This document shows positions 1 to 64,000 of a DNA stretch of 64,000 nucleotides, one piece after another. A program made the position numbers and the translations under genes. The stretch comes from Paraburkholderia sp. PGU19. Its GTDB lineage: Bacteria > Pseudomonadota > Gammaproteobacteria > Burkholderiales > Burkholderiaceae. Each line of letters starts with the position of its first letter. Position 1 is the stretch's first letter. The stretch spans positions 1,798,001-1,862,000 of the forward strand of contig NZ_AP023179.1 of assembly GCF_013426915.1 (NCBI RefSeq), written 5' to 3'. The notes under the pieces are model-generated. The model ran no database searches, was not told the origin of the DNA, and was given only the letters and a program-made list of their open reading frames with translations.

Positions 1-11
1 GCGGCTGACAT
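1..11 (-). CDS. 5' end of a divergent gene cut by the window edge (partial)
   Basis: Read on the minus strand, an ATG at 9-11 opens Met-Ser-Ala and runs off the window. An AGGAG ribosome-binding site lies about 7 bases upstream of it (near 19-23), which is why I believe the start. The gene is divergent from the PAS histidine kinase that follows. A response regulator partner would be reasonable, but only three codons are visible and the product cannot be named. Confidence 0.3.
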
Positions 12-168
12 GTCGAATCTCCTGAATACGTTTTGACGTTATTGACGTTCAGGTCAGTCTAGAAACGCAAAAAAGCATCAGCAATTGGGGCGCCGGTCCA
101 CGTCTCCTGGTATCGACGCCCGTGCACCTAAAGAAATCTTTAGACGCGTGACAGATAAGGCCGATGTT

Positions 169-1698
169 ATGGTTACGCTTGCACTCCAGCCCCGTCGCTC
201 GCGCATCATGAACTTTCCCGCCGAAGAAGATTTTCACCGTCTGCTCGACGCATTGACGCTGTGCGTGCTGCTGCACGACGCGCAGACCAAGGCGATCGTG
301 TGGGCCAATCGCGCGGCCTGTGTCGCGTTGGGTTTCTCGCTCGAAGAACTGCTGCCGCTCAAGGCGTCCGACATGACGCGTCCTGAGCCGAAGTACCGGC
401 GCGAGGTCGGCGTGGCCGCGATGGATCGCGCGATCATGCAAGGGCCGCAGGTGTACGAATGGTGTTACCGCTCGCGTGCGGGCATCGATATGTTGTCGGA
501 AGCGATTGCGACATATGTGCCGTTGCGCGAGCACGCCGTCGTGATGGTCCAGTTTCGCGACATCACCGAAGAAGAGGCGACGCGCCGCAAGCTGCGCCGC
601 TATGAAACGCGCCTGCGCGAATTCATGCAGGATCTCGGCGAAGGCGTGGCGGTGCTGACGCCGCGCGGCAAGCTCGAATACATCAGCGAGTCGGGGCGCC
701 GCGTGCTGGGCGTGGGGCCGGGTGAACCACTCGGTGGCGTGCCCGACTACTGCACGCCCGCCGATCGCAACCGGCTCATCACGCAGTTGCGTCACGCCAC
801 GAGCGAACAGCCGACGCATGCGCAGCGCTACCGGATCACGCGCCGCGACGGTGCGACGCGCTGGCTGCGGATCACCTGCCGGCGGGTTGCGATCGAAAAC
901 GACCTGAATGGCTTGCTGATTCACTTCCGCGACATCAGCGACGAGGTCGCGACGGAAGAAGCGCGCCGCACGGAAGCGCGCATGCTCGAATATGCGGGCC
1001 GCTACAACGCAATGGGCGAGATGGCGACGGCCATTGCGCACGAGTTGAGTCAGCCGCTTGCCGCCGTGCGTAATTTCATCGAAGGCGCGATTCAGCGGCT
1101 GGGGCAGGGCAGCGTCGACTCCGCGATCTGGGGACTGCGCAGCGCGGACCGGCAGGCCGAGCATGCGGCGCTCATCATCAAGAGCGTGCGCGAGTACATC
1201 GTCAAGCGCGAGCCGACTGAAACGCACGCCGACCTGCGCGATATCCTGAGCGACGTCGCGTACTTCATCGAATTGCGCGCGAAAGAAGCAGGCGTGCGTG
1301 TGCGGATCGAACAGGCGAGCGAAGCATTGCCCGTGTTTTGCGAGCGCGTGCTGATCGGCCAGGTGATCTTGAATCTCGCGTTCAATGCGCTCGAAGCGTT
1401 GACGGAAGCGAAGGGCACGACGGGCGTCGTGACGCTTGCAACAGCCATGGCGGAGGGGCGCGCCGAATTGCGCGTGATCGACAACGGACCCGGCGTGCCC
1501 GCCGACGCGCACGAACGTTTGTTTGACGGCTTTTCTTCTTCGAAGGCGGGCGGTAACGGCATTGGCCTTTCGCTGTGCAAGAACATCGTCACGCGGCACG
1601 GCGGACGCATCTGGGCGCAAGCGGCAGACGGCGGCGGGCTCGAATGCCGCGTCGCGTTGCCGCTTGAACTCACGCTCGCGTCCGATGCCGGCGTCTAG
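169..1698 (+). CDS. PAS-domain sensor histidine kinase, FixL-like layout
   Basis: About 509 residues from the ATG at 169, which has an AAGG ahead of it; a later ATG at 208 and a TTG at 85 are alternatives. Two PAS-like domains cover roughly residues 25-130 and 150-265. The HisKA H-box is AHELSQPLAAVRNF with phospho-acceptor His291. An HATPase domain follows with an N-box (LNLAFNALEAL), G1 (DNGPGVP) and G2 (GNGIGLSL). No membrane segment is obvious, so it is probably a soluble kinase sensing through PAS. Its response regulator is not in the window unless it is the divergent gene at the left edge. The ligand is unknown. Confidence 0.85.
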   Translation: MVTLALQPRRSRIMNFPAEEDFHRLLDALTLCVLLHDAQTKAIVWANRAACVALGFSLEELLPLKASDMTRPEPKYRREVGVAAMDRAIMQGPQVYEWCYRSRAGIDMLSEAIATYVPLREHAVVMVQFRDITEEEATRRKLRRYETRLREFMQDLGEGVAVLTPRGKLEYISESGRRVLGVGPGEPLGGVPDYCTPADRNRLITQLRHATSEQPTHAQRYRITRRDGATRWLRITCRRVAIENDLNGLLIHFRDISDEVATEEARRTEARMLEYAGRYNAMGEMATAIAHELSQPLAAVRNFIEGAIQRLGQGSVDSAIWGLRSADRQAEHAALIIKSVREYIVKREPTETHADLRDILSDVAYFIELRAKEAGVRVRIEQASEALPVFCERVLIGQVILNLAFNALEALTEAKGTTGVVTLATAMAEGRAELRVIDNGPGVPADAHERLFDGFSSSKAGGNGIGLSLCKNIVTRHGGRIWAQAADGGGLECRVALPLELTLASDAGV

Positions 1699-1705
1699 CT
1701 TTGTC

Positions 1706-2092
1706 TCAGCGTCCAAGCGAGCGGGCCGTCTGACCGCCAATGCCGAAGTCCGTGTTGGGAATGTCCTTGATCATCACGCGCGTGGCCTGAAGCGGCGCAT
1801 CGAGCACGGCGGCGGCCGTTTCGGACAACGCGGCGATCAGCGCTTCTTTTTGCGCATCGGTGCGGCCTGCAATCAGGATCGCGACGATCACGGGCAGCGA
1901 AGGCGGCGCGCCATGAGCCGCTGTTCTGCCGCCCAGGCCGAAATGCGTGCCGGGCATCTCGCTCAGCAGGATGCGCACGGCTTCGGCAGGTGCGCCGATC
2001 GCGGCGACCGTCGCTTGCGTGAGACCCTGGATCAGCGACGCTTTGCGCGCTTCATCGTGTCCATGGGGCAGATAGACTTCGAGTGTAGGCAT
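1706..2092 (-). CDS. Fused tandem 4-oxalocrotonate tautomerase-family protein
   Basis: 128 residues, starting at the ATG that places Pro directly after Met (MPTLEVYL), as required for the catalytic N-terminal proline of this superfamily. The protein is two copies of one roughly 56-residue unit. Unit 1 ends SEMPGTHFGLGG and unit 2 ends KDIPNTDFGIGG, and each has an internal Arg about 40 residues in. Unit 2 also has a Pro (SLPVIVAIL) at the matching place, but it is internal and cannot be the nucleophile. It is the last gene downstream of the Rieske dioxygenase genes on the same strand, which suggests it isomerises an intermediate of that aromatic pathway. Confidence 0.8.
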   Translation of the reverse strand: MPTLEVYLPHGHDEARKASLIQGLTQATVAAIGAPAEAVRILLSEMPGTHFGLGGRTAAHGAPPSLPVIVAILIAGRTDAQKEALIAALSETAAAVLDAPLQATRVMIKDIPNTDFGIGGQTARSLGR

Positions 2093-2155
2093 CGGGGTTC
2101 GCTCCTTGCGCACAGCGGCTGTGCGTAGCCGCTGTGCGCATCGCGCATCAAAGGA

Positions 2156-2656
2156 TCACAGCAGGAAGCCGATTGCGCTCAGCGCTTCCGTCGAGTCGAT
2201 CAGGCGAATCACCTTTTCGACGAGTCGCGGTTCGCCCGACGCGAAGCTGATCTTGTGCGTGAGATCGGCGGCGAAGATCGTCGACACGCCGCGCTTGTAC
2301 GCGACGATCACCTGCGCCGATTTCACTTCGACCACATCGGCGGCATCGCTGGTCAACGTGAAACGCGACACCGTGCGTACGGTGCGGGCCGCATCGGAGG
2401 CCGAAGCCGAATAGCCGGACACCATGCGCTGCACGCGCAGTTCGCGCATGTGCTGGTCGTCGTACGCGTAGTTCAGCGTCGCGGCAAAGTCGGTCGCCTG
2501 TGGATCGATCGGCACGACATAGAAGCCCGATGCGTCCCACAGGTCGAGCCACGCGCGATAGTCGCGGCGGTCCAGCATCTCGGCTTCGCGCCAGATGAAT
2601 TCGATGGCGCGCGCGAGAGTCTGTTGCGAGAAGAGTGCGTTGCGATCGTCCATCAT
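2156..2656 (-). CDS. Aromatic-ring-hydroxylating dioxygenase, beta subunit
   Basis: About 166 residues from an ATGATG that overlaps the alpha-subunit stop codon, implying translational coupling. Length and sequence fit the small beta subunit of alpha3beta3 Rieske oxygenases: an N-terminal helix with EAEMLDRRDYRAWLDLW, then a cone-like sheet ending in a strand-rich tail. The beta subunit is structural in most family members. The partner alpha subunit is immediately upstream and the reductase is about 2.4 kb away. The substrate cannot be read from this sequence. Confidence 0.85.
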   Translation of the reverse strand: MMDDRNALFSQQTLARAIEFIWREAEMLDRRDYRAWLDLWDASGFYVVPIDPQATDFAATLNYAYDDQHMRELRVQRMVSGYSASASDAARTVRTVSRFTLTSDAADVVEVKSAQVIVAYKRGVSTIFAADLTHKISFASGEPRLVEKVIRLIDSTEALSAIGFLL

Positions 2657-3936
2657 GCCTGCTCCATCATTGCGCGCCACTGGCGATACGCTTCGCGCAT
2701 GCCCGTTTCATCCGTTGCGTGTGCGGTCTTTTCGCCGTTCGCGGCCGTCGTTTCGCGATTCAATCCACGGTTGACGAGAATCGGCACTTCGGGGCCCGCA
2801 TATGAGCCGCGCTGCACGCGTTCCCATGCTTCCGCATCGTCGGGACTGCCGAAACCGAACGGGCCCTGGAAGTGTTCGTGAATGCGCAGGCGCACGCGGT
2901 TCGCTTCGTCGGGGCCGCCGTCCATTGCGAGCGCGACGTGACGGATCTCCGTCTCTTCGGCGGAAATGGGGCGCAGCACGCGGAAGAACGCCATCGACAG
3001 CGCGAGGTTAGGGAACAGATTCAGGTTGAAGCCGACGCCCATCAGCGAGCGCACGATGCGCCGCACTTCCTCCGGCGTGTGACGTTCGGCGAGTTGCGCG
3101 GCCAGTTCGTTGAAGCGCTCGGGCAGCGGCGCGCCGTCGTCCTTGTCGAGGTCGACGAGTGCCGGCACCAGCACGGCGAGGCTATGGCCATTGCCGAGCG
3201 AGCGGCAGAATGCGTCATCGCTCGTCATGAAGCTGGTGATCGCGGCCGCCGTTTCGTCGTCGATCGATTTCATCCACGACTTGTGCACGACCGGGAAGTG
3301 ATACAGGTCCGTCGTGTTCTCCAGCTGGATTTTCCAGTTGCCCTTGAACTTGAACTTGTGTTCGCCATTGGCCTTGATCGGAAAGCCTGCGCCTTGCTTC
3401 ATGAACAGGTCAATCCACGGCTTCGCGCCGCCGAGAAAATCTTCGAGCGGTTCGACGTTCTCGTCGAAGCTCGCGAAGATCAGCCCTTGATAGATGCCGA
3501 CGCGCAGCTTCGCGAGCGGCAGATCGCCTTTCTCGCATACGCCTTCGTAGCCGTCGCCATAGGGCAACGCGCGCAGCGTGCCGTCGAGCGCATACGACCA
3601 GCTGTGATAGGGGCACGTGAAGCCTTTCGCATTGCCCGTGTGTTCTTCGCAAACCGTCGCACCGCGATGGCGGCAGCGGTTCTGCAGCACGTTCACCGCG
3701 CCCGTCTTGTCGCGCACGACGATCACGGGTTGCCGGCCGATCGTGGTGGTGCGGAAGTCGCCCGGGTTCGGCAGTTCGCTTTCATGCGCGACCCAGACCC
3801 AGGTCTTGTAGAAGATGCGTTCGAGCTCGGCTTCGAACAGGTTCGGATCGTAGTACAGCGAGGGCGCGATGCGATCGGCGTGAACGCGTTCGCGCAGCGT
3901 ACTGGTATCGATGGTTTGCCAGGTAGTGTCGCTCAT
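2653..3936 (-). CDS. Rieske aromatic-ring-hydroxylating dioxygenase, alpha subunit
   Basis: 427 residues from the ATG giving MSDTTWQ; the longer frame to 3990 adds an unlikely leader. The Rieske 2Fe-2S motif C-x-H-x17-C-x2-H is complete (Cys88, His90, Cys108, His111). The mononuclear iron site ENTTDLYHFPVVH has the expected Asp210, His213 and His218 in naphthalene-dioxygenase spacing. The protein should hydroxylate an aromatic ring with O2 and electrons from the nearby reductase. It is divergent from the LysR gene across a 176-bp region carrying the 44-bp repeated element. Salicylate-, anthranilate- or halobenzoate-type oxygenases are possible relatives; the substrate is not decided here. Confidence 0.92.
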   Translation of the reverse strand: MSDTTWQTIDTSTLRERVHADRIAPSLYYDPNLFEAELERIFYKTWVWVAHESELPNPGDFRTTTIGRQPVIVVRDKTGAVNVLQNRCRHRGATVCEEHTGNAKGFTCPYHSWSYALDGTLRALPYGDGYEGVCEKGDLPLAKLRVGIYQGLIFASFDENVEPLEDFLGGAKPWIDLFMKQGAGFPIKANGEHKFKFKGNWKIQLENTTDLYHFPVVHKSWMKSIDDETAAAITSFMTSDDAFCRSLGNGHSLAVLVPALVDLDKDDGAPLPERFNELAAQLAERHTPEEVRRIVRSLMGVGFNLNLFPNLALSMAFFRVLRPISAEETEIRHVALAMDGGPDEANRVRLRIHEHFQGPFGFGSPDDAEAWERVQRGSYAGPEVPILVNRGLNRETTAANGEKTAHATDETGMREAYRQWRAMMEQA

Positions 3937-4045
3937 CGGTGTGATGTGTCGGGACGTCGTTATCGAAAGTGAAATCGGAAGAAAGTGCACACAGGTGGTG
4001 TTTCTTTCGCGTTGACATCAGTCTCGCTTTGCACCGATCATGCGT

Positions 4046-4089
4046 CAAATCGATTAAAAATGAACCGGCCAATAAGTCCGGCAAATAAT
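4046..4089. promoter_or_regulatory. Copy 1 of a 44-bp repeated element, candidate LysR operator
   Basis: This stretch starts with a 16-base block (CAAATCGATTAAAAAT), then ATAAGTC, then ATAAT at the end. It matches another 44-base stretch at 6073-6116 at about 31 positions with no gaps. It sits between the divergent dioxygenase alpha gene and the LysR gene, where a LysR regulator normally binds. The two copies have the same orientation relative to the minus-strand genes they precede. Confidence 0.6.
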
Positions 4090-4112
4090 CAAGACCCAGT
4101 CGGAAGCCCACC

Positions 4113-5033
4113 ATGACCTCAATCGATCACGTCGATCTCAATCTGCTGCGCGTGTTTCAGGCGATCGTCGATGAACGCAGTCTCACGAAAGCCGGCGAAA
4201 GGCTAGCGTTGTCGCAACCCGCCATCAGCTATTCGCTGGCGCGTTTGCGCACGCTGTTCGACGACCCGCTGTTCATCCGTACGCGCTCCGGCATGCAGCC
4301 CACGCCGATTGCGCTGGAACTCGCAAGCATCGTGGGCCGCGCGCTGGATACGGTGCGCGAGGCGCTGCGTTATGCGGAGAGCTTTGACCCAGCGACGAGC
4401 ACGCGCACGTTCCGGCTGTCGCTGTCGGATGCGGGAGAAATGGCTTATTTGCCGGCGATCTGCGAGGCGTTGCACGAGCGCGCGCCGCGCGTGAAGCTGT
4501 CGGTCGAGCCACTGCCCGTGGAAGAGATGGAAGATGCGCTGCGTTCGAGCAGGCTCGATTTCGCAATCGGCAATCTGCCGATGTTGATGGCGCGCACGCG
4601 CCATCAACTGCTATTCGAAGAGACGTATGTGTGTATGACGCGCAAGCGCCGCGGCCTGCCGGCAGGTTCGGCGTTGAGTCTCGAACATTTCCTGCAGGCT
4701 TCGCATGTACAGGTGCGCTCCGTCGAGCACAGTCACCATGCGCTCGACGATGCGTTGCGCGCGCAAGGCGTGGGCCGCAACATCGTGCTGCAGTTGCCGC
4801 ACTTCGTGGCGCTGCCTGGCGTGCTGGCTGTGACCGATCTGTTCGCGACGTTGCCGCAAAGGCTTGCAGGTATTCTCAACGGCAACGACGCGTTTCGCAT
4901 CTACACGTTGCCTGTGCCGATTCCACAGGCCACCGTGACGATGCATTGGCACGAGCACTTCCACGAAGACGAAGGCATCGCGTGGATGCGCGATCTGATG
5001 GCCGAAATGGTGAAGCGCTTCGACAAGACGTAG
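4113..5033 (+). CDS. LysR-family transcriptional regulator of the dioxygenase locus
   Basis: 306 residues. An N-terminal winged helix-turn-helix (DLNLLRVFQAIVDERSLTKAGERLALSQPAISYSLARLR, residues 8-46) is followed by a substrate-binding-like effector domain. The helix-turn-helix and the PLFIRTRSGMQPTPIA linker are typical of the NodD/NahR-like branch that controls aromatic catabolism. It is divergent from the oxygenase alpha gene and convergent with the reductase gene, which ends 2 bases away. It probably activates both units through the repeated 44-bp element. The inducer is unknown. Confidence 0.9.
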   Translation: MTSIDHVDLNLLRVFQAIVDERSLTKAGERLALSQPAISYSLARLRTLFDDPLFIRTRSGMQPTPIALELASIVGRALDTVREALRYAESFDPATSTRTFRLSLSDAGEMAYLPAICEALHERAPRVKLSVEPLPVEEMEDALRSSRLDFAIGNLPMLMARTRHQLLFEETYVCMTRKRRGLPAGSALSLEHFLQASHVQVRSVEHSHHALDDALRAQGVGRNIVLQLPHFVALPGVLAVTDLFATLPQRLAGILNGNDAFRIYTLPVPIPQATVTMHWHEHFHEDEGIAWMRDLMAEMVKRFDKT

Positions 5034-5035
5034 CG

Positions 5036-6007
5036 TCAGAGGTCGAGCACGAGCACGGGCGAGCGGGAGCGCGACACACAGCAGCAAATCACGCTGTTGC
5101 TCGCGCGTTCCGCCTTGCTCAGGCAATGGTCGCGATGTTCGGGCTCGCCGCTCACCACGTCGACCATGCAGGTGCCGCATACGCCCTCGCCGCAAGACGT
5201 GTCCACTTCGATGCCGATCGCTGCGAGCGCCTCGACGATCGAAGTCTTGCTGTCCACGCGCACGGTCTGCCCGCTACTGGACAGTTGCACGTCGAAGCTG
5301 TCGAGCGCGGCGTCGCTGCCGGGCGCTTGAGGCTCGGCGGTGAAACGTTCGAGATGAATTGCATCGGCGGGCAGACAAGCTTCGCCCGCCGCAACCACGC
5401 GATCCATGAACGGCACCGGGCCGCATGTGTAGACGTGCGTGCCTTGCGGCACATCGGCGAGACACGTGGCAAGCTCGGTATCGAGCGCATCTGGCTCGAT
5501 GCCGAAATGCAGCTTCGCGTATGCGTCGAATGGAGCGCGCGAGAGCAGCGGAAGAAACGCCGCATGTTCGGCGCTGCGCGCGAAGTAGTGCAATTCGAAC
5601 GGCACGTTCATCTTCTGCAGCCGATATGCCATCGAAAGTAGTGGTGTAATGCCGATGCCCGCGCCGATCAACACATGGCGGCTAGCGTTTTCAGCAAGGC
5701 GAAACAGATTGCGTGGCGCGCCGACGGACAGTTCGGTGCCGATCTGTACGTCGTCGTGCAGCGAACGCGAACCGCCGCGCGATTGCGTTTCTTTCTTGAC
5801 GGCGAACAGATGCGTGTCGCGGCAGTCGGGGTCGCCGCATAGCGAATATTGGCGCGTGACGCCCGAGGGACTTGTGACGTCGATGTGCGCGCCGGGTTCG
5901 TACGCGTCGAACGGCACGCCATCGAGGCGCGAAATCACGAATGAGCGGACGCCGTGTGCTTCGTCGCGCACGGCGTCGACGCGAACCTTGAACGATTGAG
6001 CTTGCAT
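5036..6007 (-). CDS. Flavin/2Fe-2S oxygenase reductase (phthalate dioxygenase reductase type)
   Basis: 323 residues in the order flavin domain, NAD domain, plant-type ferredoxin. The flavin-binding stretch is RQYSLCGDP (residues 52-60), the nucleotide-binding stretch is VLIGAGIGITPLL (112-124), and the C-terminal cluster uses Cys272, Cys277, Cys280 and a Cys in the CCC run at 308-310. This is the VanB/PDR arrangement, which passes electrons from NADH to a Rieske oxygenase without a separate ferredoxin. It has its own upstream region with copy 2 of the 44-bp element, so it is probably induced together with the oxygenase. Confidence 0.9.
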   Translation of the reverse strand: MQAQSFKVRVDAVRDEAHGVRSFVISRLDGVPFDAYEPGAHIDVTSPSGVTRQYSLCGDPDCRDTHLFAVKKETQSRGGSRSLHDDVQIGTELSVGAPRNLFRLAENASRHVLIGAGIGITPLLSMAYRLQKMNVPFELHYFARSAEHAAFLPLLSRAPFDAYAKLHFGIEPDALDTELATCLADVPQGTHVYTCGPVPFMDRVVAAGEACLPADAIHLERFTAEPQAPGSDAALDSFDVQLSSSGQTVRVDSKTSIVEALAAIGIEVDTSCGEGVCGTCMVDVVSGEPEHRDHCLSKAERASNSVICCCVSRSRSPVLVLDL

Positions 6008-6072
6008 GGTGCGATCCAGTCTGTTGCAGTTGGCGGATTCGCATTCAGCTTAAGGTTCGCGTCTGGATCAGG

Positions 6073-6116
6073 CAAATCGATTAAAAATAGTCGGATGCAT
6101 AAGTCTGTTCGATAAT
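6073..6116. promoter_or_regulatory. Copy 2 of the 44-bp repeated element upstream of the reductase
   Basis: It carries the same CAAATCGATTAAAAAT block, ATAAGTC block and final ATAAT as the element at 4046-4089, with identical spacing. It lies 66 bases upstream of the reductase start and ends 14 bases before the stop codon of the next gene. This placement argues for separate, co-regulated transcription of the reductase. Confidence 0.6.
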
Positions 6117-6129
6117 ACGTGCCCGTGTG

Positions 6130-7110
6130 CTATCGGTTGACGTACACCACGAGCCGCCCGCGGACCTTGCCGTCGAGCACGTCCGGTGCGGCCGCCAGTG
6201 CCTCCGCGAGGCTGATCTCCTTGACCATCGCGGCCAGCCGCGCCGTGCTCAAATCCTGCGCGATGCGCTGCCATGCCTCGACGCGGCGCTCGTGCGGCGC
6301 CATCACGCTGTCGATGCCCGCGAGCGTCACGCCGCGCAAAATGAAGGGCGCAACCGTGGCGGGGAAGTCCATCCCTTGCGCAAGTCCGCATGCGGCGACG
6401 ATCCCGCCATACGTGGTGCCCGCGCAAGCGTTCGCCAGCGTGTGACTGCCGACGGCATCGACGGCCGCGACCCAGCGTTCCTTCGCGAGCGGCTTGCCCG
6501 GCCCGGACAGTTCCGCGCGATCGATGATCTCCTGCGCGCCCAGATCGCGCAGATAGTCCGATTCAGCGGGACGACCCGTCGATGCGATCACGTGATAGCC
6601 GCGTTTCGCGAGCAGCATGATCGCCACGCTGCCGACGCCGCCCGCCGCGCCCGTCACAAGCACCTTGCCTTGCGCTGGCGTGACGCCGTGACGTTCCAGC
6701 GCGAGCACGCATAGCATGGCCGTGTAACCCGCCGTGCCGACGGCCATTGCGTCGCGGGACGTCAGCGGGGCAGGCGTGCGCACGAGCCAGTCACCGCTCA
6801 CGCGCGCGCGTTGCGCGAGTCCGCCCCAATGCTTTTCGCCGACGCCGTAGCCGTTCAGGATCACGTGGTCGCCAGCTTTCCATTGCGCGTGCTCGCTCGC
6901 TTCGACGATGCCCGCGAAGTCGATGCCGGGCACCAGCGGAAAGCTGCGCACGACTGGCGAGCGGCCTGTGATTGCGAGCGCGTCCTTGTAATTGAGCGTC
7001 GACCATTCGACACGTACAATCACGTCGCCTGCGGGCAGATTCGCTTCGTCGATGTCGGTGATGGACGCGCGGCTGCCGGTGTCCTGCTTCTCGATCAAGA
7101 TGCCTTTCAT
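6130..7110 (-). CDS. AcuI/YhdH-family zinc-free medium-chain reductase (acrylyl-CoA reductase type)
   Basis: 326 residues. The N-terminal GroES-like half has the family string [22 protein letters not shown] broken up by loop residues typical of YhdH/AcuI. The NADPH-binding fold has [18 protein letters not shown] around residues 150-167. No zinc-ligand cysteines are present. Family members reduce acrylyl-CoA to propionyl-CoA or act as quinone oxidoreductases. It lies upstream of the reductase on the same strand, but the intervening operator-like element makes a separate promoter for the reductase likely. A role in the aromatic pathway is only inferred from position. Confidence 0.85.
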
Positions 7111-7299
7111 GATTCCGTCCGTTGAGTTCGCCTTGCGTGGGTGCGTATTAGTCTAGGCGAGTCCGGGCGAGCGCGGGCCGTCTGTCCCGGCTTGCGGTGT
7201 TCAACAATGCCGCGCGTCTTTGCTTTCGACGCGCGAGTAGCGGCGCCTTCAAACGCGCGTTGAAGCGAAGTGTTGAAGCGGCGTGACGGCGCAATTGAA

Positions 7300-7320
7300 C
7301 AAACGGCGGCGTGCCGTTTG
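7300..7320 (-). terminator. Hairpin after the Ala/Ser-rich secreted protein gene
   Basis: A perfect 8-bp inverted repeat (CAAACGGC / GCCGTTTG) with a 5-base loop begins 28 bases past the stop codon at 7348. Only a weak T-rich tail follows on the minus strand, so efficiency is uncertain. Confidence 0.4.
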
Positions 7321-7347
7321 TCTTTCGTCGCATGAATGAGGCGTGCG

Positions 7348-7935
7348 CTAGCGTGTGTAGTAGCCGCGCTGCTGCATGCACTTCGCGTAGGCGGTCCAGT
7401 AACGGACCATCGGCGGCTCGGGTGGAGGCGGTGGCGGCATGGCCGCCAGCGAAGCCTCCGACGGCATGCTGGCTCCAGAAGCCGCGAGCGCACCCGATGC
7501 AGGCATCGCGCCCGAAGCCGCGAGCGTGCCCGAAGCACCCGATGCCGCTGCAACCGTCGACGGAGCGGCGACCCCGCTCGCACCGCTGGCTGCCGTTGCC
7601 GTCGCTGCCCCGCTTGCGCCTGCTGGGGCGGACGCCGCCATCGCGCCCGATGCCCCCGAGGCGCCCATCGCGGAAGGCAAGGGCGGATTGACAGGCGAGG
7701 GCGCAACGATAGGCCGCGGCGCGACGGCGGCCGCCTTGCCGGGTGGCGGCGGACGTTGCGACTCGTGCGCCATGTTCACGTGCGTCGTCTTGTTGGCATC
7801 CGCGTAGCACGCGGCCGTGTCGACGGCCTGTTGTCCCGGGCTCTGGCTGCGTCCCGGATAGGTCAACGGCTGCTGCGCAACGGATGCGCCGCTGACGACG
7901 AAAAGCGCGATTGCAGCATGGGCGAAGCGTGTCAT
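7348..7935 (-). CDS. Secreted Ala/Ser/Gly-rich low-complexity protein of unknown function
   Basis: 195 residues from the ATG giving MTRFAHAAIALFVVSGASVAQQ, a classic signal peptide cut near residue 21. The middle is low complexity: an AASGASG-type repeat occurs about ten times (roughly 7440-7670), flanked by a Pro run (PPPPGK) and PPPPPPEPP. The C-terminus (VRYWTAYAKCMQQRGYYTR) is not repetitive and looks folded, with one Cys; another Cys sits near the mature N-terminus. An envelope-exposed linker or wall-spanning protein is possible. No family is recognised. Confidence 0.7.
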   Translation of the reverse strand: MTRFAHAAIALFVVSGASVAQQPLTYPGRSQSPGQQAVDTAACYADANKTTHVNMAHESQRPPPPGKAAAVAPRPIVAPSPVNPPLPSAMGASGASGAMAASAPAGASGAATATAASGASGVAAPSTVAAASGASGTLAASGAMPASGALAASGASMPSEASLAAMPPPPPPEPPMVRYWTAYAKCMQQRGYYTR

Positions 7936-8159
7936 AAGCGAGCGGACTCCCTGGCGAAGTCTTGGTCTTGTCGGCGCGGATGCGCGTCGCGAGGTACGCA
8001 TGAAGCCATGACGTGCAACATGGCCGTCGGGGCCAGTCAGGCCATCGCAGGCCGAAGGATAGCTATTCCAGCATATCGCCTCGCAGCGGCGCAGCACGCC
8101 AGAAGCACGCCATTCGTCGCCATTTTCCGTGCTGCAACGCGATATGGGTCACAGCATGA

Positions 8160-9878
8160 TCAATGCAGCAGGCCGAACACGGCGACACCGTTGGTCGCGC
8201 CGACGTAGACCTTGCCGCGCGAGATCATCGGTGTGATGAATTTGTTGCCCGCGCCCCACTGGTCGCGGGTTCCCGCCTGATTGCTGTTGTAGAGTTCGCT
8301 CGCGAGATTGGTCGCGTCGTACGCGTGCAGCGCGCCCGTCGTGCCGTTTTCCGCGGCCCACAGTATGGCGTTCGAGGTCCCGTTCGCCGATATCGCCGGG
8401 ACGGCGCCCGGATAGGCGAAGGTCGTCGGGCTCTTCGACGCAGCCGTGCTGGCCACCATCGCATGGGTGACGGGCAGCGCCTTGATGTTGTCGTTCAATG
8501 CGCCGTAGTAGACGGTGCCGTTGAAATAAGCGGGCGAGCCCCAGATGCCGCCCGCCAGCGTGCCCGTCAGCACCTGCCAGATGTTATTCGAGGTCGCGCT
8601 GAATTTGCCCATCGCGTCGCGATCGACGACATAGATCTTGTTGTCCTTGCCCGCCGCTACCGCGAGATGCTTGATGGTGCCGTCGGCAGCCTTCTGATCG
8701 GGCAACAGCATCGCACCGCCCGAACCGAAGTCGCCGTCGACGTTTGCGAGTTGCACGACGTCGAGCGGCGCGAAGTAGTCGGTCACCTTGAGCGGGCTGG
8801 CCGACAGCTTCATGAACGAATTGCCATAGTCGCTATCGACGGGGAAGCCGTTGGCATCGAGCGTCGTGCCGAACGTGCCGTTGCCGTCCACCAGATAGAT
8901 GGACGTGCCATCCGACGCCATGCCCGAGCCCGCCATCCACACCGATCCCTGATGGCCGTTCGGCGCGACGTTGACGACGCCTGTCTGCTGCAGCGTGTCG
9001 GCGCTATAGCTCATGATCCAGCCCGTGTAGGCGCCCGCCATGCAATGCGCCGTCCAGCCCATGAAGATATTGCCGTTCACGAGCGTCAACGCGGCGCGCT
9101 CCGTGTGCAGCGAAGGATCGAATGTCAGCACACCGTTGACGCTGTTGCCGCCCGTGCCTTGAGCGGTCGCCGCGATTTCGGTCGGGCCGCCGAAGAGTTC
9201 GGCGCCGCTCGCGAGATCGAGTGCATGCAGGCGGTGATGAAGCCCGCCGCTCGCATCCTTCGTCATCGCGACCGCGTACAGCACGCCATTCGGGCCACGA
9301 CTGCGGTCGATCACGGGCGTCGACGTAATGCCAATTTCCGGCGTGATGTCGTTGCAGCCGCGATTGTCGCTGGGTGTTTCGTTCGTGCCCGTCAGCGAGA
9401 CTTTCCACAATTGCGCGTAGTTGTCGGCGTCGTACGCGTAGACGCTGTTGTGCTCGGTCACGACATAGATCACGTTGTGCGTCGCGCCGTTGATGGACAG
9501 ACTCGTGACCGACAGCGGCTGGCCGTCCACCTTGCCGTCGGCATGCAGAAACGCGAGTTTGCCGAACGTTGCCGAATTGACGTTGGATAGTGTGAGCGTC
9601 GTCTCGGCGAGCATTTGACCGGTGCGTGCGAGATCGTTGTGATGTGTCAGCACGTCGGTGGCGACTGACGCTGTCGGTGCCGCGCTGCCGCCCGAACCCG
9701 ATGTGCCTGTGCCGCCAGTGCCGGCGCTATTGGCGCTCGCATTGTCTGACGAGCCGTTGCCGCATGCTGTGCAAAAGAGCGCGAGCGTCAGTGCGACGGC
9801 AGCCTTGCTGACGCGTGAAAGCGCGCGAGCCGTATTGCTCGTCGAAGAGGCCAGGGATGCTGACAGCTGTCGATGCAT
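8160..9878 (-). CDS. Lipoprotein with PQQ-type beta-propeller
   Basis: 572 residues from the ATG giving MHRQLSASL. A signal peptide ends at the lipobox LFCTAC, followed by a Gly/Ser linker. The rest is a repeated blade pattern with AYDADNYAQLWKV, LHALDLASGAELF, IYVVDRD and LHAYDATNLASEL, the W/Y-AxD motifs of PQQ-like or YncE-like eight-bladed propellers. It is therefore a periplasm-facing propeller anchored to a membrane. Catalytic PQQ ligands are not evident, so it may be a scaffold or sugar-binding protein rather than a dehydrogenase. Confidence 0.75.
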   Translation of the reverse strand: MHRQLSASLASSTSNTARALSRVSKAAVALTLALFCTACGNGSSDNASANSAGTGGTGTSGSGGSAAPTASVATDVLTHHNDLARTGQMLAETTLTLSNVNSATFGKLAFLHADGKVDGQPLSVTSLSINGATHNVIYVVTEHNSVYAYDADNYAQLWKVSLTGTNETPSDNRGCNDITPEIGITSTPVIDRSRGPNGVLYAVAMTKDASGGLHHRLHALDLASGAELFGGPTEIAATAQGTGGNSVNGVLTFDPSLHTERAALTLVNGNIFMGWTAHCMAGAYTGWIMSYSADTLQQTGVVNVAPNGHQGSVWMAGSGMASDGTSIYLVDGNGTFGTTLDANGFPVDSDYGNSFMKLSASPLKVTDYFAPLDVVQLANVDGDFGSGGAMLLPDQKAADGTIKHLAVAAGKDNKIYVVDRDAMGKFSATSNNIWQVLTGTLAGGIWGSPAYFNGTVYYGALNDNIKALPVTHAMVASTAASKSPTTFAYPGAVPAISANGTSNAILWAAENGTTGALHAYDATNLASELYNSNQAGTRDQWGAGNKFITPMISRGKVYVGATNGVAVFGLLH

Positions 9879-10066
9879 ACGCGTGTCTCCCCACGCCCCG
9901 ATGAGCGTCCTCGCATGAAGGCATGCGGGTTTTCGCTGTTCCATGCGGCGCTTGCCAAGCTTTCCAATGGTAAGAACGACGGCGCACACTCAGGCGACAT
10001 CGCTTCGTCTCTTTCCGCCAGGCGGTTGCATTTCTCGCGATGGCGCAATGACGGCGATCGGGAAAG

Positions 10067-11104
10067 CTAGTGCTGCCGATAGACTTGCGAGTCGTCGTTC
10101 TCGGGCAATGTGGCGGGACTCTCGGGTGGAGACCAGGCCTGAAAGGTGGGAAGAGGCGGGTACGACACGGGCTTTGAGGCCGTTTTGACGGGCGTGCGTC
10201 GTGCCGCGAAGGTGGTCGTGGTGGCCTTGGCTGGCGGGGTCTTGCTCGCGACCTTCACGGGCTTGCGCGGACTTTGCGCGTTCGCTTGCGCACAAGGCGA
10301 ACGCGGGCCGCACGCGGCATTCGCCTGCTTCGTGCTAGTTCGACTTTCATGTTGTGGAGCCGTCGTGCTGTGAGCGCGCATGGGCGTCACGCTGGCGAGC
10401 TGGTGTGCGTGTGGCGCGGGCTGAGGCAGGGGCGGCGCAAGTGGCTTTGCTGCAAGCTGTTTCGTCGGTTTCGCAGGCGTCTTGCCTGGCGTCGCAGGTG
10501 GCGATGCGGGTGCGGTCGTTACCGGCAAGCTCGGCGTGCTGCTAGCGAGCGTACTGCCGTGCACGTTAGCGGACTGATGAGCGGCGGCGCCTGCCATGAC
10601 GGCCGTATCGGTTACGTCGCGGCTGCGCAGCGCTTCGATCTGGTCTCGCAGGCTTCGCGCGAGTTCTTGCGTGCGATCGGCGATGGTCGGTCGATCGTGA
10701 CGCGGCATCGCGCGCAGTTCGTTCTCGGTAACGATGCGGCGCAAGCGGCTTTGCATCGCATCGCGTTGCGTCAGCGTAATGTAGGTGCCGAATGCAATCG
10801 CGAAGCCGAGCAGCACGACTGCGGCGCCCGTGCTCAGTTTCCAGTCGGGCGTACCGACTGATGTGGGTGCGGCGATACGGCGCGGCCTTGGCCTGATGCG
10901 CCTGAAAAGTGGCGGATAAGTCGGTAGCGTGTCGGCCGCATCATCTGCCGCCCGGTTCGCGCTTGCATGAGGCACTGAAGCGTCGAGAGGAAATAGCAAA
11001 TCGAGCGGCGGCGCAGGAGGGTCTCGCTGCACCACAAGTTTTGTCTCCTGCGTCGTGTCGCATTGCTCATGCGGCGGCACGGGACGCTTGCGAATCGTGT
11101 CCAT
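10067..11104 (-). CDS. Single-pass membrane protein with long Pro/Ala/Lys-rich periplasmic tail
   Basis: 345 residues from the ATG giving MDTIRKRPVPP. A basic cytoplasmic part (FRRIRPRPRRIAAP) precedes one membrane span (STGAAVVLLGFAIAFGTYI, near residues 92-110). A short coiled-coil-like stretch (TIADRTQELARSLRDQIEALRSRD) follows in two segments, then about 170 residues rich in Pro, Ala, Thr and Lys. The shape recalls TonB-like or cell-envelope spanning proteins, but no TonB C-terminal domain is seen. Function unknown. Confidence 0.65.
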   Translation of the reverse strand: MDTIRKRPVPPHEQCDTTQETKLVVQRDPPAPPLDLLFPLDASVPHASANRAADDAADTLPTYPPLFRRIRPRPRRIAAPTSVGTPDWKLSTGAAVVLLGFAIAFGTYITLTQRDAMQSRLRRIVTENELRAMPRHDRPTIADRTQELARSLRDQIEALRSRDVTDTAVMAGAAAHQSANVHGSTLASSTPSLPVTTAPASPPATPGKTPAKPTKQLAAKPLAPPLPQPAPHAHQLASVTPMRAHSTTAPQHESRTSTKQANAACGPRSPCAQANAQSPRKPVKVASKTPPAKATTTTFAARRTPVKTASKPVSYPPLPTFQAWSPPESPATLPENDDSQVYRQH

Positions 11105-12032
11105 GGACAGACTCCCATGCCGGCACGCGTGACGGCATCGCACATTCTTCTCGTTGGCAACCATCGTGCGCAGGACATGGCCTTGTCACGACGCAACGCG
11201 TCGCACGTAATCGCAATGGTCGTTATGCAATATGAGTCAGCTTTCGCAAGAGGTCAATAAAACTCCGCTATTCGATTGAAAAAAGCCGGTTTGCGTGTAT
11301 GTGAAGCGCGACAAACAGATTGAATGTCGCGAATTGGGCGAGCAAATCGCCAATCCCAACTGATTCACGTGATTCGGAAAATCACCAGAAAAGAATTCGT
11401 CGTGCGATGCGTGCCTTTCAAAAAACAAAAAATAAATCAACGAAAAAATATCTAGCTGTTTTTCGCCATTCATGTTTCCCTATTTATAGATCTTTGAAAG
11501 GTTGAGCAATTTCCGACATCGGAAACGTGCACCCCGTGCAACTTTGATTCGTTACTTATCACCATGTGGGCGCTAGCGCATAAAATGAACCTGATTAATC
11601 TTCATACGTTACAAAGAGTTACCCCGTTTCAGCAGACGTAAGCATGATCGTTCGGTAGGATTCGGCCTTGCAAAAAAGAGTCGGATATACGGATGTATTG
11701 GTATGAAGGCTGGGAAGGCCGTCACACGGCGCTCCCGGTTTAAAGCTGATTAATGGCCGCGTATATCGCGTTATTTATCAGACATTATCCTGATCTGCTT
11801 TGCAGTTACATCTGGTTGCAATCGGTTGAGCACGGCCTCACTCGCACTGAAAAATGCTGCGGGCATGCAGGAAATGCGCTGCTCCAAATTACCGGCACCC
11901 CCGGCGCACCGGCAGTCGACGCAGTAAGAACGACTCCGCGTGCAAGACAGCCAACCCAGAAATTCAGCCTACGCGTTCGGGCATTTTTGCCAGGCGTTTT
12001 CGGACGGATTTCGATTGCCCATTCGTACTTCC
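11105..12032. other. Long non-coding gap, AT-rich for this genome, with a palindrome
   Basis: No convincing gene lies here. The segment about 11240-11480 is distinctly AT-rich compared with the rest of the window; the short frames in it have poor codon use. A perfect inverted repeat TTTCCGA-CA-TCGGAAA lies at 11510-11525. The gap leads into the GH-A-like lipoprotein gene and probably holds its promoter and regulatory sites. Confidence 0.5.
11510..11525. repeat. 7-bp perfect inverted repeat, possible operator
   Basis: TTTCCGA at 11510-11516 and TCGGAAA at 11519-11525, separated by CA. It is about 510 bases upstream of the lipoprotein start. It is a plausible regulator-binding palindrome, but no consensus is recognised. 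Confidence 0.35.
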
Positions 12033-13958
12033 ATGAAAGCCAATTTACTTCTTGTTTCGTCATCGATAGCGGTTCTTCTCGCGGGCTGCGGCGGTGGCGG
12101 CGGCAGCGACCCGGCCGGCGCCGGCGCATCGGCCAATAGCGGTTCTCAAACGTCCGCGATGTCCGGTGCCAATGCGACGGCCAACGGCAACACCACGGGC
12201 AACATCAGTTGCGTATCGCCTTCGACGGCGAGCGCGTCGGCAGGCGGTCCGTTGATTTCCGCCGATACGACGAGCGGCGACGGCACGCGCCTGTTCGCGT
12301 CCGGCGCGAGTTTCCCGCTTGTGTTCACGACGAACACGAGCAATGCCGACACGCTGAACTGGTCGATCAACGATACGACGGGCCGCGTCGCGGCTAGCGG
12401 CAGCTTCGCGGTGCCGGGTGGCGCAGCGACGACGACCCTGACCTGCAATTCGACACTCGCGGGTTACTTCGCGGTGGCCGGCAGCCTGAAGGCGGGCGGT
12501 GGCGCGTTGCCCCAGGCCGGCACGCGTCCCACGGGCATCGCCACGTTCGGCGTGATTCCGAACCTGAGTGGCATCGTGCCCGCCGTGACCTACACGAAGC
12601 AGGAGCAGCACCGCTTCGGCATGCAGGGTGCGAACGATCGCGCAGCGGTGCTCGCTGGTCTCGGCATCACGCAGACGATCGACGACCGCCAGATGTCGGT
12701 GATGGAGCCGAATGGCGCGAACACCTTCGATCCGTCAGCGAACAATCTCGACCCGTTCTATACATCGGGCAACGTGATGCGCCTGATCCGTCTGGATGGC
12801 ACGCCGGGATGGGCGTCGAAGTCGGGTGGCGTGGAGGACTTCACGACCTTGCCTAAGGACATGTCGTACCTGCAGAACTACATGAACCGCGTCGGAACCG
12901 AGTCGAACGCAATCCGCCTCAAGTACTTCCCGACGCAGTCGGCGAACTACTATCAGGTGACGTGGGAGCCGAATCAGTTCTGGACGGATACGGATGCCAA
13001 TTTCGTATCGCTGTACCAGTCGGTCTATCAGGGCATTCACTCGACCGATCCGGGCGCTGTCGTGATGGGTCCGGCGGACGCGTTCCCGAGCCTCACGAAC
13101 AGCCGTCTGCAACGCATTGCCTCGCTCGGTTACGGCAAGTACATCGATGGCGTGGCGACGCACGGCTACTACGATGCGGGCACGTCGCCGTCGCATCCGC
13201 CTGAGCGTCTCGCGACCGACCCCGTCGCCGCGAATGCCGCGAATGCACTGAACAACTCGATGCGCACGCTGCGCACCACGATGCTTAACCAGTACCGCTC
13301 GGGCATGAAGCTGTATCAGACGGAAGTGGGCATCAGCTACGACCTCGGTTCGCAGTACGGTCCTAACTATCCAACGGGTAACGTGCTGTTCGCGCAGGGC
13401 GCCGTCGTCGCGCGCACGCACATCATCCTGCTCGGCGAAGGCGCGGACGTTTCGTACGTTTTCTATGGTGCGGACTATCCGGGCGAAGTGGGCTATGGCA
13501 CGTTCTTCGATCTGTCGAACGCGCAAGGCTCGTTCGGTGCGACCAACATCAGCCCGAAGCCGGCCGCCATGGTCGTGAGTGCGATGTCGCGCATTCTGGA
13601 CGGCACGAATACGCTTGGTCCTTTGAAGAACACGCCGTCTGGTGTCTATGCTTATTCGTTCCAGCAGGTCAACAATGGATCGGTGATCACCGCCTTGTGG
13701 ACCCACAACAACGATGCATGGAGTGCAAGCGCGGGCTTCAGTTCGACGTATAGCGCAGCGTACAGCCTTGCAGTCGATGCGCCGGGCACGAGCGGCACGG
13801 TCAAGGTGCTCGACATGATGGGCAACCCGATGACGCTGAACTACACGAACGGCACGCTGAATCTGAATCTGACGGAAGCGCCCATTTATGTGGTGTCGAA
13901 GAATGCAGACGTCGCGAAGAGCAACGTGAACCCGCCGCCGGGCTACGTCGGTTCTTAA
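12033..13958 (+). CDS. Lipoprotein with glycoside hydrolase clan GH-A-like (GH39-like) domain
   Basis: 641 residues from the ATG giving MKANLLLVSSSIAVLLAGCGGGG; the longer frame lacks a signal peptide. The lipobox is LLAGC, followed by a Gly/Ser/Asn-rich linker and a beta-rich segment to about residue 180. A TIM-barrel-like region follows, with VTWEPNQFW resembling the acid/base Glu strand of clan GH-A and LYQTEVGISYD resembling the nucleophile Glu strand. The C-terminal 100 residues look like a small beta domain. It may cleave an extracellular polysaccharide. No enzyme specificity can be assigned. Confidence 0.65.
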   Translation: MKANLLLVSSSIAVLLAGCGGGGGSDPAGAGASANSGSQTSAMSGANATANGNTTGNISCVSPSTASASAGGPLISADTTSGDGTRLFASGASFPLVFTTNTSNADTLNWSINDTTGRVAASGSFAVPGGAATTTLTCNSTLAGYFAVAGSLKAGGGALPQAGTRPTGIATFGVIPNLSGIVPAVTYTKQEQHRFGMQGANDRAAVLAGLGITQTIDDRQMSVMEPNGANTFDPSANNLDPFYTSGNVMRLIRLDGTPGWASKSGGVEDFTTLPKDMSYLQNYMNRVGTESNAIRLKYFPTQSANYYQVTWEPNQFWTDTDANFVSLYQSVYQGIHSTDPGAVVMGPADAFPSLTNSRLQRIASLGYGKYIDGVATHGYYDAGTSPSHPPERLATDPVAANAANALNNSMRTLRTTMLNQYRSGMKLYQTEVGISYDLGSQYGPNYPTGNVLFAQGAVVARTHIILLGEGADVSYVFYGADYPGEVGYGTFFDLSNAQGSFGATNISPKPAAMVVSAMSRILDGTNTLGPLKNTPSGVYAYSFQQVNNGSVITALWTHNNDAWSASAGFSSTYSAAYSLAVDAPGTSGTVKVLDMMGNPMTLNYTNGTLNLNLTEAPIYVVSKNADVAKSNVNPPPGYVGS

Positions 13959-14018
13959 GCGAAGTGGCGCATGCGGGTGAAGGAGTTGACGTTGCCCGCC
14001 GGGCCGGTAGTTCTTGTG

Positions 14019-14051
14019 AAAAAAGCGTGCGGAGGTTCCGCGCGCTTTTTT
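14019..14051 (+). terminator. Rho-independent terminator after the GH-A-like lipoprotein
   Basis: A 14-bp near-perfect stem (AAAAAAGCGTGCGG / CCGCGCGCTTTTTT, one wobble) with a 5-base loop, ending in T6. It lies about 60 bases after the stop codon. The symmetrical A and T runs would allow it to work in both directions. Confidence 0.8.
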
Positions 14052-14208
14052 CTTTTGTGCGATTTGCGTTGTGTCCGACGCAGAGATCTTCTCTGCAATG
14101 TGCGCTAAGCCTTTGATTGAATAGGTGAGTACATTGCAATTGAGAGTGAATGCGTGTGTCTAATAAAGTGGCATCGCAAACTTTTCGTAGATCGTTCGAA
14201 ATAAGTGC

Positions 14209-14237
14209 TTGACAGCCCCCTGGGGGTTCCGCATAAT
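14209..14237 (+). promoter_or_regulatory. rRNA operon promoter
   Basis: TTGACA at 14209-14214 and CATAAT at 14232-14237 are 17 bases apart, a near-consensus sigma70 promoter. It lies about 255 bases upstream of 16S rRNA. A GC-rich discriminator (CGGCCTC) follows, as expected for a stringently controlled rRNA promoter. Confidence 0.8.
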
Positions 14238-14298
14238 TCGGCCTCTCCAAACGACGGAGACGCAAGAAAGCAGCAGAAAACAGCGGCTTTTTAGCGAA

Positions 14299-14310
14299 TG
14301 TTCTTTAACA
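14299..14310 (+). promoter_or_regulatory. boxA antitermination site in the rRNA leader
   Basis: TGTTCTTTAACA matches the rRNA boxA consensus TGCTCTTTAACA at 11 of 12 positions and lies in the leader between promoter and 16S. It is the binding site for NusB/NusE antitermination complexes. Confidence 0.75.
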
Positions 14311-14493
14311 ATCAACAGCCGATAAGTGTGGGTGCTCGATGGCGAGCGCGCGGTGATCTTCGGGTCACTGATAGCGAAAGTAATCGAGTCTCACACGGAA
14401 GTAATTGAGGAAGGTTCGAGAAATCGAAACTTTCGTCAGTGATTTTGAGTGAGCGACCGGGTTCGAAAGAGCCCGAAAAACAGTAACAGGTTT

Positions 14494-16022
<1,529 letters not shown>

Positions 16023-16087
16023 CCAGAGCTTCGCGCTTAGAAGTTGAGCGCTCACACTTGTCGGCTGTTAATTGAAGACAGGCTCAG

Positions 16088-16164
16088 GGGTCTGTAGCTC
16101 AGTCGGTTAGAGCACCGTCTTGATAAGGCGGGGGTCGATGGTTCGAATCCATCCAGACCCACCA
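16088..16164 (+). tRNA. tRNA-Ile (anticodon GAT)
   Basis: 77 bases with an encoded CCA. The acceptor stem is GGGTCTG paired with CAGACCC. The anticodon loop TTGATAA (16120-16126) has GAT at 16122-16124, and the T arm is GGTTCGAATCC. Position in the 16S-23S spacer is standard for this family. Confidence 0.97.
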
Positions 16165-16215
16165 GCGTCTTGTCTGCGGTGGCTGATCGCAAAACCCCCT
16201 GTGTACTGTATGACT

Positions 16216-16291
16216 GGGGGATTAGCTCAGCTGGGAGAGCACCTGCTTTGCAAGCAGGGGGTCGTCGGTTCGATCCCGTCATCCTCCACCA
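16216..16291 (+). tRNA. tRNA-Ala (anticodon TGC)
   Basis: 76 bases with an encoded CCA. The acceptor stem is GGGGGAT paired with ATCCTCC (one wobble). The anticodon loop in CCTGCTTTGCAAGCAGG reads TGC. It follows tRNA-Ile by 51 bases in the rRNA spacer. Confidence 0.97.
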
Positions 16292-16389
16292 ATTCCCAAT
16301 GCCTAGCGTTCAGTGTGAACCGAGTGCTATGCATTGGCGATTGAGCCAGTCAGCGAATGATGTAAGGCATAGCGCTTTATATCGGCTGT

Positions 16390-16401
16390 CGTTCTTTAAC
16401 A
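16390..16401 (+). promoter_or_regulatory. boxA in the 16S-23S spacer
   Basis: CGTTCTTTAACA, followed by AATCAGGAAG, repeats the leader boxA core. It re-establishes antitermination ahead of 23S. Confidence 0.65.
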
Positions 16402-16598
16402 ATCAGGAAGAAGTAGTAAAGAGATTCACGAAAGCGTGCTTAGAGATGGGCGCGTGAGTAGGTGAATCAGGGTTGTGATTGTATCAATGTATTTTTTGAG
16501 TTCATCGAAAGACGAACCTGGAATACGGCACAACGCGAATACTCAACCTGTAGCGAGTGAGTCTGGCGTGGCAACACGAAGAGACACACCCGTTATAG

Positions 16599-19476
<2,878 letters not shown>

Positions 19477-19621
19477 ATAACAGGTGTGTCTTACCCCGAG
19501 AGGGTGAGCGGAACACACAGGTTGAGATCGGTGTTGTGCCAGAAACAACACAACCCATCCCCTCTTTACGCTTCTTCCAGATTGGCTGTGGCGCACCACA
19601 ATGCGACGCAGCAACCCGTCA

Positions 19622-19738
19622 TGCCTGATGACCATAGCGAGTCGGTACCACCCCTTCCCATCCCGAACAGGACCGTGAAACGACTCCACGCCGATGATAG
19701 TGCGGATTGCCCGTGTGAAAGTAGGTAATCGTCAGGCT
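19622..19738 (+). rRNA. 5S ribosomal RNA
   Basis: About 117 bases. The 5' GCCTGA pairs with the 3' TCAGGC to form helix I. Conserved features include CCATCCCGAACAG and GTGAAACG. It lies 145 bases after 23S. Ends may shift by a few bases. Confidence 0.93.
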
Positions 19739-19750
19739 CCTTACCCAAGA

Positions 19751-19780
19751 CAAGACCCCGCCCTCAAAAGCGGGGTCTTG
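19751..19780 (+). terminator. rRNA operon terminator
   Basis: An 11-bp perfect stem (CAAGACCCCGC / GCGGGGTCTTG) with an 8-base loop lies 12 bases after 5S. A short T-containing tail (GCGTTTG) follows. Confidence 0.8.
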
Positions 19781-19955
19781 GCGTTTGTAGCGTATGTTTT
19801 AACGTCGCGCCCAAGCGGCCCGCATGCAACAGCGACGAGCGTGCCCGCATTTCCTCTTGATCCGATCGTATCCGCGATACTGCCCGACGTCGCTAGTGTC
19901 GCGACCTCGCCGCGCACCTGTGCGAAACTGCTCGACTCGACCTGGAGAGAAAGCA

Positions 19956-20600
19956 ATGCGCATCGCGTGCTTACACACGGCGGAAAGTAACGTGGCGGTG
20001 TTCGACACAGTGGCACAGCAGTTGAATCTGCCACGGGGCTCGCTCCACCATGAAGTGCGCGCTGACCTCCTGGCAGCTGCAGAACTCGCTCGCGCGCTTA
20101 CCCCGGACATCGAACGTCAGACTTGCGATGCTCTGTTGAACCTGGGGCGCCGTGCGGATGCAGTACTTCTCACATGTTCCACCCTAGGGCCCTGTATCTC
20201 GGTCGTATCGACCGATGCACCCGTCCCCATGATAAGAGTCGACGATGCATTGGCAGAAGAGGCGACGCGCGCTGGCGGCAAAGTGATTGCGCTATGCGCT
20301 GTTGAGACGACGCTAGCGCCGACTGCACGCATATTTACGGACGCTGCGAAGCGATCTGGGGCTGAGGTCGAGATCCGGCTGGTGCAGGGCGCCTGGCGGC
20401 TGTTCAAAGCGGGCGAACAGGATGCGTACCTCGCGAAGATCGCTGCCGCAACGGAAGACGCCTACCTGGACGGCGCCACCATTGTCGCCTTGGCTCAGGC
20501 ATCCATGGCGGGCGCCGCAGCGTTATTGAAACGAGCGATGAAACCGCTCACCAGCCCGGCAAGCGGTCTCGTCGCCGCGATGAACGCCTTGCACCCATAA
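19956..20600 (+). CDS. Asp/Glu racemase-family protein
   Basis: 214 residues from the ATG with a GGAGAG ribosome-binding site; the longer frame from 19824 is leader. Sequence fits the aspartate/glutamate/hydantoin racemase fold: LLTCSTLGP carries the first catalytic-type Cys (Cys74). The second site, where racemases usually have Cys, reads ALAQASMAG with Gln in place of Cys. It may therefore not be a two-base racemase; a related isomerase, decarboxylase or regulatory role is possible. A permease gene follows on the opposite strand, convergent. Confidence 0.75.
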   Translation: MRIACLHTAESNVAVFDTVAQQLNLPRGSLHHEVRADLLAAAELARALTPDIERQTCDALLNLGRRADAVLLTCSTLGPCISVVSTDAPVPMIRVDDALAEEATRAGGKVIALCAVETTLAPTARIFTDAAKRSGAEVEIRLVQGAWRLFKAGEQDAYLAKIAAATEDAYLDGATIVALAQASMAGAAALLKRAMKPLTSPASGLVAAMNALHP

Positions 20601-20645
20601 AGGCGTTTCAATCCGGCAAAAGACACACCACGGAGATGCAACGCT

Positions 20646-21965
20646 TCATCGAACCGCACGCGTCTCATGCGTAAACCTGAGCGTCACAACAGTAATCGCG
20701 CCGAGCACCATCAGGAAGATCGAAACTGGCCAGTAAGCGTGATAACTGGCAAGCAACGCGGTTGCGATCAGCGGCGACATTCCGCCAGCGAAGATCGACG
20801 CCACTTCATGTCCAAGCGCCACGCCTGAATAGCGCACTTCGGTGCTGAACAGTTCACCGACAAGCGCGGGCAACGTACCGATCATCGCGCCGTGACAAAC
20901 GGCTGTGCCGAGAATCAGCGCCAGGTAGATCCACGGCGCCTGGTGCGTATCGAGCATCCAGAAGAACGGAAAGGCCATCACGACCAATCCCACCGCGCCG
21001 ATCATGTACACAGGCTTTCGACCGATGCGATCGGACAGACGTCCCCATGCCAGCATCGCGCCCATTTCGACCACCATCGCCAGCATGACGCCCGTCAACA
21101 TCACCGAGCTGGAGATACCCACAAACTTTCCATACACAAGCGAAAACGCGAGAAAGATATAAGCGCCGCCGTTTTCCGCTACGCGCAGCCCCATCGCCAT
21201 CAAGATCTCTTTCGGATGCCGCTTGATGACCTCGACGACGGGCATATGGGTTTTCTCTCCACGCTTTTCGGTCTGCTCGAAATCCCGGCTTTCCGGCAGG
21301 CTGTGCCTGATATAGACGCCAATAGCAAAGATCGCGATGCTCGCGAGAAAGGGCAGCCGCCAGCCCCAGCTGATGAACGCATCGTGCGGCAGCGACTGCG
21401 CCGCGAGAAATGCAGCCGACGACAACACGAATCCGCCGCCCACGCCCAACTGGCTCCACGCCGCGTAATAGCCGCGTTTTTCGGGCGGTGCGCTTTCGCT
21501 GATCATCAATACGCCGCCGCCCCATTCGCCACCCGATGCAACGCCTTGCAGCAGCCGCAATACGACGAGCGCCACGGGCGACCAGATACCGATCTGCGCA
21601 TACGTCGGCAGCAGTCCGATCGCGAACGTCGCGATACCCATGATGAGCAGCGTCCAGACGAGCGAAGCCTTGCGTCCATAGCGGTCGCCGATATGGCCAA
21701 AGACGACGCCGCCCAACGGCCGCGCGACGAAGCCCATGGCGAACGCGGCAAATGCGCCGAGCGTGCCGATCAACGGATCGGCGCCCGCAGGAAAGAACAA
21801 CTGTCCGAACACGAGCGCGGCCGCCGTGCCATAGACGAAGAAGTCGTACCATTCCATCGCGTTGCCTGCGACGGACGCTACGACGATCTTGCGCAACGTC
21901 CTGTCTTCAAGCGGCCGGACAGCGTCAACGCGGCCGGTCGCGTGCGTGGGTTCGATGGAAGCCAT
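20646..21965 (-). CDS. MFS transporter, metabolite:H+ symporter type (KgtP/ShiA-like)
   Basis: About 439 residues from the ATG giving MASIEPTHATG; earlier ATGs up to 22055 are less likely. Twelve hydrophobic segments are visible. The family signatures are NAMEWYDFFVYG in helix 1, RPLGGVVFGHIGDRYGRK in the loop 2-3 region, and GGEWGGG in helix 5. Members import carboxylates such as alpha-ketoglutarate, shikimate, citrate or proline. The neighbouring racemase-like gene hints at an amino or dicarboxylic acid, but the substrate is not determined. Confidence 0.88.
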   Translation of the reverse strand: MASIEPTHATGRVDAVRPLEDRTLRKIVVASVAGNAMEWYDFFVYGTAAALVFGQLFFPAGADPLIGTLGAFAAFAMGFVARPLGGVVFGHIGDRYGRKASLVWTLLIMGIATFAIGLLPTYAQIGIWSPVALVVLRLLQGVASGGEWGGGVLMISESAPPEKRGYYAAWSQLGVGGGFVLSSAAFLAAQSLPHDAFISWGWRLPFLASIAIFAIGVYIRHSLPESRDFEQTEKRGEKTHMPVVEVIKRHPKEILMAMGLRVAENGGAYIFLAFSLVYGKFVGISSSVMLTGVMLAMVVEMGAMLAWGRLSDRIGRKPVYMIGAVGLVVMAFPFFWMLDTHQAPWIYLALILGTAVCHGAMIGTLPALVGELFSTEVRYSGVALGHEVASIFAGGMSPLIATALLASYHAYWPVSIFLMVLGAITVVTLRFTHETRAVR

Positions 21966-22318
21966 GGTGGATCGCATAGATGTAGTGGGGGATTGCCGTT
22001 GAGTGTCTGCCGCGCGTTTCAATCGGTCAAATTCATCGAAAAAGGGAGATGTCATCAGCCACGCAAATGTGGGACGAATCGTTCTCAGTCGTCCCGTTCA
22101 GGGGCACCGTGGTAACGTCTCGTTTCAACGAGTCGAACGAGCGCCGGCCATCGCAAGCCGGCGGACCATGGAGAAGACATGCTTGCCCACGGGAGAGTCG
22201 CGCTCGCGCGCCCCGCGCCAGCTGCTCCAGCTCTTGCTCGGTGAACACGTAGCCGCGCTGGCGCGTCGTCGATGTTCAGCATGCGGCGTCCACTCATGCC
22301 AAATAGTGAGGACGTGCA
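21966..22318. other. Gap between MFS gene and xylB; no confident gene
   Basis: This 353-base gap holds the divergent promoters of the permease and xylB. A short minus-strand frame at 22033-22248 begins MFTEQELEQLARGARARL, which looks protein-like for about 18 residues and then loses character. It could be a gene remnant, but I cannot support it. Confidence 0.4.
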
Positions 22319-23784
22319 GTGACTTTCCTTGGAATCGACCTCGGCACCTCCGAGGTGAAAGTAATTCTGACCGATGACGCGTCCACGACCCTCGCGACAA
22401 GCGGTGTGCGTCTGGACGTAGCGCAGCCGCATCCGCACTGGTCGGAGCAGAATCCCCATGCATGGTGGCAGGCGACGCTCGATGCCGTTGCCGCCGTGCG
22501 TGGCGCGAATCCCGGCGCATTCGCGGCGCTGCGCGGCATCGGGCTCTCGGGACAGATGCACGGCGCGACGCTGCTCGACGCGAAAGGCGAAGTACTCAGG
22601 CCGGCGATACTCTGGAACGACACGCGCGCGTTCGCGGAATGCGCGGAACTGGAAGCACTCGTGCCTGAATCGCGCGAGATCACGGGCAATCTGGCGATGC
22701 CAGGTTTCACCGCGCCCAAGCTGCTTTGGCTCGCAAAGCGCGAACCCGACGTATTTCGCGCCGCGTCCAAAGTGCTGTTGCCGAAAGACTATCTCGCGTG
22801 GCGGCTCACAGGCGATTTCGTGTCCGACATGTCGGACGCATCGGGCACGCTATGGCTCGACGTCGCGAAGCGCGACTGGTCCGACCGCATGCTCGCGGCG
22901 ACGGGATTGACGCGTGCGCACATGCCGCGCCTCGTCGAAGGCAGCGCGAGCGCTGCGCAGCTGAGCGAGGCCTTGCGGCGCGAGTGGGGCATTGCCGGTC
23001 CCGTCGTGCTATGCGGCGGCGCTGGCGACAACGCGGCAAGCGCGATCGGCATGGGCGTGGCGGAAGCGGGCAGCGCGTTTCTGTCGCTCGGTACATCGGG
23101 GGTGCTGTTCGCGGGCACCGATCGCTTCGCGCCGAATCCCGCGCAAGGCGTACATGCGTTCTGTCATTGCTTGCCGGACCGCTGGCATCAGATGAGCGTG
23201 ATTCTGTCGGCGGCATCGAGCCTTGGGTGGCTATCGAAAGTCGTGAACCGCGAAGTCGGCAGTTTGCCCGAGCTCGCGAGCACGGCCAATCCCGCCACTG
23301 CGCCGATCTTTCTGCCCTATCTGAGCGGTGAGCGCACGCCTCATAACGATGCGAACGCGCGCGGCGTGTTCTGGGGTTTGACGGGCGCAAATACGACGGG
23401 CGATCTCGCGTACAGCGTGATGGAGGGCGTTGCGTTCGCGATGGCCGATGGTTATGCCGCGCTGCAAAGCGCCGGTACGACGTTGCAGAGCGCGTCGTTC
23501 ATCGGCGGCGGCTCGCGCAGCCCGTTCTGGGCCAATCTGTGCGCGACGGCAACGGGCATTACCATGCATCGTCACGAAGGCAGCGACGTAGGCGCGGCGC
23601 TCGGCGCAGCGCGCCTTGCACGGCTCGCGGTGACGGGCGAAGCGATCAGCGATGTCTGCCTTCCGCCCCGACGCTCGAGTCCTGCGAGCCCGATCGCGCA
23701 CAGGCTCCGTTGCTTGCGCACAGGCTTGCGCGCTATCGCAGCATTTATCAGGCGCTCAAGGCGAGTTTCGCGGAACCGGCGTGA
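22319..23784 (+). CDS. xylB: Xylulokinase, FGGY family (frameshifted near 3' end in this assembly)
   Basis: Starts with GTG after a GAGG. The FGGY kinase N-terminus FLGIDLGTSEVKVILTD, the SGQMHG motif and the ATP-site stretches GGAGDNAASAIGMG and FIGGGSRSPFWANL are intact. The enzyme phosphorylates D-xylulose at O5. After GEAISDVC the reading frame loses homology and runs on to 23956. The expected tail (PSAPTLES..., then LLAHRLARYRSIYQALKASF) is in another frame and stops at 23784. One extra base near 23656-23660 restores about 488 residues. No xylA or mannitol dehydrogenase neighbour is present. Confidence 0.85.
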
Positions 23785-23844
23785 AGCGCGCACAGCGCGG
23801 CGCGCTACGAGGCATAGGTCGTGTGCGCCGCGCGAACATGAGGC

Positions 23845-24420
23845 TCAACTCAGATCGTGCAGATCCTTCTGCAACGGTACGCCTGCCGTGAAGCGGGAGA
23901 ACTCGACATTCAATCCGCCGCGTTCAGGCGTGCAGCACACGGGGCCAACGAAGTAGTGCGCGGCCAAAGGAAAAGGCGCAAGCCGCAACAGAGGCCACGT
24001 CGTTCCGTCGATTGAATACTGCACCCGCAGCACGCCTTGCGCGACGGTTGCGCGCATCCAGAAGCCATCCGTCGCCGCGATGGGCGCACCGATGGCCCAG
24101 TCCGACTGGCCGACCGTCAATACGCTGCTCATCATCAATATGCCGTCGGTGAATTCGACACCCGCCTTCAGCCAAGTCGACTCGTCGATGCGCACCATCA
24201 ATCCCGCCTGATCGTAGAGCGCATGAAACTGCCCGCGCACGCGCACCTGCGCGGTGAAATCGCCTTGCGTGCGGACTCCGAAGCAATGACCCGAATCGCG
24301 CGTGAAGCCGTAGTGCGTGTTGCGCCAGAAGTCGGTTTTCGGATCGGTCATGACGTTGAGCGTGTCGCCCTCGAGTGACCATGTTGACGGCTCATTAAAC
24401 CATTCGCATTGTTCGAACAC
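23845..24420 (-). CDS. DUF1349-family protein (concanavalin-like fold)
   Basis: 191 residues from a GTG at 24418-24420, chosen because AGGAGG lies 7 bases upstream and the sequence VFEQCEWFNEP matches the family's N-terminus. The pattern WRNTHYGFTRDSGH and AGLMVRIDESTWLKAGVEF is typical of DUF1349/YesU-like beta-sandwich proteins, which resemble carbohydrate-binding lectin folds. It lies upstream of nothing obviously sugar-related except xylB, with which it is convergent. The role is unknown. Confidence 0.8.
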   Translation of the reverse strand: MFEQCEWFNEPSTWSLEGDTLNVMTDPKTDFWRNTHYGFTRDSGHCFGVRTQGDFTAQVRVRGQFHALYDQAGLMVRIDESTWLKAGVEFTDGILMMSSVLTVGQSDWAIGAPIAATDGFWMRATVAQGVLRVQYSIDGTTWPLLRLAPFPLAAHYFVGPVCCTPERGGLNVEFSRFTAGVPLQKDLHDLS

Positions 24421-24471
24421 GCGATGCCTCCTTTGTGTCGCAGACGAGGCCATCGCGACGCACAGAAAGGT

Positions 24472-25011
24472 CTAGCGTCCGCCGCGAGCCATGCTAGAGA
24501 ATACGCCGTCGCGGCGAATGAGGGCATGATAGAGGGCTGCCGCGATATGCGCGAGCACAGTCGCGAACAGCGCCAATGCGAGCCACGTATGCATCGCGCG
24601 CAACAGCGCGAACAGATCCACGTTTTGCGGCACGATGGCGGGCAGATGCCAGGCGCCGAACAACATGACGGGATAGCCGCCTGCCGAGAGCATCGCCCAA
24701 CCGATCAACGGCATCGCGATGAATAACCCATACAGCACGAGATGCGATGCGCTGGCTCCGAAGCGCTGCAATGCGGGCATATCGCCGGGCAGTGCGGGGC
24801 TGCCGTTCTTCAAGCGCACGGCGACGCGAATCAGGGCGAGCACGAGCAACGCGACGCCAAGCGGCCGATGCAGTGCGATCAGCGTCGCATGCGCGTGCGA
24901 GACGGTCGCGACCATCGCGACGCCGATGAATAGCATCGCGAGAATCAGCACAGCCATCATCCAGTGCAACAGGCGCGCGAGCGGAGAGAAATGGCGAGAG
25001 GTGTTCGTCAT
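24472..25011 (-). CDS. Cytochrome b561 (periplasm-facing quinol oxidase partner)
   Basis: 179 residues with four membrane spans. Haem-ligand histidines are visible in RLLHWMMAV (helix 1), ALHRPLG (helix 2 region), and MHTWLALALFATVLAHIAAALYH (helices 3-4). It is a di-haem b561 of the bacterial CybB type, likely taking electrons from quinol. It lies 12 bases after the mini-catalase gene on the same strand, so the pair probably forms one operon and one electron path from quinol to a periplasmic peroxidase. Confidence 0.9.
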   Translation of the reverse strand: MTNTSRHFSPLARLLHWMMAVLILAMLFIGVAMVATVSHAHATLIALHRPLGVALLVLALIRVAVRLKNGSPALPGDMPALQRFGASASHLVLYGLFIAMPLIGWAMLSAGGYPVMLFGAWHLPAIVPQNVDLFALLRAMHTWLALALFATVLAHIAAALYHALIRRDGVFSSMARGGR

Positions 25012-25023
25012 GGTGCGTTCCGT

Positions 25024-26094
25024 TCAGGGTTGCGAAGTAGCGGGCGCGTGATGCAGCGCTTCTTCCCGTGTGCGCCGCTGATACGACACGGCATAGGCCG
25101 CCGAGCGCGCCGCGAGCAGTGGATCGTCAGAAGGCTTGATGCCGTCGGGCAATACAGTCGGATCGAAGTTCACGTCGCGGCACACGCCATCCGCTTGCGG
25201 CGCACTGTGTTCGATCACGACGGTGCCTGCGTCGATGCGTTGCCGGTCAGTGGGCCATTGCAGCGTCGCGTCGTTGGTGGGGTCGCCGGCGTTCGCCACC
25301 GTCACGATCAGATGCCAGCGCACGTTGCCGTGCTTCAGTTGTTCGTCGAGTTGTTGCGACAGAAAGTCGGGATCGTTCTTCTCTTGCGGGTCGACGGGCG
25401 CAAATGGCGCTTCCGGCTCCACGGACCAGCGCACCGCGCGCTCCTGGCCACTCGCGTCGGTAAAGCGGAACGCGTTGATGCTGTAGTACGCGGCATTGCC
25501 CAAACTGGACGATGCCGGATGCGTTTTCACCCATTGCTGAAACGGCTGCGTTTCGGGGTGCGATGCATAAAACGCCTTCAGCTTCGCGGGATCCGGCTTG
25601 CCCGTCTTCGAATCCGGCTGTGCAGCGACGAGTTGCTGATAAAACTGCTCGGGCGTATGCACGGCGAACACGGGCGTCGAATTCATGGCTGTGCGCCATT
25701 GCTCGCCATCGCGTTGTGTGAAGCGTAGTGCGAAGCTGCGAACCGGCACGCTGGCGTCGGGCGCTGATGGATTACCACCGGGAATCGCAAAGCGGCCGAT
25801 GACGGGCGTGCGGCCCGGAGTGAAAACCTGCGCGCGCGATATCGACGCCGCATTGCCGTTGCTGTCGAAATAGCCCTCTACACAGAGCCCTTTCGCGTGA
25901 TTTCGGCGATAGCCCGGGTGCGGGCCGCTATTCGCCTGGAACTGGTTGATGATGCGATACGTCGTGAGGCGTGAAGGCGTGAGCCAGCCGGCCGCATACG
26001 CGAAAGTGCCAGCGAGCGCGACTACCGCTGCGCCGATCGCGGCGAAGCGGCATGGCATGCAGCGGGCCGTCGACGCTCGGGACTTTGAATTCAT
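25024..26094 (-). CDS. Catalase-family (SrpA-like) exported peroxidase
   Basis: 356 residues from the ATG 8 bases after AAGGAG; a GTG one codon earlier is possible. An N-terminal hydrophobic segment (AAIGAAVVALAGTFAYAAGW) anchors or exports it. The catalase distal His lies in RNHAKGLCVEGYFD (His66). The haem proximal motif is RSAAYAVSYQRR (Arg330, Tyr334). It is shorter than clade catalases because it lacks the usual N- and C-terminal extensions. Family members act as peroxidases rather than true catalases. Coupling with the adjacent cytochrome b561 suggests quinol-dependent H2O2 reduction in the periplasm. Confidence 0.88.
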   Translation of the reverse strand: MNSKSRASTARCMPCRFAAIGAAVVALAGTFAYAAGWLTPSRLTTYRIINQFQANSGPHPGYRRNHAKGLCVEGYFDSNGNAASISRAQVFTPGRTPVIGRFAIPGGNPSAPDASVPVRSFALRFTQRDGEQWRTAMNSTPVFAVHTPEQFYQQLVAAQPDSKTGKPDPAKLKAFYASHPETQPFQQWVKTHPASSSLGNAAYYSINAFRFTDASGQERAVRWSVEPEAPFAPVDPQEKNDPDFLSQQLDEQLKHGNVRWHLIVTVANAGDPTNDATLQWPTDRQRIDAGTVVIEHSAPQADGVCRDVNFDPTVLPDGIKPSDDPLLAARSAAYAVSYQRRTREEALHHAPATSQP

Positions 26095-26312
26095 CACGAA
26101 TGCTCCTTTCGTTTCTGATGGTGACGTGCTCAGGCCGTCAACACAGAGGAGCGGTGTTTATTCCCGGCTCACGCGAGAATTTTTTTCTGCAACGGTCGAT
26201 GTGAGCAAGCAAAAAAGTTGGGAATAGATTTCGACATCGCTTTGTTCATCACAGTGAAGCGCCACACATCCTGTGACGCATCGACGTCACCTCACCACTG
26301 AAGGAGCTGGAA

Positions 26313-26654
26313 ATGAAAAAGCTTGCACTGTTGACTGTTTCGATCGCCGCACTCGCTTCGACGGCATTCGCATCGAGCGCATTTGCGCAGGAGAAGACGC
26401 GCGCCGAAGTCCGTCAGGAACTGATCCAGGCCGAGCAGAACGGCTCGCAGTTCGTGACCGACACGTCGTATCCCGAAGTCTCGCCCATCTATCAGCAACA
26501 GGTCGCTCACCAGAAGGCTGCGCAGGAAAGCGAAGGCGCCGGCATGGCGGGCACGCACGCCGCGGGAACGCGGATGCCCGCCACGGGCGCGAACACAGGC
26601 ATGTCGACATGCGTCGGTCCCGTCAGTTATTGCTCGGTGTATTTCGGCAGTTGA
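26313..26654 (+). CDS. DUF4148-family exported protein
   Basis: 113 residues with a signal peptide (MKKLALLTVSIAALASTAFA, cut after AFAQ). The conserved RAEVRQELIQAEQNG, VTDTSYPEVSPIY pattern is the signature of the small periplasmic DUF4148 proteins abundant in Burkholderiales. AAGGAG precedes the start by 9 bases. Two Cys near the end (STCVGPVSYCSVYF) could form a disulphide. Function unknown; relatives often respond to stress. Confidence 0.85.
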   Translation: MKKLALLTVSIAALASTAFASSAFAQEKTRAEVRQELIQAEQNGSQFVTDTSYPEVSPIYQQQVAHQKAAQESEGAGMAGTHAAGTRMPATGANTGMSTCVGPVSYCSVYFGS

Positions 26655-26746
26655 TCGCCATGCCGGGTGAGGGGTGGCGTTTTCACGTTGCGACTCCACG
26701 CAGTGAAGCGCACCCCGCTTATCCGCGCGTGCTTATCCATGTGCGT

Positions 26747-27070
26747 TTACCCGCACAACACATCCGTCGCGACGTGCGAGGCCGGCACCGCGTCGATCAG
26801 AATCACATCGCCGATCGAATTGTCCGTGCGCAGCGGCAGGATTGCCTGATAGGCGGCGGATCGGTACCATGCGCGCGCGAGATCGCGATTCGGAAACTCA
26901 ATGGCGACCAGGTCGCCGCGCCAGTTGCCTTCGAGCCGTTCACAACGGCCGCCATGCAGCACGAAATGGCCGCAATAGGGCGCAAGCGTCGCGTCGATGC
27001 GCTTCAGGTACTCGACGATCTCCACACCCATCTTCACTTCATGCAGGTGCGCGACAGCAAACGTTGACAT
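26747..27070 (-). CDS. DUF1330-family small protein
   Basis: 107 residues from the ATG giving MSTFAVAHLHEV. It is a ferredoxin-like alpha+beta barrel protein with the family pattern YLKRIDATLAPYCGHFVLHGG, then LVAIEFPNRDLARAWYRSAAYQAILPLR. Such proteins often form dimers, and their function is mostly unknown. It is convergent with the DUF4148 gene. Confidence 0.82.
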   Translation of the reverse strand: MSTFAVAHLHEVKMGVEIVEYLKRIDATLAPYCGHFVLHGGRCERLEGNWRGDLVAIEFPNRDLARAWYRSAAYQAILPLRTDNSIGDVILIDAVPASHVATDVLCG

Positions 27071-27463
27071 GCTGCTCTCCCGGTCGTTGACGAATGACGC
27101 CAGCATATCGACCGTCGCGAAGCGAATCGATTACCTGTGAGGTAATGCCGCGCGCAAAAGCGATTCGCACATGAAGCACTTTTGACAGTCGGTATTCTGC
27201 GCGGGTAAGCGCGGAGCAACCCGATGCAATGCGAGCCGGGCCGCGCGCCGCGTTCCGCGTACGCCCGGCTCACATGTTTCGCGCACGAAACGTTGTTACG
27301 CTTTCTTTCCAGACCGCGAATCCGTGCGATCGTCCGTAGAATGAGGCGCCATGCGGGTTCCAGCGCGGTTGTCAGGAAACGGCGAACCCATGGTATGAAA
27401 CGTGCGTCGATTGGGGAAAAGCCAATCCCATCCACACATCAATAAATACGGTCCTCCCATACG
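27071..27463. other. 393-base gap with the divergent promoters of DUF1330 and EAL genes
   Basis: No gene or RNA structure could be supported here. The short reading frames on both strands have codon use unlike the neighbours. Confidence 0.5.
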
Positions 27464-28330
27464 ATGGATGCTCGCCACGCTACCGCTGCCGATCGCGAGG
27501 ATGATGACGCCCGTGCGACGACGCGCACGAACAACACGATGCACACGCCGCGCCTGATGAACCAGCTTGAACAACGCGTGAGCGAAGGTCTTCTCGCCGG
27601 TGAATTCCGGCTCGCGTTTCAAGGCATCTACGATGTGCAGACAGGCAAGCTCGCACGCGTTGAAGCGCTGATCCGCTGGATGCATCCGGACTACGGCATG
27701 CTGTTGCCCGATGCGTTTCTCGTCGCGCTCGATCATCCCCTTGTTGCGTTGCAACTGACCTATCACGTGATCGATGGCGCGTGCCGGGCGGTGGCGCATG
27801 CGCAGCGCCAGGGGCAACGGGTGTGTCCAATCGCCGTCAATGTGCCGCCGCGCGTCGTTGCCGACGAGCACTTTCCCGCCACCGTGATGCAGATCGCGCG
27901 TCTGCATGGCGTCGAGCCCGATCTGCTCGAACTCGAACTCGTCGAAACGGAAGACTCGACTCGTCTGCTGGCTGCACCGCCGTTGACGAAGCCGTTGCGC
28001 GAAGCAGGCATGCGTCTCGCAATCGACGACTTCGGCACCGGCTATTCGTCGCTCGCGCTGCTGAGCACGATCGATGTCGATACGGTGAAGGTCGCGCGCG
28101 AAATGCTCGATGGCGTGCCGGACTGTCCGCGCGCATCAGCCGTCGCATCGGGCGTGCTGTCGATGCTCGAAAGGCTGAATGTCGCGGTAGTGGTGGAGGG
28201 CGTCGAAACGAAGGCGCTGGCGCGCTGGCTCGGGCAATGGCCGAAGGTGCTCGCGCAGGGCTTTTTCTACGCGCGCCCGACCTTCGATTACGCCGACGTT
28301 CCTGTTCAGGAGCGATACGCGGCGCTGTAG
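27464..28330 (+). CDS. EAL-domain cyclic-di-GMP phosphodiesterase
   Basis: 288 residues; ATGs at 27539 and 27557 are possible later starts and the N-terminal 25 residues are polar. A stand-alone EAL domain is present with all expected catalytic groups: VEALIRW, NVPPRVV (Asn), ELELVETE (Glu), IDDFGTGYSSL (Asp-Asp), a Lys in VKVARE, VVEGVET and AQGFFYARP. The usual IKID is VKVA here, which changes only the residue after the key Lys. It should hydrolyse c-di-GMP in the cytosol. The PNAG operon 4.5 kb downstream is a typical c-di-GMP target, though no link is shown. Confidence 0.85.
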   Translation: MDARHATAADREDDDARATTRTNNTMHTPRLMNQLEQRVSEGLLAGEFRLAFQGIYDVQTGKLARVEALIRWMHPDYGMLLPDAFLVALDHPLVALQLTYHVIDGACRAVAHAQRQGQRVCPIAVNVPPRVVADEHFPATVMQIARLHGVEPDLLELELVETEDSTRLLAAPPLTKPLREAGMRLAIDDFGTGYSSLALLSTIDVDTVKVAREMLDGVPDCPRASAVASGVLSMLERLNVAVVVEGVETKALARWLGQWPKVLAQGFFYARPTFDYADVPVQERYAAL

Positions 28331-28334
28331 TGCC

Positions 28335-28784
28335 TCACGCCTGTGTATTGACGATGCCGCCCGTCGACTTGCCCGATGAAGAAAGAATCAGTTGAGCAAG
28401 CTCGGCCGTGGCCGTTTGCAGCGCCGCTGAAATCGACATCGCCTGCGCACTCAATGAAGCGACCATCGCAGCGCCTGCCCCCGCGCTATCCGTATTCGCC
28501 TGCTGCTGCGCGCGGGCCATCTGCTGTTGCACTGCCGACAGCTTCTGCTGCAATGACTCGATCAGCGCCTTCAACTGCTTGATAGCCGCATCCTGAATGC
28601 TGTTGCCACCCGTCGATCCCGCAGACGACGCGCCTTGCGCACCCTGTGCGCCGGACGCGGCGGCGGAAGTCGAGGCGGGTTTTGCGCCACTCGTCGTGGA
28701 TGTACCCGATGTGTCCGTGGCCGCATCGGCCGTAAGGGTGCTGGAGATTGCGGTGCTGCCTGAAAGATCGTTCTGGATTTGCAT
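28335..28784 (-). CDS. FlxA-like family protein
   Basis: 149 residues from the ATG giving MQIQNDLSGS. A Ser/Thr/Ala/Gly-rich first half is followed by a coiled coil (IQDAAIKQLKALIESLQQKL, then SAVQQQMARAQQQAN), the FlxA-like pattern. FlxA in enterics is a flagellar-class gene of unknown function. It is convergent with the EAL gene, 4 bases apart. Confidence 0.75.
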   Translation of the reverse strand: MQIQNDLSGSTAISSTLTADAATDTSGTSTTSGAKPASTSAAASGAQGAQGASSAGSTGGNSIQDAAIKQLKALIESLQQKLSAVQQQMARAQQQANTDSAGAGAAMVASLSAQAMSISAALQTATAELAQLILSSSGKSTGGIVNTQA

Positions 28785-29239
28785 GGGCAGAGGCTCTGTT
28801 CGTTGAAGAAGAAACCGCTTGTCCGTGATTACGGCATGGGTCAGTACCTTCTTGAGCGACTTGATGTTTGTCAAAGAACATCGCGCCCATACGATGCGTC
28901 AAGCGAATCTCGCGTGTACATGTCGCTCGCCGCGTTCAGAAATGCATCATTTTGCGCGCGGGTTCGGCAGAAGAAAGTATGTGAAAGGCACGCGCGGCAC
29001 GCGAAAAAAAGGCCTTTGCTTGCATGCGGCGGCACCGATGAATGTGCAGTGGCAAACAATCGAACGGGATGAATGTGCGCCGGGACACAACGCGAGAAGA
29101 GGATGAAGACAAGAGGGCACAGCACGTGAGCCGCTCGAATAGTGCGCATCGCGTACGATATGGCATTCGCGTGCGAACCCATGCGCCTGACCGGCGCATT
29201 GATGTTCGCATGGGCGCATGACATTCGTGAGGCAACCCC
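28785..29239. other. 455-base gap upstream of tldD
   Basis: The gap holds the divergent promoters of the FlxA-like gene and the tldD-like gene. The last 60 bases are rich in GCGCAT/ATGCGC words that could pair, but I see no clear terminator, RNA or conserved operator. Confidence 0.45.
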
Positions 29240-30676
29240 ATGGTCGAATCCTTGTTGAGCCGCTTGCCGCGCGCGTTGCGTACTGACGCGGACTTCTGGT
29301 CGGTGCGTATCGTGAACGAACGGACCGACGATCACGTTGTACGCAACGACATCGCGCAACCGCTGCGCATCGTGAGCGATCGCGGCGCGATGCTGGTCGC
29401 GTGGTGCGGAAGGGGCGCGGGCTATGCCGCCACGGCGGATCTGTCGGAGCGTGGCCTGCAAGCCGCGCTCGATATCGCGACCCAACGCGCCAAGGCATGC
29501 GCATCCGTATCGCTGATCGATCACACGCGGATCGCTCGGCCCGTCGAAAGCGGCACCTATGAATCGCCCGCCGCCGCACAAACGCTGCCGGGCCGGCGCG
29601 AATGGCTGGAACGGCTGCAGCACGAATGCGCGGCAGCGAACATCGACAGCCGCATTGTCGAGCGTACTGCGGCCGTGCAGCTCACGCACAGCGAGCAGAC
29701 GTATCTGACGAGCGACGGCATACGCATCGATCAGCACTTCCGCTTCATGCTGCCGCAGATTTCCGTGACGGCACACGCGGACGGCGTGACGCAGGTGCGC
29801 ACGCTCGGCGGAGATTACGGCACGCTCGCGCAAGGTGGTGTGGACGTGCTCGCGCATTTCGGCTTCGACGGCGCGGGCGCGCGCATCGCAGATGAAGCGC
29901 TGCAACTGGTGGCCGCGCCGAACTGTCCGTCGGGTCGGCGCGATCTGCTGCTGATGCCCGATCAGATGATGTTGCAGATTCACGAATCGATCGGCCATCC
30001 GCTCGAGCTCGACCGCATTCTCGGCGACGAACGCAACTTCGCGGGCTGGAGCTTCGTCAAGCGCGAGCACTTCGGCTCGTATCGCTACGGCTCCGCGCTG
30101 CTGAACGTCACGTTCGATCCCGACCTGCGCGAAGAAGCCGCAAGCTATGCGTTCGATGACGACGGCACGCGCGCGAAACGCGAGTACCTGATTCGCGACG
30201 GCGTGCTGATGCGGCCGCTCGGCGGGGCGCTGTCGCAGCAGCGCGCGCGGCTTGCGGGCGTCGCGAATTCGCGTGCGTCGAGCTGGAACCGGCCGCCCAT
30301 CGACCGCATGGCGAATCTCAACATCGAACCGGGAACCAGCGCGCTGGAAGACATGATCGACAACATCGAAAGCGGCATCCTGATGCGGACCAACACGTCA
30401 TGGTCGATCGACGATCATCGCAACAAGTTTCAGTTCGGCTGCGAATACGGCCAGCTGATCGAGAACGGCAAGCTCACGCAAGTTGTGCGTCAGCCGAACT
30501 ATCGCGGCATCTCGGCGAGCTTCTGGCGCAGCCTCGTGGCCGTCGGCAATGAAGCGACGCGCGGCGTGTACGGCACGTCGATGTGCGGCAAGGGCGAGCC
30601 GATGCAAATCATCCGCGTCGGCCATGCTTCGCCAGCATGCGTGTTCAGCAATGTCGACGTATTCGGAGGCGCATGA
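29240..30676 (+). CDS. tldD: TldD-family metalloprotease subunit
   Basis: 478 residues. The zinc-binding motif HESIGHPLELD (the TldD HExxxH) is intact, and the surrounding MPDQMMLQIHESIGHP context is canonical. TldD with TldE forms a heterodimer that degrades unfolded peptides through a narrow tunnel. In E. coli it matures microcin B17. The next gene overlaps by 4 bases and encodes the partner. This pair is diverged from the housekeeping E. coli type and may be a second copy. Confidence 0.87.
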   Translation: MVESLLSRLPRALRTDADFWSVRIVNERTDDHVVRNDIAQPLRIVSDRGAMLVAWCGRGAGYAATADLSERGLQAALDIATQRAKACASVSLIDHTRIARPVESGTYESPAAAQTLPGRREWLERLQHECAAANIDSRIVERTAAVQLTHSEQTYLTSDGIRIDQHFRFMLPQISVTAHADGVTQVRTLGGDYGTLAQGGVDVLAHFGFDGAGARIADEALQLVAAPNCPSGRRDLLLMPDQMMLQIHESIGHPLELDRILGDERNFAGWSFVKREHFGSYRYGSALLNVTFDPDLREEAASYAFDDDGTRAKREYLIRDGVLMRPLGGALSQQRARLAGVANSRASSWNRPPIDRMANLNIEPGTSALEDMIDNIESGILMRTNTSWSIDDHRNKFQFGCEYGQLIENGKLTQVVRQPNYRGISASFWRSLVAVGNEATRGVYGTSMCGKGEPMQIIRVGHASPACVFSNVDVFGGA

Positions 30677-32019
30677 TGCATGACAACCATTCATCCGCTT
30701 CTCGCACGCATTTCTTGACGCTCGCGAACGAGATCGAACAGCGGCTAACGGCGAATGAGATCGCGCTGACGTCGTTTTCCGCCGAGCAGTCCGACTTCAT
30801 CCGCTTCAACGAAGGCAAGGTGCGCCAGTCGGGCCACGTATCGCAAGCCAGTATCACGTTGCGACTGATCGACGGACAACGTCAGGCCTATTCGACCTTC
30901 ACGCTATGCGGCGACACCGGCACGGACACCCACGCGATCGCTCAGACGCTGACGGCATTGCGCGAAGGCCTGCGCGATGCGCCCGACGATCCGCATCTTC
31001 TGTTCGACACGACGGTCTGGTCGGAAACGACGCAACGCGCAGGCACGTTGCCTTCGCCCGATACGTTGCCGCTCATCGTCGCGCAGTGTGCACTCGGACT
31101 CGACTTCGTCGGCTTCTATGCGGGCGGCACGATGGCGCGCGGTTTTGCTTCGTCGCTCGGCAGCCGTGGCTGGTATGAAGTCGAGAACTTCAATATCAGC
31201 TGGTCGCTGTACGACGCGAGCGGCCGCGCAATCAGGAGCCACTATGCGGGCGACAACTGGAGCGATGCCGTATTTGCAGGCAAGGTGGAAGAGGCCGCTG
31301 CGCGTTTGCCTGTGCTATCCCGCGGGCCGCGCATGCTGACGCCGGGCCGCTACCGCACCTACTTCGCGCCCGCTGCGTTGCGCGAGTTGCTGGAGACGGC
31401 CTCGTTCAGCGCCTTCTCCGCGCGCACACAAGCGACGGCGCGCAACGAGTTCTATCGTCTGAACATCGGCGAAGTTGCGCTCGATCCGCGCGTCACGCTG
31501 ACGGAAGATCTCACGCTCGACATCACACCGCGCTTCAACGACGACGCCTATCAGAGGCAGAGCGTTCCACTCATCGAAGCAGGGCGCGCCGTTGCCCAGT
31601 TGACCAACGCCCGCACGGCCCGCGAATACGCGCTCACACCGAATGGCGCGACGGCGAGCGAAACACCGTCCGCGCTGTCGATGCAAGGTGGCGATCTCGC
31701 GCAAGCCGATGTACTGCGCGCGCTCGACACGGGTCTCTATATCGGCAACCTCTGGTACGTGAACTTCTCGGACCGGATGAACTGCCGGATGACGGGGATG
31801 ACGCGCTTCGCGACCTTCTGGGTCGAGCAGGGCCGCATCGTTGCGCCTGTCGATGCGATGCGCTTCGACGACAGCCTGTACCGGCTACTCGGCAGCGAAC
31901 TGGAGCGCATCGGCGCAGAGCCCGAACTGCTCCTGAACGACTGGACATGGGGTGAGCGCGCGACGGGCGGCATGAATCTGCCGGGTCTGCTCGTACGCTC
32001 CTTCGATCTGACCTTATGA
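30673..32019 (+). CDS. TldE/PmbA-family protease partner
   Basis: About 448 residues from the ATG overlapping the tldD stop codon; the very next ATG at 30676 has better spacing from GGAGG. It lacks the HExxxH motif, as expected for the non-catalytic TldE/PmbA subunit. Conserved family parts are FIRFNEGKVRQSG, the STFTLCGD strand and the GGDLAQADVLRALDTGLYI region. It works with TldD in the cytosol. Confidence 0.85.
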   Translation: MMHDNHSSASRTHFLTLANEIEQRLTANEIALTSFSAEQSDFIRFNEGKVRQSGHVSQASITLRLIDGQRQAYSTFTLCGDTGTDTHAIAQTLTALREGLRDAPDDPHLLFDTTVWSETTQRAGTLPSPDTLPLIVAQCALGLDFVGFYAGGTMARGFASSLGSRGWYEVENFNISWSLYDASGRAIRSHYAGDNWSDAVFAGKVEEAAARLPVLSRGPRMLTPGRYRTYFAPAALRELLETASFSAFSARTQATARNEFYRLNIGEVALDPRVTLTEDLTLDITPRFNDDAYQRQSVPLIEAGRAVAQLTNARTAREYALTPNGATASETPSALSMQGGDLAQADVLRALDTGLYIGNLWYVNFSDRMNCRMTGMTRFATFWVEQGRIVAPVDAMRFDDSLYRLLGSELERIGAEPELLLNDWTWGERATGGMNLPGLLVRSFDLTL

Positions 32020-32237
32020 CGCCGCGCGTCGCGGCTTGAAGAGAAGCGGCGTCTGCGCACACGCGCAGCGCCGGCGTCCCGGGCGGTATGAAGAATCCAT
32101 CGATTACCCCGTCAATGTGCGTTATTTCGCATCGCTAATCACATTGCGATGGGTTGCTCGCGGTGCCATCAGGGACCGCGCCTGTCTTCGTCTTTGATTG
32201 TGCAGCGAGACAATACCCGACGCTCGAACACAGGCTC

Positions 32238-32253
32238 TGTGCGCTGGCGCACA
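32238..32253. promoter_or_regulatory. Palindrome 1 (TGTGCGCTGGCGCACA), candidate enhancer site
   Basis: Perfect 7-bp arms TGTGCGC/GCGCACA with a 2-base centre. It shares TGTGCGC and CGCACA with the palindrome 35 bases downstream. It lies about 300 bases upstream of the sigma54-like promoter. Confidence 0.55.
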
Positions 32254-32272
32254 TCGAATGCAGACAGCCTTA

Positions 32273-32288
32273 TGTGCGCTAACGCACA
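32273..32288. promoter_or_regulatory. Palindrome 2 (TGTGCGCTAACGCACA), candidate enhancer site
   Basis: The inverted repeat can be extended to ATGTGCG / CGCACAT (32272-32289). Centre-to-centre distance from palindrome 1 is 35 bases, a little over three helical turns. It is likely bound by the same regulator dimer. Confidence 0.55.
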
Positions 32289-32535
32289 TTGCTGTGTACG
32301 TGTTGCGACACTTGCGGCATGCGTGAACGGCGCGTTTTCTTGCGCATACAGCTGGAAGTGTTGAATCTCTCTGCACGTCTCAATCGATTTCATAAGGAAT
32401 CGCCAACGCGATGCGCGCGAGACCGCGCAATCTTTCGCGCATCGCTTGCCTCAGACGAATTCCGCCCGCTGTGCACGCCGTTTCAGCTTTGAATCAAAGC
32501 CGGCTGCTGTTGCAACGCACAAGCATGTTCTTTGC

Positions 32536-32550
32536 TGGGCATGCTTTTGC
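32536..32550 (+). promoter_or_regulatory. Candidate sigma54 promoter of the pga operon
   Basis: TGGGCATGCTTTTGC keeps the GG-N10-GC spacing, with TTGC at the -12 element. It differs from TGGCAC-N5-TTGC only in the -24 flank. It lies about 350 bases upstream of pgaA, leaving a long leader. Confidence 0.45.
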
Positions 32551-32901
32551 GTCCGATGAATGCGATGGTTTCCATACCCAATCCGTACTCCGAAAATTGA
32601 TTCGTATTGCTTGTCGAGTTCAGCGATGAAACGTTTTTGACGTTTTACAGGTCGCCTGCAAGCGCGCTTTTGTAGCGAGCCCTTAACCAGGAAGGTTGAG
32701 AGGGGTGCTGGTACGGACCTCGCTATAAGCCTCGCCGCGCAATTGGACGGGGCCGGTGCGCGACGCAACAACTGGCCATCGAAACAAGACGCTGTACTCC
32801 ACGCCTCTCACAGGCCACGCGACGTTGTTGCTCTCCATGCGCCATTTGCATGGTGCAGGGACTCGCTTTGTCTGGAGCCTGGCACCGACAAGCGAGGAAT
32901 C

Positions 32902-34947
32902 ATGAAAACGAAACGCTCTAGCCGACACAAGCACGCTGCAGTCAAGGCGACCGCCTTGCTGCTGGTGCTGCTTGCGCGCGACTACTGCGCCGCGCAGCCG
33001 ACCACTGCGTCCGAAAGCACGGGGAACGTCGCAGCAGGACATGTTGCAGAAGGCAAGGTAGACACGGAGCGCGACCAGCTCCGCAAACGCATCTTTGCGG
33101 AAGCGGGCGCGGGAGCCGCGCAGCTTGCGCTGCAGGAAGCGCGTGCGAGCCTGGACGTGTTCTCCGATCACGACCTGTTCCAGATCGAAGCGCTCGTCGT
33201 CGAGACGGAGGTGCACTGGGGAAGGCAACAGTCGCTTGCTTCCGATGAACCCGACCGGCTCGCGCAGTCGAACACGGCGCTCGCGCATATCGACGAGATG
33301 CTGGCGCGCATGCCGGCATCGGATGAATTCGCGGACGTGCGCCGCTCGGTGCTCGTCGAAAAAGTCGCTGCATTGCAGGGCGTCGGCCGCATGAAGGAGG
33401 CGACGGTGCTCTACGAAGACCTGTCGCGCTCGAACCAGCCGATGCCCGCGCGCACCTACGCGGCAGCCGGCGATGCGTACACGTACCTCGATCAGCCGCG
33501 CAAAGCGGCGCCCGCTTACGAGCGTGCGTTGCAGACGCCCGTCGAGCCGCTCGTGCCGTCCGTCGAGCCGCACGCGTTGAAACGCATCGACGTGCAGGAG
33601 GGGCTCTTTTTCGCGTACCTCGATTCAGGCCGCTACGACAACGCGCAGCAGCTGCTCAAGGAAATTTCCGCCAGCACGCCGATTCGCGCGGATCTCTCCG
33701 ACCACCCGGAAGACGTGAACGAAGACTATGGCCGTGTGAAGAAGCTGCAGGCGCAGTACCTGCTCTACACGGACCGCACGCGCGAAGGCGTCGCCGCGCT
33801 CGACGAACTGCGTCACGAGGCGCCGTTCGATCCCGCGCTGATCAGCGCGCGCTCGGATGCGTCGCTCGTGCAGCAGCGTCCGCACGAGGCGCAGAAGGTC
33901 TACGAAGGCACGCTCGTCGATCACCCCGGCGACATCGAAACGCTCGCGGGTCTGGGCCGCACGGCGCTCGAACTGGGTCAGTACGACCGCGCGGCCGACG
34001 TCAATGCAACCTTCAGCGACCGCTTTCCCGATAACAACACGGTCAAGACGTTCCAGCAGGATTACGCGGCATACAAGAGCCCGCAGTTGATCGTCGCCGG
34101 CAACGGGCAGAAGGGCAACTCGGTCCTCGCCGATGAAAACTGGGGCATCGACACGCAGCTGTACTCGATGCCGCTCGCCGAGTACTGGCGCGTGTTCGCG
34201 CATCAGTTCAGCGGCCGCGCAAACACGGGCGACGGCAACAGCGTGAGCCGCATCCGCAACGGCATCGGCGCGGACTTCCGCTTTCATGGCATCGACGCCG
34301 CGGCGGAAGTCGACCGCTCGACGGGCGGTCAGGCGAAAACAGGCGGCGCCGGCAGCGTGAGCTACGCACCCGACGACCGCTGGCGCTTTTCGGCAGGTGT
34401 CGACAGCAACGTCAACACGCTGCCGTGGAAAGCGTACCAGGCAGGCGTCACGGGCCGTGCGGCAACGGGTGGCGTGCGCTACAGCATCGACGATTACCGC
34501 TACTTCGATCTTACGTACGGCGCGACGCGCTATAGCGACACGAACTTCAACCAGGCGTGGGTCGGCACGTGGTACGAGCGTCTCATCAACACGCCGAGCC
34601 ATCTCGTCGCGACGTGGGTGGAGTTGAACACGAGCAGCAACACGCTCGCGAACACCGCGTACTTCGCACCGCATCGCGACATGACGGCGCAACTCACGGC
34701 GATGTACCAGTGGACGTCGTGGCGCAACGCGGACCAGTCGCTTGCGAACCGCGCGTACGCGACGGTCGGCGGCTACCGACAAACGGATATCGGCAACAGC
34801 ATGCTGTGGGAAGTGCGGCTTGAGCAGCAATGGCAATTCAACGCGCACGCATCGCTTGCGTATGGCATCGGCCTTTCCAGCCAGCGCCTCGATCACACGC
34901 GCGAGACCAGCAAGCTCATCTACCTGAACCTGAACATTCCTCTGTAG
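32902..34947 (+). CDS. pgaA: PgaA, outer-membrane export porin for poly-beta-1,6-GlcNAc (PNAG)
   Basis: 681 residues from the ATG giving MKTKRSSRHKHAAVK, 6 bases after CGAGGA. A signal peptide is followed by TPR-like helical repeats in about residues 50-370 (for example AYERALQTPVEP and LAGLGRTALELGQYDRAADV). A C-terminal beta-barrel follows, with alternating hydrophobic strands and a terminal LIYLNLNIPL strand. It is shorter than E. coli PgaA (about 807). The TPR part binds the deacetylase PgaB and the barrel exports partly deacetylated PNAG. It is the first gene of pgaABCD-glmS. Confidence 0.9.
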   Translation: MKTKRSSRHKHAAVKATALLLVLLARDYCAAQPTTASESTGNVAAGHVAEGKVDTERDQLRKRIFAEAGAGAAQLALQEARASLDVFSDHDLFQIEALVVETEVHWGRQQSLASDEPDRLAQSNTALAHIDEMLARMPASDEFADVRRSVLVEKVAALQGVGRMKEATVLYEDLSRSNQPMPARTYAAAGDAYTYLDQPRKAAPAYERALQTPVEPLVPSVEPHALKRIDVQEGLFFAYLDSGRYDNAQQLLKEISASTPIRADLSDHPEDVNEDYGRVKKLQAQYLLYTDRTREGVAALDELRHEAPFDPALISARSDASLVQQRPHEAQKVYEGTLVDHPGDIETLAGLGRTALELGQYDRAADVNATFSDRFPDNNTVKTFQQDYAAYKSPQLIVAGNGQKGNSVLADENWGIDTQLYSMPLAEYWRVFAHQFSGRANTGDGNSVSRIRNGIGADFRFHGIDAAAEVDRSTGGQAKTGGAGSVSYAPDDRWRFSAGVDSNVNTLPWKAYQAGVTGRAATGGVRYSIDDYRYFDLTYGATRYSDTNFNQAWVGTWYERLINTPSHLVATWVELNTSSNTLANTAYFAPHRDMTAQLTAMYQWTSWRNADQSLANRAYATVGGYRQTDIGNSMLWEVRLEQQWQFNAHASLAYGIGLSSQRLDHTRETSKLIYLNLNIPL

Positions 34948-34953
34948 GTCACC

Positions 34954-36996
34954 ATGGACAAGCTCAATCGCAGACGTTTTCTTGCATTCGCCGCCGGTCT
35001 CGCCGCCGTACCCGCTGCGCAGGCCCGTATCGCGCTCGACCGTTTGCCGCCGGCCGACGCGGACGATGGCCTGACGTTCCGCGTGCTCGCCATTCACGAC
35101 ATCCGCGACGACCTGCGCGCCGATGTGTCGACGGTCGCCGATACCTGCGCGATCAGCACGGCCACGCTCAACACGATCTTCGCCTGGCTGAAGGCGAAGG
35201 ACTTCCGCCCGGTGAGCGTCGATCAGATCGTCGCGTCGCGCAACGGCGGTCCGCGCCTGCCGCCGCGCGCCGTGCTGCTCACCTTCGACGACGCATACAA
35301 GAGCCAGTTCACGCGCGCGTTCCCGCTGCTTCAGCAGTACGGCTATCCCGCGCTGATCGGCGTCGTCACGCGCTGGACCGACACGCCCGCAGGCGACCCC
35401 GTGCGCATCAGCCACAAGTCGGTGATGCCGCCGGGCTACTTCATGAGCTGGGACGACCTGCGCGAGATGGCGAACTCCGGCCTCGTCGAAGTGGCGTCGC
35501 ACACGCACGACATGCACCACGGCGCGCTTGCCAATCCGCAAGGCAATGAACTGCCCGCCGCGAGCGCGCATCTGTACTACCCGCAGCTGGAGCGCTACGA
35601 GACGGACGAAGAGTACCAGGCGCGCGTGCACGACGACCTGAAGCAGAGCGTCGACCTGATCGAGGCCCGCACGGGCGTGACCGTGCGCTCGGCCGTGTGG
35701 CCGTACGGGATGTACAACGCGGCGCTCATCAAGGCGTCGCAGGCGCTCGGCATGTCCGTGCATTTCACGCTCGACGACGGCCCGAACACGCCCGACGTGC
35801 CGCTCACGGCAATTCGCCGCCTGCTGGTCTCATACGACTGGGACGTCGGCACGCTGATCGCGCAGATGCGTTCGTCGCGCCTGTATCGCGGCGAACACAA
35901 TCCCGTCGAACGCGTGGTCAATGTGTCGCTCGACGAGATGTACGACATCGATCCGAACAGGAGCGAAGAAAAGCTCGGCAGGCTGCTCGACCGCATCAAG
36001 GATCTCGAGCCGAAGTCGGTGTACCTGAAGGCGTACTGGGACCCCGACAACACGGGCGTCGCACGCGCACTGTACTACCCGAACCGCCATATGCCGATGC
36101 GCGCCGACCTGTTCAACCGCGTCGCGTGGCAACTGATCACGCGCGCCGGCGTCCAGGTGTACGCGCGCATGCCGCTGCTCGCGTTCGATCTGCCGACAGG
36201 GCATGCGGCGGCGGGACGTTTCGTCGAAGTCGCGGCCAACGGCCCCGCTGATACGCGGCAAGGCCGCACGCCGCGCCTGAGTCCGTTCGATCCCGTTGCG
36301 CGTCAAACCATCCAGGACATCTACGACGACCTCACGCGTTATTCGAGCTTCAACGGCGTCGTGTTCGGCGCGGACGCGACCTTGAACGCGTACGAGGACA
36401 CGAGCGCCGCGGCGCTGGCCGTGTACCGCTCGTGGGGCCTCCCCGGTGACGTCGCGCAGATTCACGCGTCCGACGACCTGATGCAGCGCTGGGCGAAGGG
36501 CAAGACCGCCTATCTGAACACCTTCACGAACCAGCTTGCCGAGCGCGTGCGCGCCTATCAGGGCGGCGGCAACGTGCTGACGGCGCGCACCGTGCCCGCC
36601 GAGGCTGTGTTCGATGCGAACGCCGAGCGCAACTTCTCGTTGAGCCTCGCGTCGTCGCTGGCGAACTACGACTTCGTCGCGCTGACGGCGGCGCCGCGTG
36701 CCAGTGGCGAACGCGTCAGCGACGCTTGGCTCGACAGCCTGCGCCAAACGGTGATGCAGCAGCAGGGCGCGGTGGCGAAGACCGTGTTCGAGCTGCCGGC
36801 GATCAACCAGCAGACGCAGCAGCCCGTCGAGGCGGCCGTGCTGCGCGCGCAGATGAAGCGGCTCAACGCGGCGGGTGTCGTGCATCTGGGCTACGGGCCG
36901 GACGACTTCCTGAAGAACCGGCCGGACACGACCGTGCTGCGCGACGTGATGTCGGTGCAGAGCACGCTGAGATCGAATCAGGGGATGTTGGGTTGA
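34954..36996 (+). CDS. pgaB: PgaB, PNAG N-deacetylase with C-terminal glycoside-hydrolase domain
   Basis: 680 residues. The N-terminal carbohydrate esterase 4-like domain has LLTFDDAYKSQF (Asp112-Asp113) and HTHDMHHG (metal His183 and His188), matching the E. coli layout. WPYGMYN follows. The C-terminal domain (about 310-670) corresponds to the PNAG hydrolase domain that steers polymer to PgaA. The N-terminus NRRRFLAFAAGLAAVPAAQA looks like a Tat signal and has no lipobox Cys, unlike E. coli PgaB. It acts in the periplasm. Confidence 0.92.
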   Translation: MDKLNRRRFLAFAAGLAAVPAAQARIALDRLPPADADDGLTFRVLAIHDIRDDLRADVSTVADTCAISTATLNTIFAWLKAKDFRPVSVDQIVASRNGGPRLPPRAVLLTFDDAYKSQFTRAFPLLQQYGYPALIGVVTRWTDTPAGDPVRISHKSVMPPGYFMSWDDLREMANSGLVEVASHTHDMHHGALANPQGNELPAASAHLYYPQLERYETDEEYQARVHDDLKQSVDLIEARTGVTVRSAVWPYGMYNAALIKASQALGMSVHFTLDDGPNTPDVPLTAIRRLLVSYDWDVGTLIAQMRSSRLYRGEHNPVERVVNVSLDEMYDIDPNRSEEKLGRLLDRIKDLEPKSVYLKAYWDPDNTGVARALYYPNRHMPMRADLFNRVAWQLITRAGVQVYARMPLLAFDLPTGHAAAGRFVEVAANGPADTRQGRTPRLSPFDPVARQTIQDIYDDLTRYSSFNGVVFGADATLNAYEDTSAAALAVYRSWGLPGDVAQIHASDDLMQRWAKGKTAYLNTFTNQLAERVRAYQGGGNVLTARTVPAEAVFDANAERNFSLSLASSLANYDFVALTAAPRASGERVSDAWLDSLRQTVMQQQGAVAKTVFELPAINQQTQQPVEAAVLRAQMKRLNAAGVVHLGYGPDDFLKNRPDTTVLRDVMSVQSTLRSNQGMLG

Positions 36997-37051
36997 GCCT
37001 CGCGCGACGCATGTCGATCAACGCGATGCCAACCCGGACCAGGGGACCACA

Positions 37052-38353
37052 ATGAAAAACGCAATGAACATCATCTCGAACTTCGTCTTCTACTATCCGC
37101 TGCTGATGGCGTATCTGTGGATGGTGGGGGGACTGCTTCACTATCTGCTGATCGAGCGCCGCGACGCCGGGCGCAAGGCGGCGCCGCCGCTTGCCTCGTA
37201 TCCGAAGGTGTCCGTCGTCGTGCCTTGCTACAACGAAGCGGACAACGTGCGCGAAGTGATCGCGTGTCTCGACCAGCTGAACTATCCGAACTACAACATC
37301 ATCGCGATCAACGACGGCAGCCGCGATGAAACGGGCGCGATCCTGAACCAGCTCGTAAATGTGTATCCGAAGCTCGTCGTCGTGCACCAGCATCAGAACG
37401 AGGGCAAGGCGATCGGTCTCACGACGGCCGCGATGCTGTCGGATGCCGAGTACCTGATGTGTATCGACGGCGATTCGCTGCTCGACAAGGAAGCGATCGG
37501 CTGGATGCTGCGCCACTTCCTCGACGATCCATCCGTCGGCGCGGTGACGGGCAACCCGCGCATCCGCACGCGCTCGTCGCTGCTCGGGCGCATGCAGGTG
37601 GGCGAGTTTTCATCGATCGTCGGTCTCATCAAGCGTACGCAGCATATGTATGGACGCTTGCTGACGGTGTCGGGCGTGGTGTCGATGTTCAGGAAACGCG
37701 CACTGCAGGAAGTGGGCTACTGGAGCTCCGACATGCTGACGGAAGATATCGACATCAGCTGGAAGCTGCAGGTGCAGGGCTGGGGCGTGGACTTCGAATC
37801 GCGCGCGCTCAGCTGGATCCTGATGCCCGAGACCTTCCGCGGTCTCTACAAGCAGCGTCTGCGCTGGGCCAAGGGCGGCATCCAGGTGCTCTTCAAGTAC
37901 GCGGGCGCCGTGCTCTCCCGTCGCAACATGATGATGTGGCCGATCTTCATCGAGTACGCTACGAGCATCGTATGGGCGTATTGCATGCTGTTCACGCTCG
38001 TGATGATGGCGGCCACCGCGCTCTTCACGCTGCCCGAAACCTGGCGCTTCGCGTTCGTGCCGCGCGGCACGGGTGTGCTGCTGTTCGCGACCTGCTGCGC
38101 GCAGATCCTGATCGGCTGTCTGATCGACCGGCGCTACGACAAGAACCTGCTGCGCTATTTCGTCGACACCGTCTGGTATCCCGCTGCGTTCTGGGCAATC
38201 AGCATGATTGCGTCGGTGATCGCGCTGCCGGGCGTGATCAGCCAGCGCCGCAGAAAGCGCGCGCGCTGGGTCAGCCCGGATCGCGGCATCCGTTCGAGCG
38301 GCGCGGTCACGGCCGACGCCTCGGCGGCACTGCTCACGCAGCGTCCGGATTGA
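37052..38353 (+). CDS. pgaC: PgaC, PNAG synthase (GT2 N-acetylglucosaminyltransferase)
   Basis: 433 residues. A membrane span near the N-terminus is followed by a GT2 cytoplasmic domain with VVVPCYNEADNVREV, DGD (Asp139 and Asp141), the acid TED (230-232), and QRLRW (268-272), all hallmarks of processive beta-glycan synthases. Two to four C-terminal spans follow. It polymerises UDP-GlcNAc with PgaD and is activated by c-di-GMP in E. coli. Confidence 0.94.
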   Translation: MKNAMNIISNFVFYYPLLMAYLWMVGGLLHYLLIERRDAGRKAAPPLASYPKVSVVVPCYNEADNVREVIACLDQLNYPNYNIIAINDGSRDETGAILNQLVNVYPKLVVVHQHQNEGKAIGLTTAAMLSDAEYLMCIDGDSLLDKEAIGWMLRHFLDDPSVGAVTGNPRIRTRSSLLGRMQVGEFSSIVGLIKRTQHMYGRLLTVSGVVSMFRKRALQEVGYWSSDMLTEDIDISWKLQVQGWGVDFESRALSWILMPETFRGLYKQRLRWAKGGIQVLFKYAGAVLSRRNMMMWPIFIEYATSIVWAYCMLFTLVMMAATALFTLPETWRFAFVPRGTGVLLFATCCAQILIGCLIDRRYDKNLLRYFVDTVWYPAAFWAISMIASVIALPGVISQRRRKRARWVSPDRGIRSSGAVTADASAALLTQRPD

Positions 38354-38420
38354 AGCACTGAAGCACGTGGGATGAAGCAATCGAATTGACAACGCAAGTC
38401 AACCGTTTCAGGGGAACAAC

Positions 38421-38873
38421 ATGGAATTTCCGATCATCGATGTTTCGAAGCAGTCCGTCTCGCAGTTCGCCACGGAAGGCAGCAAGGCCAAAGCCATGCG
38501 CACCGTCGCGTGGTATCGCGTGGTGCGGCCGACGCTCGTGCTCGGCACGTGGGTGCTGGCCGCACTGTATATCCGCTGGTGTCTTGCGAATGCGAGCGAA
38601 GAAGAGCTGTCGCTCGATGCGTTCATGCCCGGCATCATGGGCATCGGCATCGTCGCGCTGGCGATGATTCTGTGGACCTTCGGCCGCCAGATGGACGCAA
38701 TGAGCACGAACCGCGTGCGCCGCATGCCGCAGACGAGTGAAGCGCAAGCGCCGCAGACTACGCACGAAATTCCGGAAGGCGATGCGGGCCGCTGCCTCGT
38801 CGCCTATCACGACGCCGACGGCATGATCTCGCACGTCATGAGCGTGCCCGAGTTCGAGCGCGAAGCGGCATAA
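38421..38873 (+). CDS. pgaD: PgaD, accessory subunit of PNAG synthase
   Basis: 150 residues with two membrane spans ([18 protein letters not shown] and [18 protein letters not shown]) and a soluble C-terminal tail. It carries the PgaD-like arrangement and sits directly after pgaC, where PgaD is required for polymerisation and for c-di-GMP response. RAGGGG-type ribosome-binding sequence CAGGGGAACAAC precedes the start. Confidence 0.85.
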
Positions 38874-38919
38874 GCGAGCGCGTTCTCACAGTACAAACAC
38901 ACGCACCACGGAGACCAAC

Positions 38920-40749
38920 ATGTGCGGAATCGTAGGAGCAGTGGCCCAGCGCGACGTCGTCGGCGTGCTGACGGAAGGCCTGCGCAGGCTCGAATATCGC
39001 GGCTATGACTCGTGCGGCGTCGCCGTCCTGCAACACGGCGCGCCGCGCCGCGTGCGCAGCGTCGAGCGCGTCGCGAATCTCGCGGACCAGGTTCATGAAG
39101 CAAGGCTGTCGGGCACGATCGGCGTTGCGCACACGCGCTGGGCGACGCACGGCGCGCCCGTCACCGACAACGCGCACCCGATCTTTTCGCGCGACGAGAT
39201 CGCGCTCGTGCACAACGGCATCATCGAGAATCACGAGCCGCTGCGCGACGAGCTGACAGCGCTCGGCTATGCGTTCGAATCGGATACCGACACGGAAGTG
39301 ATCGCGCATCTGATCCATCACACGCGCGAGCAGGACCCGTCGCGCGACCTGCTGACGGCCGTGCAGCGGGCATTGCTGCGTCTGCGCGGCGCGTATGCGA
39401 TCGCCGTGTTCGCGAAGAGCGAGCCCGACCGCGTGATCGGCGCGCGCGCCGGCTCGCCGCTGGTGATCGGCGTGGGCGAGCGCGGCAACTATCTGGCCTC
39501 GGATGCGATGGCGCTGTCGGGCACGGTCGAACATTTCATCTTCCTGGAAGAAGGCGATATCGCGGTGCTGTCGTGCGACGGCGTGCATATCGTCGATCGC
39601 GACGGCGCGACCGTGCGCCGCGAAGTGCAGGCGCAGCACGCGAGCCACTACGCGGCCGAACTCGGTCCGTATCGTCACTACATGCAGAAGGAAATCTTCG
39701 AGCAGCCGGACGTCGTCGCCGACGCGACGGAGCGCGTCCGTTCGATCACTCCCGCCTTGTTCGGCGCGAATGCGCAGCGCGCGTTCAGCGAGATCGACTC
39801 GCTGCTGCTGCTCGCGTGCGGCACGAGCTATTACTCCGCGCTGACGGCGAAGTACTGGCTCGAATCGATCGCGGGGATTCCGACTCAGGTGGAGATCGCG
39901 AGCGAGTACCGGTATCGCGAGAGCGTGGTGAATCCGTGCGCGATGGTCGTCGTCGTGTCGCAATCGGGCGAAACGGCCGATACGCTCGTCGCGTTGAAGC
40001 ACGCGCAGGAACTCGGCCATCACCATACGCTCGCGATCTGCAACGTGCCGCATAGCTCGATGATGCGGCTTACGGAATTGCAGTACCTGACGGGCGCGGG
40101 GCCGGAAATCGGCGTCGCTTCGACGAAGGCGTTCACGACCCAACTGGTCGCGCTGTTCCTGCTCGCGCTCACGCTCGGCAAGGAACGCGGCCACGTGAGC
40201 ACCGACGAGGAAGCGCACGCGCTGCGGCAACTGCATCATCTGCCGGCCGCGCTCAATAGCGTGCTCGCGCTGGAGCCGCAACTCGTCGCATGGGCGGAAG
40301 CGCTTGCGCGCAAGGACCACGCGCTGTTCCTCGGGCGCGGCGTGCATTACCCCATCGCGCTCGAAGGCGCGCTCAAGCTGAAGGAAATCTCGTACGTGCA
40401 TGCGGAAGCGTATCCGGCGGGCGAACTGAAGCATGGGCCGCTGGCGATCGTCACGAACGAGATGCCCGTCATCACGATCGCGCCGAATGACGCGCTGCTT
40501 GAAAAACTCAAGTCGAACATCCAGGAAGTGCGTGCGCGCGGCGGCCAGCTGTACGTGCTCGCCGATGCGGGCACGAAGATCGAAAGCCGCGACGGCGTGC
40601 GCGTGATCCAGCTGCCCGAGCATTACGGGCCGCTATCTCCGATCCTGCATGTGGTGCCGCTGCAATTGCTCGCGTATCACACGGCTTGCGCGCGCGGCAC
40701 CGACGTCGACAAGCCCCGCAATCTTGCGAAGTCGGTCACGGTGGAGTGA
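38920..40749 (+). CDS. glmS: Glucosamine-6-phosphate synthase (GlmS), glutamine-dependent
   Basis: 609 residues. The N-terminal MCGIVGA exposes the nucleophilic Cys after Met removal. An N-terminal nucleophile glutaminase domain (to about 240) is followed by two SIS isomerase domains, with [16 protein letters not shown] and SQSGETADT in the phosphosugar site. It makes GlcN-6-P from fructose-6-P and glutamine, the first step towards UDP-GlcNAc. A copy inside the pga operon would feed the polymer. Another housekeeping glmS is likely elsewhere in the genome. Confidence 0.95.
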
Positions 40750-40758
40750 AGGGCGCTC

Positions 40759-41991
40759 ATGCGGACTACGATTGCAGTGCTCGTCATGGCGGCCACGGTG
40801 GCCGCAAGCTGCGTCGTTCCGTCCGCGCTCGCGGGCGGAACGAAGGCGGCCAGGGCCGCTAAAGCCGCGAGCGCGCCGACGGGCGACCTGCGCGCCTATA
40901 TGCACGGCATCGGCGCGATTACCGATGCGCAGGGCGCCACCACCGTGTTCTTCAGCAGCTCGGGCCTGCCGCCGCGCGGCGCGGGGCGCGACCGCAACTG
41001 GACGCACGATGTCTACATCGCGCGCTGGACGCCGCAGCAGCCCAAGCTCGACCGTCCACGCGTGTTCATCAGCCGGCCGGAGGCGCAGGAGCCCGTGTCC
41101 GTCGCGCAGAACGATACGGGCCGCGTGATGGTGTCGTTCGAGGACGGCTGGAATACGCCGAATGAAGTGAGCCAGCGCTATGGCGTCTATACGTCCGACC
41201 TGAAGGACGTGAAGCCCTATCCGAACGATGTGCTGTCGGGCGGACACTCGGGGCATGTCGCCGCCGTCGGCTCGCGCTTCGTCGTGTTCTATTCGAACGA
41301 CTGGGTGAACGGCGGCGGCGTCGATAACCTCGGCACGGGCAACGGCGTGTACGTGAAGACCTACGATGCCGACGGCGCGCTGCTGCAAGCCATCGACGTC
41401 GCGCCGCGCGTGCGCGAATGGTGGCCGATGCTTGCCGCCTCGCCGACGCGCGCGCTGCTCGTGTGGCAGCAGTACGTGAGCGGCGAGACGTATGCGCGGC
41501 TGAAGGTCGCGACGCTCGATCCGTCGGCGGGCGCGCTCAGCGAGCCGCGCGTGATCGCGGACCGGCTGCTGTACTACACGTATGCGGCGGCGTACGTGCC
41601 TTCCATCGACCGCTTCGTCGTGGTCGCGACGACCGACAAGGGCAAAGGCTTCGCGCAACTGATCGACGCTAGCGGCCAGACCACAGCGACGCTCGATTGC
41701 ATGCCGGCGTCGGTGCGCGAGGCGGGCATCGCGGTGATCGGCGAGCGGGCGTTCACGCCGTCGCAGGATGGACGTTTGCTGCATCTGAAGCTCACGGCGG
41801 CGTCGATCGAACTGGCGGGCACGCAGCCTTCGCCGATTGCATGGACTTATACAGGCAGCGTCGGGCTGGTGCGCTCGCCGACCCAGCTGCATTGGGTCGC
41901 GACGAGCCCGAAAGGGCTGCAGGAGGCGGACTTCGATCTGAAGGCGGCGAATGTGAAGGCGCCCGATGCGAAGGATCTGTGCAAGGGATAG
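40759..41991 (+). CDS. Secreted beta-propeller-like protein of unknown function in the PNAG operon
   Basis: 410 residues, starting 9 bases after glmS, so very likely co-transcribed. A signal peptide (MRTTIAVLVMAATVAASCVV) is followed by repeated strand-turn-strand units such as RVMVSFEDGW, RFVVFYSNDW, RALLVWQQYVSGETY, RFVVVATTDKGKG and LHWVATSPKG, which resemble the blades of sialidase-like propellers. No catalytic motif is recognised. It may bind or trim PNAG at the surface, or be a matrix protein. I know of no such gene in E. coli pga loci. Confidence 0.7.
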   Translation: MRTTIAVLVMAATVAASCVVPSALAGGTKAARAAKAASAPTGDLRAYMHGIGAITDAQGATTVFFSSSGLPPRGAGRDRNWTHDVYIARWTPQQPKLDRPRVFISRPEAQEPVSVAQNDTGRVMVSFEDGWNTPNEVSQRYGVYTSDLKDVKPYPNDVLSGGHSGHVAAVGSRFVVFYSNDWVNGGGVDNLGTGNGVYVKTYDADGALLQAIDVAPRVREWWPMLAASPTRALLVWQQYVSGETYARLKVATLDPSAGALSEPRVIADRLLYYTYAAAYVPSIDRFVVVATTDKGKGFAQLIDASGQTTATLDCMPASVREAGIAVIGERAFTPSQDGRLLHLKLTAASIELAGTQPSPIAWTYTGSVGLVRSPTQLHWVATSPKGLQEADFDLKAANVKAPDAKDLCKG

Positions 41992-42129
41992 CAGTTTCCC
42001 CGTGCGTGCGGTGACGCCCAGCGGCCGCACGCACCCCAATTTTGTATCGCTGTACCGGCCAGATACATTGGGACACATAGCCGGGAATGGGCCAGGGTAT
42101 AAAACCGTCATCGCATCGAGGAGCACGCC

Positions 42130-42501
42130 ATGACTACCCACACTCACCACGGCTCATGCCATTGCGGCGCCGTCAAATTCACAGTCGAAACGCCCGTTAC
42201 GCCTGCCGTCCGCTGCAACTGCAGCCTGTGCCGGCGCAAGGGCGCGCTGATGTCGCCGTTCTTTCCGGCGAGCGCGCTCAATATCGTGTCCGGCAAGGAC
42301 AGCCTGACGCTGTACCAGTTCAACACGCAGGTCGCGAAGCACTATTTCTGCAAGCAGTGCGGCATCTATCCGTTTCATCAGACCCGCAAGGACCCGAACC
42401 TGTGGCGTGTGAACATCGGCTGTCTGGATGACGTCGATCCGTATGCGCTGGAGGCGTCGGTGGCGGACGGCAAGAGCCTGTCCGTGGTGGAAGACGCCTG
42501 A
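42130..42501 (+). CDS. GFA/CENP-V family zinc protein
   Basis: 123 residues with the Cys pattern of the glutathione-dependent formaldehyde-activating (GFA) fold: GSCHCGAVKF, RCNCSLCRRKG and YFCKQCGIYPFHQTR. GFA family members bind glutathione conjugates; few have a known reaction. It stands alone between the PNAG operon and a two-component system. Confidence 0.9.
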   Translation: MTTHTHHGSCHCGAVKFTVETPVTPAVRCNCSLCRRKGALMSPFFPASALNIVSGKDSLTLYQFNTQVAKHYFCKQCGIYPFHQTRKDPNLWRVNIGCLDDVDPYALEASVADGKSLSVVEDA

Positions 42502-42568
42502 AGGCCGCCTGAAGGCCCCATAAAGGACGCGTAAGATAAGCGAACTCTGGCAGGCGAAGGAGCCTTGT

Positions 42569-43315
42569 GTGGACAAAACGGATCACGTTCTGATCGTCGA
42601 CGACGACCGCGATATTCGCGAGCTGGTCGGCACGTATCTCACCAGGAATGGCGTGCGCGTGACGCTCGCTTCGGGTGGCCGGCAAATGCGCGCGGCGCTC
42701 GCCGACGAACGGCCCGACCTGATCGTGCTCGATCTGATGCTGCCCGGCGAAAGCGGCCTCGACCTGTGCCGCGAACTGCGCGCGGGTGAATTTCAGACCA
42801 TCCCGATCCTGATGCTGACGGCGCTAAGCGAAGAGACCGACCGCGTGGTCGGCCTCGAAATGGGCGCTGACGACTACCTGGCGAAACCCTTCGCGGTGCG
42901 CGAACTGCTGGCCCGCATCCGCGCGATCCTGCGGCGCGCGCGGATGATGCCGCACGGCGGCAGCGACGAGCCGGCGAACGCCGCGCACTTCCTGCGCTTC
43001 GGCGACTGGCGGCTCGATACGATTGGCCGCAATCTGATCGACAGCGACGGCACGATGGTCGCGTTGAGCGGCGCCGAATACCGGCTGTTGCGCGTGTTCG
43101 TCGACCATCCGCAGCGCGTGCTGACGCGCGACCAGCTGCTGACGCTCACGCAAGGGCGGCAGACGGAACCGTTCGACCGCTCGATCGATCTGCTGGTGAG
43201 CCGCGTGCGTCAGCGTCTGGGCGACGACGCGCGCGAGCCGCGCTACATCAAGACGCTGCGCAACGAAGGCTATGTGTTCTCGTCGCTCGTGACGGCCGAG
43301 GACAACGGCGGATGA
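42569..43315 (+). CDS. OmpR-family response regulator
   Basis: 248 residues from a GTG following AAGGAG. The receiver domain (residues 1-125) has acidic DDD at 11-13, phospho-acceptor Asp55 and Lys in AKPFA. The C-terminal winged helix (about 140-240) ends with RYIKTLRNEGYVFSS. It overlaps the sensor kinase gene by 4 bases, which makes them a cognate pair. Confidence 0.93.
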   Translation: MDKTDHVLIVDDDRDIRELVGTYLTRNGVRVTLASGGRQMRAALADERPDLIVLDLMLPGESGLDLCRELRAGEFQTIPILMLTALSEETDRVVGLEMGADDYLAKPFAVRELLARIRAILRRARMMPHGGSDEPANAAHFLRFGDWRLDTIGRNLIDSDGTMVALSGAEYRLLRVFVDHPQRVLTRDQLLTLTQGRQTEPFDRSIDLLVSRVRQRLGDDAREPRYIKTLRNEGYVFSSLVTAEDNGG

Positions 43316-44643
43316 ACGCGTCAATCGCTCGTCTGCGCGGCCTGTGGCCGCCGCGCTCGCTGTTCATGCGCCTGTCGCTGATTTTCGTGGCCGGGCTGCT
43401 GGCCGCGCAGACGCTGTCGTTCTGGCTCACGATGACCGAGCGCAACGAGGCGACCATGCACGTGATGGTCGGCTACATCGGCCAGGAGGTGACCAGTTCC
43501 GTCGCGCTGCTGGACCGCCTGACGCCTGCCGAGCGCGAGGAATGGCTGCCGAAGCTCGCGCGGCGCAGCTATCGCTTCGTGCTGGGTCCGGGCAGCAGTG
43601 GCATGCCGCCGGACGCGAAGCTGTCGCAGGAAATCGGCGCGTCGATCGCGAAGGACATCGGCTCGCGCTACAAGGTGACGGCCAACGCCATTCCCGGCGA
43701 GAGCGAGCATCTCGAAGTGCACCTGACGCTGAGCGACGGCACGCCGCTCACCATCGACATGCATCCGATGCACGGCATCCCGCTGTCGCCGTGGCTGCCG
43801 CTCGTTCTGATCGCGCAACTGGCGCTGCTCGCGGGTTGCGCATGGCTCGCCGTGCGCCTCGCCACGCGTCCGCTCGAGCGTCTCGCGCGCGCCGCCGACA
43901 CGCTCGGCCCCGATCTCGCGCCCGCCGCGCTGCCCGAAGACGGCCCCGAAGAAGTGGCGCGCGCGTCGAAAGCATTCAACGCGATGCAGACGCGCATCGG
44001 CATTTATATGCGCGAGCGGCTGCAAATCCTCGCGGCGATTTCGCACGATCTGCAAACGCCCATCACGCGCATGCGGATACGCGCCGACCTGCTCGACGAC
44101 GAAGCCGAGCGCGCCCGCCTGCAAAAAGACCTGAAGGAAATGGAATTGCTGGTGCGCGAAGGCGTCGCCTATGCGCGCACGCTGCACGGTGCCGACGAAA
44201 AGCCGCGCCGCATCGATCCCGATGCGCTGATCGAAAGCATGGTCAGCGACTATACGGATGCGGGCGACCCCGTCTCGCTGACGGGGCACGTCGGCCAGCC
44301 CGTGACGACGCGTCCGCAGGCGCTGCGCCGCATTCTCGGCAATCTGATCGACAACGCGCTGAAGTACTCGGGGCACGAAGCGGTGACGGTGGAAGTGAGT
44401 GTCGATGCGGCGCGCGGGCGGCAACTGTCCGTCGCCGTGCTCGATCGCGGTCCCGGCATTCCGCAGGAACTGCTCGATGCCGTGTTCCAGCCGTTCTATC
44501 GCGTCGAAAGCTCGCGCAACCGCGAGACGGGCGGCACGGGGCTCGGGCTCGCCATCGCGAAGCAGCTTGCGCAGTCGATGAGCGCGACGCTGACCTTGCG
44601 CAACCGCGAAGGCGGTGGGCTGGAAGCGCGCCTCACGTTGTGA
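43312..44643 (+). CDS. Membrane sensor histidine kinase, EnvZ-like
   Basis: 443 residues. Two membrane spans (about 18-40 and 162-182) bracket a roughly 120-residue periplasmic sensor. A HAMP linker is followed by the H-box ISHDLQTPITRMRIRAD with His245, an N-box (LGNLIDNALKYSG) and G boxes (DRGPGIP and GTGLGLAIAKQLA). The HDLQTP form is EnvZ/CpxA-like. It should phosphorylate the overlapping OmpR-type regulator. The signal is unknown. Confidence 0.93.
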   Translation: MNASIARLRGLWPPRSLFMRLSLIFVAGLLAAQTLSFWLTMTERNEATMHVMVGYIGQEVTSSVALLDRLTPAEREEWLPKLARRSYRFVLGPGSSGMPPDAKLSQEIGASIAKDIGSRYKVTANAIPGESEHLEVHLTLSDGTPLTIDMHPMHGIPLSPWLPLVLIAQLALLAGCAWLAVRLATRPLERLARAADTLGPDLAPAALPEDGPEEVARASKAFNAMQTRIGIYMRERLQILAAISHDLQTPITRMRIRADLLDDEAERARLQKDLKEMELLVREGVAYARTLHGADEKPRRIDPDALIESMVSDYTDAGDPVSLTGHVGQPVTTRPQALRRILGNLIDNALKYSGHEAVTVEVSVDAARGRQLSVAVLDRGPGIPQELLDAVFQPFYRVESSRNRETGGTGLGLAIAKQLAQSMSATLTLRNREGGGLEARLTL

Positions 44644-44862
44644 CGGGCGCTGCCGCGCCGTGCTTCGTCATGGCGCGCACGTAGTCGCGAGCGTCGCAAT
44701 CGTGAAGCGCACGCAGGCGTGTTTCCGATCGTTCGCGCATGGGCGCTGAAGCGCATCGTCGCGATTTCGATGCCCATGAGAGCACGAACATACGCACATC
44801 GATAACAGCGCATTTTTTTCGCGCTCTATACTGAAGCGATCATTTCTCTTCGAAAGCAGGCC

Positions 44863-45315
44863 ATGCGTCGTTTATCAGTCAGGCGGTCGCCGATTCACGG
44901 CAAAGGTGTGTTCGCGTTGTGCACGCTCGCGGCGGGCGAACGCATCATCGAATATAAAGGCGAAGTGACGTCATGGCGGCGCGCGGCGCGACGCATCGAA
45001 CGCACGGGCGACTACGGGCACACGTTCGTGTTCGGCCTGTCGGATGGACGGGTGATCGACGGCAGCGTCGGCGGCAATAGCGCGCGCTGGCTGAACCACG
45101 CGTGCCGGGCCAATTGCGAGGCGGTCGAGATCGACGGACGCGTGTTCATCGAAGCCGCCGTCGATATCCAGCGCGGCGAAGAACTGTTCATCTCGTACGG
45201 ACTGTCCGTGGACGACCCGCACGACGAAGAAACGCGCAGCCAGTACGTGTGCCGGTGCGGATCGCCTGCGTGCCGGGGCACGATGCTCGCGACGGGGGAA
45301 GACGCGCTCGCGTGA
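44863..45315 (+). CDS. SET-domain protein (predicted protein-lysine methyltransferase)
   Basis: 150 residues consisting almost only of a SET domain. Motifs include SPIHGKGVFA (SAM-binding), RWLNHACRANCEA (the NHSCxPN motif), GEELFISYG, and a C-terminal CRCGSPACRG resembling the post-SET zinc motif. SET proteins methylate lysines using SAM. Bacterial copies are scattered and often look horizontally acquired. The substrate in this organism is unknown. Confidence 0.88.
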   Translation: MRRLSVRRSPIHGKGVFALCTLAAGERIIEYKGEVTSWRRAARRIERTGDYGHTFVFGLSDGRVIDGSVGGNSARWLNHACRANCEAVEIDGRVFIEAAVDIQRGEELFISYGLSVDDPHDEETRSQYVCRCGSPACRGTMLATGEDALA

Positions 45316-45435
45316 GCGTGACCTGGCGGGTTCTGGAAGCTGGAATGCCGGACCGCGGGTTCGGGAAGGGTTGCCGTCGGGCGGGCTGTAAGTCGGGCTG
45401 TGATACAGTCCCCGCAGCGTTCCAGAGAGGCGTCC

Positions 45436-45687
45436 ATGACAAACCGACCACGGAAGACCCTGCATTCCCCGGCACCGACCTTGCCGATGTTGCTGATGCA
45501 ACTGGAGGCATCGCTGCCTTCGCTGATGACCGAGCCGGCGTCATTGTCGAGCGCGCTCGTGCGTGTCTGCCGATGCCTCGACCGCGCCGGCGCGCCCATG
45601 CGCCAGCGCAAGCCGCGCGCGGCACGGCCCGCCCGCGTGAAAGCGGCGAGCGTCGATATGCCGATGTCGCTGCCGCTCTTTCCCTGA
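45436..45687 (+). CDS. Small conserved-looking hypothetical protein
   Basis: 83 residues from the ATG giving MTNRPRKTLHSPAPTL, preceded by AGAGAGG. The middle is helical and hydrophobic (LPMLLMQLEASLPSLMTEPASLSSALVRVCRCLDRAGAP in two parts) and the tail is Lys/Arg-rich. No signal peptide and no family recognised. The codon use fits the neighbours, which is the main reason to keep it. Confidence 0.5.
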   Translation: MTNRPRKTLHSPAPTLPMLLMQLEASLPSLMTEPASLSSALVRVCRCLDRAGAPMRQRKPRAARPARVKAASVDMPMSLPLFP

Positions 45688-45814
45688 TACTGATGCGTGG
45701 GTGAACCTCGCCTGCCACGCGGCGAGCGGTTTGCGTCACCTCTCTTTTCTTTTCCCTACCGACCTTCGAGCAGAGCGAGACGCGCAGGCGCGCAGGCGCG
45801 CGTTGGGGCTCCCG

Positions 45815-47251
45815 TCAGGCCGTTCCCGCTGCCTCACGCGCGCGCACACCCGGCACGCGCGGAAACGCGATCTGCACGGCAAGCCCGCGCCGTCCGATGC
45901 CCGAGCCGATATGAATCTGCGCATTGAAATGCGCGGCGATGCGCGCGACGATCGACAACCCGAGCCCGCTGCCGTTGCCGCTCGCGGACGCCGAAGCGCC
46001 GCGAAAGAAGCGGTCGGTGAGACGCAGGCGTTCTTCGTCGGTGACGCCGGGGCCGTTGTCGGAGACCGTCAGCGATACCGTCTGCGCGTCGGCCAGCACG
46101 GTGATGTGCACCCGGCCGCCGGGCTCGCCGTACTTGATCGCGTTGTCGAGCAGATTGTCGATCAGCGTGCGGGCCAGCGCGCGGTCCGCATAGACTTCGG
46201 CGTCGCGTTCGCCCGACAGCATCACGGCCATCGATTTGTCTTCCGCATGCGGCGCGCGGAACGCGATCGCCTCGCCGGCGACCTCAAGCAGCCGGACGGG
46301 CGCCGTCGTCACCGTGTCGCGCTCGTCGAGCCGCGCGAGCAGCAGCAACTGCTCGGCAAGATGCGCGCTGCGATCGACGCCCTGAACCACGCGGCGCATC
46401 GCCTGCTGCTGTTGCGCGCTATCGTGCGCGGCGAGCGCCACCTGCGCCTGGACCTTGATCGCGGCCAGCGGCGTCTTCAGTTCGTGCGCGGCGTCGGCCG
46501 TGAACGCCCGTTCGCGCAGGATCGACTGCTGTAATCGCGCGAGCAGCTGGTTGATCGCATCGACGAGCGGCCGGACTTCCGCGGCCGACGGATTGACGTG
46601 AATCGGCTCGAGATTGCGGCTGTCGCGCATGCGCACGGCCTTCGAGATCGCCGACAGCGGCCTGAAGCTATGGCCCACGCTGAACCAGACGAGCAGCGCG
46701 AGCACGGGCAGCGCAAACGCCATCGGCCGCGCGATGCGGCTCGCCACGCCCGTCGTCAGGTCGCTGCGCGCGTTGGCCGGTTCGAACACGCGCACCATGC
46801 GGCCCGTTGCACTGTCCTGCAACGCGTAGGCGAGCCAGGGCTGGCCGTCCACGGTCATCGTGTGCACGCTTTGCGCGGCTTCGCCCGGCTGGGCAGCGCG
46901 ATGCACCGCGGCAAGGCCGGGGCTCGCGACGATCACGCGGCCCACCGCATCGCGCACCTCGAAGAGCGCATAGCGGGGCCGCGCGTCGGTGTCGTCGTCG
47001 AGGCCGGGCGACGCGCGCGAGTACTCATTGCGCACGTCGATACCCGCCGTGGCGAGCCGTGCCAGATTCGGGTCGTCGAGGCGCGCCAGCAGATGCGCGA
47101 GCTGGATCAGGCGCGCTCTGTCCCATTCGTCGACCTCACGCGTCGCATTGTTGAAGCTCCACGCGAACATGACCGCCCATACCGCGCCGACGCTGACGAG
47201 AATCAGCCACATCAGGCGGCGGCGGATCGATGTCGAGCGCAGCCGCGTCAT
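45815..47251 (-). CDS. QseC-like sensor histidine kinase
   Basis: 478 residues from the ATG that overlaps the regulator's stop. There is one span near residues 14-35 and another at about 176-195, with a periplasmic sensor between. The H-box is ADAAHELKTPLAAIKVQ (His256), the N-box LLDNAIKYG, and the G boxes DNGPGVT and GSGLGLSIVARI. The ELKTPLAAI form is typical of QseC/PmrB-type kinases. It pairs with the upstream response regulator. The ligand is unknown; the C-terminus is slightly extended. Confidence 0.9.
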   Translation of the reverse strand: MTRLRSTSIRRRLMWLILVSVGAVWAVMFAWSFNNATREVDEWDRARLIQLAHLLARLDDPNLARLATAGIDVRNEYSRASPGLDDDTDARPRYALFEVRDAVGRVIVASPGLAAVHRAAQPGEAAQSVHTMTVDGQPWLAYALQDSATGRMVRVFEPANARSDLTTGVASRIARPMAFALPVLALLVWFSVGHSFRPLSAISKAVRMRDSRNLEPIHVNPSAAEVRPLVDAINQLLARLQQSILRERAFTADAAHELKTPLAAIKVQAQVALAAHDSAQQQQAMRRVVQGVDRSAHLAEQLLLLARLDERDTVTTAPVRLLEVAGEAIAFRAPHAEDKSMAVMLSGERDAEVYADRALARTLIDNLLDNAIKYGEPGGRVHITVLADAQTVSLTVSDNGPGVTDEERLRLTDRFFRGASASASGNGSGLGLSIVARIAAHFNAQIHIGSGIGRRGLAVQIAFPRVPGVRAREAAGTA

Positions 47252-47907
47252 GTCTTGTCCACGACGTAGCCAAAGCCGCGCACCGTGCGGATCACATCGC
47301 CGCCGAGCTTCTTGCGCAGGTTCGACACGTGCACTTCGATCGCATTGCTTTCGACTTCTTCCTGCCAGCCATACAGGCTTTCCTCGATCCTGGCGCGCGG
47401 CTGCGGCACGCCCGAGTGGGTGAGGAGGTGGATCAGCACGGCCCATTCGCGCGCGGTGAGCGGCACGCGCACGCCATTTCTCAATACCGTCTGCGCGACG
47501 GGGTCGACGCTCAGGTCGCGCCAGGCAATCACCTCGCTGCCGCGGCCCTGCGAGCGGCGGATCAGCGCGCGGCAGCGCGAGACGAGTTCCGCGAGATCGA
47601 ACGGCTTGCCGAGGTAGTCGTCGGCGCCGGCGTCGAGGCCGCGCACCTTGTCGGCGGCTGTGTCCTTCGCGGTGAGCACGAGCACCGGGATGTCGTTGCC
47701 GCGAGCGCGCAGCGACTTCAGCAGCTCCATGCCGGAAAGTTTCGGCAAGCCGAGATCGAGAATCACGAGCAGATAGTGCGTGGTCGTGAGCGCAAGCTGC
47801 GCATGCTGGCCGTCGCGTGCCCAGTCGACGGTGAAGCCCGCGTTGCGCAGCGCGACTTCGAGCCCGCTGCCGATCAGGTCGTCGTCTTCCACGAGAAGAA
47901 TGCGCAT
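47248..47907 (-). CDS. QseB-like OmpR-family response regulator
   Basis: 219 residues. The receiver has acidic EDD at 7-9, phospho-acceptor Asp51 and Lys in GKPFD. The DNA-binding domain carries EESLYGWQEEVESNAIEVHVSNLRKKLG in pieces, the QseB/PmrA subfamily signature, and ends RTVRGFGYVVDK. It is the first gene of a two-gene operon and divergent from the cytochrome b561 gene. Confidence 0.92.
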   Translation of the reverse strand: MRILLVEDDDLIGSGLEVALRNAGFTVDWARDGQHAQLALTTTHYLLVILDLGLPKLSGMELLKSLRARGNDIPVLVLTAKDTAADKVRGLDAGADDYLGKPFDLAELVSRCRALIRRSQGRGSEVIAWRDLSVDPVAQTVLRNGVRVPLTAREWAVLIHLLTHSGVPQPRARIEESLYGWQEEVESNAIEVHVSNLRKKLGGDVIRTVRGFGYVVDKT

Positions 47908-48099
47908 GGTGTCGTTGTCCGGCTGGTGCCTGGTCTCGGCATGTTGTATTTCCTGCGAGTCTAGCGCGGATGCGTCATGTATACGTGCGCTTGCCGTCGT
48001 TTGAAGGTGTTAAGCATTTCTTCAGGTTCGCGCGTTAGCATCCCCGCGTCAGCGAAATGTTCGCTCCGGCCTGCCGCACGACTTGATAAGAGACCGACA

Positions 48100-48639
48100 A
48101 TGAACCTCAACGCTTTTGCCCAACGCCCCGCCTATGACGGCGTCGCACGCCTGTTGCACTGGCTGGTCGCGCTGCTCATCGCCGCGCAATTCGTGATCGG
48201 CTGGATCATGCCCGACGTGCATCGCGATACCTTGCCCAACGGCTTGATCGCGTGGCATCTCGGCGTGGGCGCGGCAATCGTCGCGGCGGTGGCGTGCCGC
48301 CTTGCGTGGCGCGCGACGCATGCGCCGCAGCCCGCGGAAGTGTCGCGCGCACTCAGCGTGATTTCATCCGCGACGCATGCGCTGCTGTACGCGCTGCTGG
48401 TCGCCGTGCCGCTTGCCGGATGGGCGAACGCGTCGTCGCGCGGCTGGGCGGTGAAGCTATTCGGCATGATCCACTATCCTGATCTGACGGCATCCGGTTC
48501 GCCGACGGGCCACGCACTCGGCGACGTGCATAGCTGGCTTGCATGGGTGCTGCTCGCGCTGATCGTGCTGCATGTGGGCGGCGCGTTGTTTCACCGCATC
48601 GTGCTGAAAGACAACGTGTTGCAGCGCATGCTTCCGTAA
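48100..48639 (+). CDS. Cytochrome b561 (second copy)
   Basis: 179 residues from the ATG at 48100. Four membrane spans with haem-ligand His in ARLLHWLVAL, IAWHLGVG, and VHSWLAWVLLALIVLHVGGALFH. It is the same family as the gene at 24472-25011 but only distantly similar. It is divergent from the QseBC-like system, which may control it. It likely moves electrons between quinone and a periplasmic acceptor. Confidence 0.88.
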   Translation: MNLNAFAQRPAYDGVARLLHWLVALLIAAQFVIGWIMPDVHRDTLPNGLIAWHLGVGAAIVAAVACRLAWRATHAPQPAEVSRALSVISSATHALLYALLVAVPLAGWANASSRGWAVKLFGMIHYPDLTASGSPTGHALGDVHSWLAWVLLALIVLHVGGALFHRIVLKDNVLQRMLP

Positions 48640-48841
48640 GCAATATGCAATGTGATGCAAGCCGCCTGAAACACGCATCGAATTCAAGTGCTTAATATTC
48701 TCTTCAGAATCGGGTCGCTACCATCGGTGCGTCGTGTCCAGCATGGCTGGGCGCGCTCGAATCTGTCGCACCGTCACGCAGGCTTCACATTAGCGTAGTA
48801 GCAGTCGCGGGCCGGTGCGCGCCACGTAGGGCTGGCTCGCC

Positions 48842-49201
48842 ATGAAGCAAACAACTGTTCAGATGATCCGCGCGCACCTCGTCACGGCTTCTGTTGCTGC
48901 GACGGCCATTGACATCTGTGTCGTGAGCCTGCTTTTATTCTGCAAGTTTCCACAGACGCTGTTCGAGACGGCGACATTCCGCGAGCTGACATTCGGCCTG
49001 TTGCTGGCTGCCGTTCTGATTACACGTCGTGCGGCGCGCATGGCTTTTCGCGCGGCCGTGAAAAGGCATCATGCGCATTTCATCGGACCACGGCGAGATG
49101 CCGTGTGCGTCTCTGCCATCTGTCCCGCGCGCGGACTCGTTATCCTTCATCTGCATTTCACCGGCATGCCTTACGTTCCCCTTCAAGCGGCGGGATGGTA
49201 A
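48842..49201 (+). CDS. Hypothetical membrane protein upstream of hpnI
   Basis: 119 residues with two hydrophobic segments (AAtaIDICVVSLLLF-like region near 20-34 and LTFGLLLAAVLIT near 49-61). The last 50 residues have mixed character and may be out-of-frame. No family is recognised. It ends 78 bases before hpnI and could be the first gene of that operon, or spurious. Confidence 0.4.
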   Translation: MKQTTVQMIRAHLVTASVAATAIDICVVSLLLFCKFPQTLFETATFRELTFGLLLAAVLITRRAARMAFRAAVKRHHAHFIGPRRDAVCVSAICPARGLVILHLHFTGMPYVPLQAAGW

Positions 49202-49279
49202 TGCCGGTTGTGCCTTCGTGGCTGCGCGCGTCGAAACGACGGCCAGCTTGCACTCATTTCAGCAGGAGTAGTCGACACC

Positions 49280-50512
49280 ATGCAGGACATGCTGTTGCAT
49301 ATTGACTGGTTGCCGATGATGCTTGTGTGCGGCGCAGCAATGTATGCGGTTGTGGCCGTGCTGGCCTCGCTCGTGTCGGCGTCGCGTACCGCCGCCCGCG
49401 AACGGCGATCTTTGCCCACGCGAGCGCCGACGCCCGTCAGCGTGCTCAAGCCGCTGTGCGGCGTCGAGCCGCGGCTCTTCGACAATCTCGCGACCTTCTG
49501 CGAGCAGACGCATCCGTGCTTCGAACTGATCTGCGGGGTATCGAGCGCGGACGATTCCGCCATCGCGATCGTCCATCGCCTGCAAGCGGCCTATCCGGAT
49601 TGCCGGATTTCGCTCGTCGTCGATCCGCGCGTGCACGGCACGAACCTGAAGGTAAGCAACCTGATCAATCTCGCGCAATGGGCACGCTACGACGTGTTCG
49701 TGATCGCGGACAGCGACATCGCCGTCGAAGCGGACTATCTGGAGCGCGTCTGCGCGCCGCTCGCCGATCCGCAGGTCGGCGTCGTCACCTGCCTGTATCG
49801 CGCGAAAGGCATTGCCGGTTTCTGGTCGCGCGTGGGTGCGCAGTTCATCAACGAGTGGTTCGTGCCGTCGGTGCGGATCGCGCACGCGTTTGGCTCGACG
49901 CGCTTCGGCTTCGGCGCGACGCTCGCGCTGCGGCGCTCGACGCTGGCGGGCATCGGCGGCTTCGAGCGGCTGCGTAATACACTTGCCGACGACTACTGGC
50001 TGGCCGGTCATGTGCGCGAGTTGAATCTGCAAACGGTGCTGTCGCCCGTCGTCGTCGAGACGGATGTGACGGAGCGCACGCTCGCCGCGCTGTGGGATCG
50101 CGAGACGCGCTGGCTGCGCACGATCCGCTCGGTGAATCGCTCGGGTTTCGCGGCGCTGTTCGTGACGTTCACGCTGCCGTGGATGGTCTGCGGCGGGTGG
50201 CTCGCATTCGAATTGCATCGCGTGAACGCGCATCCCGCCGTGTCGATCGCGCTCGTCGTCGCTGCCGTGGCGGGCGTGTCGGCGCGCGTCGTCCTGCATG
50301 CGCTGATGGGCGCCGAACGACGCCTGTTGTGGCGCGATCTCGCGCTGATGCCCGTGCGCGATGCATTGCTGTTCGCGCAATGGATGGCAGGGTCGTTCGG
50401 CTCGACGGTGGTGTGGCGCGGCGTGCGCGTTCCCGTCGAATCCACGGATAATGCCCCGGCGGTTTTCCGGCCTGAGCCGGCCAACGCACTCGAAGTATCC
50501 GATGGACGCTGA
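49280..50512 (+). CDS. hpnI: HpnI, hopanoid glycosyltransferase
   Basis: 410 residues from the ATG after CAGGAGTAG. A GT2/GT21 ceramide-glucosyltransferase-like domain follows an N-terminal span: SVLKPLCGVEPRL, VFVIADSDIAVE (DxD-type) and TLADDYWLAGHVRE. C-terminal spans include TFTLPWMVCGGWLAFEL. In B. cenocepacia HpnI adds N-acetylglucosamine to bacteriohopanetetrol. It opens the hpnIJKL cluster. Confidence 0.92.
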   Translation: MQDMLLHIDWLPMMLVCGAAMYAVVAVLASLVSASRTAARERRSLPTRAPTPVSVLKPLCGVEPRLFDNLATFCEQTHPCFELICGVSSADDSAIAIVHRLQAAYPDCRISLVVDPRVHGTNLKVSNLINLAQWARYDVFVIADSDIAVEADYLERVCAPLADPQVGVVTCLYRAKGIAGFWSRVGAQFINEWFVPSVRIAHAFGSTRFGFGATLALRRSTLAGIGGFERLRNTLADDYWLAGHVRELNLQTVLSPVVVETDVTERTLAALWDRETRWLRTIRSVNRSGFAALFVTFTLPWMVCGGWLAFELHRVNAHPAVSIALVVAAVAGVSARVVLHALMGAERRLLWRDLALMPVRDALLFAQWMAGSFGSTVVWRGVRVPVESTDNAPAVFRPEPANALEVSDGR

Positions 50513-50569
50513 GCGCGTCGCGAGAACATCGCGCGCGCCTGGCTAAATTACAACTCGTGAAAAGAGAAT

Positions 50570-51994
50570 ATGAAGAAGACGTTATTTTTGCAGGCGCCGT
50601 CGTACGACGGTTTCGACGGGGGTGCGGGTTCGCGTTATCAGGCAAAGCGCGAGATCCGCTCGTTCTGGTATCCGACGTGGCTTGCGCAGCCGGCCGCGCT
50701 CGTGCCGGGCAGCCGCGTGCTCGACGCGCCCGCCGATGGTCTTTCCGTCGAAGCATCGCTCGCGATCGCACAGGAATACGAGCTCGTCGTGATTCATACG
50801 AGCACGCCGTCGTTTCCGACCGACGCGCTGTTCGCTGAACAACTGAAAGCGCGCGCGCCGAAGGTGTTGATCGGCATGGTCGGCGCGAAGGTCGCCGTCG
50901 ATCCGCACAACTCGCTGACAGCGAGCGAGGCGATCGATTTCATCTGCCGCGAAGAGTTCGATTTCACCTGCAAGGAGATCGCCGAAGGACTGCCGTTCGC
51001 GCAGATCAAGGGCATGAGCTATCGCGCGGCGGACGGTTCGATCGAGCATAACGAAGCGCGCCCGATCCTCGAGAACATGGACGAACTGCCGTTCGTGGCG
51101 CCCGTTTATCAGCGCGATCTGAAGATCGACAACTACTTCATCGGCTATCTGAAGCATCCGTATGTGTCGATCTATACCGGGCGCGGCTGCCGCTCGAAAT
51201 GCACATTCTGCCTGTGGCCGCAGACGGTGGGCGGGCACCGCTATCGCACGCGCTCCGTCGAGAACGTGCTCGAAGAAGTGAAGTGGATTCGCGACAACAT
51301 GCCCGAAGTGAAGGAGATCATGTTCGACGACGACACGTTCACCGACTTCAAGCCGCGTGTCGAAGAGATTGCGCGTGGTCTCGGCAAGCTCGGCGTCACG
51401 TGGTCATGCAACGCGAAGGCGAACGTGCCATACGCGACGCTCAAGATCATGAAAGAGAACGGCCTGCGCCTGCTGCTGGTCGGCTACGAATCGGGCGACG
51501 ACCAGATTCTGCTGAACATCAAGAAGGGCCTGCGCACCGACATCGCGCGGCGCTTCTCCGAAGACTGCCGCAAGCTCGGCATCAAGATTCACGGCACCTT
51601 CATTCTCGGCTTGCCGGGCGAAACGAAAGAGACGATCCAGAAGACCATCGAGTACGCGAAGGACATCAATCCGCACACCATTCAGGTGTCGCTCGCGGCG
51701 CCCTATCCGGGCACCACGCTCTACAAGCAGGCCGTCGAAAACGGCTGGCTCGAAGAGAACAAGGTAATCAACCTGGTGAGCAAGGAAGGCGTGCAGCTGG
51801 CGGCGATCGGCTATCCGCATCTGTCGCGTGACGACATCTATCACCATCTCGAACAGTTCTACCGGCAGTTCTATTTCCGTCCGTCGAAGATCTGGGAGAT
51901 CGTGCGCGAGATGCTGGTGAGCTGGGAAATGATGAAACGGCGTCTGCGCGAAGGCGTCGAGTTCTTCCGTTTCCTGCGGGCGCGCGAGGCATGA
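50570..51994 (+). CDS. hpnJ: HpnJ, hopanoid radical SAM protein
   Basis: 474 residues. An N-terminal B12-binding-like segment precedes a radical SAM domain with GRGCRSKCTFC (Cys207, Cys211, Cys214). Conserved features include LRLLLVGYESGDDQIL and the HGTFILGLPGET motif. HpnJ contracts the glucosamine ring of the hopanoid side chain to the cyclitol ether. It overlaps hpnK by 4 bases. Confidence 0.94.
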   Translation: MKKTLFLQAPSYDGFDGGAGSRYQAKREIRSFWYPTWLAQPAALVPGSRVLDAPADGLSVEASLAIAQEYELVVIHTSTPSFPTDALFAEQLKARAPKVLIGMVGAKVAVDPHNSLTASEAIDFICREEFDFTCKEIAEGLPFAQIKGMSYRAADGSIEHNEARPILENMDELPFVAPVYQRDLKIDNYFIGYLKHPYVSIYTGRGCRSKCTFCLWPQTVGGHRYRTRSVENVLEEVKWIRDNMPEVKEIMFDDDTFTDFKPRVEEIARGLGKLGVTWSCNAKANVPYATLKIMKENGLRLLLVGYESGDDQILLNIKKGLRTDIARRFSEDCRKLGIKIHGTFILGLPGETKETIQKTIEYAKDINPHTIQVSLAAPYPGTTLYKQAVENGWLEENKVINLVSKEGVQLAAIGYPHLSRDDIYHHLEQFYRQFYFRPSKIWEIVREMLVSWEMMKRRLREGVEFFRFLRAREA

Positions 51995-52854
51995 CGCGAC
52001 AGTCGATGCAGCGCTCGATAAACGCACCGCGACGCGCGCTGATCGTGACGGCCGACGACTTCGGTCTGCATGTGCGGATCAACGAAGCCGTCGAGCGCGC
52101 GCATCTGCACGGTGTGCTGACGTCGGCGAGCCTGATGGTGTCCGCGCCCGCCTCGGCGGATGCCGTGCGCCGCGCGCACCTTTATCCGAGCTTGCGCGTC
52201 GGTTTGCATCTCGTGCTCGCGGACGGCGTCCCCATGCTCGCCACGCATCTGATTCCCGCGCTCGTCGACAAACATGGGCGGCTCGGCCACCGGATGGTGC
52301 GCAACGGCTTTCGCTTTTTCCTCCTTCCTGAAGTGCGGCGCCAGTTGAAGGCGGAAATCCGCGCGCAGTTTCAGGCCTTCGCACGCACTGGGCTTACGCT
52401 CGATCACGTCAATACGCACAAGCACTTTCATCTGCATCCGACGGTGCTCGCGCTGATTATCGAAGTGGGCAGCGAATATGGGCTGAAGGCGATGCGTTTG
52501 CCGTACGAGCCGGGCTCGCCTGCGTGGATCAGGCCGTGGATGGCACGCGTGCGCAAGCAGCTAGATAATGCAGGTATTGCACACAACGACTACGTGATCG
52601 GCATGTCGCAGACAGGACAAATGGACGAGGCGGTGCTGCTCGCCGCGCTTGCACGACTGCCGGAAGGCGTCGGCGAGATTTATTGCCATCCCGCCGTGGC
52701 CGGAGAGGGCGCGATCACGCCGACGATGCAGACGTACCGGCACAGCGACGAACTGGATGCACTGCTGTCCACGCGTGTCGCGTCGGCGATTGCCGCGAGC
52801 GGGGCGATCACGGGTGGTTTCGCCGACGTGTTCGCGCAGCAGTCTTACCTATGA
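51991..52854 (+). CDS. hpnK: HpnK, hopanoid deacetylase (ChbG/YdjC-like)
   Basis: 287 residues. The family metal site appears as IVTADDFGLHVRINEAVERAHL (Asp22-Asp23 first), then VNTHKHFHLHP, and EIYCHPA near the end. HpnK removes the N-acetyl group left by HpnI. It overlaps both hpnJ and hpnL by 4 bases, so the cluster is translationally coupled. Confidence 0.92.
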   Translation: MTRQSMQRSINAPRRALIVTADDFGLHVRINEAVERAHLHGVLTSASLMVSAPASADAVRRAHLYPSLRVGLHLVLADGVPMLATHLIPALVDKHGRLGHRMVRNGFRFFLLPEVRRQLKAEIRAQFQAFARTGLTLDHVNTHKHFHLHPTVLALIIEVGSEYGLKAMRLPYEPGSPAWIRPWMARVRKQLDNAGIAHNDYVIGMSQTGQMDEAVLLAALARLPEGVGEIYCHPAVAGEGAITPTMQTYRHSDELDALLSTRVASAIAASGAITGGFADVFAQQSYL

Positions 52855-53890
52855 TCAAGTGGCTCAAATGGCTGGGATTGCCCGCGGGCATCGCGGTGCT
52901 GATCGCATTGGCGTTGCACGGCGGCATCGACGACGTGCTGCACGCGATCCGTTCGGCAGGCTTCGCGCTGCTGTGGCTCGTGCCGCTGCATGCGCTGCCG
53001 TTGCTGCTGGATGCCCAGGCGTGGCGGCTTCTTCTCGGCAGAAGTGCGTCGCTCGCGTATCTGTGGTGGATCGCGACCGTGCGTGAGGCGGTGAGCCGGC
53101 TGCTGCCTGTCGCAAGCATCGGCGGGAGTTCGTCGGCGTGCGGCTCGCGCGCTGGAAGATCGACGACACGAGCATGGTGTGCGCGTCGGTGATCGTCGAG
53201 GTGCTGGTAACACTGGCCGTCCAGTATGTGTTCGCCGCGCTCGGGCTCGTGTTGATCGTCGCGCAGACGGGCCACGATGGTTTGCTCGCGACGGTCGGCG
53301 CGGCGTTGCTGCTGTCGTTGCCGCTGCCCGTCGTGGTGTTCCTGCTGCTCAGGCGCGGCGGGCTATTTCACGCGATCGAGCGCTGGTCCGCGCGTCTGCC
53401 GATGAGCGCGCACTGGAACGTCGAGCGCATCGGTGGCGCGCAGCTCGATACCGCGATCGATGCGTTGCTGCGTGAGCCGCGTCTGCTGCTGCGCGCGTTC
53501 GTCTGGCAGTTTGCCGGCTATCTGCTCGGCGCGTCGGAGGTGTATGTCGCGCTGTGGATGCTCGGGCATCCCGTGTCCATCGGCGGCGCGATCGCCGTCG
53601 AAGCGCTCACGCAGGCCGCGCGCCATGCGGCGTTCTTCGTGCCGTCGGGGCTCGGCGTGCAAGAGGCTGTCGTCGTGTTGCTTGCGCGAATGTTCGGCGT
53701 CGACGAGCAGGCGGCGCTGTCGCTTGCGCTCGTCAAGCGGATGCGCGAGGTCCTGTTCGGCTGTGTGGCGCTGGCATCGTGGCAGGCGGCAGAGCTCGTG
53801 CGCAACCGTGGCGGCGGTGTCGCAAGAAACCCTGCGCTGAGCCCTGTCGAGCATCGCGCGCAAGCCTCCGTGCGGCAGCGTTCTCGTTGA
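52851..53890 (+). CDS. hpnL: HpnL-like flippase-fold membrane protein (frameshifted in this assembly)
   Basis: The start ATG overlaps the hpnK stop. The first frame gives about 92 residues (MIKWLKWLGLPAGIAVLIALAL through SRLLPVASIGG). The second frame, from about 53126 to 53890, gives the rest of the polytopic protein (VRLARWKIDDTSMVCASVIVE onward). One extra G in the run at 53124-53126 would read GGEFVGVRLARW and restore about 346 residues. The fold is that of lysylphosphatidylglycerol synthetase/UPF0104 membrane proteins. HpnL is thought to move or handle hopanoids at the membrane. Confidence 0.82.
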
Positions 53891-54036
53891 TGCTCCTGTT
53901 CTTGATGCCACGCATGCTGTGCGTCGCGTGCGCGTGTTGCCGAATGCGAATCGCAATCAACTAGGTTCCGGAAATATTCGTGCCGATGTCATAGGCTGAA
54001 AGCCGGTTCCCTCGATTCGATTCAGAACGGCTGCGC

Positions 54037-54504
54037 ATGCCGCCCTTGTCAACGTCTCCGATCCGAACGCTCGACGCGCTCAAGCAAGCCGGCCTGCTAG
54101 GTACGGCTGCGCAGGTCGCCGTGCTCGACTATCTGCAACGCACGGAGCACGGCCATTTCAGCGCGGAAGAGATCCACCGCCGCATCGCTGCAGGCGGCGA
54201 ACGAATGAACCTGTCGACCACCTATCGCGTGCTCAGTCAGCTGGTGGAGGCGGGCTTCGTCGCGAACGTGCCGCTCGGCAAACATCACAGCCTCTACGAA
54301 CTGAACTCGGGCGAGGCGCACGATCATCTCGTATGCGTCGTGTGCGGGCGCGTCGAAGAGTTCTCCGACCCGAAGATCAATCGCCGGCGCATCGCGATCG
54401 CAAAGAAGTTCGGCTTGCGTATTGTCGGCAAGACGCTGGCGTTACACGGTGTGTGTGCGGATTGCGCGGCGCGCGCCCATCCACCGAGACCGCGTGCGAA
54501 GTGA
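54037..54504 (+). CDS. Fur-family transcriptional regulator
   Basis: 155 residues. A winged helix (NLSTTYRVLSQLVEAGFV) is followed by a dimerisation domain with HDHLVCVVCGRVEEF and a second Cys pair, GVCADC, which together form the structural zinc site. Key metal-sensing His/Glu residues are present. It could be Fur, Zur or PerR-like; no AT-rich Fur box is obvious nearby. It regulates iron, zinc or peroxide genes. Confidence 0.85.
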   Translation: MPPLSTSPIRTLDALKQAGLLGTAAQVAVLDYLQRTEHGHFSAEEIHRRIAAGGERMNLSTTYRVLSQLVEAGFVANVPLGKHHSLYELNSGEAHDHLVCVVCGRVEEFSDPKINRRRIAIAKKFGLRIVGKTLALHGVCADCAARAHPPRPRAK

Positions 54505-54652
54505 GCGTGGGACATCAGCGCAGGACATCAGCGCCGCGCCCGTTTGTGCGCGCTAGAAAGGAGTGTTGCCGCGCGCCCCGTTAATCCGCGGCGCGCGAAC
54601 AGCTAGAGTGTCTCTTGTGCGCGGTGCTTCCCTTCGCGCGCGAGAGAGCTTC

Positions 54653-54687
54653 CCCCGGTCGCCGCACCCGGCGCCCGGGGTTTTTTT
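54653..54687 (+). terminator. Rho-independent terminator, GC-rich with T7
   Basis: Outer stem CCCCGG/CCGGGG and inner stem CGCCG/CGGCG, directly followed by seven T. It lies about 150 bases after the Fur-family gene. Confidence 0.7.
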
Positions 54688-54720
54688 CGATTGCTCCGTT
54701 TTTTTGACGCGCGTAACGTG

Positions 54721-54750
54721 AGCTTGCCTCTTGAGAACAGGCGAGCTTTT
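54721..54750 (+). terminator. Second hairpin with T4 tail
   Basis: AGCTTGCCT pairs with AGGCGAGCT (one wobble) across a 9-base loop, then TTTT. Confidence 0.45.
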
Positions 54751-54754
54751 GTCG

Positions 54755-54796
54755 AGCCCCGCGCCGCTCCGATCACGTCCGGCCGGGGCTTCTTTT
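54755..54796 (+). terminator. Third hairpin with T-rich tail
   Basis: AGCCCCG pairs with CGGGGCT (54784-54790), followed by TCTTTTA. It lies about 115 bases ahead of the carbonic anhydrase gene, so it may attenuate that gene or end a small transcript. Confidence 0.45.
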
Positions 54797-54912
54797 ATGG
54801 CGTCTCTCCGTTCGCGCGCCGTGGCCTCAGCGCGCGTGACTGCCCGCTGACGCATTCCCGTCGTACACTCCCTGATCCATGATCCAGCCGCGCTGCGAAG
54901 GGGGACAGCCTC

Positions 54913-55617
54913 ATGTCGGACGATACGCTCAACACCAGACGGGTTCGCGACCCGGCAAAGTCGGACCTGCTGCATCTGCTGGACGGCGTCGAGCAGTTCA
55001 GCGACGAGGTGTTTCCCGCCACCCAGGCGCTATTTGAAAGTCTCGCGCAAGGTCAGGCGCCGCATACGCTGTTCATCACCTGTGCTGACTCGCGTGTCTC
55101 GCCGGAAATGATTACGCAAACGCATCCGGGCGAGCTCTTCGTGTGCCGCAATATCGGTAATATCGTCCCCGCTTACGGCGAAATGCTGGGCGGCGTATCG
55201 GCCGTCGTCGAGTACGCGGTGCTTGCGCTGAACGTGCGGCAGATCGTGGTGTGCGGACATAGCGACTGCGGCGCGATGCGCGGCCTCGCGGGCACCGCGC
55301 CGATGACAGCGGAAGACATGCCGACCGTCAATGCGTGGCTGCGCAATGCGGAGACGGCGCGCAGCGTCGTGCAGGCGCGCGAGGTCGACAGCGATCATCT
55401 CGTGCAGGCACTCGTCGAGGAGAACATCCGGCTGCAACTGATGCATCTGCGCACGCATCCGTCCGTCGCCGGGCGGCTCGCGCAAAAGCGCCTCGATGTC
55501 CAGGGCTGGGTGTATGACATCGGGCATGGGCGCGTTTCGGTGTTCAACGAAAACGACGACCGCTTTGAAAGTCTGGGCGAAGCGCGCACGCGGATTCAGC
55601 GGGAGCAGGGCGGTTGA
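54913..55617 (+). CDS. Beta-class carbonic anhydrase
   Basis: 234 residues. The zinc and dyad residues are complete: CADSRV (Cys57, Asp59, Arg61) and CGHSDCGAM (His116, Cys119). It interconverts CO2 and bicarbonate. The length is normal for the plant-like bacterial clade. It is convergent with the MocR gene, 30 bases apart. Confidence 0.94.
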   Translation: MSDDTLNTRRVRDPAKSDLLHLLDGVEQFSDEVFPATQALFESLAQGQAPHTLFITCADSRVSPEMITQTHPGELFVCRNIGNIVPAYGEMLGGVSAVVEYAVLALNVRQIVVCGHSDCGAMRGLAGTAPMTAEDMPTVNAWLRNAETARSVVQAREVDSDHLVQALVEENIRLQLMHLRTHPSVAGRLAQKRLDVQGWVYDIGHGRVSVFNENDDRFESLGEARTRIQREQGG

Positions 55618-55647
55618 CCGCACCGGGCGCGGTGCGGTCGTTTCGCT

Positions 55648-57054
55648 TCAATCGCTCATTGCCGCCGCGCGCCGCAGAAATCCCAGCGCCCGCTCGTTGT
55701 CGAGATACGCGGTGTTGAACCGGACCCACGGCGTCACCTCGCCGTGCGGCCGGTAGTAGCTGCCCGGCTGCACGGTGATGCCGGCGCGAGCCGCCTCGGC
55801 GACGAACACATCCGAATTCGGCACGCCCGGCACGCGCGCCCACACCAGCGTGCCGCCGCACGGCTCGTCGAACACTTGCCAGCCGATGCCATTGAGCAAT
55901 TCCACCGCGGTCGAAATGGCGCCATTCACGCGTCGCCGCAGCCTTTCCAGATGCTTGCGATACGTGCCGCGCTCGAGCAGCGCGGCTACGACGCGCTCGC
56001 TAAAGCGCGTGCCACCGAGGCTGGTGAGCGCCTTCACTTCGACGAAGTGCTTGACCAACCCCGCTTCGGCGGCGATATAGCCGAGCCGTAGCGACGACGA
56101 CAGGCTCTTCGAAAACCCGCCGATATACACGACGCGCGTCAGCCGGTCGAGCGACGCGAGACGTTGCGTGGGAATCGCCTGGAAATCCGCGTAGACGTCG
56201 TCTTCGACGATCATGAAGTCGTGTTCCTGCGCAAGTTGCAGCAGCCGGAAGCCGACGTGCGGCGCGACGTTCGTGCCCGTCGGATTGTGAAAGACCGTGT
56301 TGATGAAAAAGAGCTTCGGCCGATGCTCCTTCAGCAGCGCCTCGACGGCTTCGACATCCGGCCCGCTCGACAGGCGCGGCACGCCGACCAGCTCGATACC
56401 CTGCAGCTTGAGCAGCCCGAACAGGTTGAAGTAGCCGGGATCTTCGACGAACACGGTATCGCCGGGCTTGAGCAGCATCCGCACGACGAGATCGAGCGCC
56501 TCGCTCGCACTGTTCGTCACCATGATGTTCTGTGGCTCCGCCGCCACGCCGACGAAGGCCAGACGCTGCTCGATCTGCAGCCGCAACACCGGATCGCCTT
56601 GTGGAATCGCGTAGTCGATCAGACTGCGCGCGTCCGTGCGTGACGCCTGACGGATCGCCTGGGCAATGCCTTCGACGTCGCGCCACGCCTCGGGAATGAA
56701 ACCGATCGACAGGTTCAGCACCTCGTCGGGCCGCTCGAACTGCCGCAGGATCTGATCGGATTCGGGCGTCGCGCGGATTGCGTCGAGCCCGCGCGTGGCG
56801 CGCGGCGCCTTTTCGAACTGTTCGGCGACGTAGTAGCCGGAACCGTGCTTGGGCTGCAGCAGGCCGCGCGTGGCGAGCCGGTCGTAGGCCTCGATGACGG
56901 GAAAGCGGCTGATGTTGTGCTCGGCCGCGAACTTGCGGATAGACGGCAGGCGCATGCCGACGCGCAGTTCGCGCGACAGGATCAGCGCTTCGACCTGACC
57001 GACGATCTGTTCCGTCAGCGGGGTAGCCGTTGCGACGTCGAGGGTGATCTTCAT
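55648..57054 (-). CDS. MocR-type regulator (GntR winged helix fused to aminotransferase-like domain)
   Basis: 468 residues from the ATG preceded by AGGGAGG; earlier starts up to 57090 are unlikely. A GntR helix-turn-helix covers residues 1-70 (ILSRELRVGMRLPSIRKFA). The rest is a fold-type I aminotransferase-like domain with VTNSASEALDLVVRMLL, NTVFHNPTG, and the PLP Lys in GGFSKSLSSSLRLG. MocR proteins bind PLP and a metabolite and usually control a divergent neighbour. Here that neighbour is the peptide/HDO/aminotransferase operon. Confidence 0.92.
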   Translation of the reverse strand: MKITLDVATATPLTEQIVGQVEALILSRELRVGMRLPSIRKFAAEHNISRFPVIEAYDRLATRGLLQPKHGSGYYVAEQFEKAPRATRGLDAIRATPESDQILRQFERPDEVLNLSIGFIPEAWRDVEGIAQAIRQASRTDARSLIDYAIPQGDPVLRLQIEQRLAFVGVAAEPQNIMVTNSASEALDLVVRMLLKPGDTVFVEDPGYFNLFGLLKLQGIELVGVPRLSSGPDVEAVEALLKEHRPKLFFINTVFHNPTGTNVAPHVGFRLLQLAQEHDFMIVEDDVYADFQAIPTQRLASLDRLTRVVYIGGFSKSLSSSLRLGYIAAEAGLVKHFVEVKALTSLGGTRFSERVVAALLERGTYRKHLERLRRRVNGAISTAVELLNGIGWQVFDEPCGGTLVWARVPGVPNSDVFVAEAARAGITVQPGSYYRPHGEVTPWVRFNTAYLDNERALGFLRRAAAMSD

Positions 57055-57120
57055 TCGCCTCCCTGTCGACCAGAGCTGGCGCGCTAGCACCTTACTTTGG
57101 TCCCATCAAGATGATTGCTC

Positions 57121-57324
57121 TGAAAGTGTTCATGCGAGTTTGCCGAACACTTCACGCAAATTGATCGAAAGTGTTCATTCCAGTTATCGCAGTTTACCGG
57201 AACAATAGGTCCAACGAGTTAGTTTGTTTGCATGAATTTTTAAGTGAAATTCTCGGTAAATCAGTGGGTTAGTTTGAATTCGATGAATTCCTCGAACATT
57301 GGCAAAAACGAGCGAACACTTTAT
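57121..57324. promoter_or_regulatory. Four AAAGTGTTC-type boxes, candidate MocR operators
   Basis: Box 1 GAAAGTGTTCAT at 57122-57133 and box 3 at 57167-57178 are identical direct repeats 45 bases apart. Boxes 2 (GAACACTTCA, 57145-57154) and 4 (GAACACTTTAT, 57314-57324) are inverted. MocR regulators usually bind repeated half-sites in the divergent region, and these are the only such repeats here. Confidence 0.6.
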
Positions 57325-57390
57325 CTGATTCCGCAAAAACGGAACTGTACGAACTGAATTTCCGAGGCCGTGCAATAAAAGATACGACCC

Positions 57391-57424
57391 AGCAGAACCT
57401 GAGAGAAAGCAGAACCTGAGAGAA
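57391..57424. repeat. Perfect tandem 17-base repeat in the operon leader
   Basis: AGCAGAACCTGAGAGAA occurs twice back to back (57391-57407 and 57408-57424). The core CAGAACCTGAGAGA also occurs once at the other end of the operon (63856-63869), in the same orientation. Confidence 0.7.
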
Positions 57425-57489
57425 ACAACGAACGGCGGCCATTGACGAGAATCCGGCTGGACCGCCCAGAGCTACATCGACCTTCAGGC

Positions 57490-57520
57490 GCGCTCCCTTT
57501 TGCGGGAGCGCACGTTTTGT
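57490..57520 (+). terminator. Leader terminator or attenuator hairpin
   Basis: A perfect 8-bp stem GCGCTCCC/GGGAGCGC with a 6-base loop, followed by ACGTTTTGTT. It lies about 340 bases upstream of the peptide gene, so it could end a short leader transcript. Confidence 0.5.
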
Positions 57521-57855
57521 TCGTCGAAAGCGTCTGGCTGCGGCGTCAGTCCGACACTCGGGCACGCATTCGGTAACCGCGCGCGAGGCTGCGATCGGCG
57601 GCATCGGGCCGATAAAACAACACATACGTCTGACTGCGCCGGAGCGGCCGGGAAGCCGCGCCAGGCGACAGATCCACGGCGGAGAACGGGGCTACAAGTT
57701 AAGCCTGTTGCGCTCATCGGCCTGCCGCCATTGGCGAGGCGATGCTGCCCGCCACACGGCTTTGGGTTTCTGGCTCCGGGTGTGAAAGAACTGGCCACGG
57801 TGGTGGACAGCTTGTTAAGCAGTGCAGAGTTAACGCCAACCCCAAGGAGATTGAG

Positions 57856-58002
57856 ATGACGACCCAAGTGCAGGTTCAGCAAGCGCAGCCGCAACAACAA
57901 ACGCAGGCGCAGTCGCAAACGGACAGGCAAGACGACAAGAAAATCACTGTCGTGGTCAAGCCGCGCAAGGCGCGTCCCGTCCTGATCCCGGTTCACCTGT
58001 GA
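57856..58002 (+). CDS. Candidate RiPP precursor peptide, 48 residues
   Basis: The ATG follows CCAAGGAG by 7 bases, a strong ribosome-binding site. The first 25 residues contain 12 Gln (for example QVQVQQAQPQQQTQAQ). A predicted beta-strand KKITVVV (residues 28-34) is followed by a cationic, Pro-containing tail KPRKARPVLIPVHL ending in His-Leu. There is no signal peptide, Cys, Ser/Thr-rich core or Gly-Gly cleavage site. It opens an operon of RRE-HDO proteins, an aminotransferase and an exporter. The beta-strand is suited to docking on an RRE domain, and the C-terminal segment is the likely core. This is inference from layout. Confidence 0.75.
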   Translation: MTTQVQVQQAQPQQQTQAQSQTDRQDDKKITVVVKPRKARPVLIPVHL

Positions 58003-58048
58003 TGAACGCGCCGGCACCGTTGCGTGCCGGCCACGAACGGAGGCCGTC

Positions 58049-59037
58049 GTGATGGACGACATTTTTGAACCACAGGCGTTTGTGCTGGCGGGGAAGTGTC
58101 TCAGCACGTCGCCTTCGCTCGTCATCGAAGACGACGAGCATCAATATGAATTTCCGGCGCCCGTCGAAGGTGAAGACGCGGCGTCCCTGATCCGCGCGCT
58201 GCGCTCCGGCGTCAAGGCGGAGGAAGTGATCTCCCGCTATTCGCCGTACGAACAGAAAGTGTTCGACCGTCTGAAGGAGCTGCAACTGGTGCGCGCGGTG
58301 AAACCCGCGCTGGCCCGCAGTGGCCTCGACGTGCTGCTCGAACTCGAAGATCTCGCCAACGATCTGCTGTATCGCACGCTCTATACGAACGTGTTCTGGG
58401 AAAAGTGCGCGTCCGCGAGCACGGGCGCTGACATTCCCTCAATGTGATCCACGGGATGATCGTGGAGAACTACCATTTCCTGTTCCGCGAAAGCTATTTC
58501 GACGCGCCCGTTCTGTCGTATGTCGCCAATACGGGCGTGCGGCTGTCGATGAACGAGTTCTACGCGGAAGAGTACGGGCACGACGAACTGTTGCTCAAGG
58601 CGCTGACCACGCTCGGCGTCACGCGTGAGGATCTCGCGCGCACGGTGCCGCTGCCGCAAACCATGGCGCTGTGTAACTCGCTGGCTTTCTGGGCACATAG
58701 CGACCCGCTGTTCTTCTTTTCGACGCTCGGCATTCTCGAAGGCAAGGACATCAAGCAGGATTCCTTCCTCGACGCCGCATATCGGATCGGCGTCGATCCC
58801 GTTTTGCTCAAGCCCGTGAAAGCGCATTCCGACATCAACCTGAACGGCGGCCACGGCAGCCTCACGCGCAAGATCTTCTCGCGAATTCCCGCCATCGCCG
58901 ATGCGGACGTGCGGCGCATGCGCGCGCAAACGCATCTGTTCATCGAACTGTACGACCAGTTCTATACGGGCATCTGGGAACACTATTCGACGTCCCCGGC
59001 GCTGTTGCGCACACTCGACGTCGACGGGGAGGCATGA
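58049..59037 (+). CDS. RRE-HDO fusion 1: precursor-binding-like domain plus heme-oxygenase-like diiron oxygenase (frameshifted in this assembly)
   Basis: Start GTG at 58049, or ATG at 58052, after CGGAGG. Residues 1-95 look like a PqqD/RRE winged helix: a beta-hairpin (SLVIEDDEHQYEF), then ASLIRALRSGVKAEEVISRY and VFDRLKELQLV. The HDO part has MIVENYHFLFR, YAEEYGHDELLLKAL and HSDINLNGGH. The frame breaks at about 58436-58438: DIPSM-stop in one frame, LNVIHGMIVENYHF in the other. One extra C restores about 329 residues. The third helix has Asn where the sister proteins have Glu (HSDINLNGGH versus HATINDEFDH), which may alter metal binding. Overlaps gene 2 by 4 bases. Confidence 0.75.
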
Positions 59038-60031
59038 TGCAGGCCACGACCGCAGCAGATCTTTTCGCCGCGCCGCGCTTTCGTCCCGGCGTGCAGCTGA
59101 TCGAAGAGCACAACGGCCTGACGCTCGACTATCGCGAGCAATCGTGTTCTGTCGTCGCCGACAGCCAGGGCGCGCTCAAGGCGTTCGTCGATTCGCTCCG
59201 GCGCGGCGACACGTCGATCCCCGAACTGAAGCGCCGTCATCCGGAGCTTGCGTCTGAAGTCGACGGGCTGCTCGAGGAGTTCGACCGGCTCGGCCTGTTG
59301 ACCGAAAGCGCGTTTCCCGCGCCTCGAGGCTGTCTGTCGGGCGAGGAGTTCTATCACCGGCTCAGAAAGTTCGCCGCCGAAACGATCGAGGCGAATTCGA
59401 CCTCGCGTCTGTATCAGGGCTGTGCGACCGCACGTTGCCGAAGAGCGCGCTGATCGGCTATGCGCTCGAATATTTCTATATCGTGCGCGAGGCGCCGGGT
59501 CTGATTGCGCCTTCACTCGCCCATGCCGAACCCGTCAAGGTGCAGAAGCTGCTGCAAGGCTTTCTCGCCTCGGAGCTGAATCACGACGACATGCTGCGGC
59601 AGTCGCTGCAGGCCGTTTCCATCCGCACCGACAATCTCGACTATCTGGTGCCGCTGCCCGCCACGTTCGCGCTGTGCGCGTCTTTGGGCGTGTATGCGCG
59701 CCAGCATCCGTTGAGCTTCAAGTCGCTGCTGTTCCTGTTCGAGCAGCCGAGCGTGAGCTTTCATATCGAACTGGCGAACTATTGCCGCGAGACGGGCATC
59801 CCGGAAGGCTTCTGGCGTCCGATCGCCCGTCACGCGACGATCAACGACGAGTTCGATCACGAAGACATTTCGCTCAGCCTGCTTGCCGAAATCGAGGCCA
59901 TCTCGCCTGAAGAGCAGATGACGGTCAGGAAGCACGTGATGCTCGCCATCGAAACCATGGTGCTGCAGGAGAACCAGATTCTCGATTTCTACGGCCGCCA
60001 GCCCGTCGTCAAACCGCGCATCTTCGCCTGA
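59034..60031 (+). CDS. RRE-HDO fusion 2 (frameshifted in this assembly)
   Basis: Start at the ATG overlapping the previous stop. Residues 15-95 have the clearest RRE/PqqD-like pattern of the three: VQLIEEHNGLTLDYREQSC (hairpin) then GALKAFVDSLRRGDTSIPEL and VDGLLEEFDRLGLL. The HDO part carries IGYALEYFYIVREA, FLASELNHDDMLRQSL and HATINDEFDHEDI. In helix 1 the His of copies 1 and 3 is replaced by Phe-Tyr (EYFY). The frame breaks near 59419-59421: one extra base gives LYQGLCDRTLPKSALIGYALEY and restores about 332 residues. It ends 8 bases before gene 3. Confidence 0.75.
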
Positions 60032-60039
60032 GAGCCGTC

Positions 60040-61542
60040 ATGGAACGCTGGGATATCGATCGATACAGACGGCCGGCGCTGGTGCCGTGCGAGGTGTCGG
60101 CGGGCTACGACGGCTTGACGATCGGCGTCGGCGACGATGCCATCGACCTGTCGTTCGAAGGCGTCGCGTGCGACGAGGTGGCCGAGGTCGTCACGCAACT
60201 GATGCGGCCTTCGTCCGATATCTGGATTCGGCTCAACGAAGGCGCGTGCCCTGCGTGGATTCGCACGCTGACGGTGCAACTGGATGCGCTATCGCTGATC
60301 GAAGAGACGGATAGCGGCATCGACCGCGTCACGTCCGATGCGCAGCGCGCGATGGCGTTGTGCGGTGAAGTGGGGCAGCGACTGGCCGCTGTTGTCGGGC
60401 GTCGGATTGCGATGTACGAGGATGTACTTGGCGTCGTCCATCAGATGCTCACTTCGGATGCGCACGATCGCGACACGACGCCTGGCGCGTTCCCGTTTTC
60501 GGGCAAGGAGAGCGGGCAGTTCGCCGACAACTTCGCGCTTCAGTCGCTCCATTTCCAGTTGGCGTATGCGCGCCAGAACGCGCCGGAACTCGTGTTCGCT
60601 TGGCAACACGTGCTCGATGTCGTGTTCCGGCAGCTACGCTGGCATCCAGCTGCAACTACTCCGGATGACGCGTCTCTGGAGCATTTCCGCAGCGTCGCAT
60701 CGCTCGATCCCGTCGATCTGGAAATGTATCTGCTGTCGTTCGCGCATTTCGTCGAGATCGCGCCGTTGCGTGTCGGCAGGCGCATGACGTCGGCGGATAC
60801 GGAGCGCTTCAGCGAGCCCTGCAGCGGTCTCGCGCTCGCCGCGCGTGCCGAGCGTCTGCTGCTCAGCGCGCTCGATCAGTTGGGCAGCAACGCGTATGCA
60901 TCGGCGGCGCTTGAGAGCCGTGAAATCACGCCGCTCGTGAAGGGGCTGTACATCGAGCAGTATCACGTGACCGACCGCTTCGTCGAAATACTTGGACCGT
61001 TGCTGTCGCGCCGCCTCAAACGCAATCTGCGCGCGCGGCTGTTTCAGTACTTCCAGGAAGAATACGGTCACGAAGCATTCGAACTCGCCACTTGCGTCGC
61101 GCTCGGCATGAACGAAGCCAAGGTCCGCGCATCGGTGCCGCTGCCGCTTACCGCGCTCTATATCGACGCGTACACGGTGCTGGCGCATCGTCTGCCCACT
61201 GCATTCTTCACGTCGATCATGGTCACGGAAGGGTTGCGCGACCAGCACAGTCCCGTTCACGAGCACATCGCCGCGCTGGTCGAAAGCGCACTGCATGCGG
61301 GCGATATCGTCGCAAAGCATGGCGAGACGAACGACGAGCTGAATCATCCGAGCCTGTCGCGCCTGTTCCTCGCCGACGTTCCGCACGTGAGCGCGGCGGA
61401 GCAGCGCTACAGCCTCGAAGCCGCGCTCTTCATGCTCGAAGCGAATATGCGGCAACTGGAGTCGGTCGCGTTCTTTTACGGCGATCAGACGCAGCTCCAG
61501 TTTCATGGACTTCGCGATGGCAGGAGGCCGCTTGAAGTCTGA
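60040..61542 (+). CDS. RRE-HDO fusion 3, long form, 500 residues
   Basis: Intact. Residues 10-90 are RRE-like (VSAGYDGLTIGVGDDAIDLSF hairpin in two parts, then ACPAWIRTLTVQLDALSLIE). A roughly 170-residue segment follows without clear motifs; it may be a degenerate HDO domain. The active-type HDO domain occupies about 255-480 with GLYIEQYHVTDRFVE, YFQEEYGHEAFELATCV and HGETNDELNHPSL, a full set of Glu/His metal ligands. It shares (V/I)E(N/Q)YH and EEYGH with copy 1, so copies 1 and 3 are closer to each other. Confidence 0.8.
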   Translation: MERWDIDRYRRPALVPCEVSAGYDGLTIGVGDDAIDLSFEGVACDEVAEVVTQLMRPSSDIWIRLNEGACPAWIRTLTVQLDALSLIEETDSGIDRVTSDAQRAMALCGEVGQRLAAVVGRRIAMYEDVLGVVHQMLTSDAHDRDTTPGAFPFSGKESGQFADNFALQSLHFQLAYARQNAPELVFAWQHVLDVVFRQLRWHPAATTPDDASLEHFRSVASLDPVDLEMYLLSFAHFVEIAPLRVGRRMTSADTERFSEPCSGLALAARAERLLLSALDQLGSNAYASAALESREITPLVKGLYIEQYHVTDRFVEILGPLLSRRLKRNLRARLFQYFQEEYGHEAFELATCVALGMNEAKVRASVPLPLTALYIDAYTVLAHRLPTAFFTSIMVTEGLRDQHSPVHEHIAALVESALHAGDIVAKHGETNDELNHPSLSRLFLADVPHVSAAEQRYSLEAALFMLEANMRQLESVAFFYGDQTQLQFHGLRDGRRPLEV

Positions 61543-62814
61543 CCATGGTGCAGACGAGGGAAACGAACGCGAGGTTGAGCGCGCTCAGCGCTTCGATCTC
61601 GTCAATCCCTATTGGGAAAAATTCCTCGACGAAGCGGGCCTCGACATGACGGGTGCGCGCGGCGACGGCTGCTATATCGAAACCGCCGACGGCCGCGCGT
61701 TGCTCGATTGTCTCGCCGGTTTTGGCACGGCGAATCTGGGCACGCGCACGAGTCGCTGCTCGCGCGTTTTGCCGATGCGTTGCAGCGCACGTCGGTGAAC
61801 GTGTTTCCGTTCGAATGCGCCGAGTCTCAGCTCGCGCTCGCCGACAAGTTGCTCACGCTCAGCGGCCAGCGCTTCCAGAAAGTGTTCTTCGCGACCACGG
61901 GCGCGGAGGCCGTCGAAAGCGCCGTGAAGTTCGCGATGACGAGCACGGGACGCACCGACGTCGTCGCATTCCGCGACGGCTTCCACGGCCTGTCGATGTT
62001 CTCGTCGTTCATGACGGGCAATCCGTTCTGGACCGAGGCGTTGCGCTGGAAGCCCGGCAACGTCCATCACGTCGACGCGCGGAACTTCGCCGCGCTCGAA
62101 GACACACTCGCGAGCCGCAAGATCGCTGCCGTCGTGTTCGAGCCGGTGGCGGGGTCATCGGCGGCGCAGCACTGGACGGCGGACACTGCGTCCCGTCTCG
62201 CTGCGCTGTGCCGCTCGACGGGAACGAAGCTGATCGCCGACGAGGTGTATTGCGGCCTCGGCCGTACGGGCACCTGGTTCGGCATCGACGCAATCGGCAT
62301 GGACGTTAAGTCAACCGAGGCATCCGCAGTGCCCGACATGATCGTCGTATCGAAAGGGCTGACGGGCGGATTGGTGCCGCTCTCAGCCGTGCTGATGAAC
62401 GACGGCGATTTCGACGCCGTGTTCGGCGCGCCCGGCAAGGCGAAAGTGCAGGGTTCGACCTTCGGCGGCAACCGGCTCGCGATGCAGTGCGGGCTGATCG
62501 TGCTCGACCTCGTCGAACGCGGACGGCTCGTCGAGAACGCGGCCGCGATGGGCGCGCTGATCGGCGAGCGCATCGCAGCGCGTTTCGATTCGCGCGTGAC
62601 CTTGCACGGCAAGGGCCTCGCGCTCAGCCTCAAGCTCGACGCGCGCCTCGACAGGAGCATGACCGATGTGTGGCTGGATCTGATCGATGGCGGCGTGCTG
62701 GCGATGCCGAATTCGGCCGCACCGGATTCGCTGCGCCTGTCGCCGCCGCTGATTTTCGGTGTGGATGAAGTGGAAGTTCTGATCGACCGACTCGACGAGG
62801 CGCTACAGCCATGA
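61517..62814 (+). CDS. Class III PLP aminotransferase (frameshifted in this assembly)
   Basis: Start taken at 61517 (MAGGRLKSDHG), or 61505; both overlap the HDO3 3' end. The N-terminus has NPYWEKFLDEAGLDMTGARGDGCYIE, DGRALLDCLAGFGTANLG, then a frame break at about 61736-61741 in GGG; one extra G gives GHAHESLLARFADALQ. The remainder has FATTGAEAVESAVKFA, LIADEVYCGLGRTG and the PLP Lys in VVSKGLTGGLVP (codon 62353-62355). Restored length is about 433. It would aminate a carbonyl on a peptide-derived or small-molecule intermediate. It overlaps the exporter gene by 4 bases. Confidence 0.85.
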
Positions 62815-63893
62815 ACGCGAACAATCAGAAGCAGAAGGAAGGCGCCGGGTACGCCGCGCTGCTCGTGGCGCTGTGCTGGTGGGGCCTGATGCCGCTGTAC
62901 TACTGGCATCTGAAGGAAGTGAGCGCGCCGGAGATGCTCGCGCATCGGGTGTTCTGGTCGTTCGTGGTGCTGTCGGCCGTGATTGCGCTCAAGCCCGCGT
63001 TGCGGCAACACATGGGCGACTGGCGCTCGTTCGCGCTCGCGCTATTGCCGGCGGTTTTGCTGTCGGCGAACTGGGTTGTGTATATCCTGGCCTCGGTGAC
63101 GGGCAACGCGTTACAGGCGAGTCTCGGATATTTCCTGAATCCGCTGCTGTCGGCTGCGCTCGGCATCGTTTTTCTGAACGAGCGGCTTAACGGTCTGAAA
63201 GCGGCGGCGCTTGCGCTCGGGCTGGCAGGCACCTTCGTCCAGTGCTACGCGCATGGCGGCGTACCCGTGTTCGCCGTGATGCTGACGGTGACGTTCTCGC
63301 TGCTCGGACTCACGCGCAAGGTGTGGCCGACGCGGAACGCGATCGTCAGCACCTGGCGCGAAACTGTCGTGATGATGCCGTTCGCCCTCGGCTATTTCGG
63401 CTATCTGATGTCGCATCATGCGCTTGCGTTCACGTCGTTCGGCGTCGACGCGTCGGTGCTGATGATGCTGGCGGGGCCGCTGACCGTCGTGCCGCTCGCG
63501 CTCTACGCGTATGCGATGCCACTCGTTTCGATGACGGAATCGGCCGTGATGCAATACGTGACGCCGACCGTGACGTTCATCCTCGCGCTCACGGTCTTCC
63601 ACGAACGGCTGACGACCGTCGATCTGACAGGCTATGGGCTGATCTGGTGCGGCCTTGCGCTCGCGACCTATGCGTCGGTCCGGCGCCGCCCGCTTGCGCT
63701 CGCTGTCGCCGCGCCAGGAACGGCGCAGGGAACGCAAAGCGTGCAGGGCGTGCAAGGTGCGAGCGTTGGTGGACAGAACGTGTCCTTTCTTACGTCGCAC
63801 AAAAAGACGCCAGCTTCCGCTGGCGTGAATAGGTTCTGGCATTCCGAGGGCCGTCCAGAACCTGAGAGACGGTGCGAACAGTCTGACGCATAA
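62811..63893 (+). CDS. RarD/EamA-family DMT transporter, candidate exporter
   Basis: 360 residues starting at the ATG overlapping the aminotransferase stop. About ten membrane spans in the DMT pattern, with GYAALLVALCWWGLMPLYYWHL and HRVFWSFVVLSAV as in RarD. The C-terminal 65 residues after YASVRRRP are polar, do not look like RarD, and run through a minus-strand terminator hairpin, so the true end may be earlier or the frame may be damaged. It likely exports the product, or its precursor, of this operon. Confidence 0.82.
   Translation: MNANNQKQKEGAGYAALLVALCWWGLMPLYYWHLKEVSAPEMLAHRVFWSFVVLSAVIALKPALRQHMGDWRSFALALLPAVLLSANWVVYILASVTGNALQASLGYFLNPLLSAALGIVFLNERLNGLKAAALALGLAGTFVQCYAHGGVPVFAVMLTVTFSLLGLTRKVWPTRNAIVSTWRETVVMMPFALGYFGYLMSHHALAFTSFGVDASVLMMLAGPLTVVPLALYAYAMPLVSMTESAVMQYVTPTVTFILALTVFHERLTTVDLTGYGLIWCGLALATYASVRRRPLALAVAAPGTAQGTQSVQGVQGASVGGQNVSFLTSHKKTPASAGVNRFWHSEGRPEPERRCEQSDA
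63807..63863 (-). terminator. Minus-strand structured 3' end: long hairpin plus terminator
   Basis: Read on the minus strand, AGGTTCTGG pairs with CCAGAACCT (63855-63863 with 63831-63839, 15-base loop). A second stem ACGCCAGC/GCTGGCGT (63826-63807) follows, then CTTTTTG. This is a good rho-independent terminator for a transcript entering from the right edge of the window. It lies inside the apparent C-terminal coding region of the exporter. Confidence 0.55.
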
Positions 63894-64000
63894 GGGCGTC
63901 GAGGACCGAGTTTCAGATTTTTCGGCGCGCTCGATTGAGAATCCGGCGCGCTGATCGCATGTCGCCGAGTGTAACTCCAGTTCGTAAAATGAGCTTGCAA

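Follow-up and report, generated by a model that had tools for sequence, protein, structure and literature searches.

The operon lies near the end of the window, the 64,000-nucleotide stretch of the Paraburkholderia sp. PGU19 genome analysed here, and its genes all run on the plus strand. The first is a very short gene (57856-58002, + strand) preceded by an AAGGAG ribosome-binding site (57844-57849, +), as the first-pass annotation had described; it encodes a 48-residue, Gln-rich, precursor-like peptide with the C-terminus RPVLIPVHL. An 8-bp stem-loop (58010-58031, +; z of -2.1 in the window) occupies the intergenic region behind it. Three genes for heme-oxygenase-like oxidases (HDOs) follow. 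HDO1 (58049-59037, +; PF14518, 2.3e-8) has a winged-helix-like N-terminal domain joined to the heme-oxygenase-like oxidase domain, and HDO2 (59034-60031, +; PF14518, 1.7e-9) has the same architecture. HDO3 (60040-61542, +; PF14518, 3.7e-7) is an intact protein of 500 residues. Its N-terminal domain is a homologue of the one in HDO1, and is followed by a middle region without assignment and a C-terminal HDO domain. A class III aminotransferase (61505-62814, +; PF00202, 3.9e-55) and a predicted exporter of the RarD family of EamA (DMT) carriers (62811-63893, +) complete the set, the latter assignment resting on a TIGR00688 score of 145.7 bits against a cut-off of 130.15. Four-base overlaps, also claimed earlier, occur at the HDO1/HDO2 and aminotransferase/RarD junctions.

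The regulator said to face the operon is confirmed by Pfam as a divergent MocR/PdxR-type protein (55648-57090, - strand) combining a GntR winged helix (5e-15) with an aminotransferase fold (Aminotran_1_2, 2e-35). Between it and the peptide gene are two unstranded, operator-like direct repeats, GAAAGTGTTCAT (57122-57140 and 57167-57185), with a partial inverted copy at 57301-57322. The repeats are conserved in five relatives aligned with the window and are putative binding sites for the MocR protein. Two copies of CAGAACCTGAGAGA lie further along the 5' leader (57393-57423, +) and are complementary to an ncS54-like small RNA at the operon's opposite end (63799-63872, -; Rfam RF02871, 53.3 bits, gathering threshold 43), which is antisense to the 3' end of rarD. 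This small RNA has the same location in seven of the eight relatives tested, and is missing from L046. Because the duplex energy of the small RNA with the leader (-47.0) is no better than that of 150 random 140-nt window segments (mean -49.4), we report only a perfect 14-nt complement and do not count the energy as evidence of pairing. At the position of the stem-loop, stronger hairpins occur in L047, L051 and L053, and those in L011, L142 and L052 are no better than shuffled sequences. A search of 57000-58100 for Rfam riboswitches or leaders gave none up to an E-value of 1.

The first-pass annotation did not notice that three of the operon's genes are interrupted in the window assembly. Compared with a 95%-identical relative, HDO1 (58049-58447/58444-59037), HDO2 (59034-59453/59435-60031) and the aminotransferase (61505-61798/61612-62814) are each split by a single-base shift; in locus L042 they are intact, at 329, 332 and 433 residues. 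PF14518 is found in all three HDO genes; in HDO1 and HDO2 it falls in the C-terminal piece of a split gene. In all 14 other loci HDO1 and HDO2 each form a single ORF, and the aminotransferase ORF is uninterrupted in 12 of these, being shortened in L005 and shifted in L011. It is possible, if on balance unlikely, that this strain's operon is a relic, either decaying or already dead, which would concern this copy alone and is compatible with the interpretation developed below. One-base shifts affect three of six operon genes, and a comparison of 49 ORFs of the relative across the 64 kb gave just one other clear shift and three unclear ones. However, the peptide, HDO3 and RarD genes are intact and close to those of the relative, and an intact database protein matches the HDO1 pieces at 99.5-100% identity. 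Single-base gaps are also compatible with assembly error; three of the four examined adjoin four-base homopolymers in the relative's sequence.

The peptide gene is conserved beside homologous HDO genes in other genomes, the outcome sought by the neighbourhood search that the first-pass annotation had proposed. It adjoins the same HDO genes in all 14 other loci first examined. In a draw of genomes from the genus, it was found beside HDO1 at 16 of 17 loci, which overlap those 14, and at the seventeenth a variant tail was recognised by reading the upstream ORFs. Of 144 Paraburkholderia genomes, 17 contain the C-terminal tail pattern, and each of these is one of the 18 that carry HDO1, the eighteenth having a variant tail; the pattern occurs in none of the 126 genomes without HDO1, and the reversed pattern, used as a control, in none of the 144. 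Over the last 15 codons dN is 0 and dS 0.54, and the wrong reading frames of the gene give dN/dS above 2. Strong purifying selection and co-occurrence with HDO1 rule out a chance ORF, and the gene set is both genuine and conserved. Several of the Paraburkholderia 48-mers are already annotated as hypothetical proteins (peptide search at E-values up to 10, 32 candidates scored).

Beyond the genus, mainly the C-terminus of the peptide is kept, as in the Robbsia, Tistrella and Rhodococcus versions. Otherwise dissimilar peptides of 27-28 residues in L046, L047 and Robbsia retain the tail, which reads ...PVLIAVHL in Tistrella, ...PTLIAIHL in G1175 and G1359, and ...IVAVAVHL in Rhodococcus. The consensus is P-[V/T]-L-I-[P/A]-[V/I]-H-L, and is looser in Rhodococcus. 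The N-terminus is variable and partly dispensable, the shortest peptides having about 17-28 residues, and a short hydrophobic strand differs by lineage (ITVVVKP, VILVKP, FLVQIRP or YLVTVNKP). The Robbsia 27-mer is absent from the PLSDB gene table, which is itself incomplete.

At least 325 HDO1 homologues were found among the 8000 best word-matching candidates scored; those listed include proteins of Chromobacterium, Collimonas, Sphingomonas and Enterovibrio. Alignment A3 (n=96) comprises L042 and 95 of the best 120 of 325 homologues; HDO3 was aligned from 24 sequences. The HDO domain is present in 96/96 HDO1 members and 24/24 HDO3 sequences, and the metal-site residues (E-x2-H, E and two His, with one further invariant Glu) are conserved in HDO1 (96/96, the Asn in 95/96), HDO2 (17/17) and HDO3 (24/24). 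In all three proteins Asn, which is residue 264 in HDO1, replaces the usual Asp ligand, with the site mapped to UndA/CADD numbering, and this substitution could mean that the diiron chemistry is altered or absent. In whole-genome draws outside the genus, HDO1 was found in the window's own genome alone at the level of class (1/369), order (1/399) and phylum (1/398), and in 5 of 239 genomes of the family, its own included; since only the top five or nine candidates per genome were scored, these counts are lower bounds. A scan of viral_contigs gave 103 stretches matching the pattern and no relatives among them, and phage records gave no match to the Rhodococcus HDO1.

No Pfam family was found for the N-terminal domains of the window HDO copies, which are mutually homologous (hhalign probabilities of 86-97) and winged-helix-like. 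The earlier claim that these are RRE or PqqD-like domains is partly supported. The HDO1 N-terminal profile appears nearer to PqqD (92.7) than to the IclR winged helix (83.3), over a match of 42 helical columns only; HDO2 and HDO3 score 3.3 and 0.7 against PqqD directly, but 96.6 and 94.5 against the HDO1 N-terminus. Column-shuffled controls for the PqqD comparison, ten each, did not exceed 2.5. The Pfam PqqD model matches two of the 96 HDO1 members weakly (best E-value 0.12), and other members match DNA-binding winged-helix models, the best being IclR at 4.7e-6. A fourth HDO in L142 scores 92.7 against IclR and 1.8 against PqqD.

Relatives of the cluster genes were tested by tblastn in nine loci, with Pfam run on two ORFs. 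The aminotransferase, the exporter and the MocR regulator are each missing from some related clusters. The class III aminotransferase proposed earlier is borne out by PF00202 and is present in the Paraburkholderia and Robbsia clusters, but its gene is split in the window, and tblastn at an E-value of 1e-5 gave no relative in the G1175, G1359, Tistrella and Rhodococcus cluster stretches. In these four, GMC or ThDP enzymes, or neither, were found. Judged by these gene contents, the aminotransferase is a variable part of the cluster. Exporter and GNAT companions occur in the L046, L047, Robbsia and Rhodococcus clusters. Export and acetylation are not general, for the G1175, G1359 and Tistrella stretches gave no match at 1e-5 to the EamA or GNAT protein of L046 or to the RarD of the window. 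The MocR protein is 68% identical to that of the L046 cluster and 58% identical to that of the Robbsia cluster, and has no tblastn match in the L047, L052, L053, L135 and L142 stretches examined. Neither the window operon nor the Robbsia cluster has a peptidase gene.

Several known systems resemble this operon in part. In the PQQ pathway, the very short precursor PqqA scaffolds a small product, PqqD provides a docking domain and PqqC, which is metal-free, has the heme-oxygenase fold. The operon shares with it a very short precursor, a putative docking domain, a heme-oxygenase-fold enzyme and, as proposed here, a small product; however, it has no radical SAM PqqE, its HDO metal-site residues are kept and its precursor core is unrelated to PqqA. 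The thiovarsolin cluster is likewise a RiPP cluster with a heme-oxygenase-like protein, VarO, for which dehydrogenation of an Arg side chain has been suggested (PMC6511847). Thiovarsolin, as described there, requires YcaO/TfuA and a repeating precursor, whereas the window operon has no YcaO and instead has three HDOs with winged-helix-like N-termini and a short precursor with a fixed Leu C-terminus. Membership among thioamidated RiPPs is rejected, as neither the window operon nor the annotated genes of the Robbsia cluster include YcaO or TfuA. The best PDB match to the HDO1 profile is MboA (PDB 9ypi, E-value 1.6e-4), with the HDO1 N-terminal domain outside the match. MboA is an HDO of mangotoxin biosynthesis that desaturates a residue of a tripeptide (PMC13185094), and it has the same H-x3-[D/N]-x4-H spacing as the operon HDOs. 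It differs in having Asp where they have Asn, in a tripeptide made by ATP-grasp ligases rather than the ribosome and in a dedicated reductase, none being seen in the window operon.

Carriers of the EamA/DMT type usually move small metabolites, which speaks against a daptide-like scheme in which a peptide product is oxidised at its C-terminus and then transaminated. That scheme seems unlikely, although daptides, whose C-terminal Thr undergoes these steps in this order, offer a precedent and share with the operon putative RRE-type delivery, a PF00202 aminotransferase and expected C-terminal chemistry (PMC10036551). The aminotransferase of the Paraburkholderia and Robbsia clusters would suit it, and the GMC enzymes of two clusters could oxidise an alcohol, L142 also having a methyltransferase ORF 1.3 kb beyond its GMC gene. 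However, the RRE-DUF, ADH-type decarboxylase, methyltransferase and C-terminal Thr of daptides are not found in the window operon; the ADH-type decarboxylase, methyltransferase, RRE-DUF, ABC exporter and protease are likewise not among its genes or the annotated Robbsia genes. The peptide ends in Leu, and the aminotransferase (61612-62814) scores below the cut-offs of all 25 NCBIfam families listed, at 155 bits against 450 for daptide_amino, besides being undetected in the four clusters named above. Daptide membership is therefore rejected for the window operon.

It is quite improbable that the peptide is a small structural subunit or activator of an HDO complex that in truth acts on a small molecule such as a free amino acid. 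About a dozen HDOs have been functionally validated, and those characterised act mostly on amino or fatty acids (PMC13108848); amino-acid-type exporters and a MocR regulator lie nearby in several clusters, and some of the peptides are as short as 17-28 residues or so, all of which would suit such a role. Three HDOs with homologous N-terminal domains and one peptide are, however, a better fit to a shared docking substrate, and MboA, the closest solved HDO by sequence, takes a peptide (PMC13185094). A regulatory leader, acting as attenuator or translational coupler rather than as substrate, is very improbable, for although the peptide gene is first in the operon, ends in His-Leu codons and has a hairpin behind it, selection acts on its amino acids while synonymous codons vary, its tail persists in Actinomycetota and Alphaproteobacteria although the spacing and the enzymes differ there, the gene shows no series of repeated regulatory codons and no Rfam family up to an E-value of 1 matches the region.

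The conserved operon is probably a RiPP-type pathway, in which winged-helix-HDO enzymes oxidise the C-terminus of the peptide to make a small product. This reading draws on the observed conservation of the genes, their co-occurrence, the purifying selection, the retained residues of the metal site and the homology of the N-terminal domains, and a short, ribosomally encoded precursor conserved with the cluster enzymes is one feature expected of a RiPP pathway. No description of a tiny peptide with three HDOs and an aminotransferase was found in the literature searched, and the first-pass proposal of such a pathway survived the test of peptide conservation. We infer the peptide's role as substrate, its docking mode, the reactions and the product and its size. 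The peptide would be a dedicated precursor, with the short hydrophobic strand as docking segment and the constrained C-terminus as substrate. HDO1 and HDO2, joined by HDO3 in Gram-negative clusters, would bind the strand through their winged-helix (RRE-like) N-terminal domains. They would bring the C-terminal residues to the metal site in the heme-oxygenase-like domain and there use O2 to carry out a desaturation, a hydroxylation or a C-C cleavage. The alcohol or carbonyl so formed could pass to lineage-specific tailoring by the class III aminotransferase here, and in other lineages by a GMC oxidoreductase or a ThDP enzyme. A small amine or an amino-acid-like compound, excised from the C-terminal end, is a likelier product than a long peptide. 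It may be exported by a DMT/EamA or MFS carrier in several lineages and acetylated by a GNAT in some, possibly for self-protection, and MocR, where present, would tune expression.

A more specific proposal, offered tentatively and at somewhat less than even confidence, is that these clusters form a new RiPP class whose range includes both Pseudomonadota and Actinomycetota. Its tandem winged-helix-HDO fusions, with an H-x3-N-x4-H metal site, would release a small amine or an amino-acid-like metabolite by oxidative cleavage at the C-terminal V-H-L of a 17-60-residue precursor, with interchangeable aminotransferase, GMC or ThDP tailoring. Sister systems with other tiny precursors, such as the 16-residue peptide of L143, would extend this to a superfamily of short-peptide/HDO pathways. 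HDO enzymes carry out unusual oxidations, and as those of the operon apparently share one encoded substrate whose last eight residues are conserved, the question of their substrate is directly testable and the tail predicts the site of the chemistry. If this is true, RiPP biosynthesis would gain an enzyme family with docking domains, a second type of very short scaffold peptide would stand beside PqqA, and the tail motif together with an H-x3-N-x4-H HDO would provide a searchable signature for precursors that annotation can miss.

The operon at 57856-63893 of the window, in a genome of 11.25 Mb, comprises a 48-codon peptide gene, three PF14518 genes (HDO1, HDO2 and HDO3), a class III aminotransferase and a RarD-family transporter, and lies opposite a MocR-type regulator; the first-pass annotation had named these parts, and their presence is confirmed. 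PF14518 is an iron-containing redox enzyme family with a heme-oxygenase-like fold, and the whole genome contains three matches (E 0.001), all in the operon. The nearest named relatives of HDO3 in protein comparison are mostly from Paraburkholderia. The three HDO proteins described earlier exist as genes, but HDO1 and HDO2 are split in the window's assembly: comparison with a syntenic relative of 95% identity shows a one-base shift in each of them and in the aminotransferase. An intact HDO1 does exist, as a database protein 99.5-100% identical to both window pieces. Of 54 ORFs in the syntenic relative, 49 were matched in the window and 7 of those were flagged as split: HDO1, HDO2, the aminotransferase, an additional gene at about 52851-53830 (+) interrupted by a one-base shift, and three ambiguous cases (an ORF deviating only close to its C-terminal end, a short ORF of low identity, and a frame across the peptide region that is probably no gene). 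The shifts in the operon may be assembly errors or recent decay, either being compatible with the data. Elsewhere, the window carries an rRNA operon (16S, 23S, 5S) and two tRNA genes (14494-19737, +).

The peptide (57856-58002, +; C-terminus RPVLIPVHL) is the product of a real, constrained gene. The first-pass annotation had made its reading depend on a peptide conserved beside homologous HDO genes, and the first 14 other loci to be examined all have one beside HDO1: in 12 it closely resembles the 48-mer, and in L046 and L047 it is a 27-28-mer that keeps the second half of the 48-mer and nothing else. Comparison of 21 loci that carry the 48-residue form (16 different DNA sequences; the window is one of the loci, and some genomes contribute two) gives a dN of 0 and a dS of 0.54 for the last 15 codons. 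The dN/dS ratio is 0.03 for codons 29-48 and 0.13 for the Gln-rich first 28 codons, against 2.3 and 2.7 in shifted frames of the gene. The back-translated tail P-V-L-I-[P/A]-V-H-L-stop occurs in 17 of 144 genomes of the genus, once in each, and its reversed control in none of the 144. All 17 are among the 18 genomes in which HDO1 is found at E 1e-30; in the remaining one, G1175, the peptide immediately upstream of HDO1 is longer and ends in PTLIAIHL. A peptide-alignment search of the protein database returned 18 proteins, including a 35-mer ending PVLVPVHL; its longest contig and that of an HDO1 homologue agree in length (13061), a hint but no proof that the two are linked.

Random genome draws gave few HDO1 matches outside Paraburkholderia, yet at least 325 homologues are present in the protein database. 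Plasmid p4 of Robbsia andropogonis encodes MocR, a 27-residue peptide (MSQATTKQPVIVVKPRNPRPVLIPVHL), HDO1-3, an aminotransferase, EamA and GNAT. L046 and L047 combine a Robbsia-type peptide with HDO1-3, aminotransferase, EamA and GNAT; MocR is present in L046, while L047 has LysE and 2OG-Fe(II) oxygenase genes upstream and no MocR match within 19 kb. A Betaproteobacteria toxic sRNA family match lies close to the L046 peptide operon (2263-2323, +). In L135 (G1175) and L142 (genome G1359), a peptide ending PTLIAIHL accompanies HDO1-3 and a GMC oxidoreductase, and on Tistrella mobilis pTM3 a peptide ending KPVLIAVHL accompanies a ThDP enzyme, an HDO1-HDO2 fusion and HDO3; none of these three has a match to the other clusters' aminotransferase, EamA/RarD, GNAT or MocR. 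A Rhodococcus gordoniae plasmid encodes a peptide ending KKKRTIVAVAVHL, two HDO proteins, an MFS carrier and a GNAT about 30% identical to the Robbsia-type GNATs, with no HDO3 match (E 1e-15). L142 also has a fourth winged-helix-HDO protein (3189-4193, -), divergent from the peptide operon, adjoined by an extra short ORF (about 4444-4746, +) and with an N-terminus IclR-like rather than PqqD-like in appearance; an ORF with a SAM-methyltransferase domain (11433-12605, +) lies 1.3 kb past its GMC gene.

All three HDO N-termini had been annotated as RRE/PqqD-like. In hhalign, whose figures here are single comparisons and not database searches, the HDO1 N-terminus (a 96-sequence alignment) gave 92.7 against PqqD and 83.3 against the IclR wHTH, HDO2 gave 3.3 and 42.4, and HDO3 0.7 and 0.3; ten column shuffles each gave at most 2.5 against PqqD. 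Compared with one another, the N-termini gave 96.6 (HDO1-HDO2), 94.5 (HDO1-HDO3) and 90.5 (HDO2-HDO3), or 86-97 with both directions counted, and larger alignments altered the results little. Single HDO1 homologues match winged-helix Pfam models, the best being IclR (4.7e-6), and 2 of 96 match Pfam PqqD (best E 0.12). A single N-terminal domain common to HDO1, HDO2 and HDO3 is well supported by these profiles, as is its assignment in HDO1 as a winged helix; a direct profile match to PqqD is seen for HDO1, not for HDO2 or HDO3, and the domain may or may not act as an RRE.

The putative metal-binding residues of HDO1-3 were assigned by comparison with UndA and CADD rather than from a structure. 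Of the three HDOs, HDO1 differs least from near to distant clusters: between the window and L046/L047 the identity is 73-77% for its HDO part and 32-33% for HDO3. All 96 HDO1 sequences share Glu140, Glu175, His178, Glu231, His260 and His269 (numbering of HDO1 in the relative L042), and 95 have Asn264; at the equivalent positions HDO2 (17/17) and HDO3 (24/24) show no variation. The helix-3 pattern is H-x3-N-x4-H. The best PDB match of HDO1, the mangotoxin enzyme MboA (E 1.6e-4), aligns as H-x3-D-x4-H, so Asn264 occupies the position of a probable ligand Asp. The assignment of metal-binding residues also draws on an HDO review (PMC13108848). At this helix-3 position the fourth of the L142 HDOs carries Asp instead of Asn, and H-x3-N-x4-H recurs in an L143 protein and in one Enterobacter plasmid protein. 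In L143, a 16-residue ORF (6816-6866, +; MRIKRSKRVCLMNDGL) with AAGGAG upstream precedes a related winged-helix-HDO protein (6977-7954, +), a second HDO-like ORF recognized by eye and a class I/II aminotransferase; this is possibly a sister system with a different tiny precursor. The Enterobacter chuandaensis plasmid cluster (L167, 1937-14174) encodes two annotated HDO-type proteins, one with the Asn pattern, an M14 metallopeptidase, a class I/II aminotransferase, a nucleotidyltransferase and an MFS exporter.

Direct repeats (GAAAGTGTTCAT) in the gap between MocR and the operon are conserved in five relatives aligned with the window. The operon leader contains two copies of CAGAACCTGAGAGA (57393-57423, +), the exact complement of which is contained in an ncS54-like sRNA at the operon's other end (63799-63872, -), antisense to the 3' end of rarD. 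In the window and 12 near loci (the ncS54 model was run on 7 of the 12), the sRNA contains a stretch perfectly complementary to one or two 14-nt leader sites; the best of the other ncS54 copies in the genome has 13 of 14 bases in common, and sRNA-leader duplex energies are no better than those of random segments. Downstream of the peptide gene lies a stem-loop with a z of -2.1 in the window (L042 is identical), -2.0 in L046, -3.8 in L047, -6.0 in Robbsia and -5.5 in Rhodococcus; in L011, L142 and L052 it is no better than shuffles.

The short ribosomal peptide is best explained as a precursor, since it is the C-terminus that is conserved from phylum to phylum, every oxidase carries a docking-like domain, and in the clusters examined its oxidase neighbours have as their nearest solved member by sequence MboA, which oxidises a peptide (PMC13185094). 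A search of the open-access papers in PMC yielded no account of winged-helix/RRE-HDO fusions with a short precursor. A small product would be excised from the peptide, as favoured by the small-molecule exporters and GNAT in several clusters and by a window operon without peptidase or peptide exporter; this is the weakest step of the precursor reading. Tailoring enzymes that differ between clusters (aminotransferase, GMC or ThDP), set against an unchanging HDO core, point to a shared oxidised intermediate, which these interchangeable enzymes would then process.
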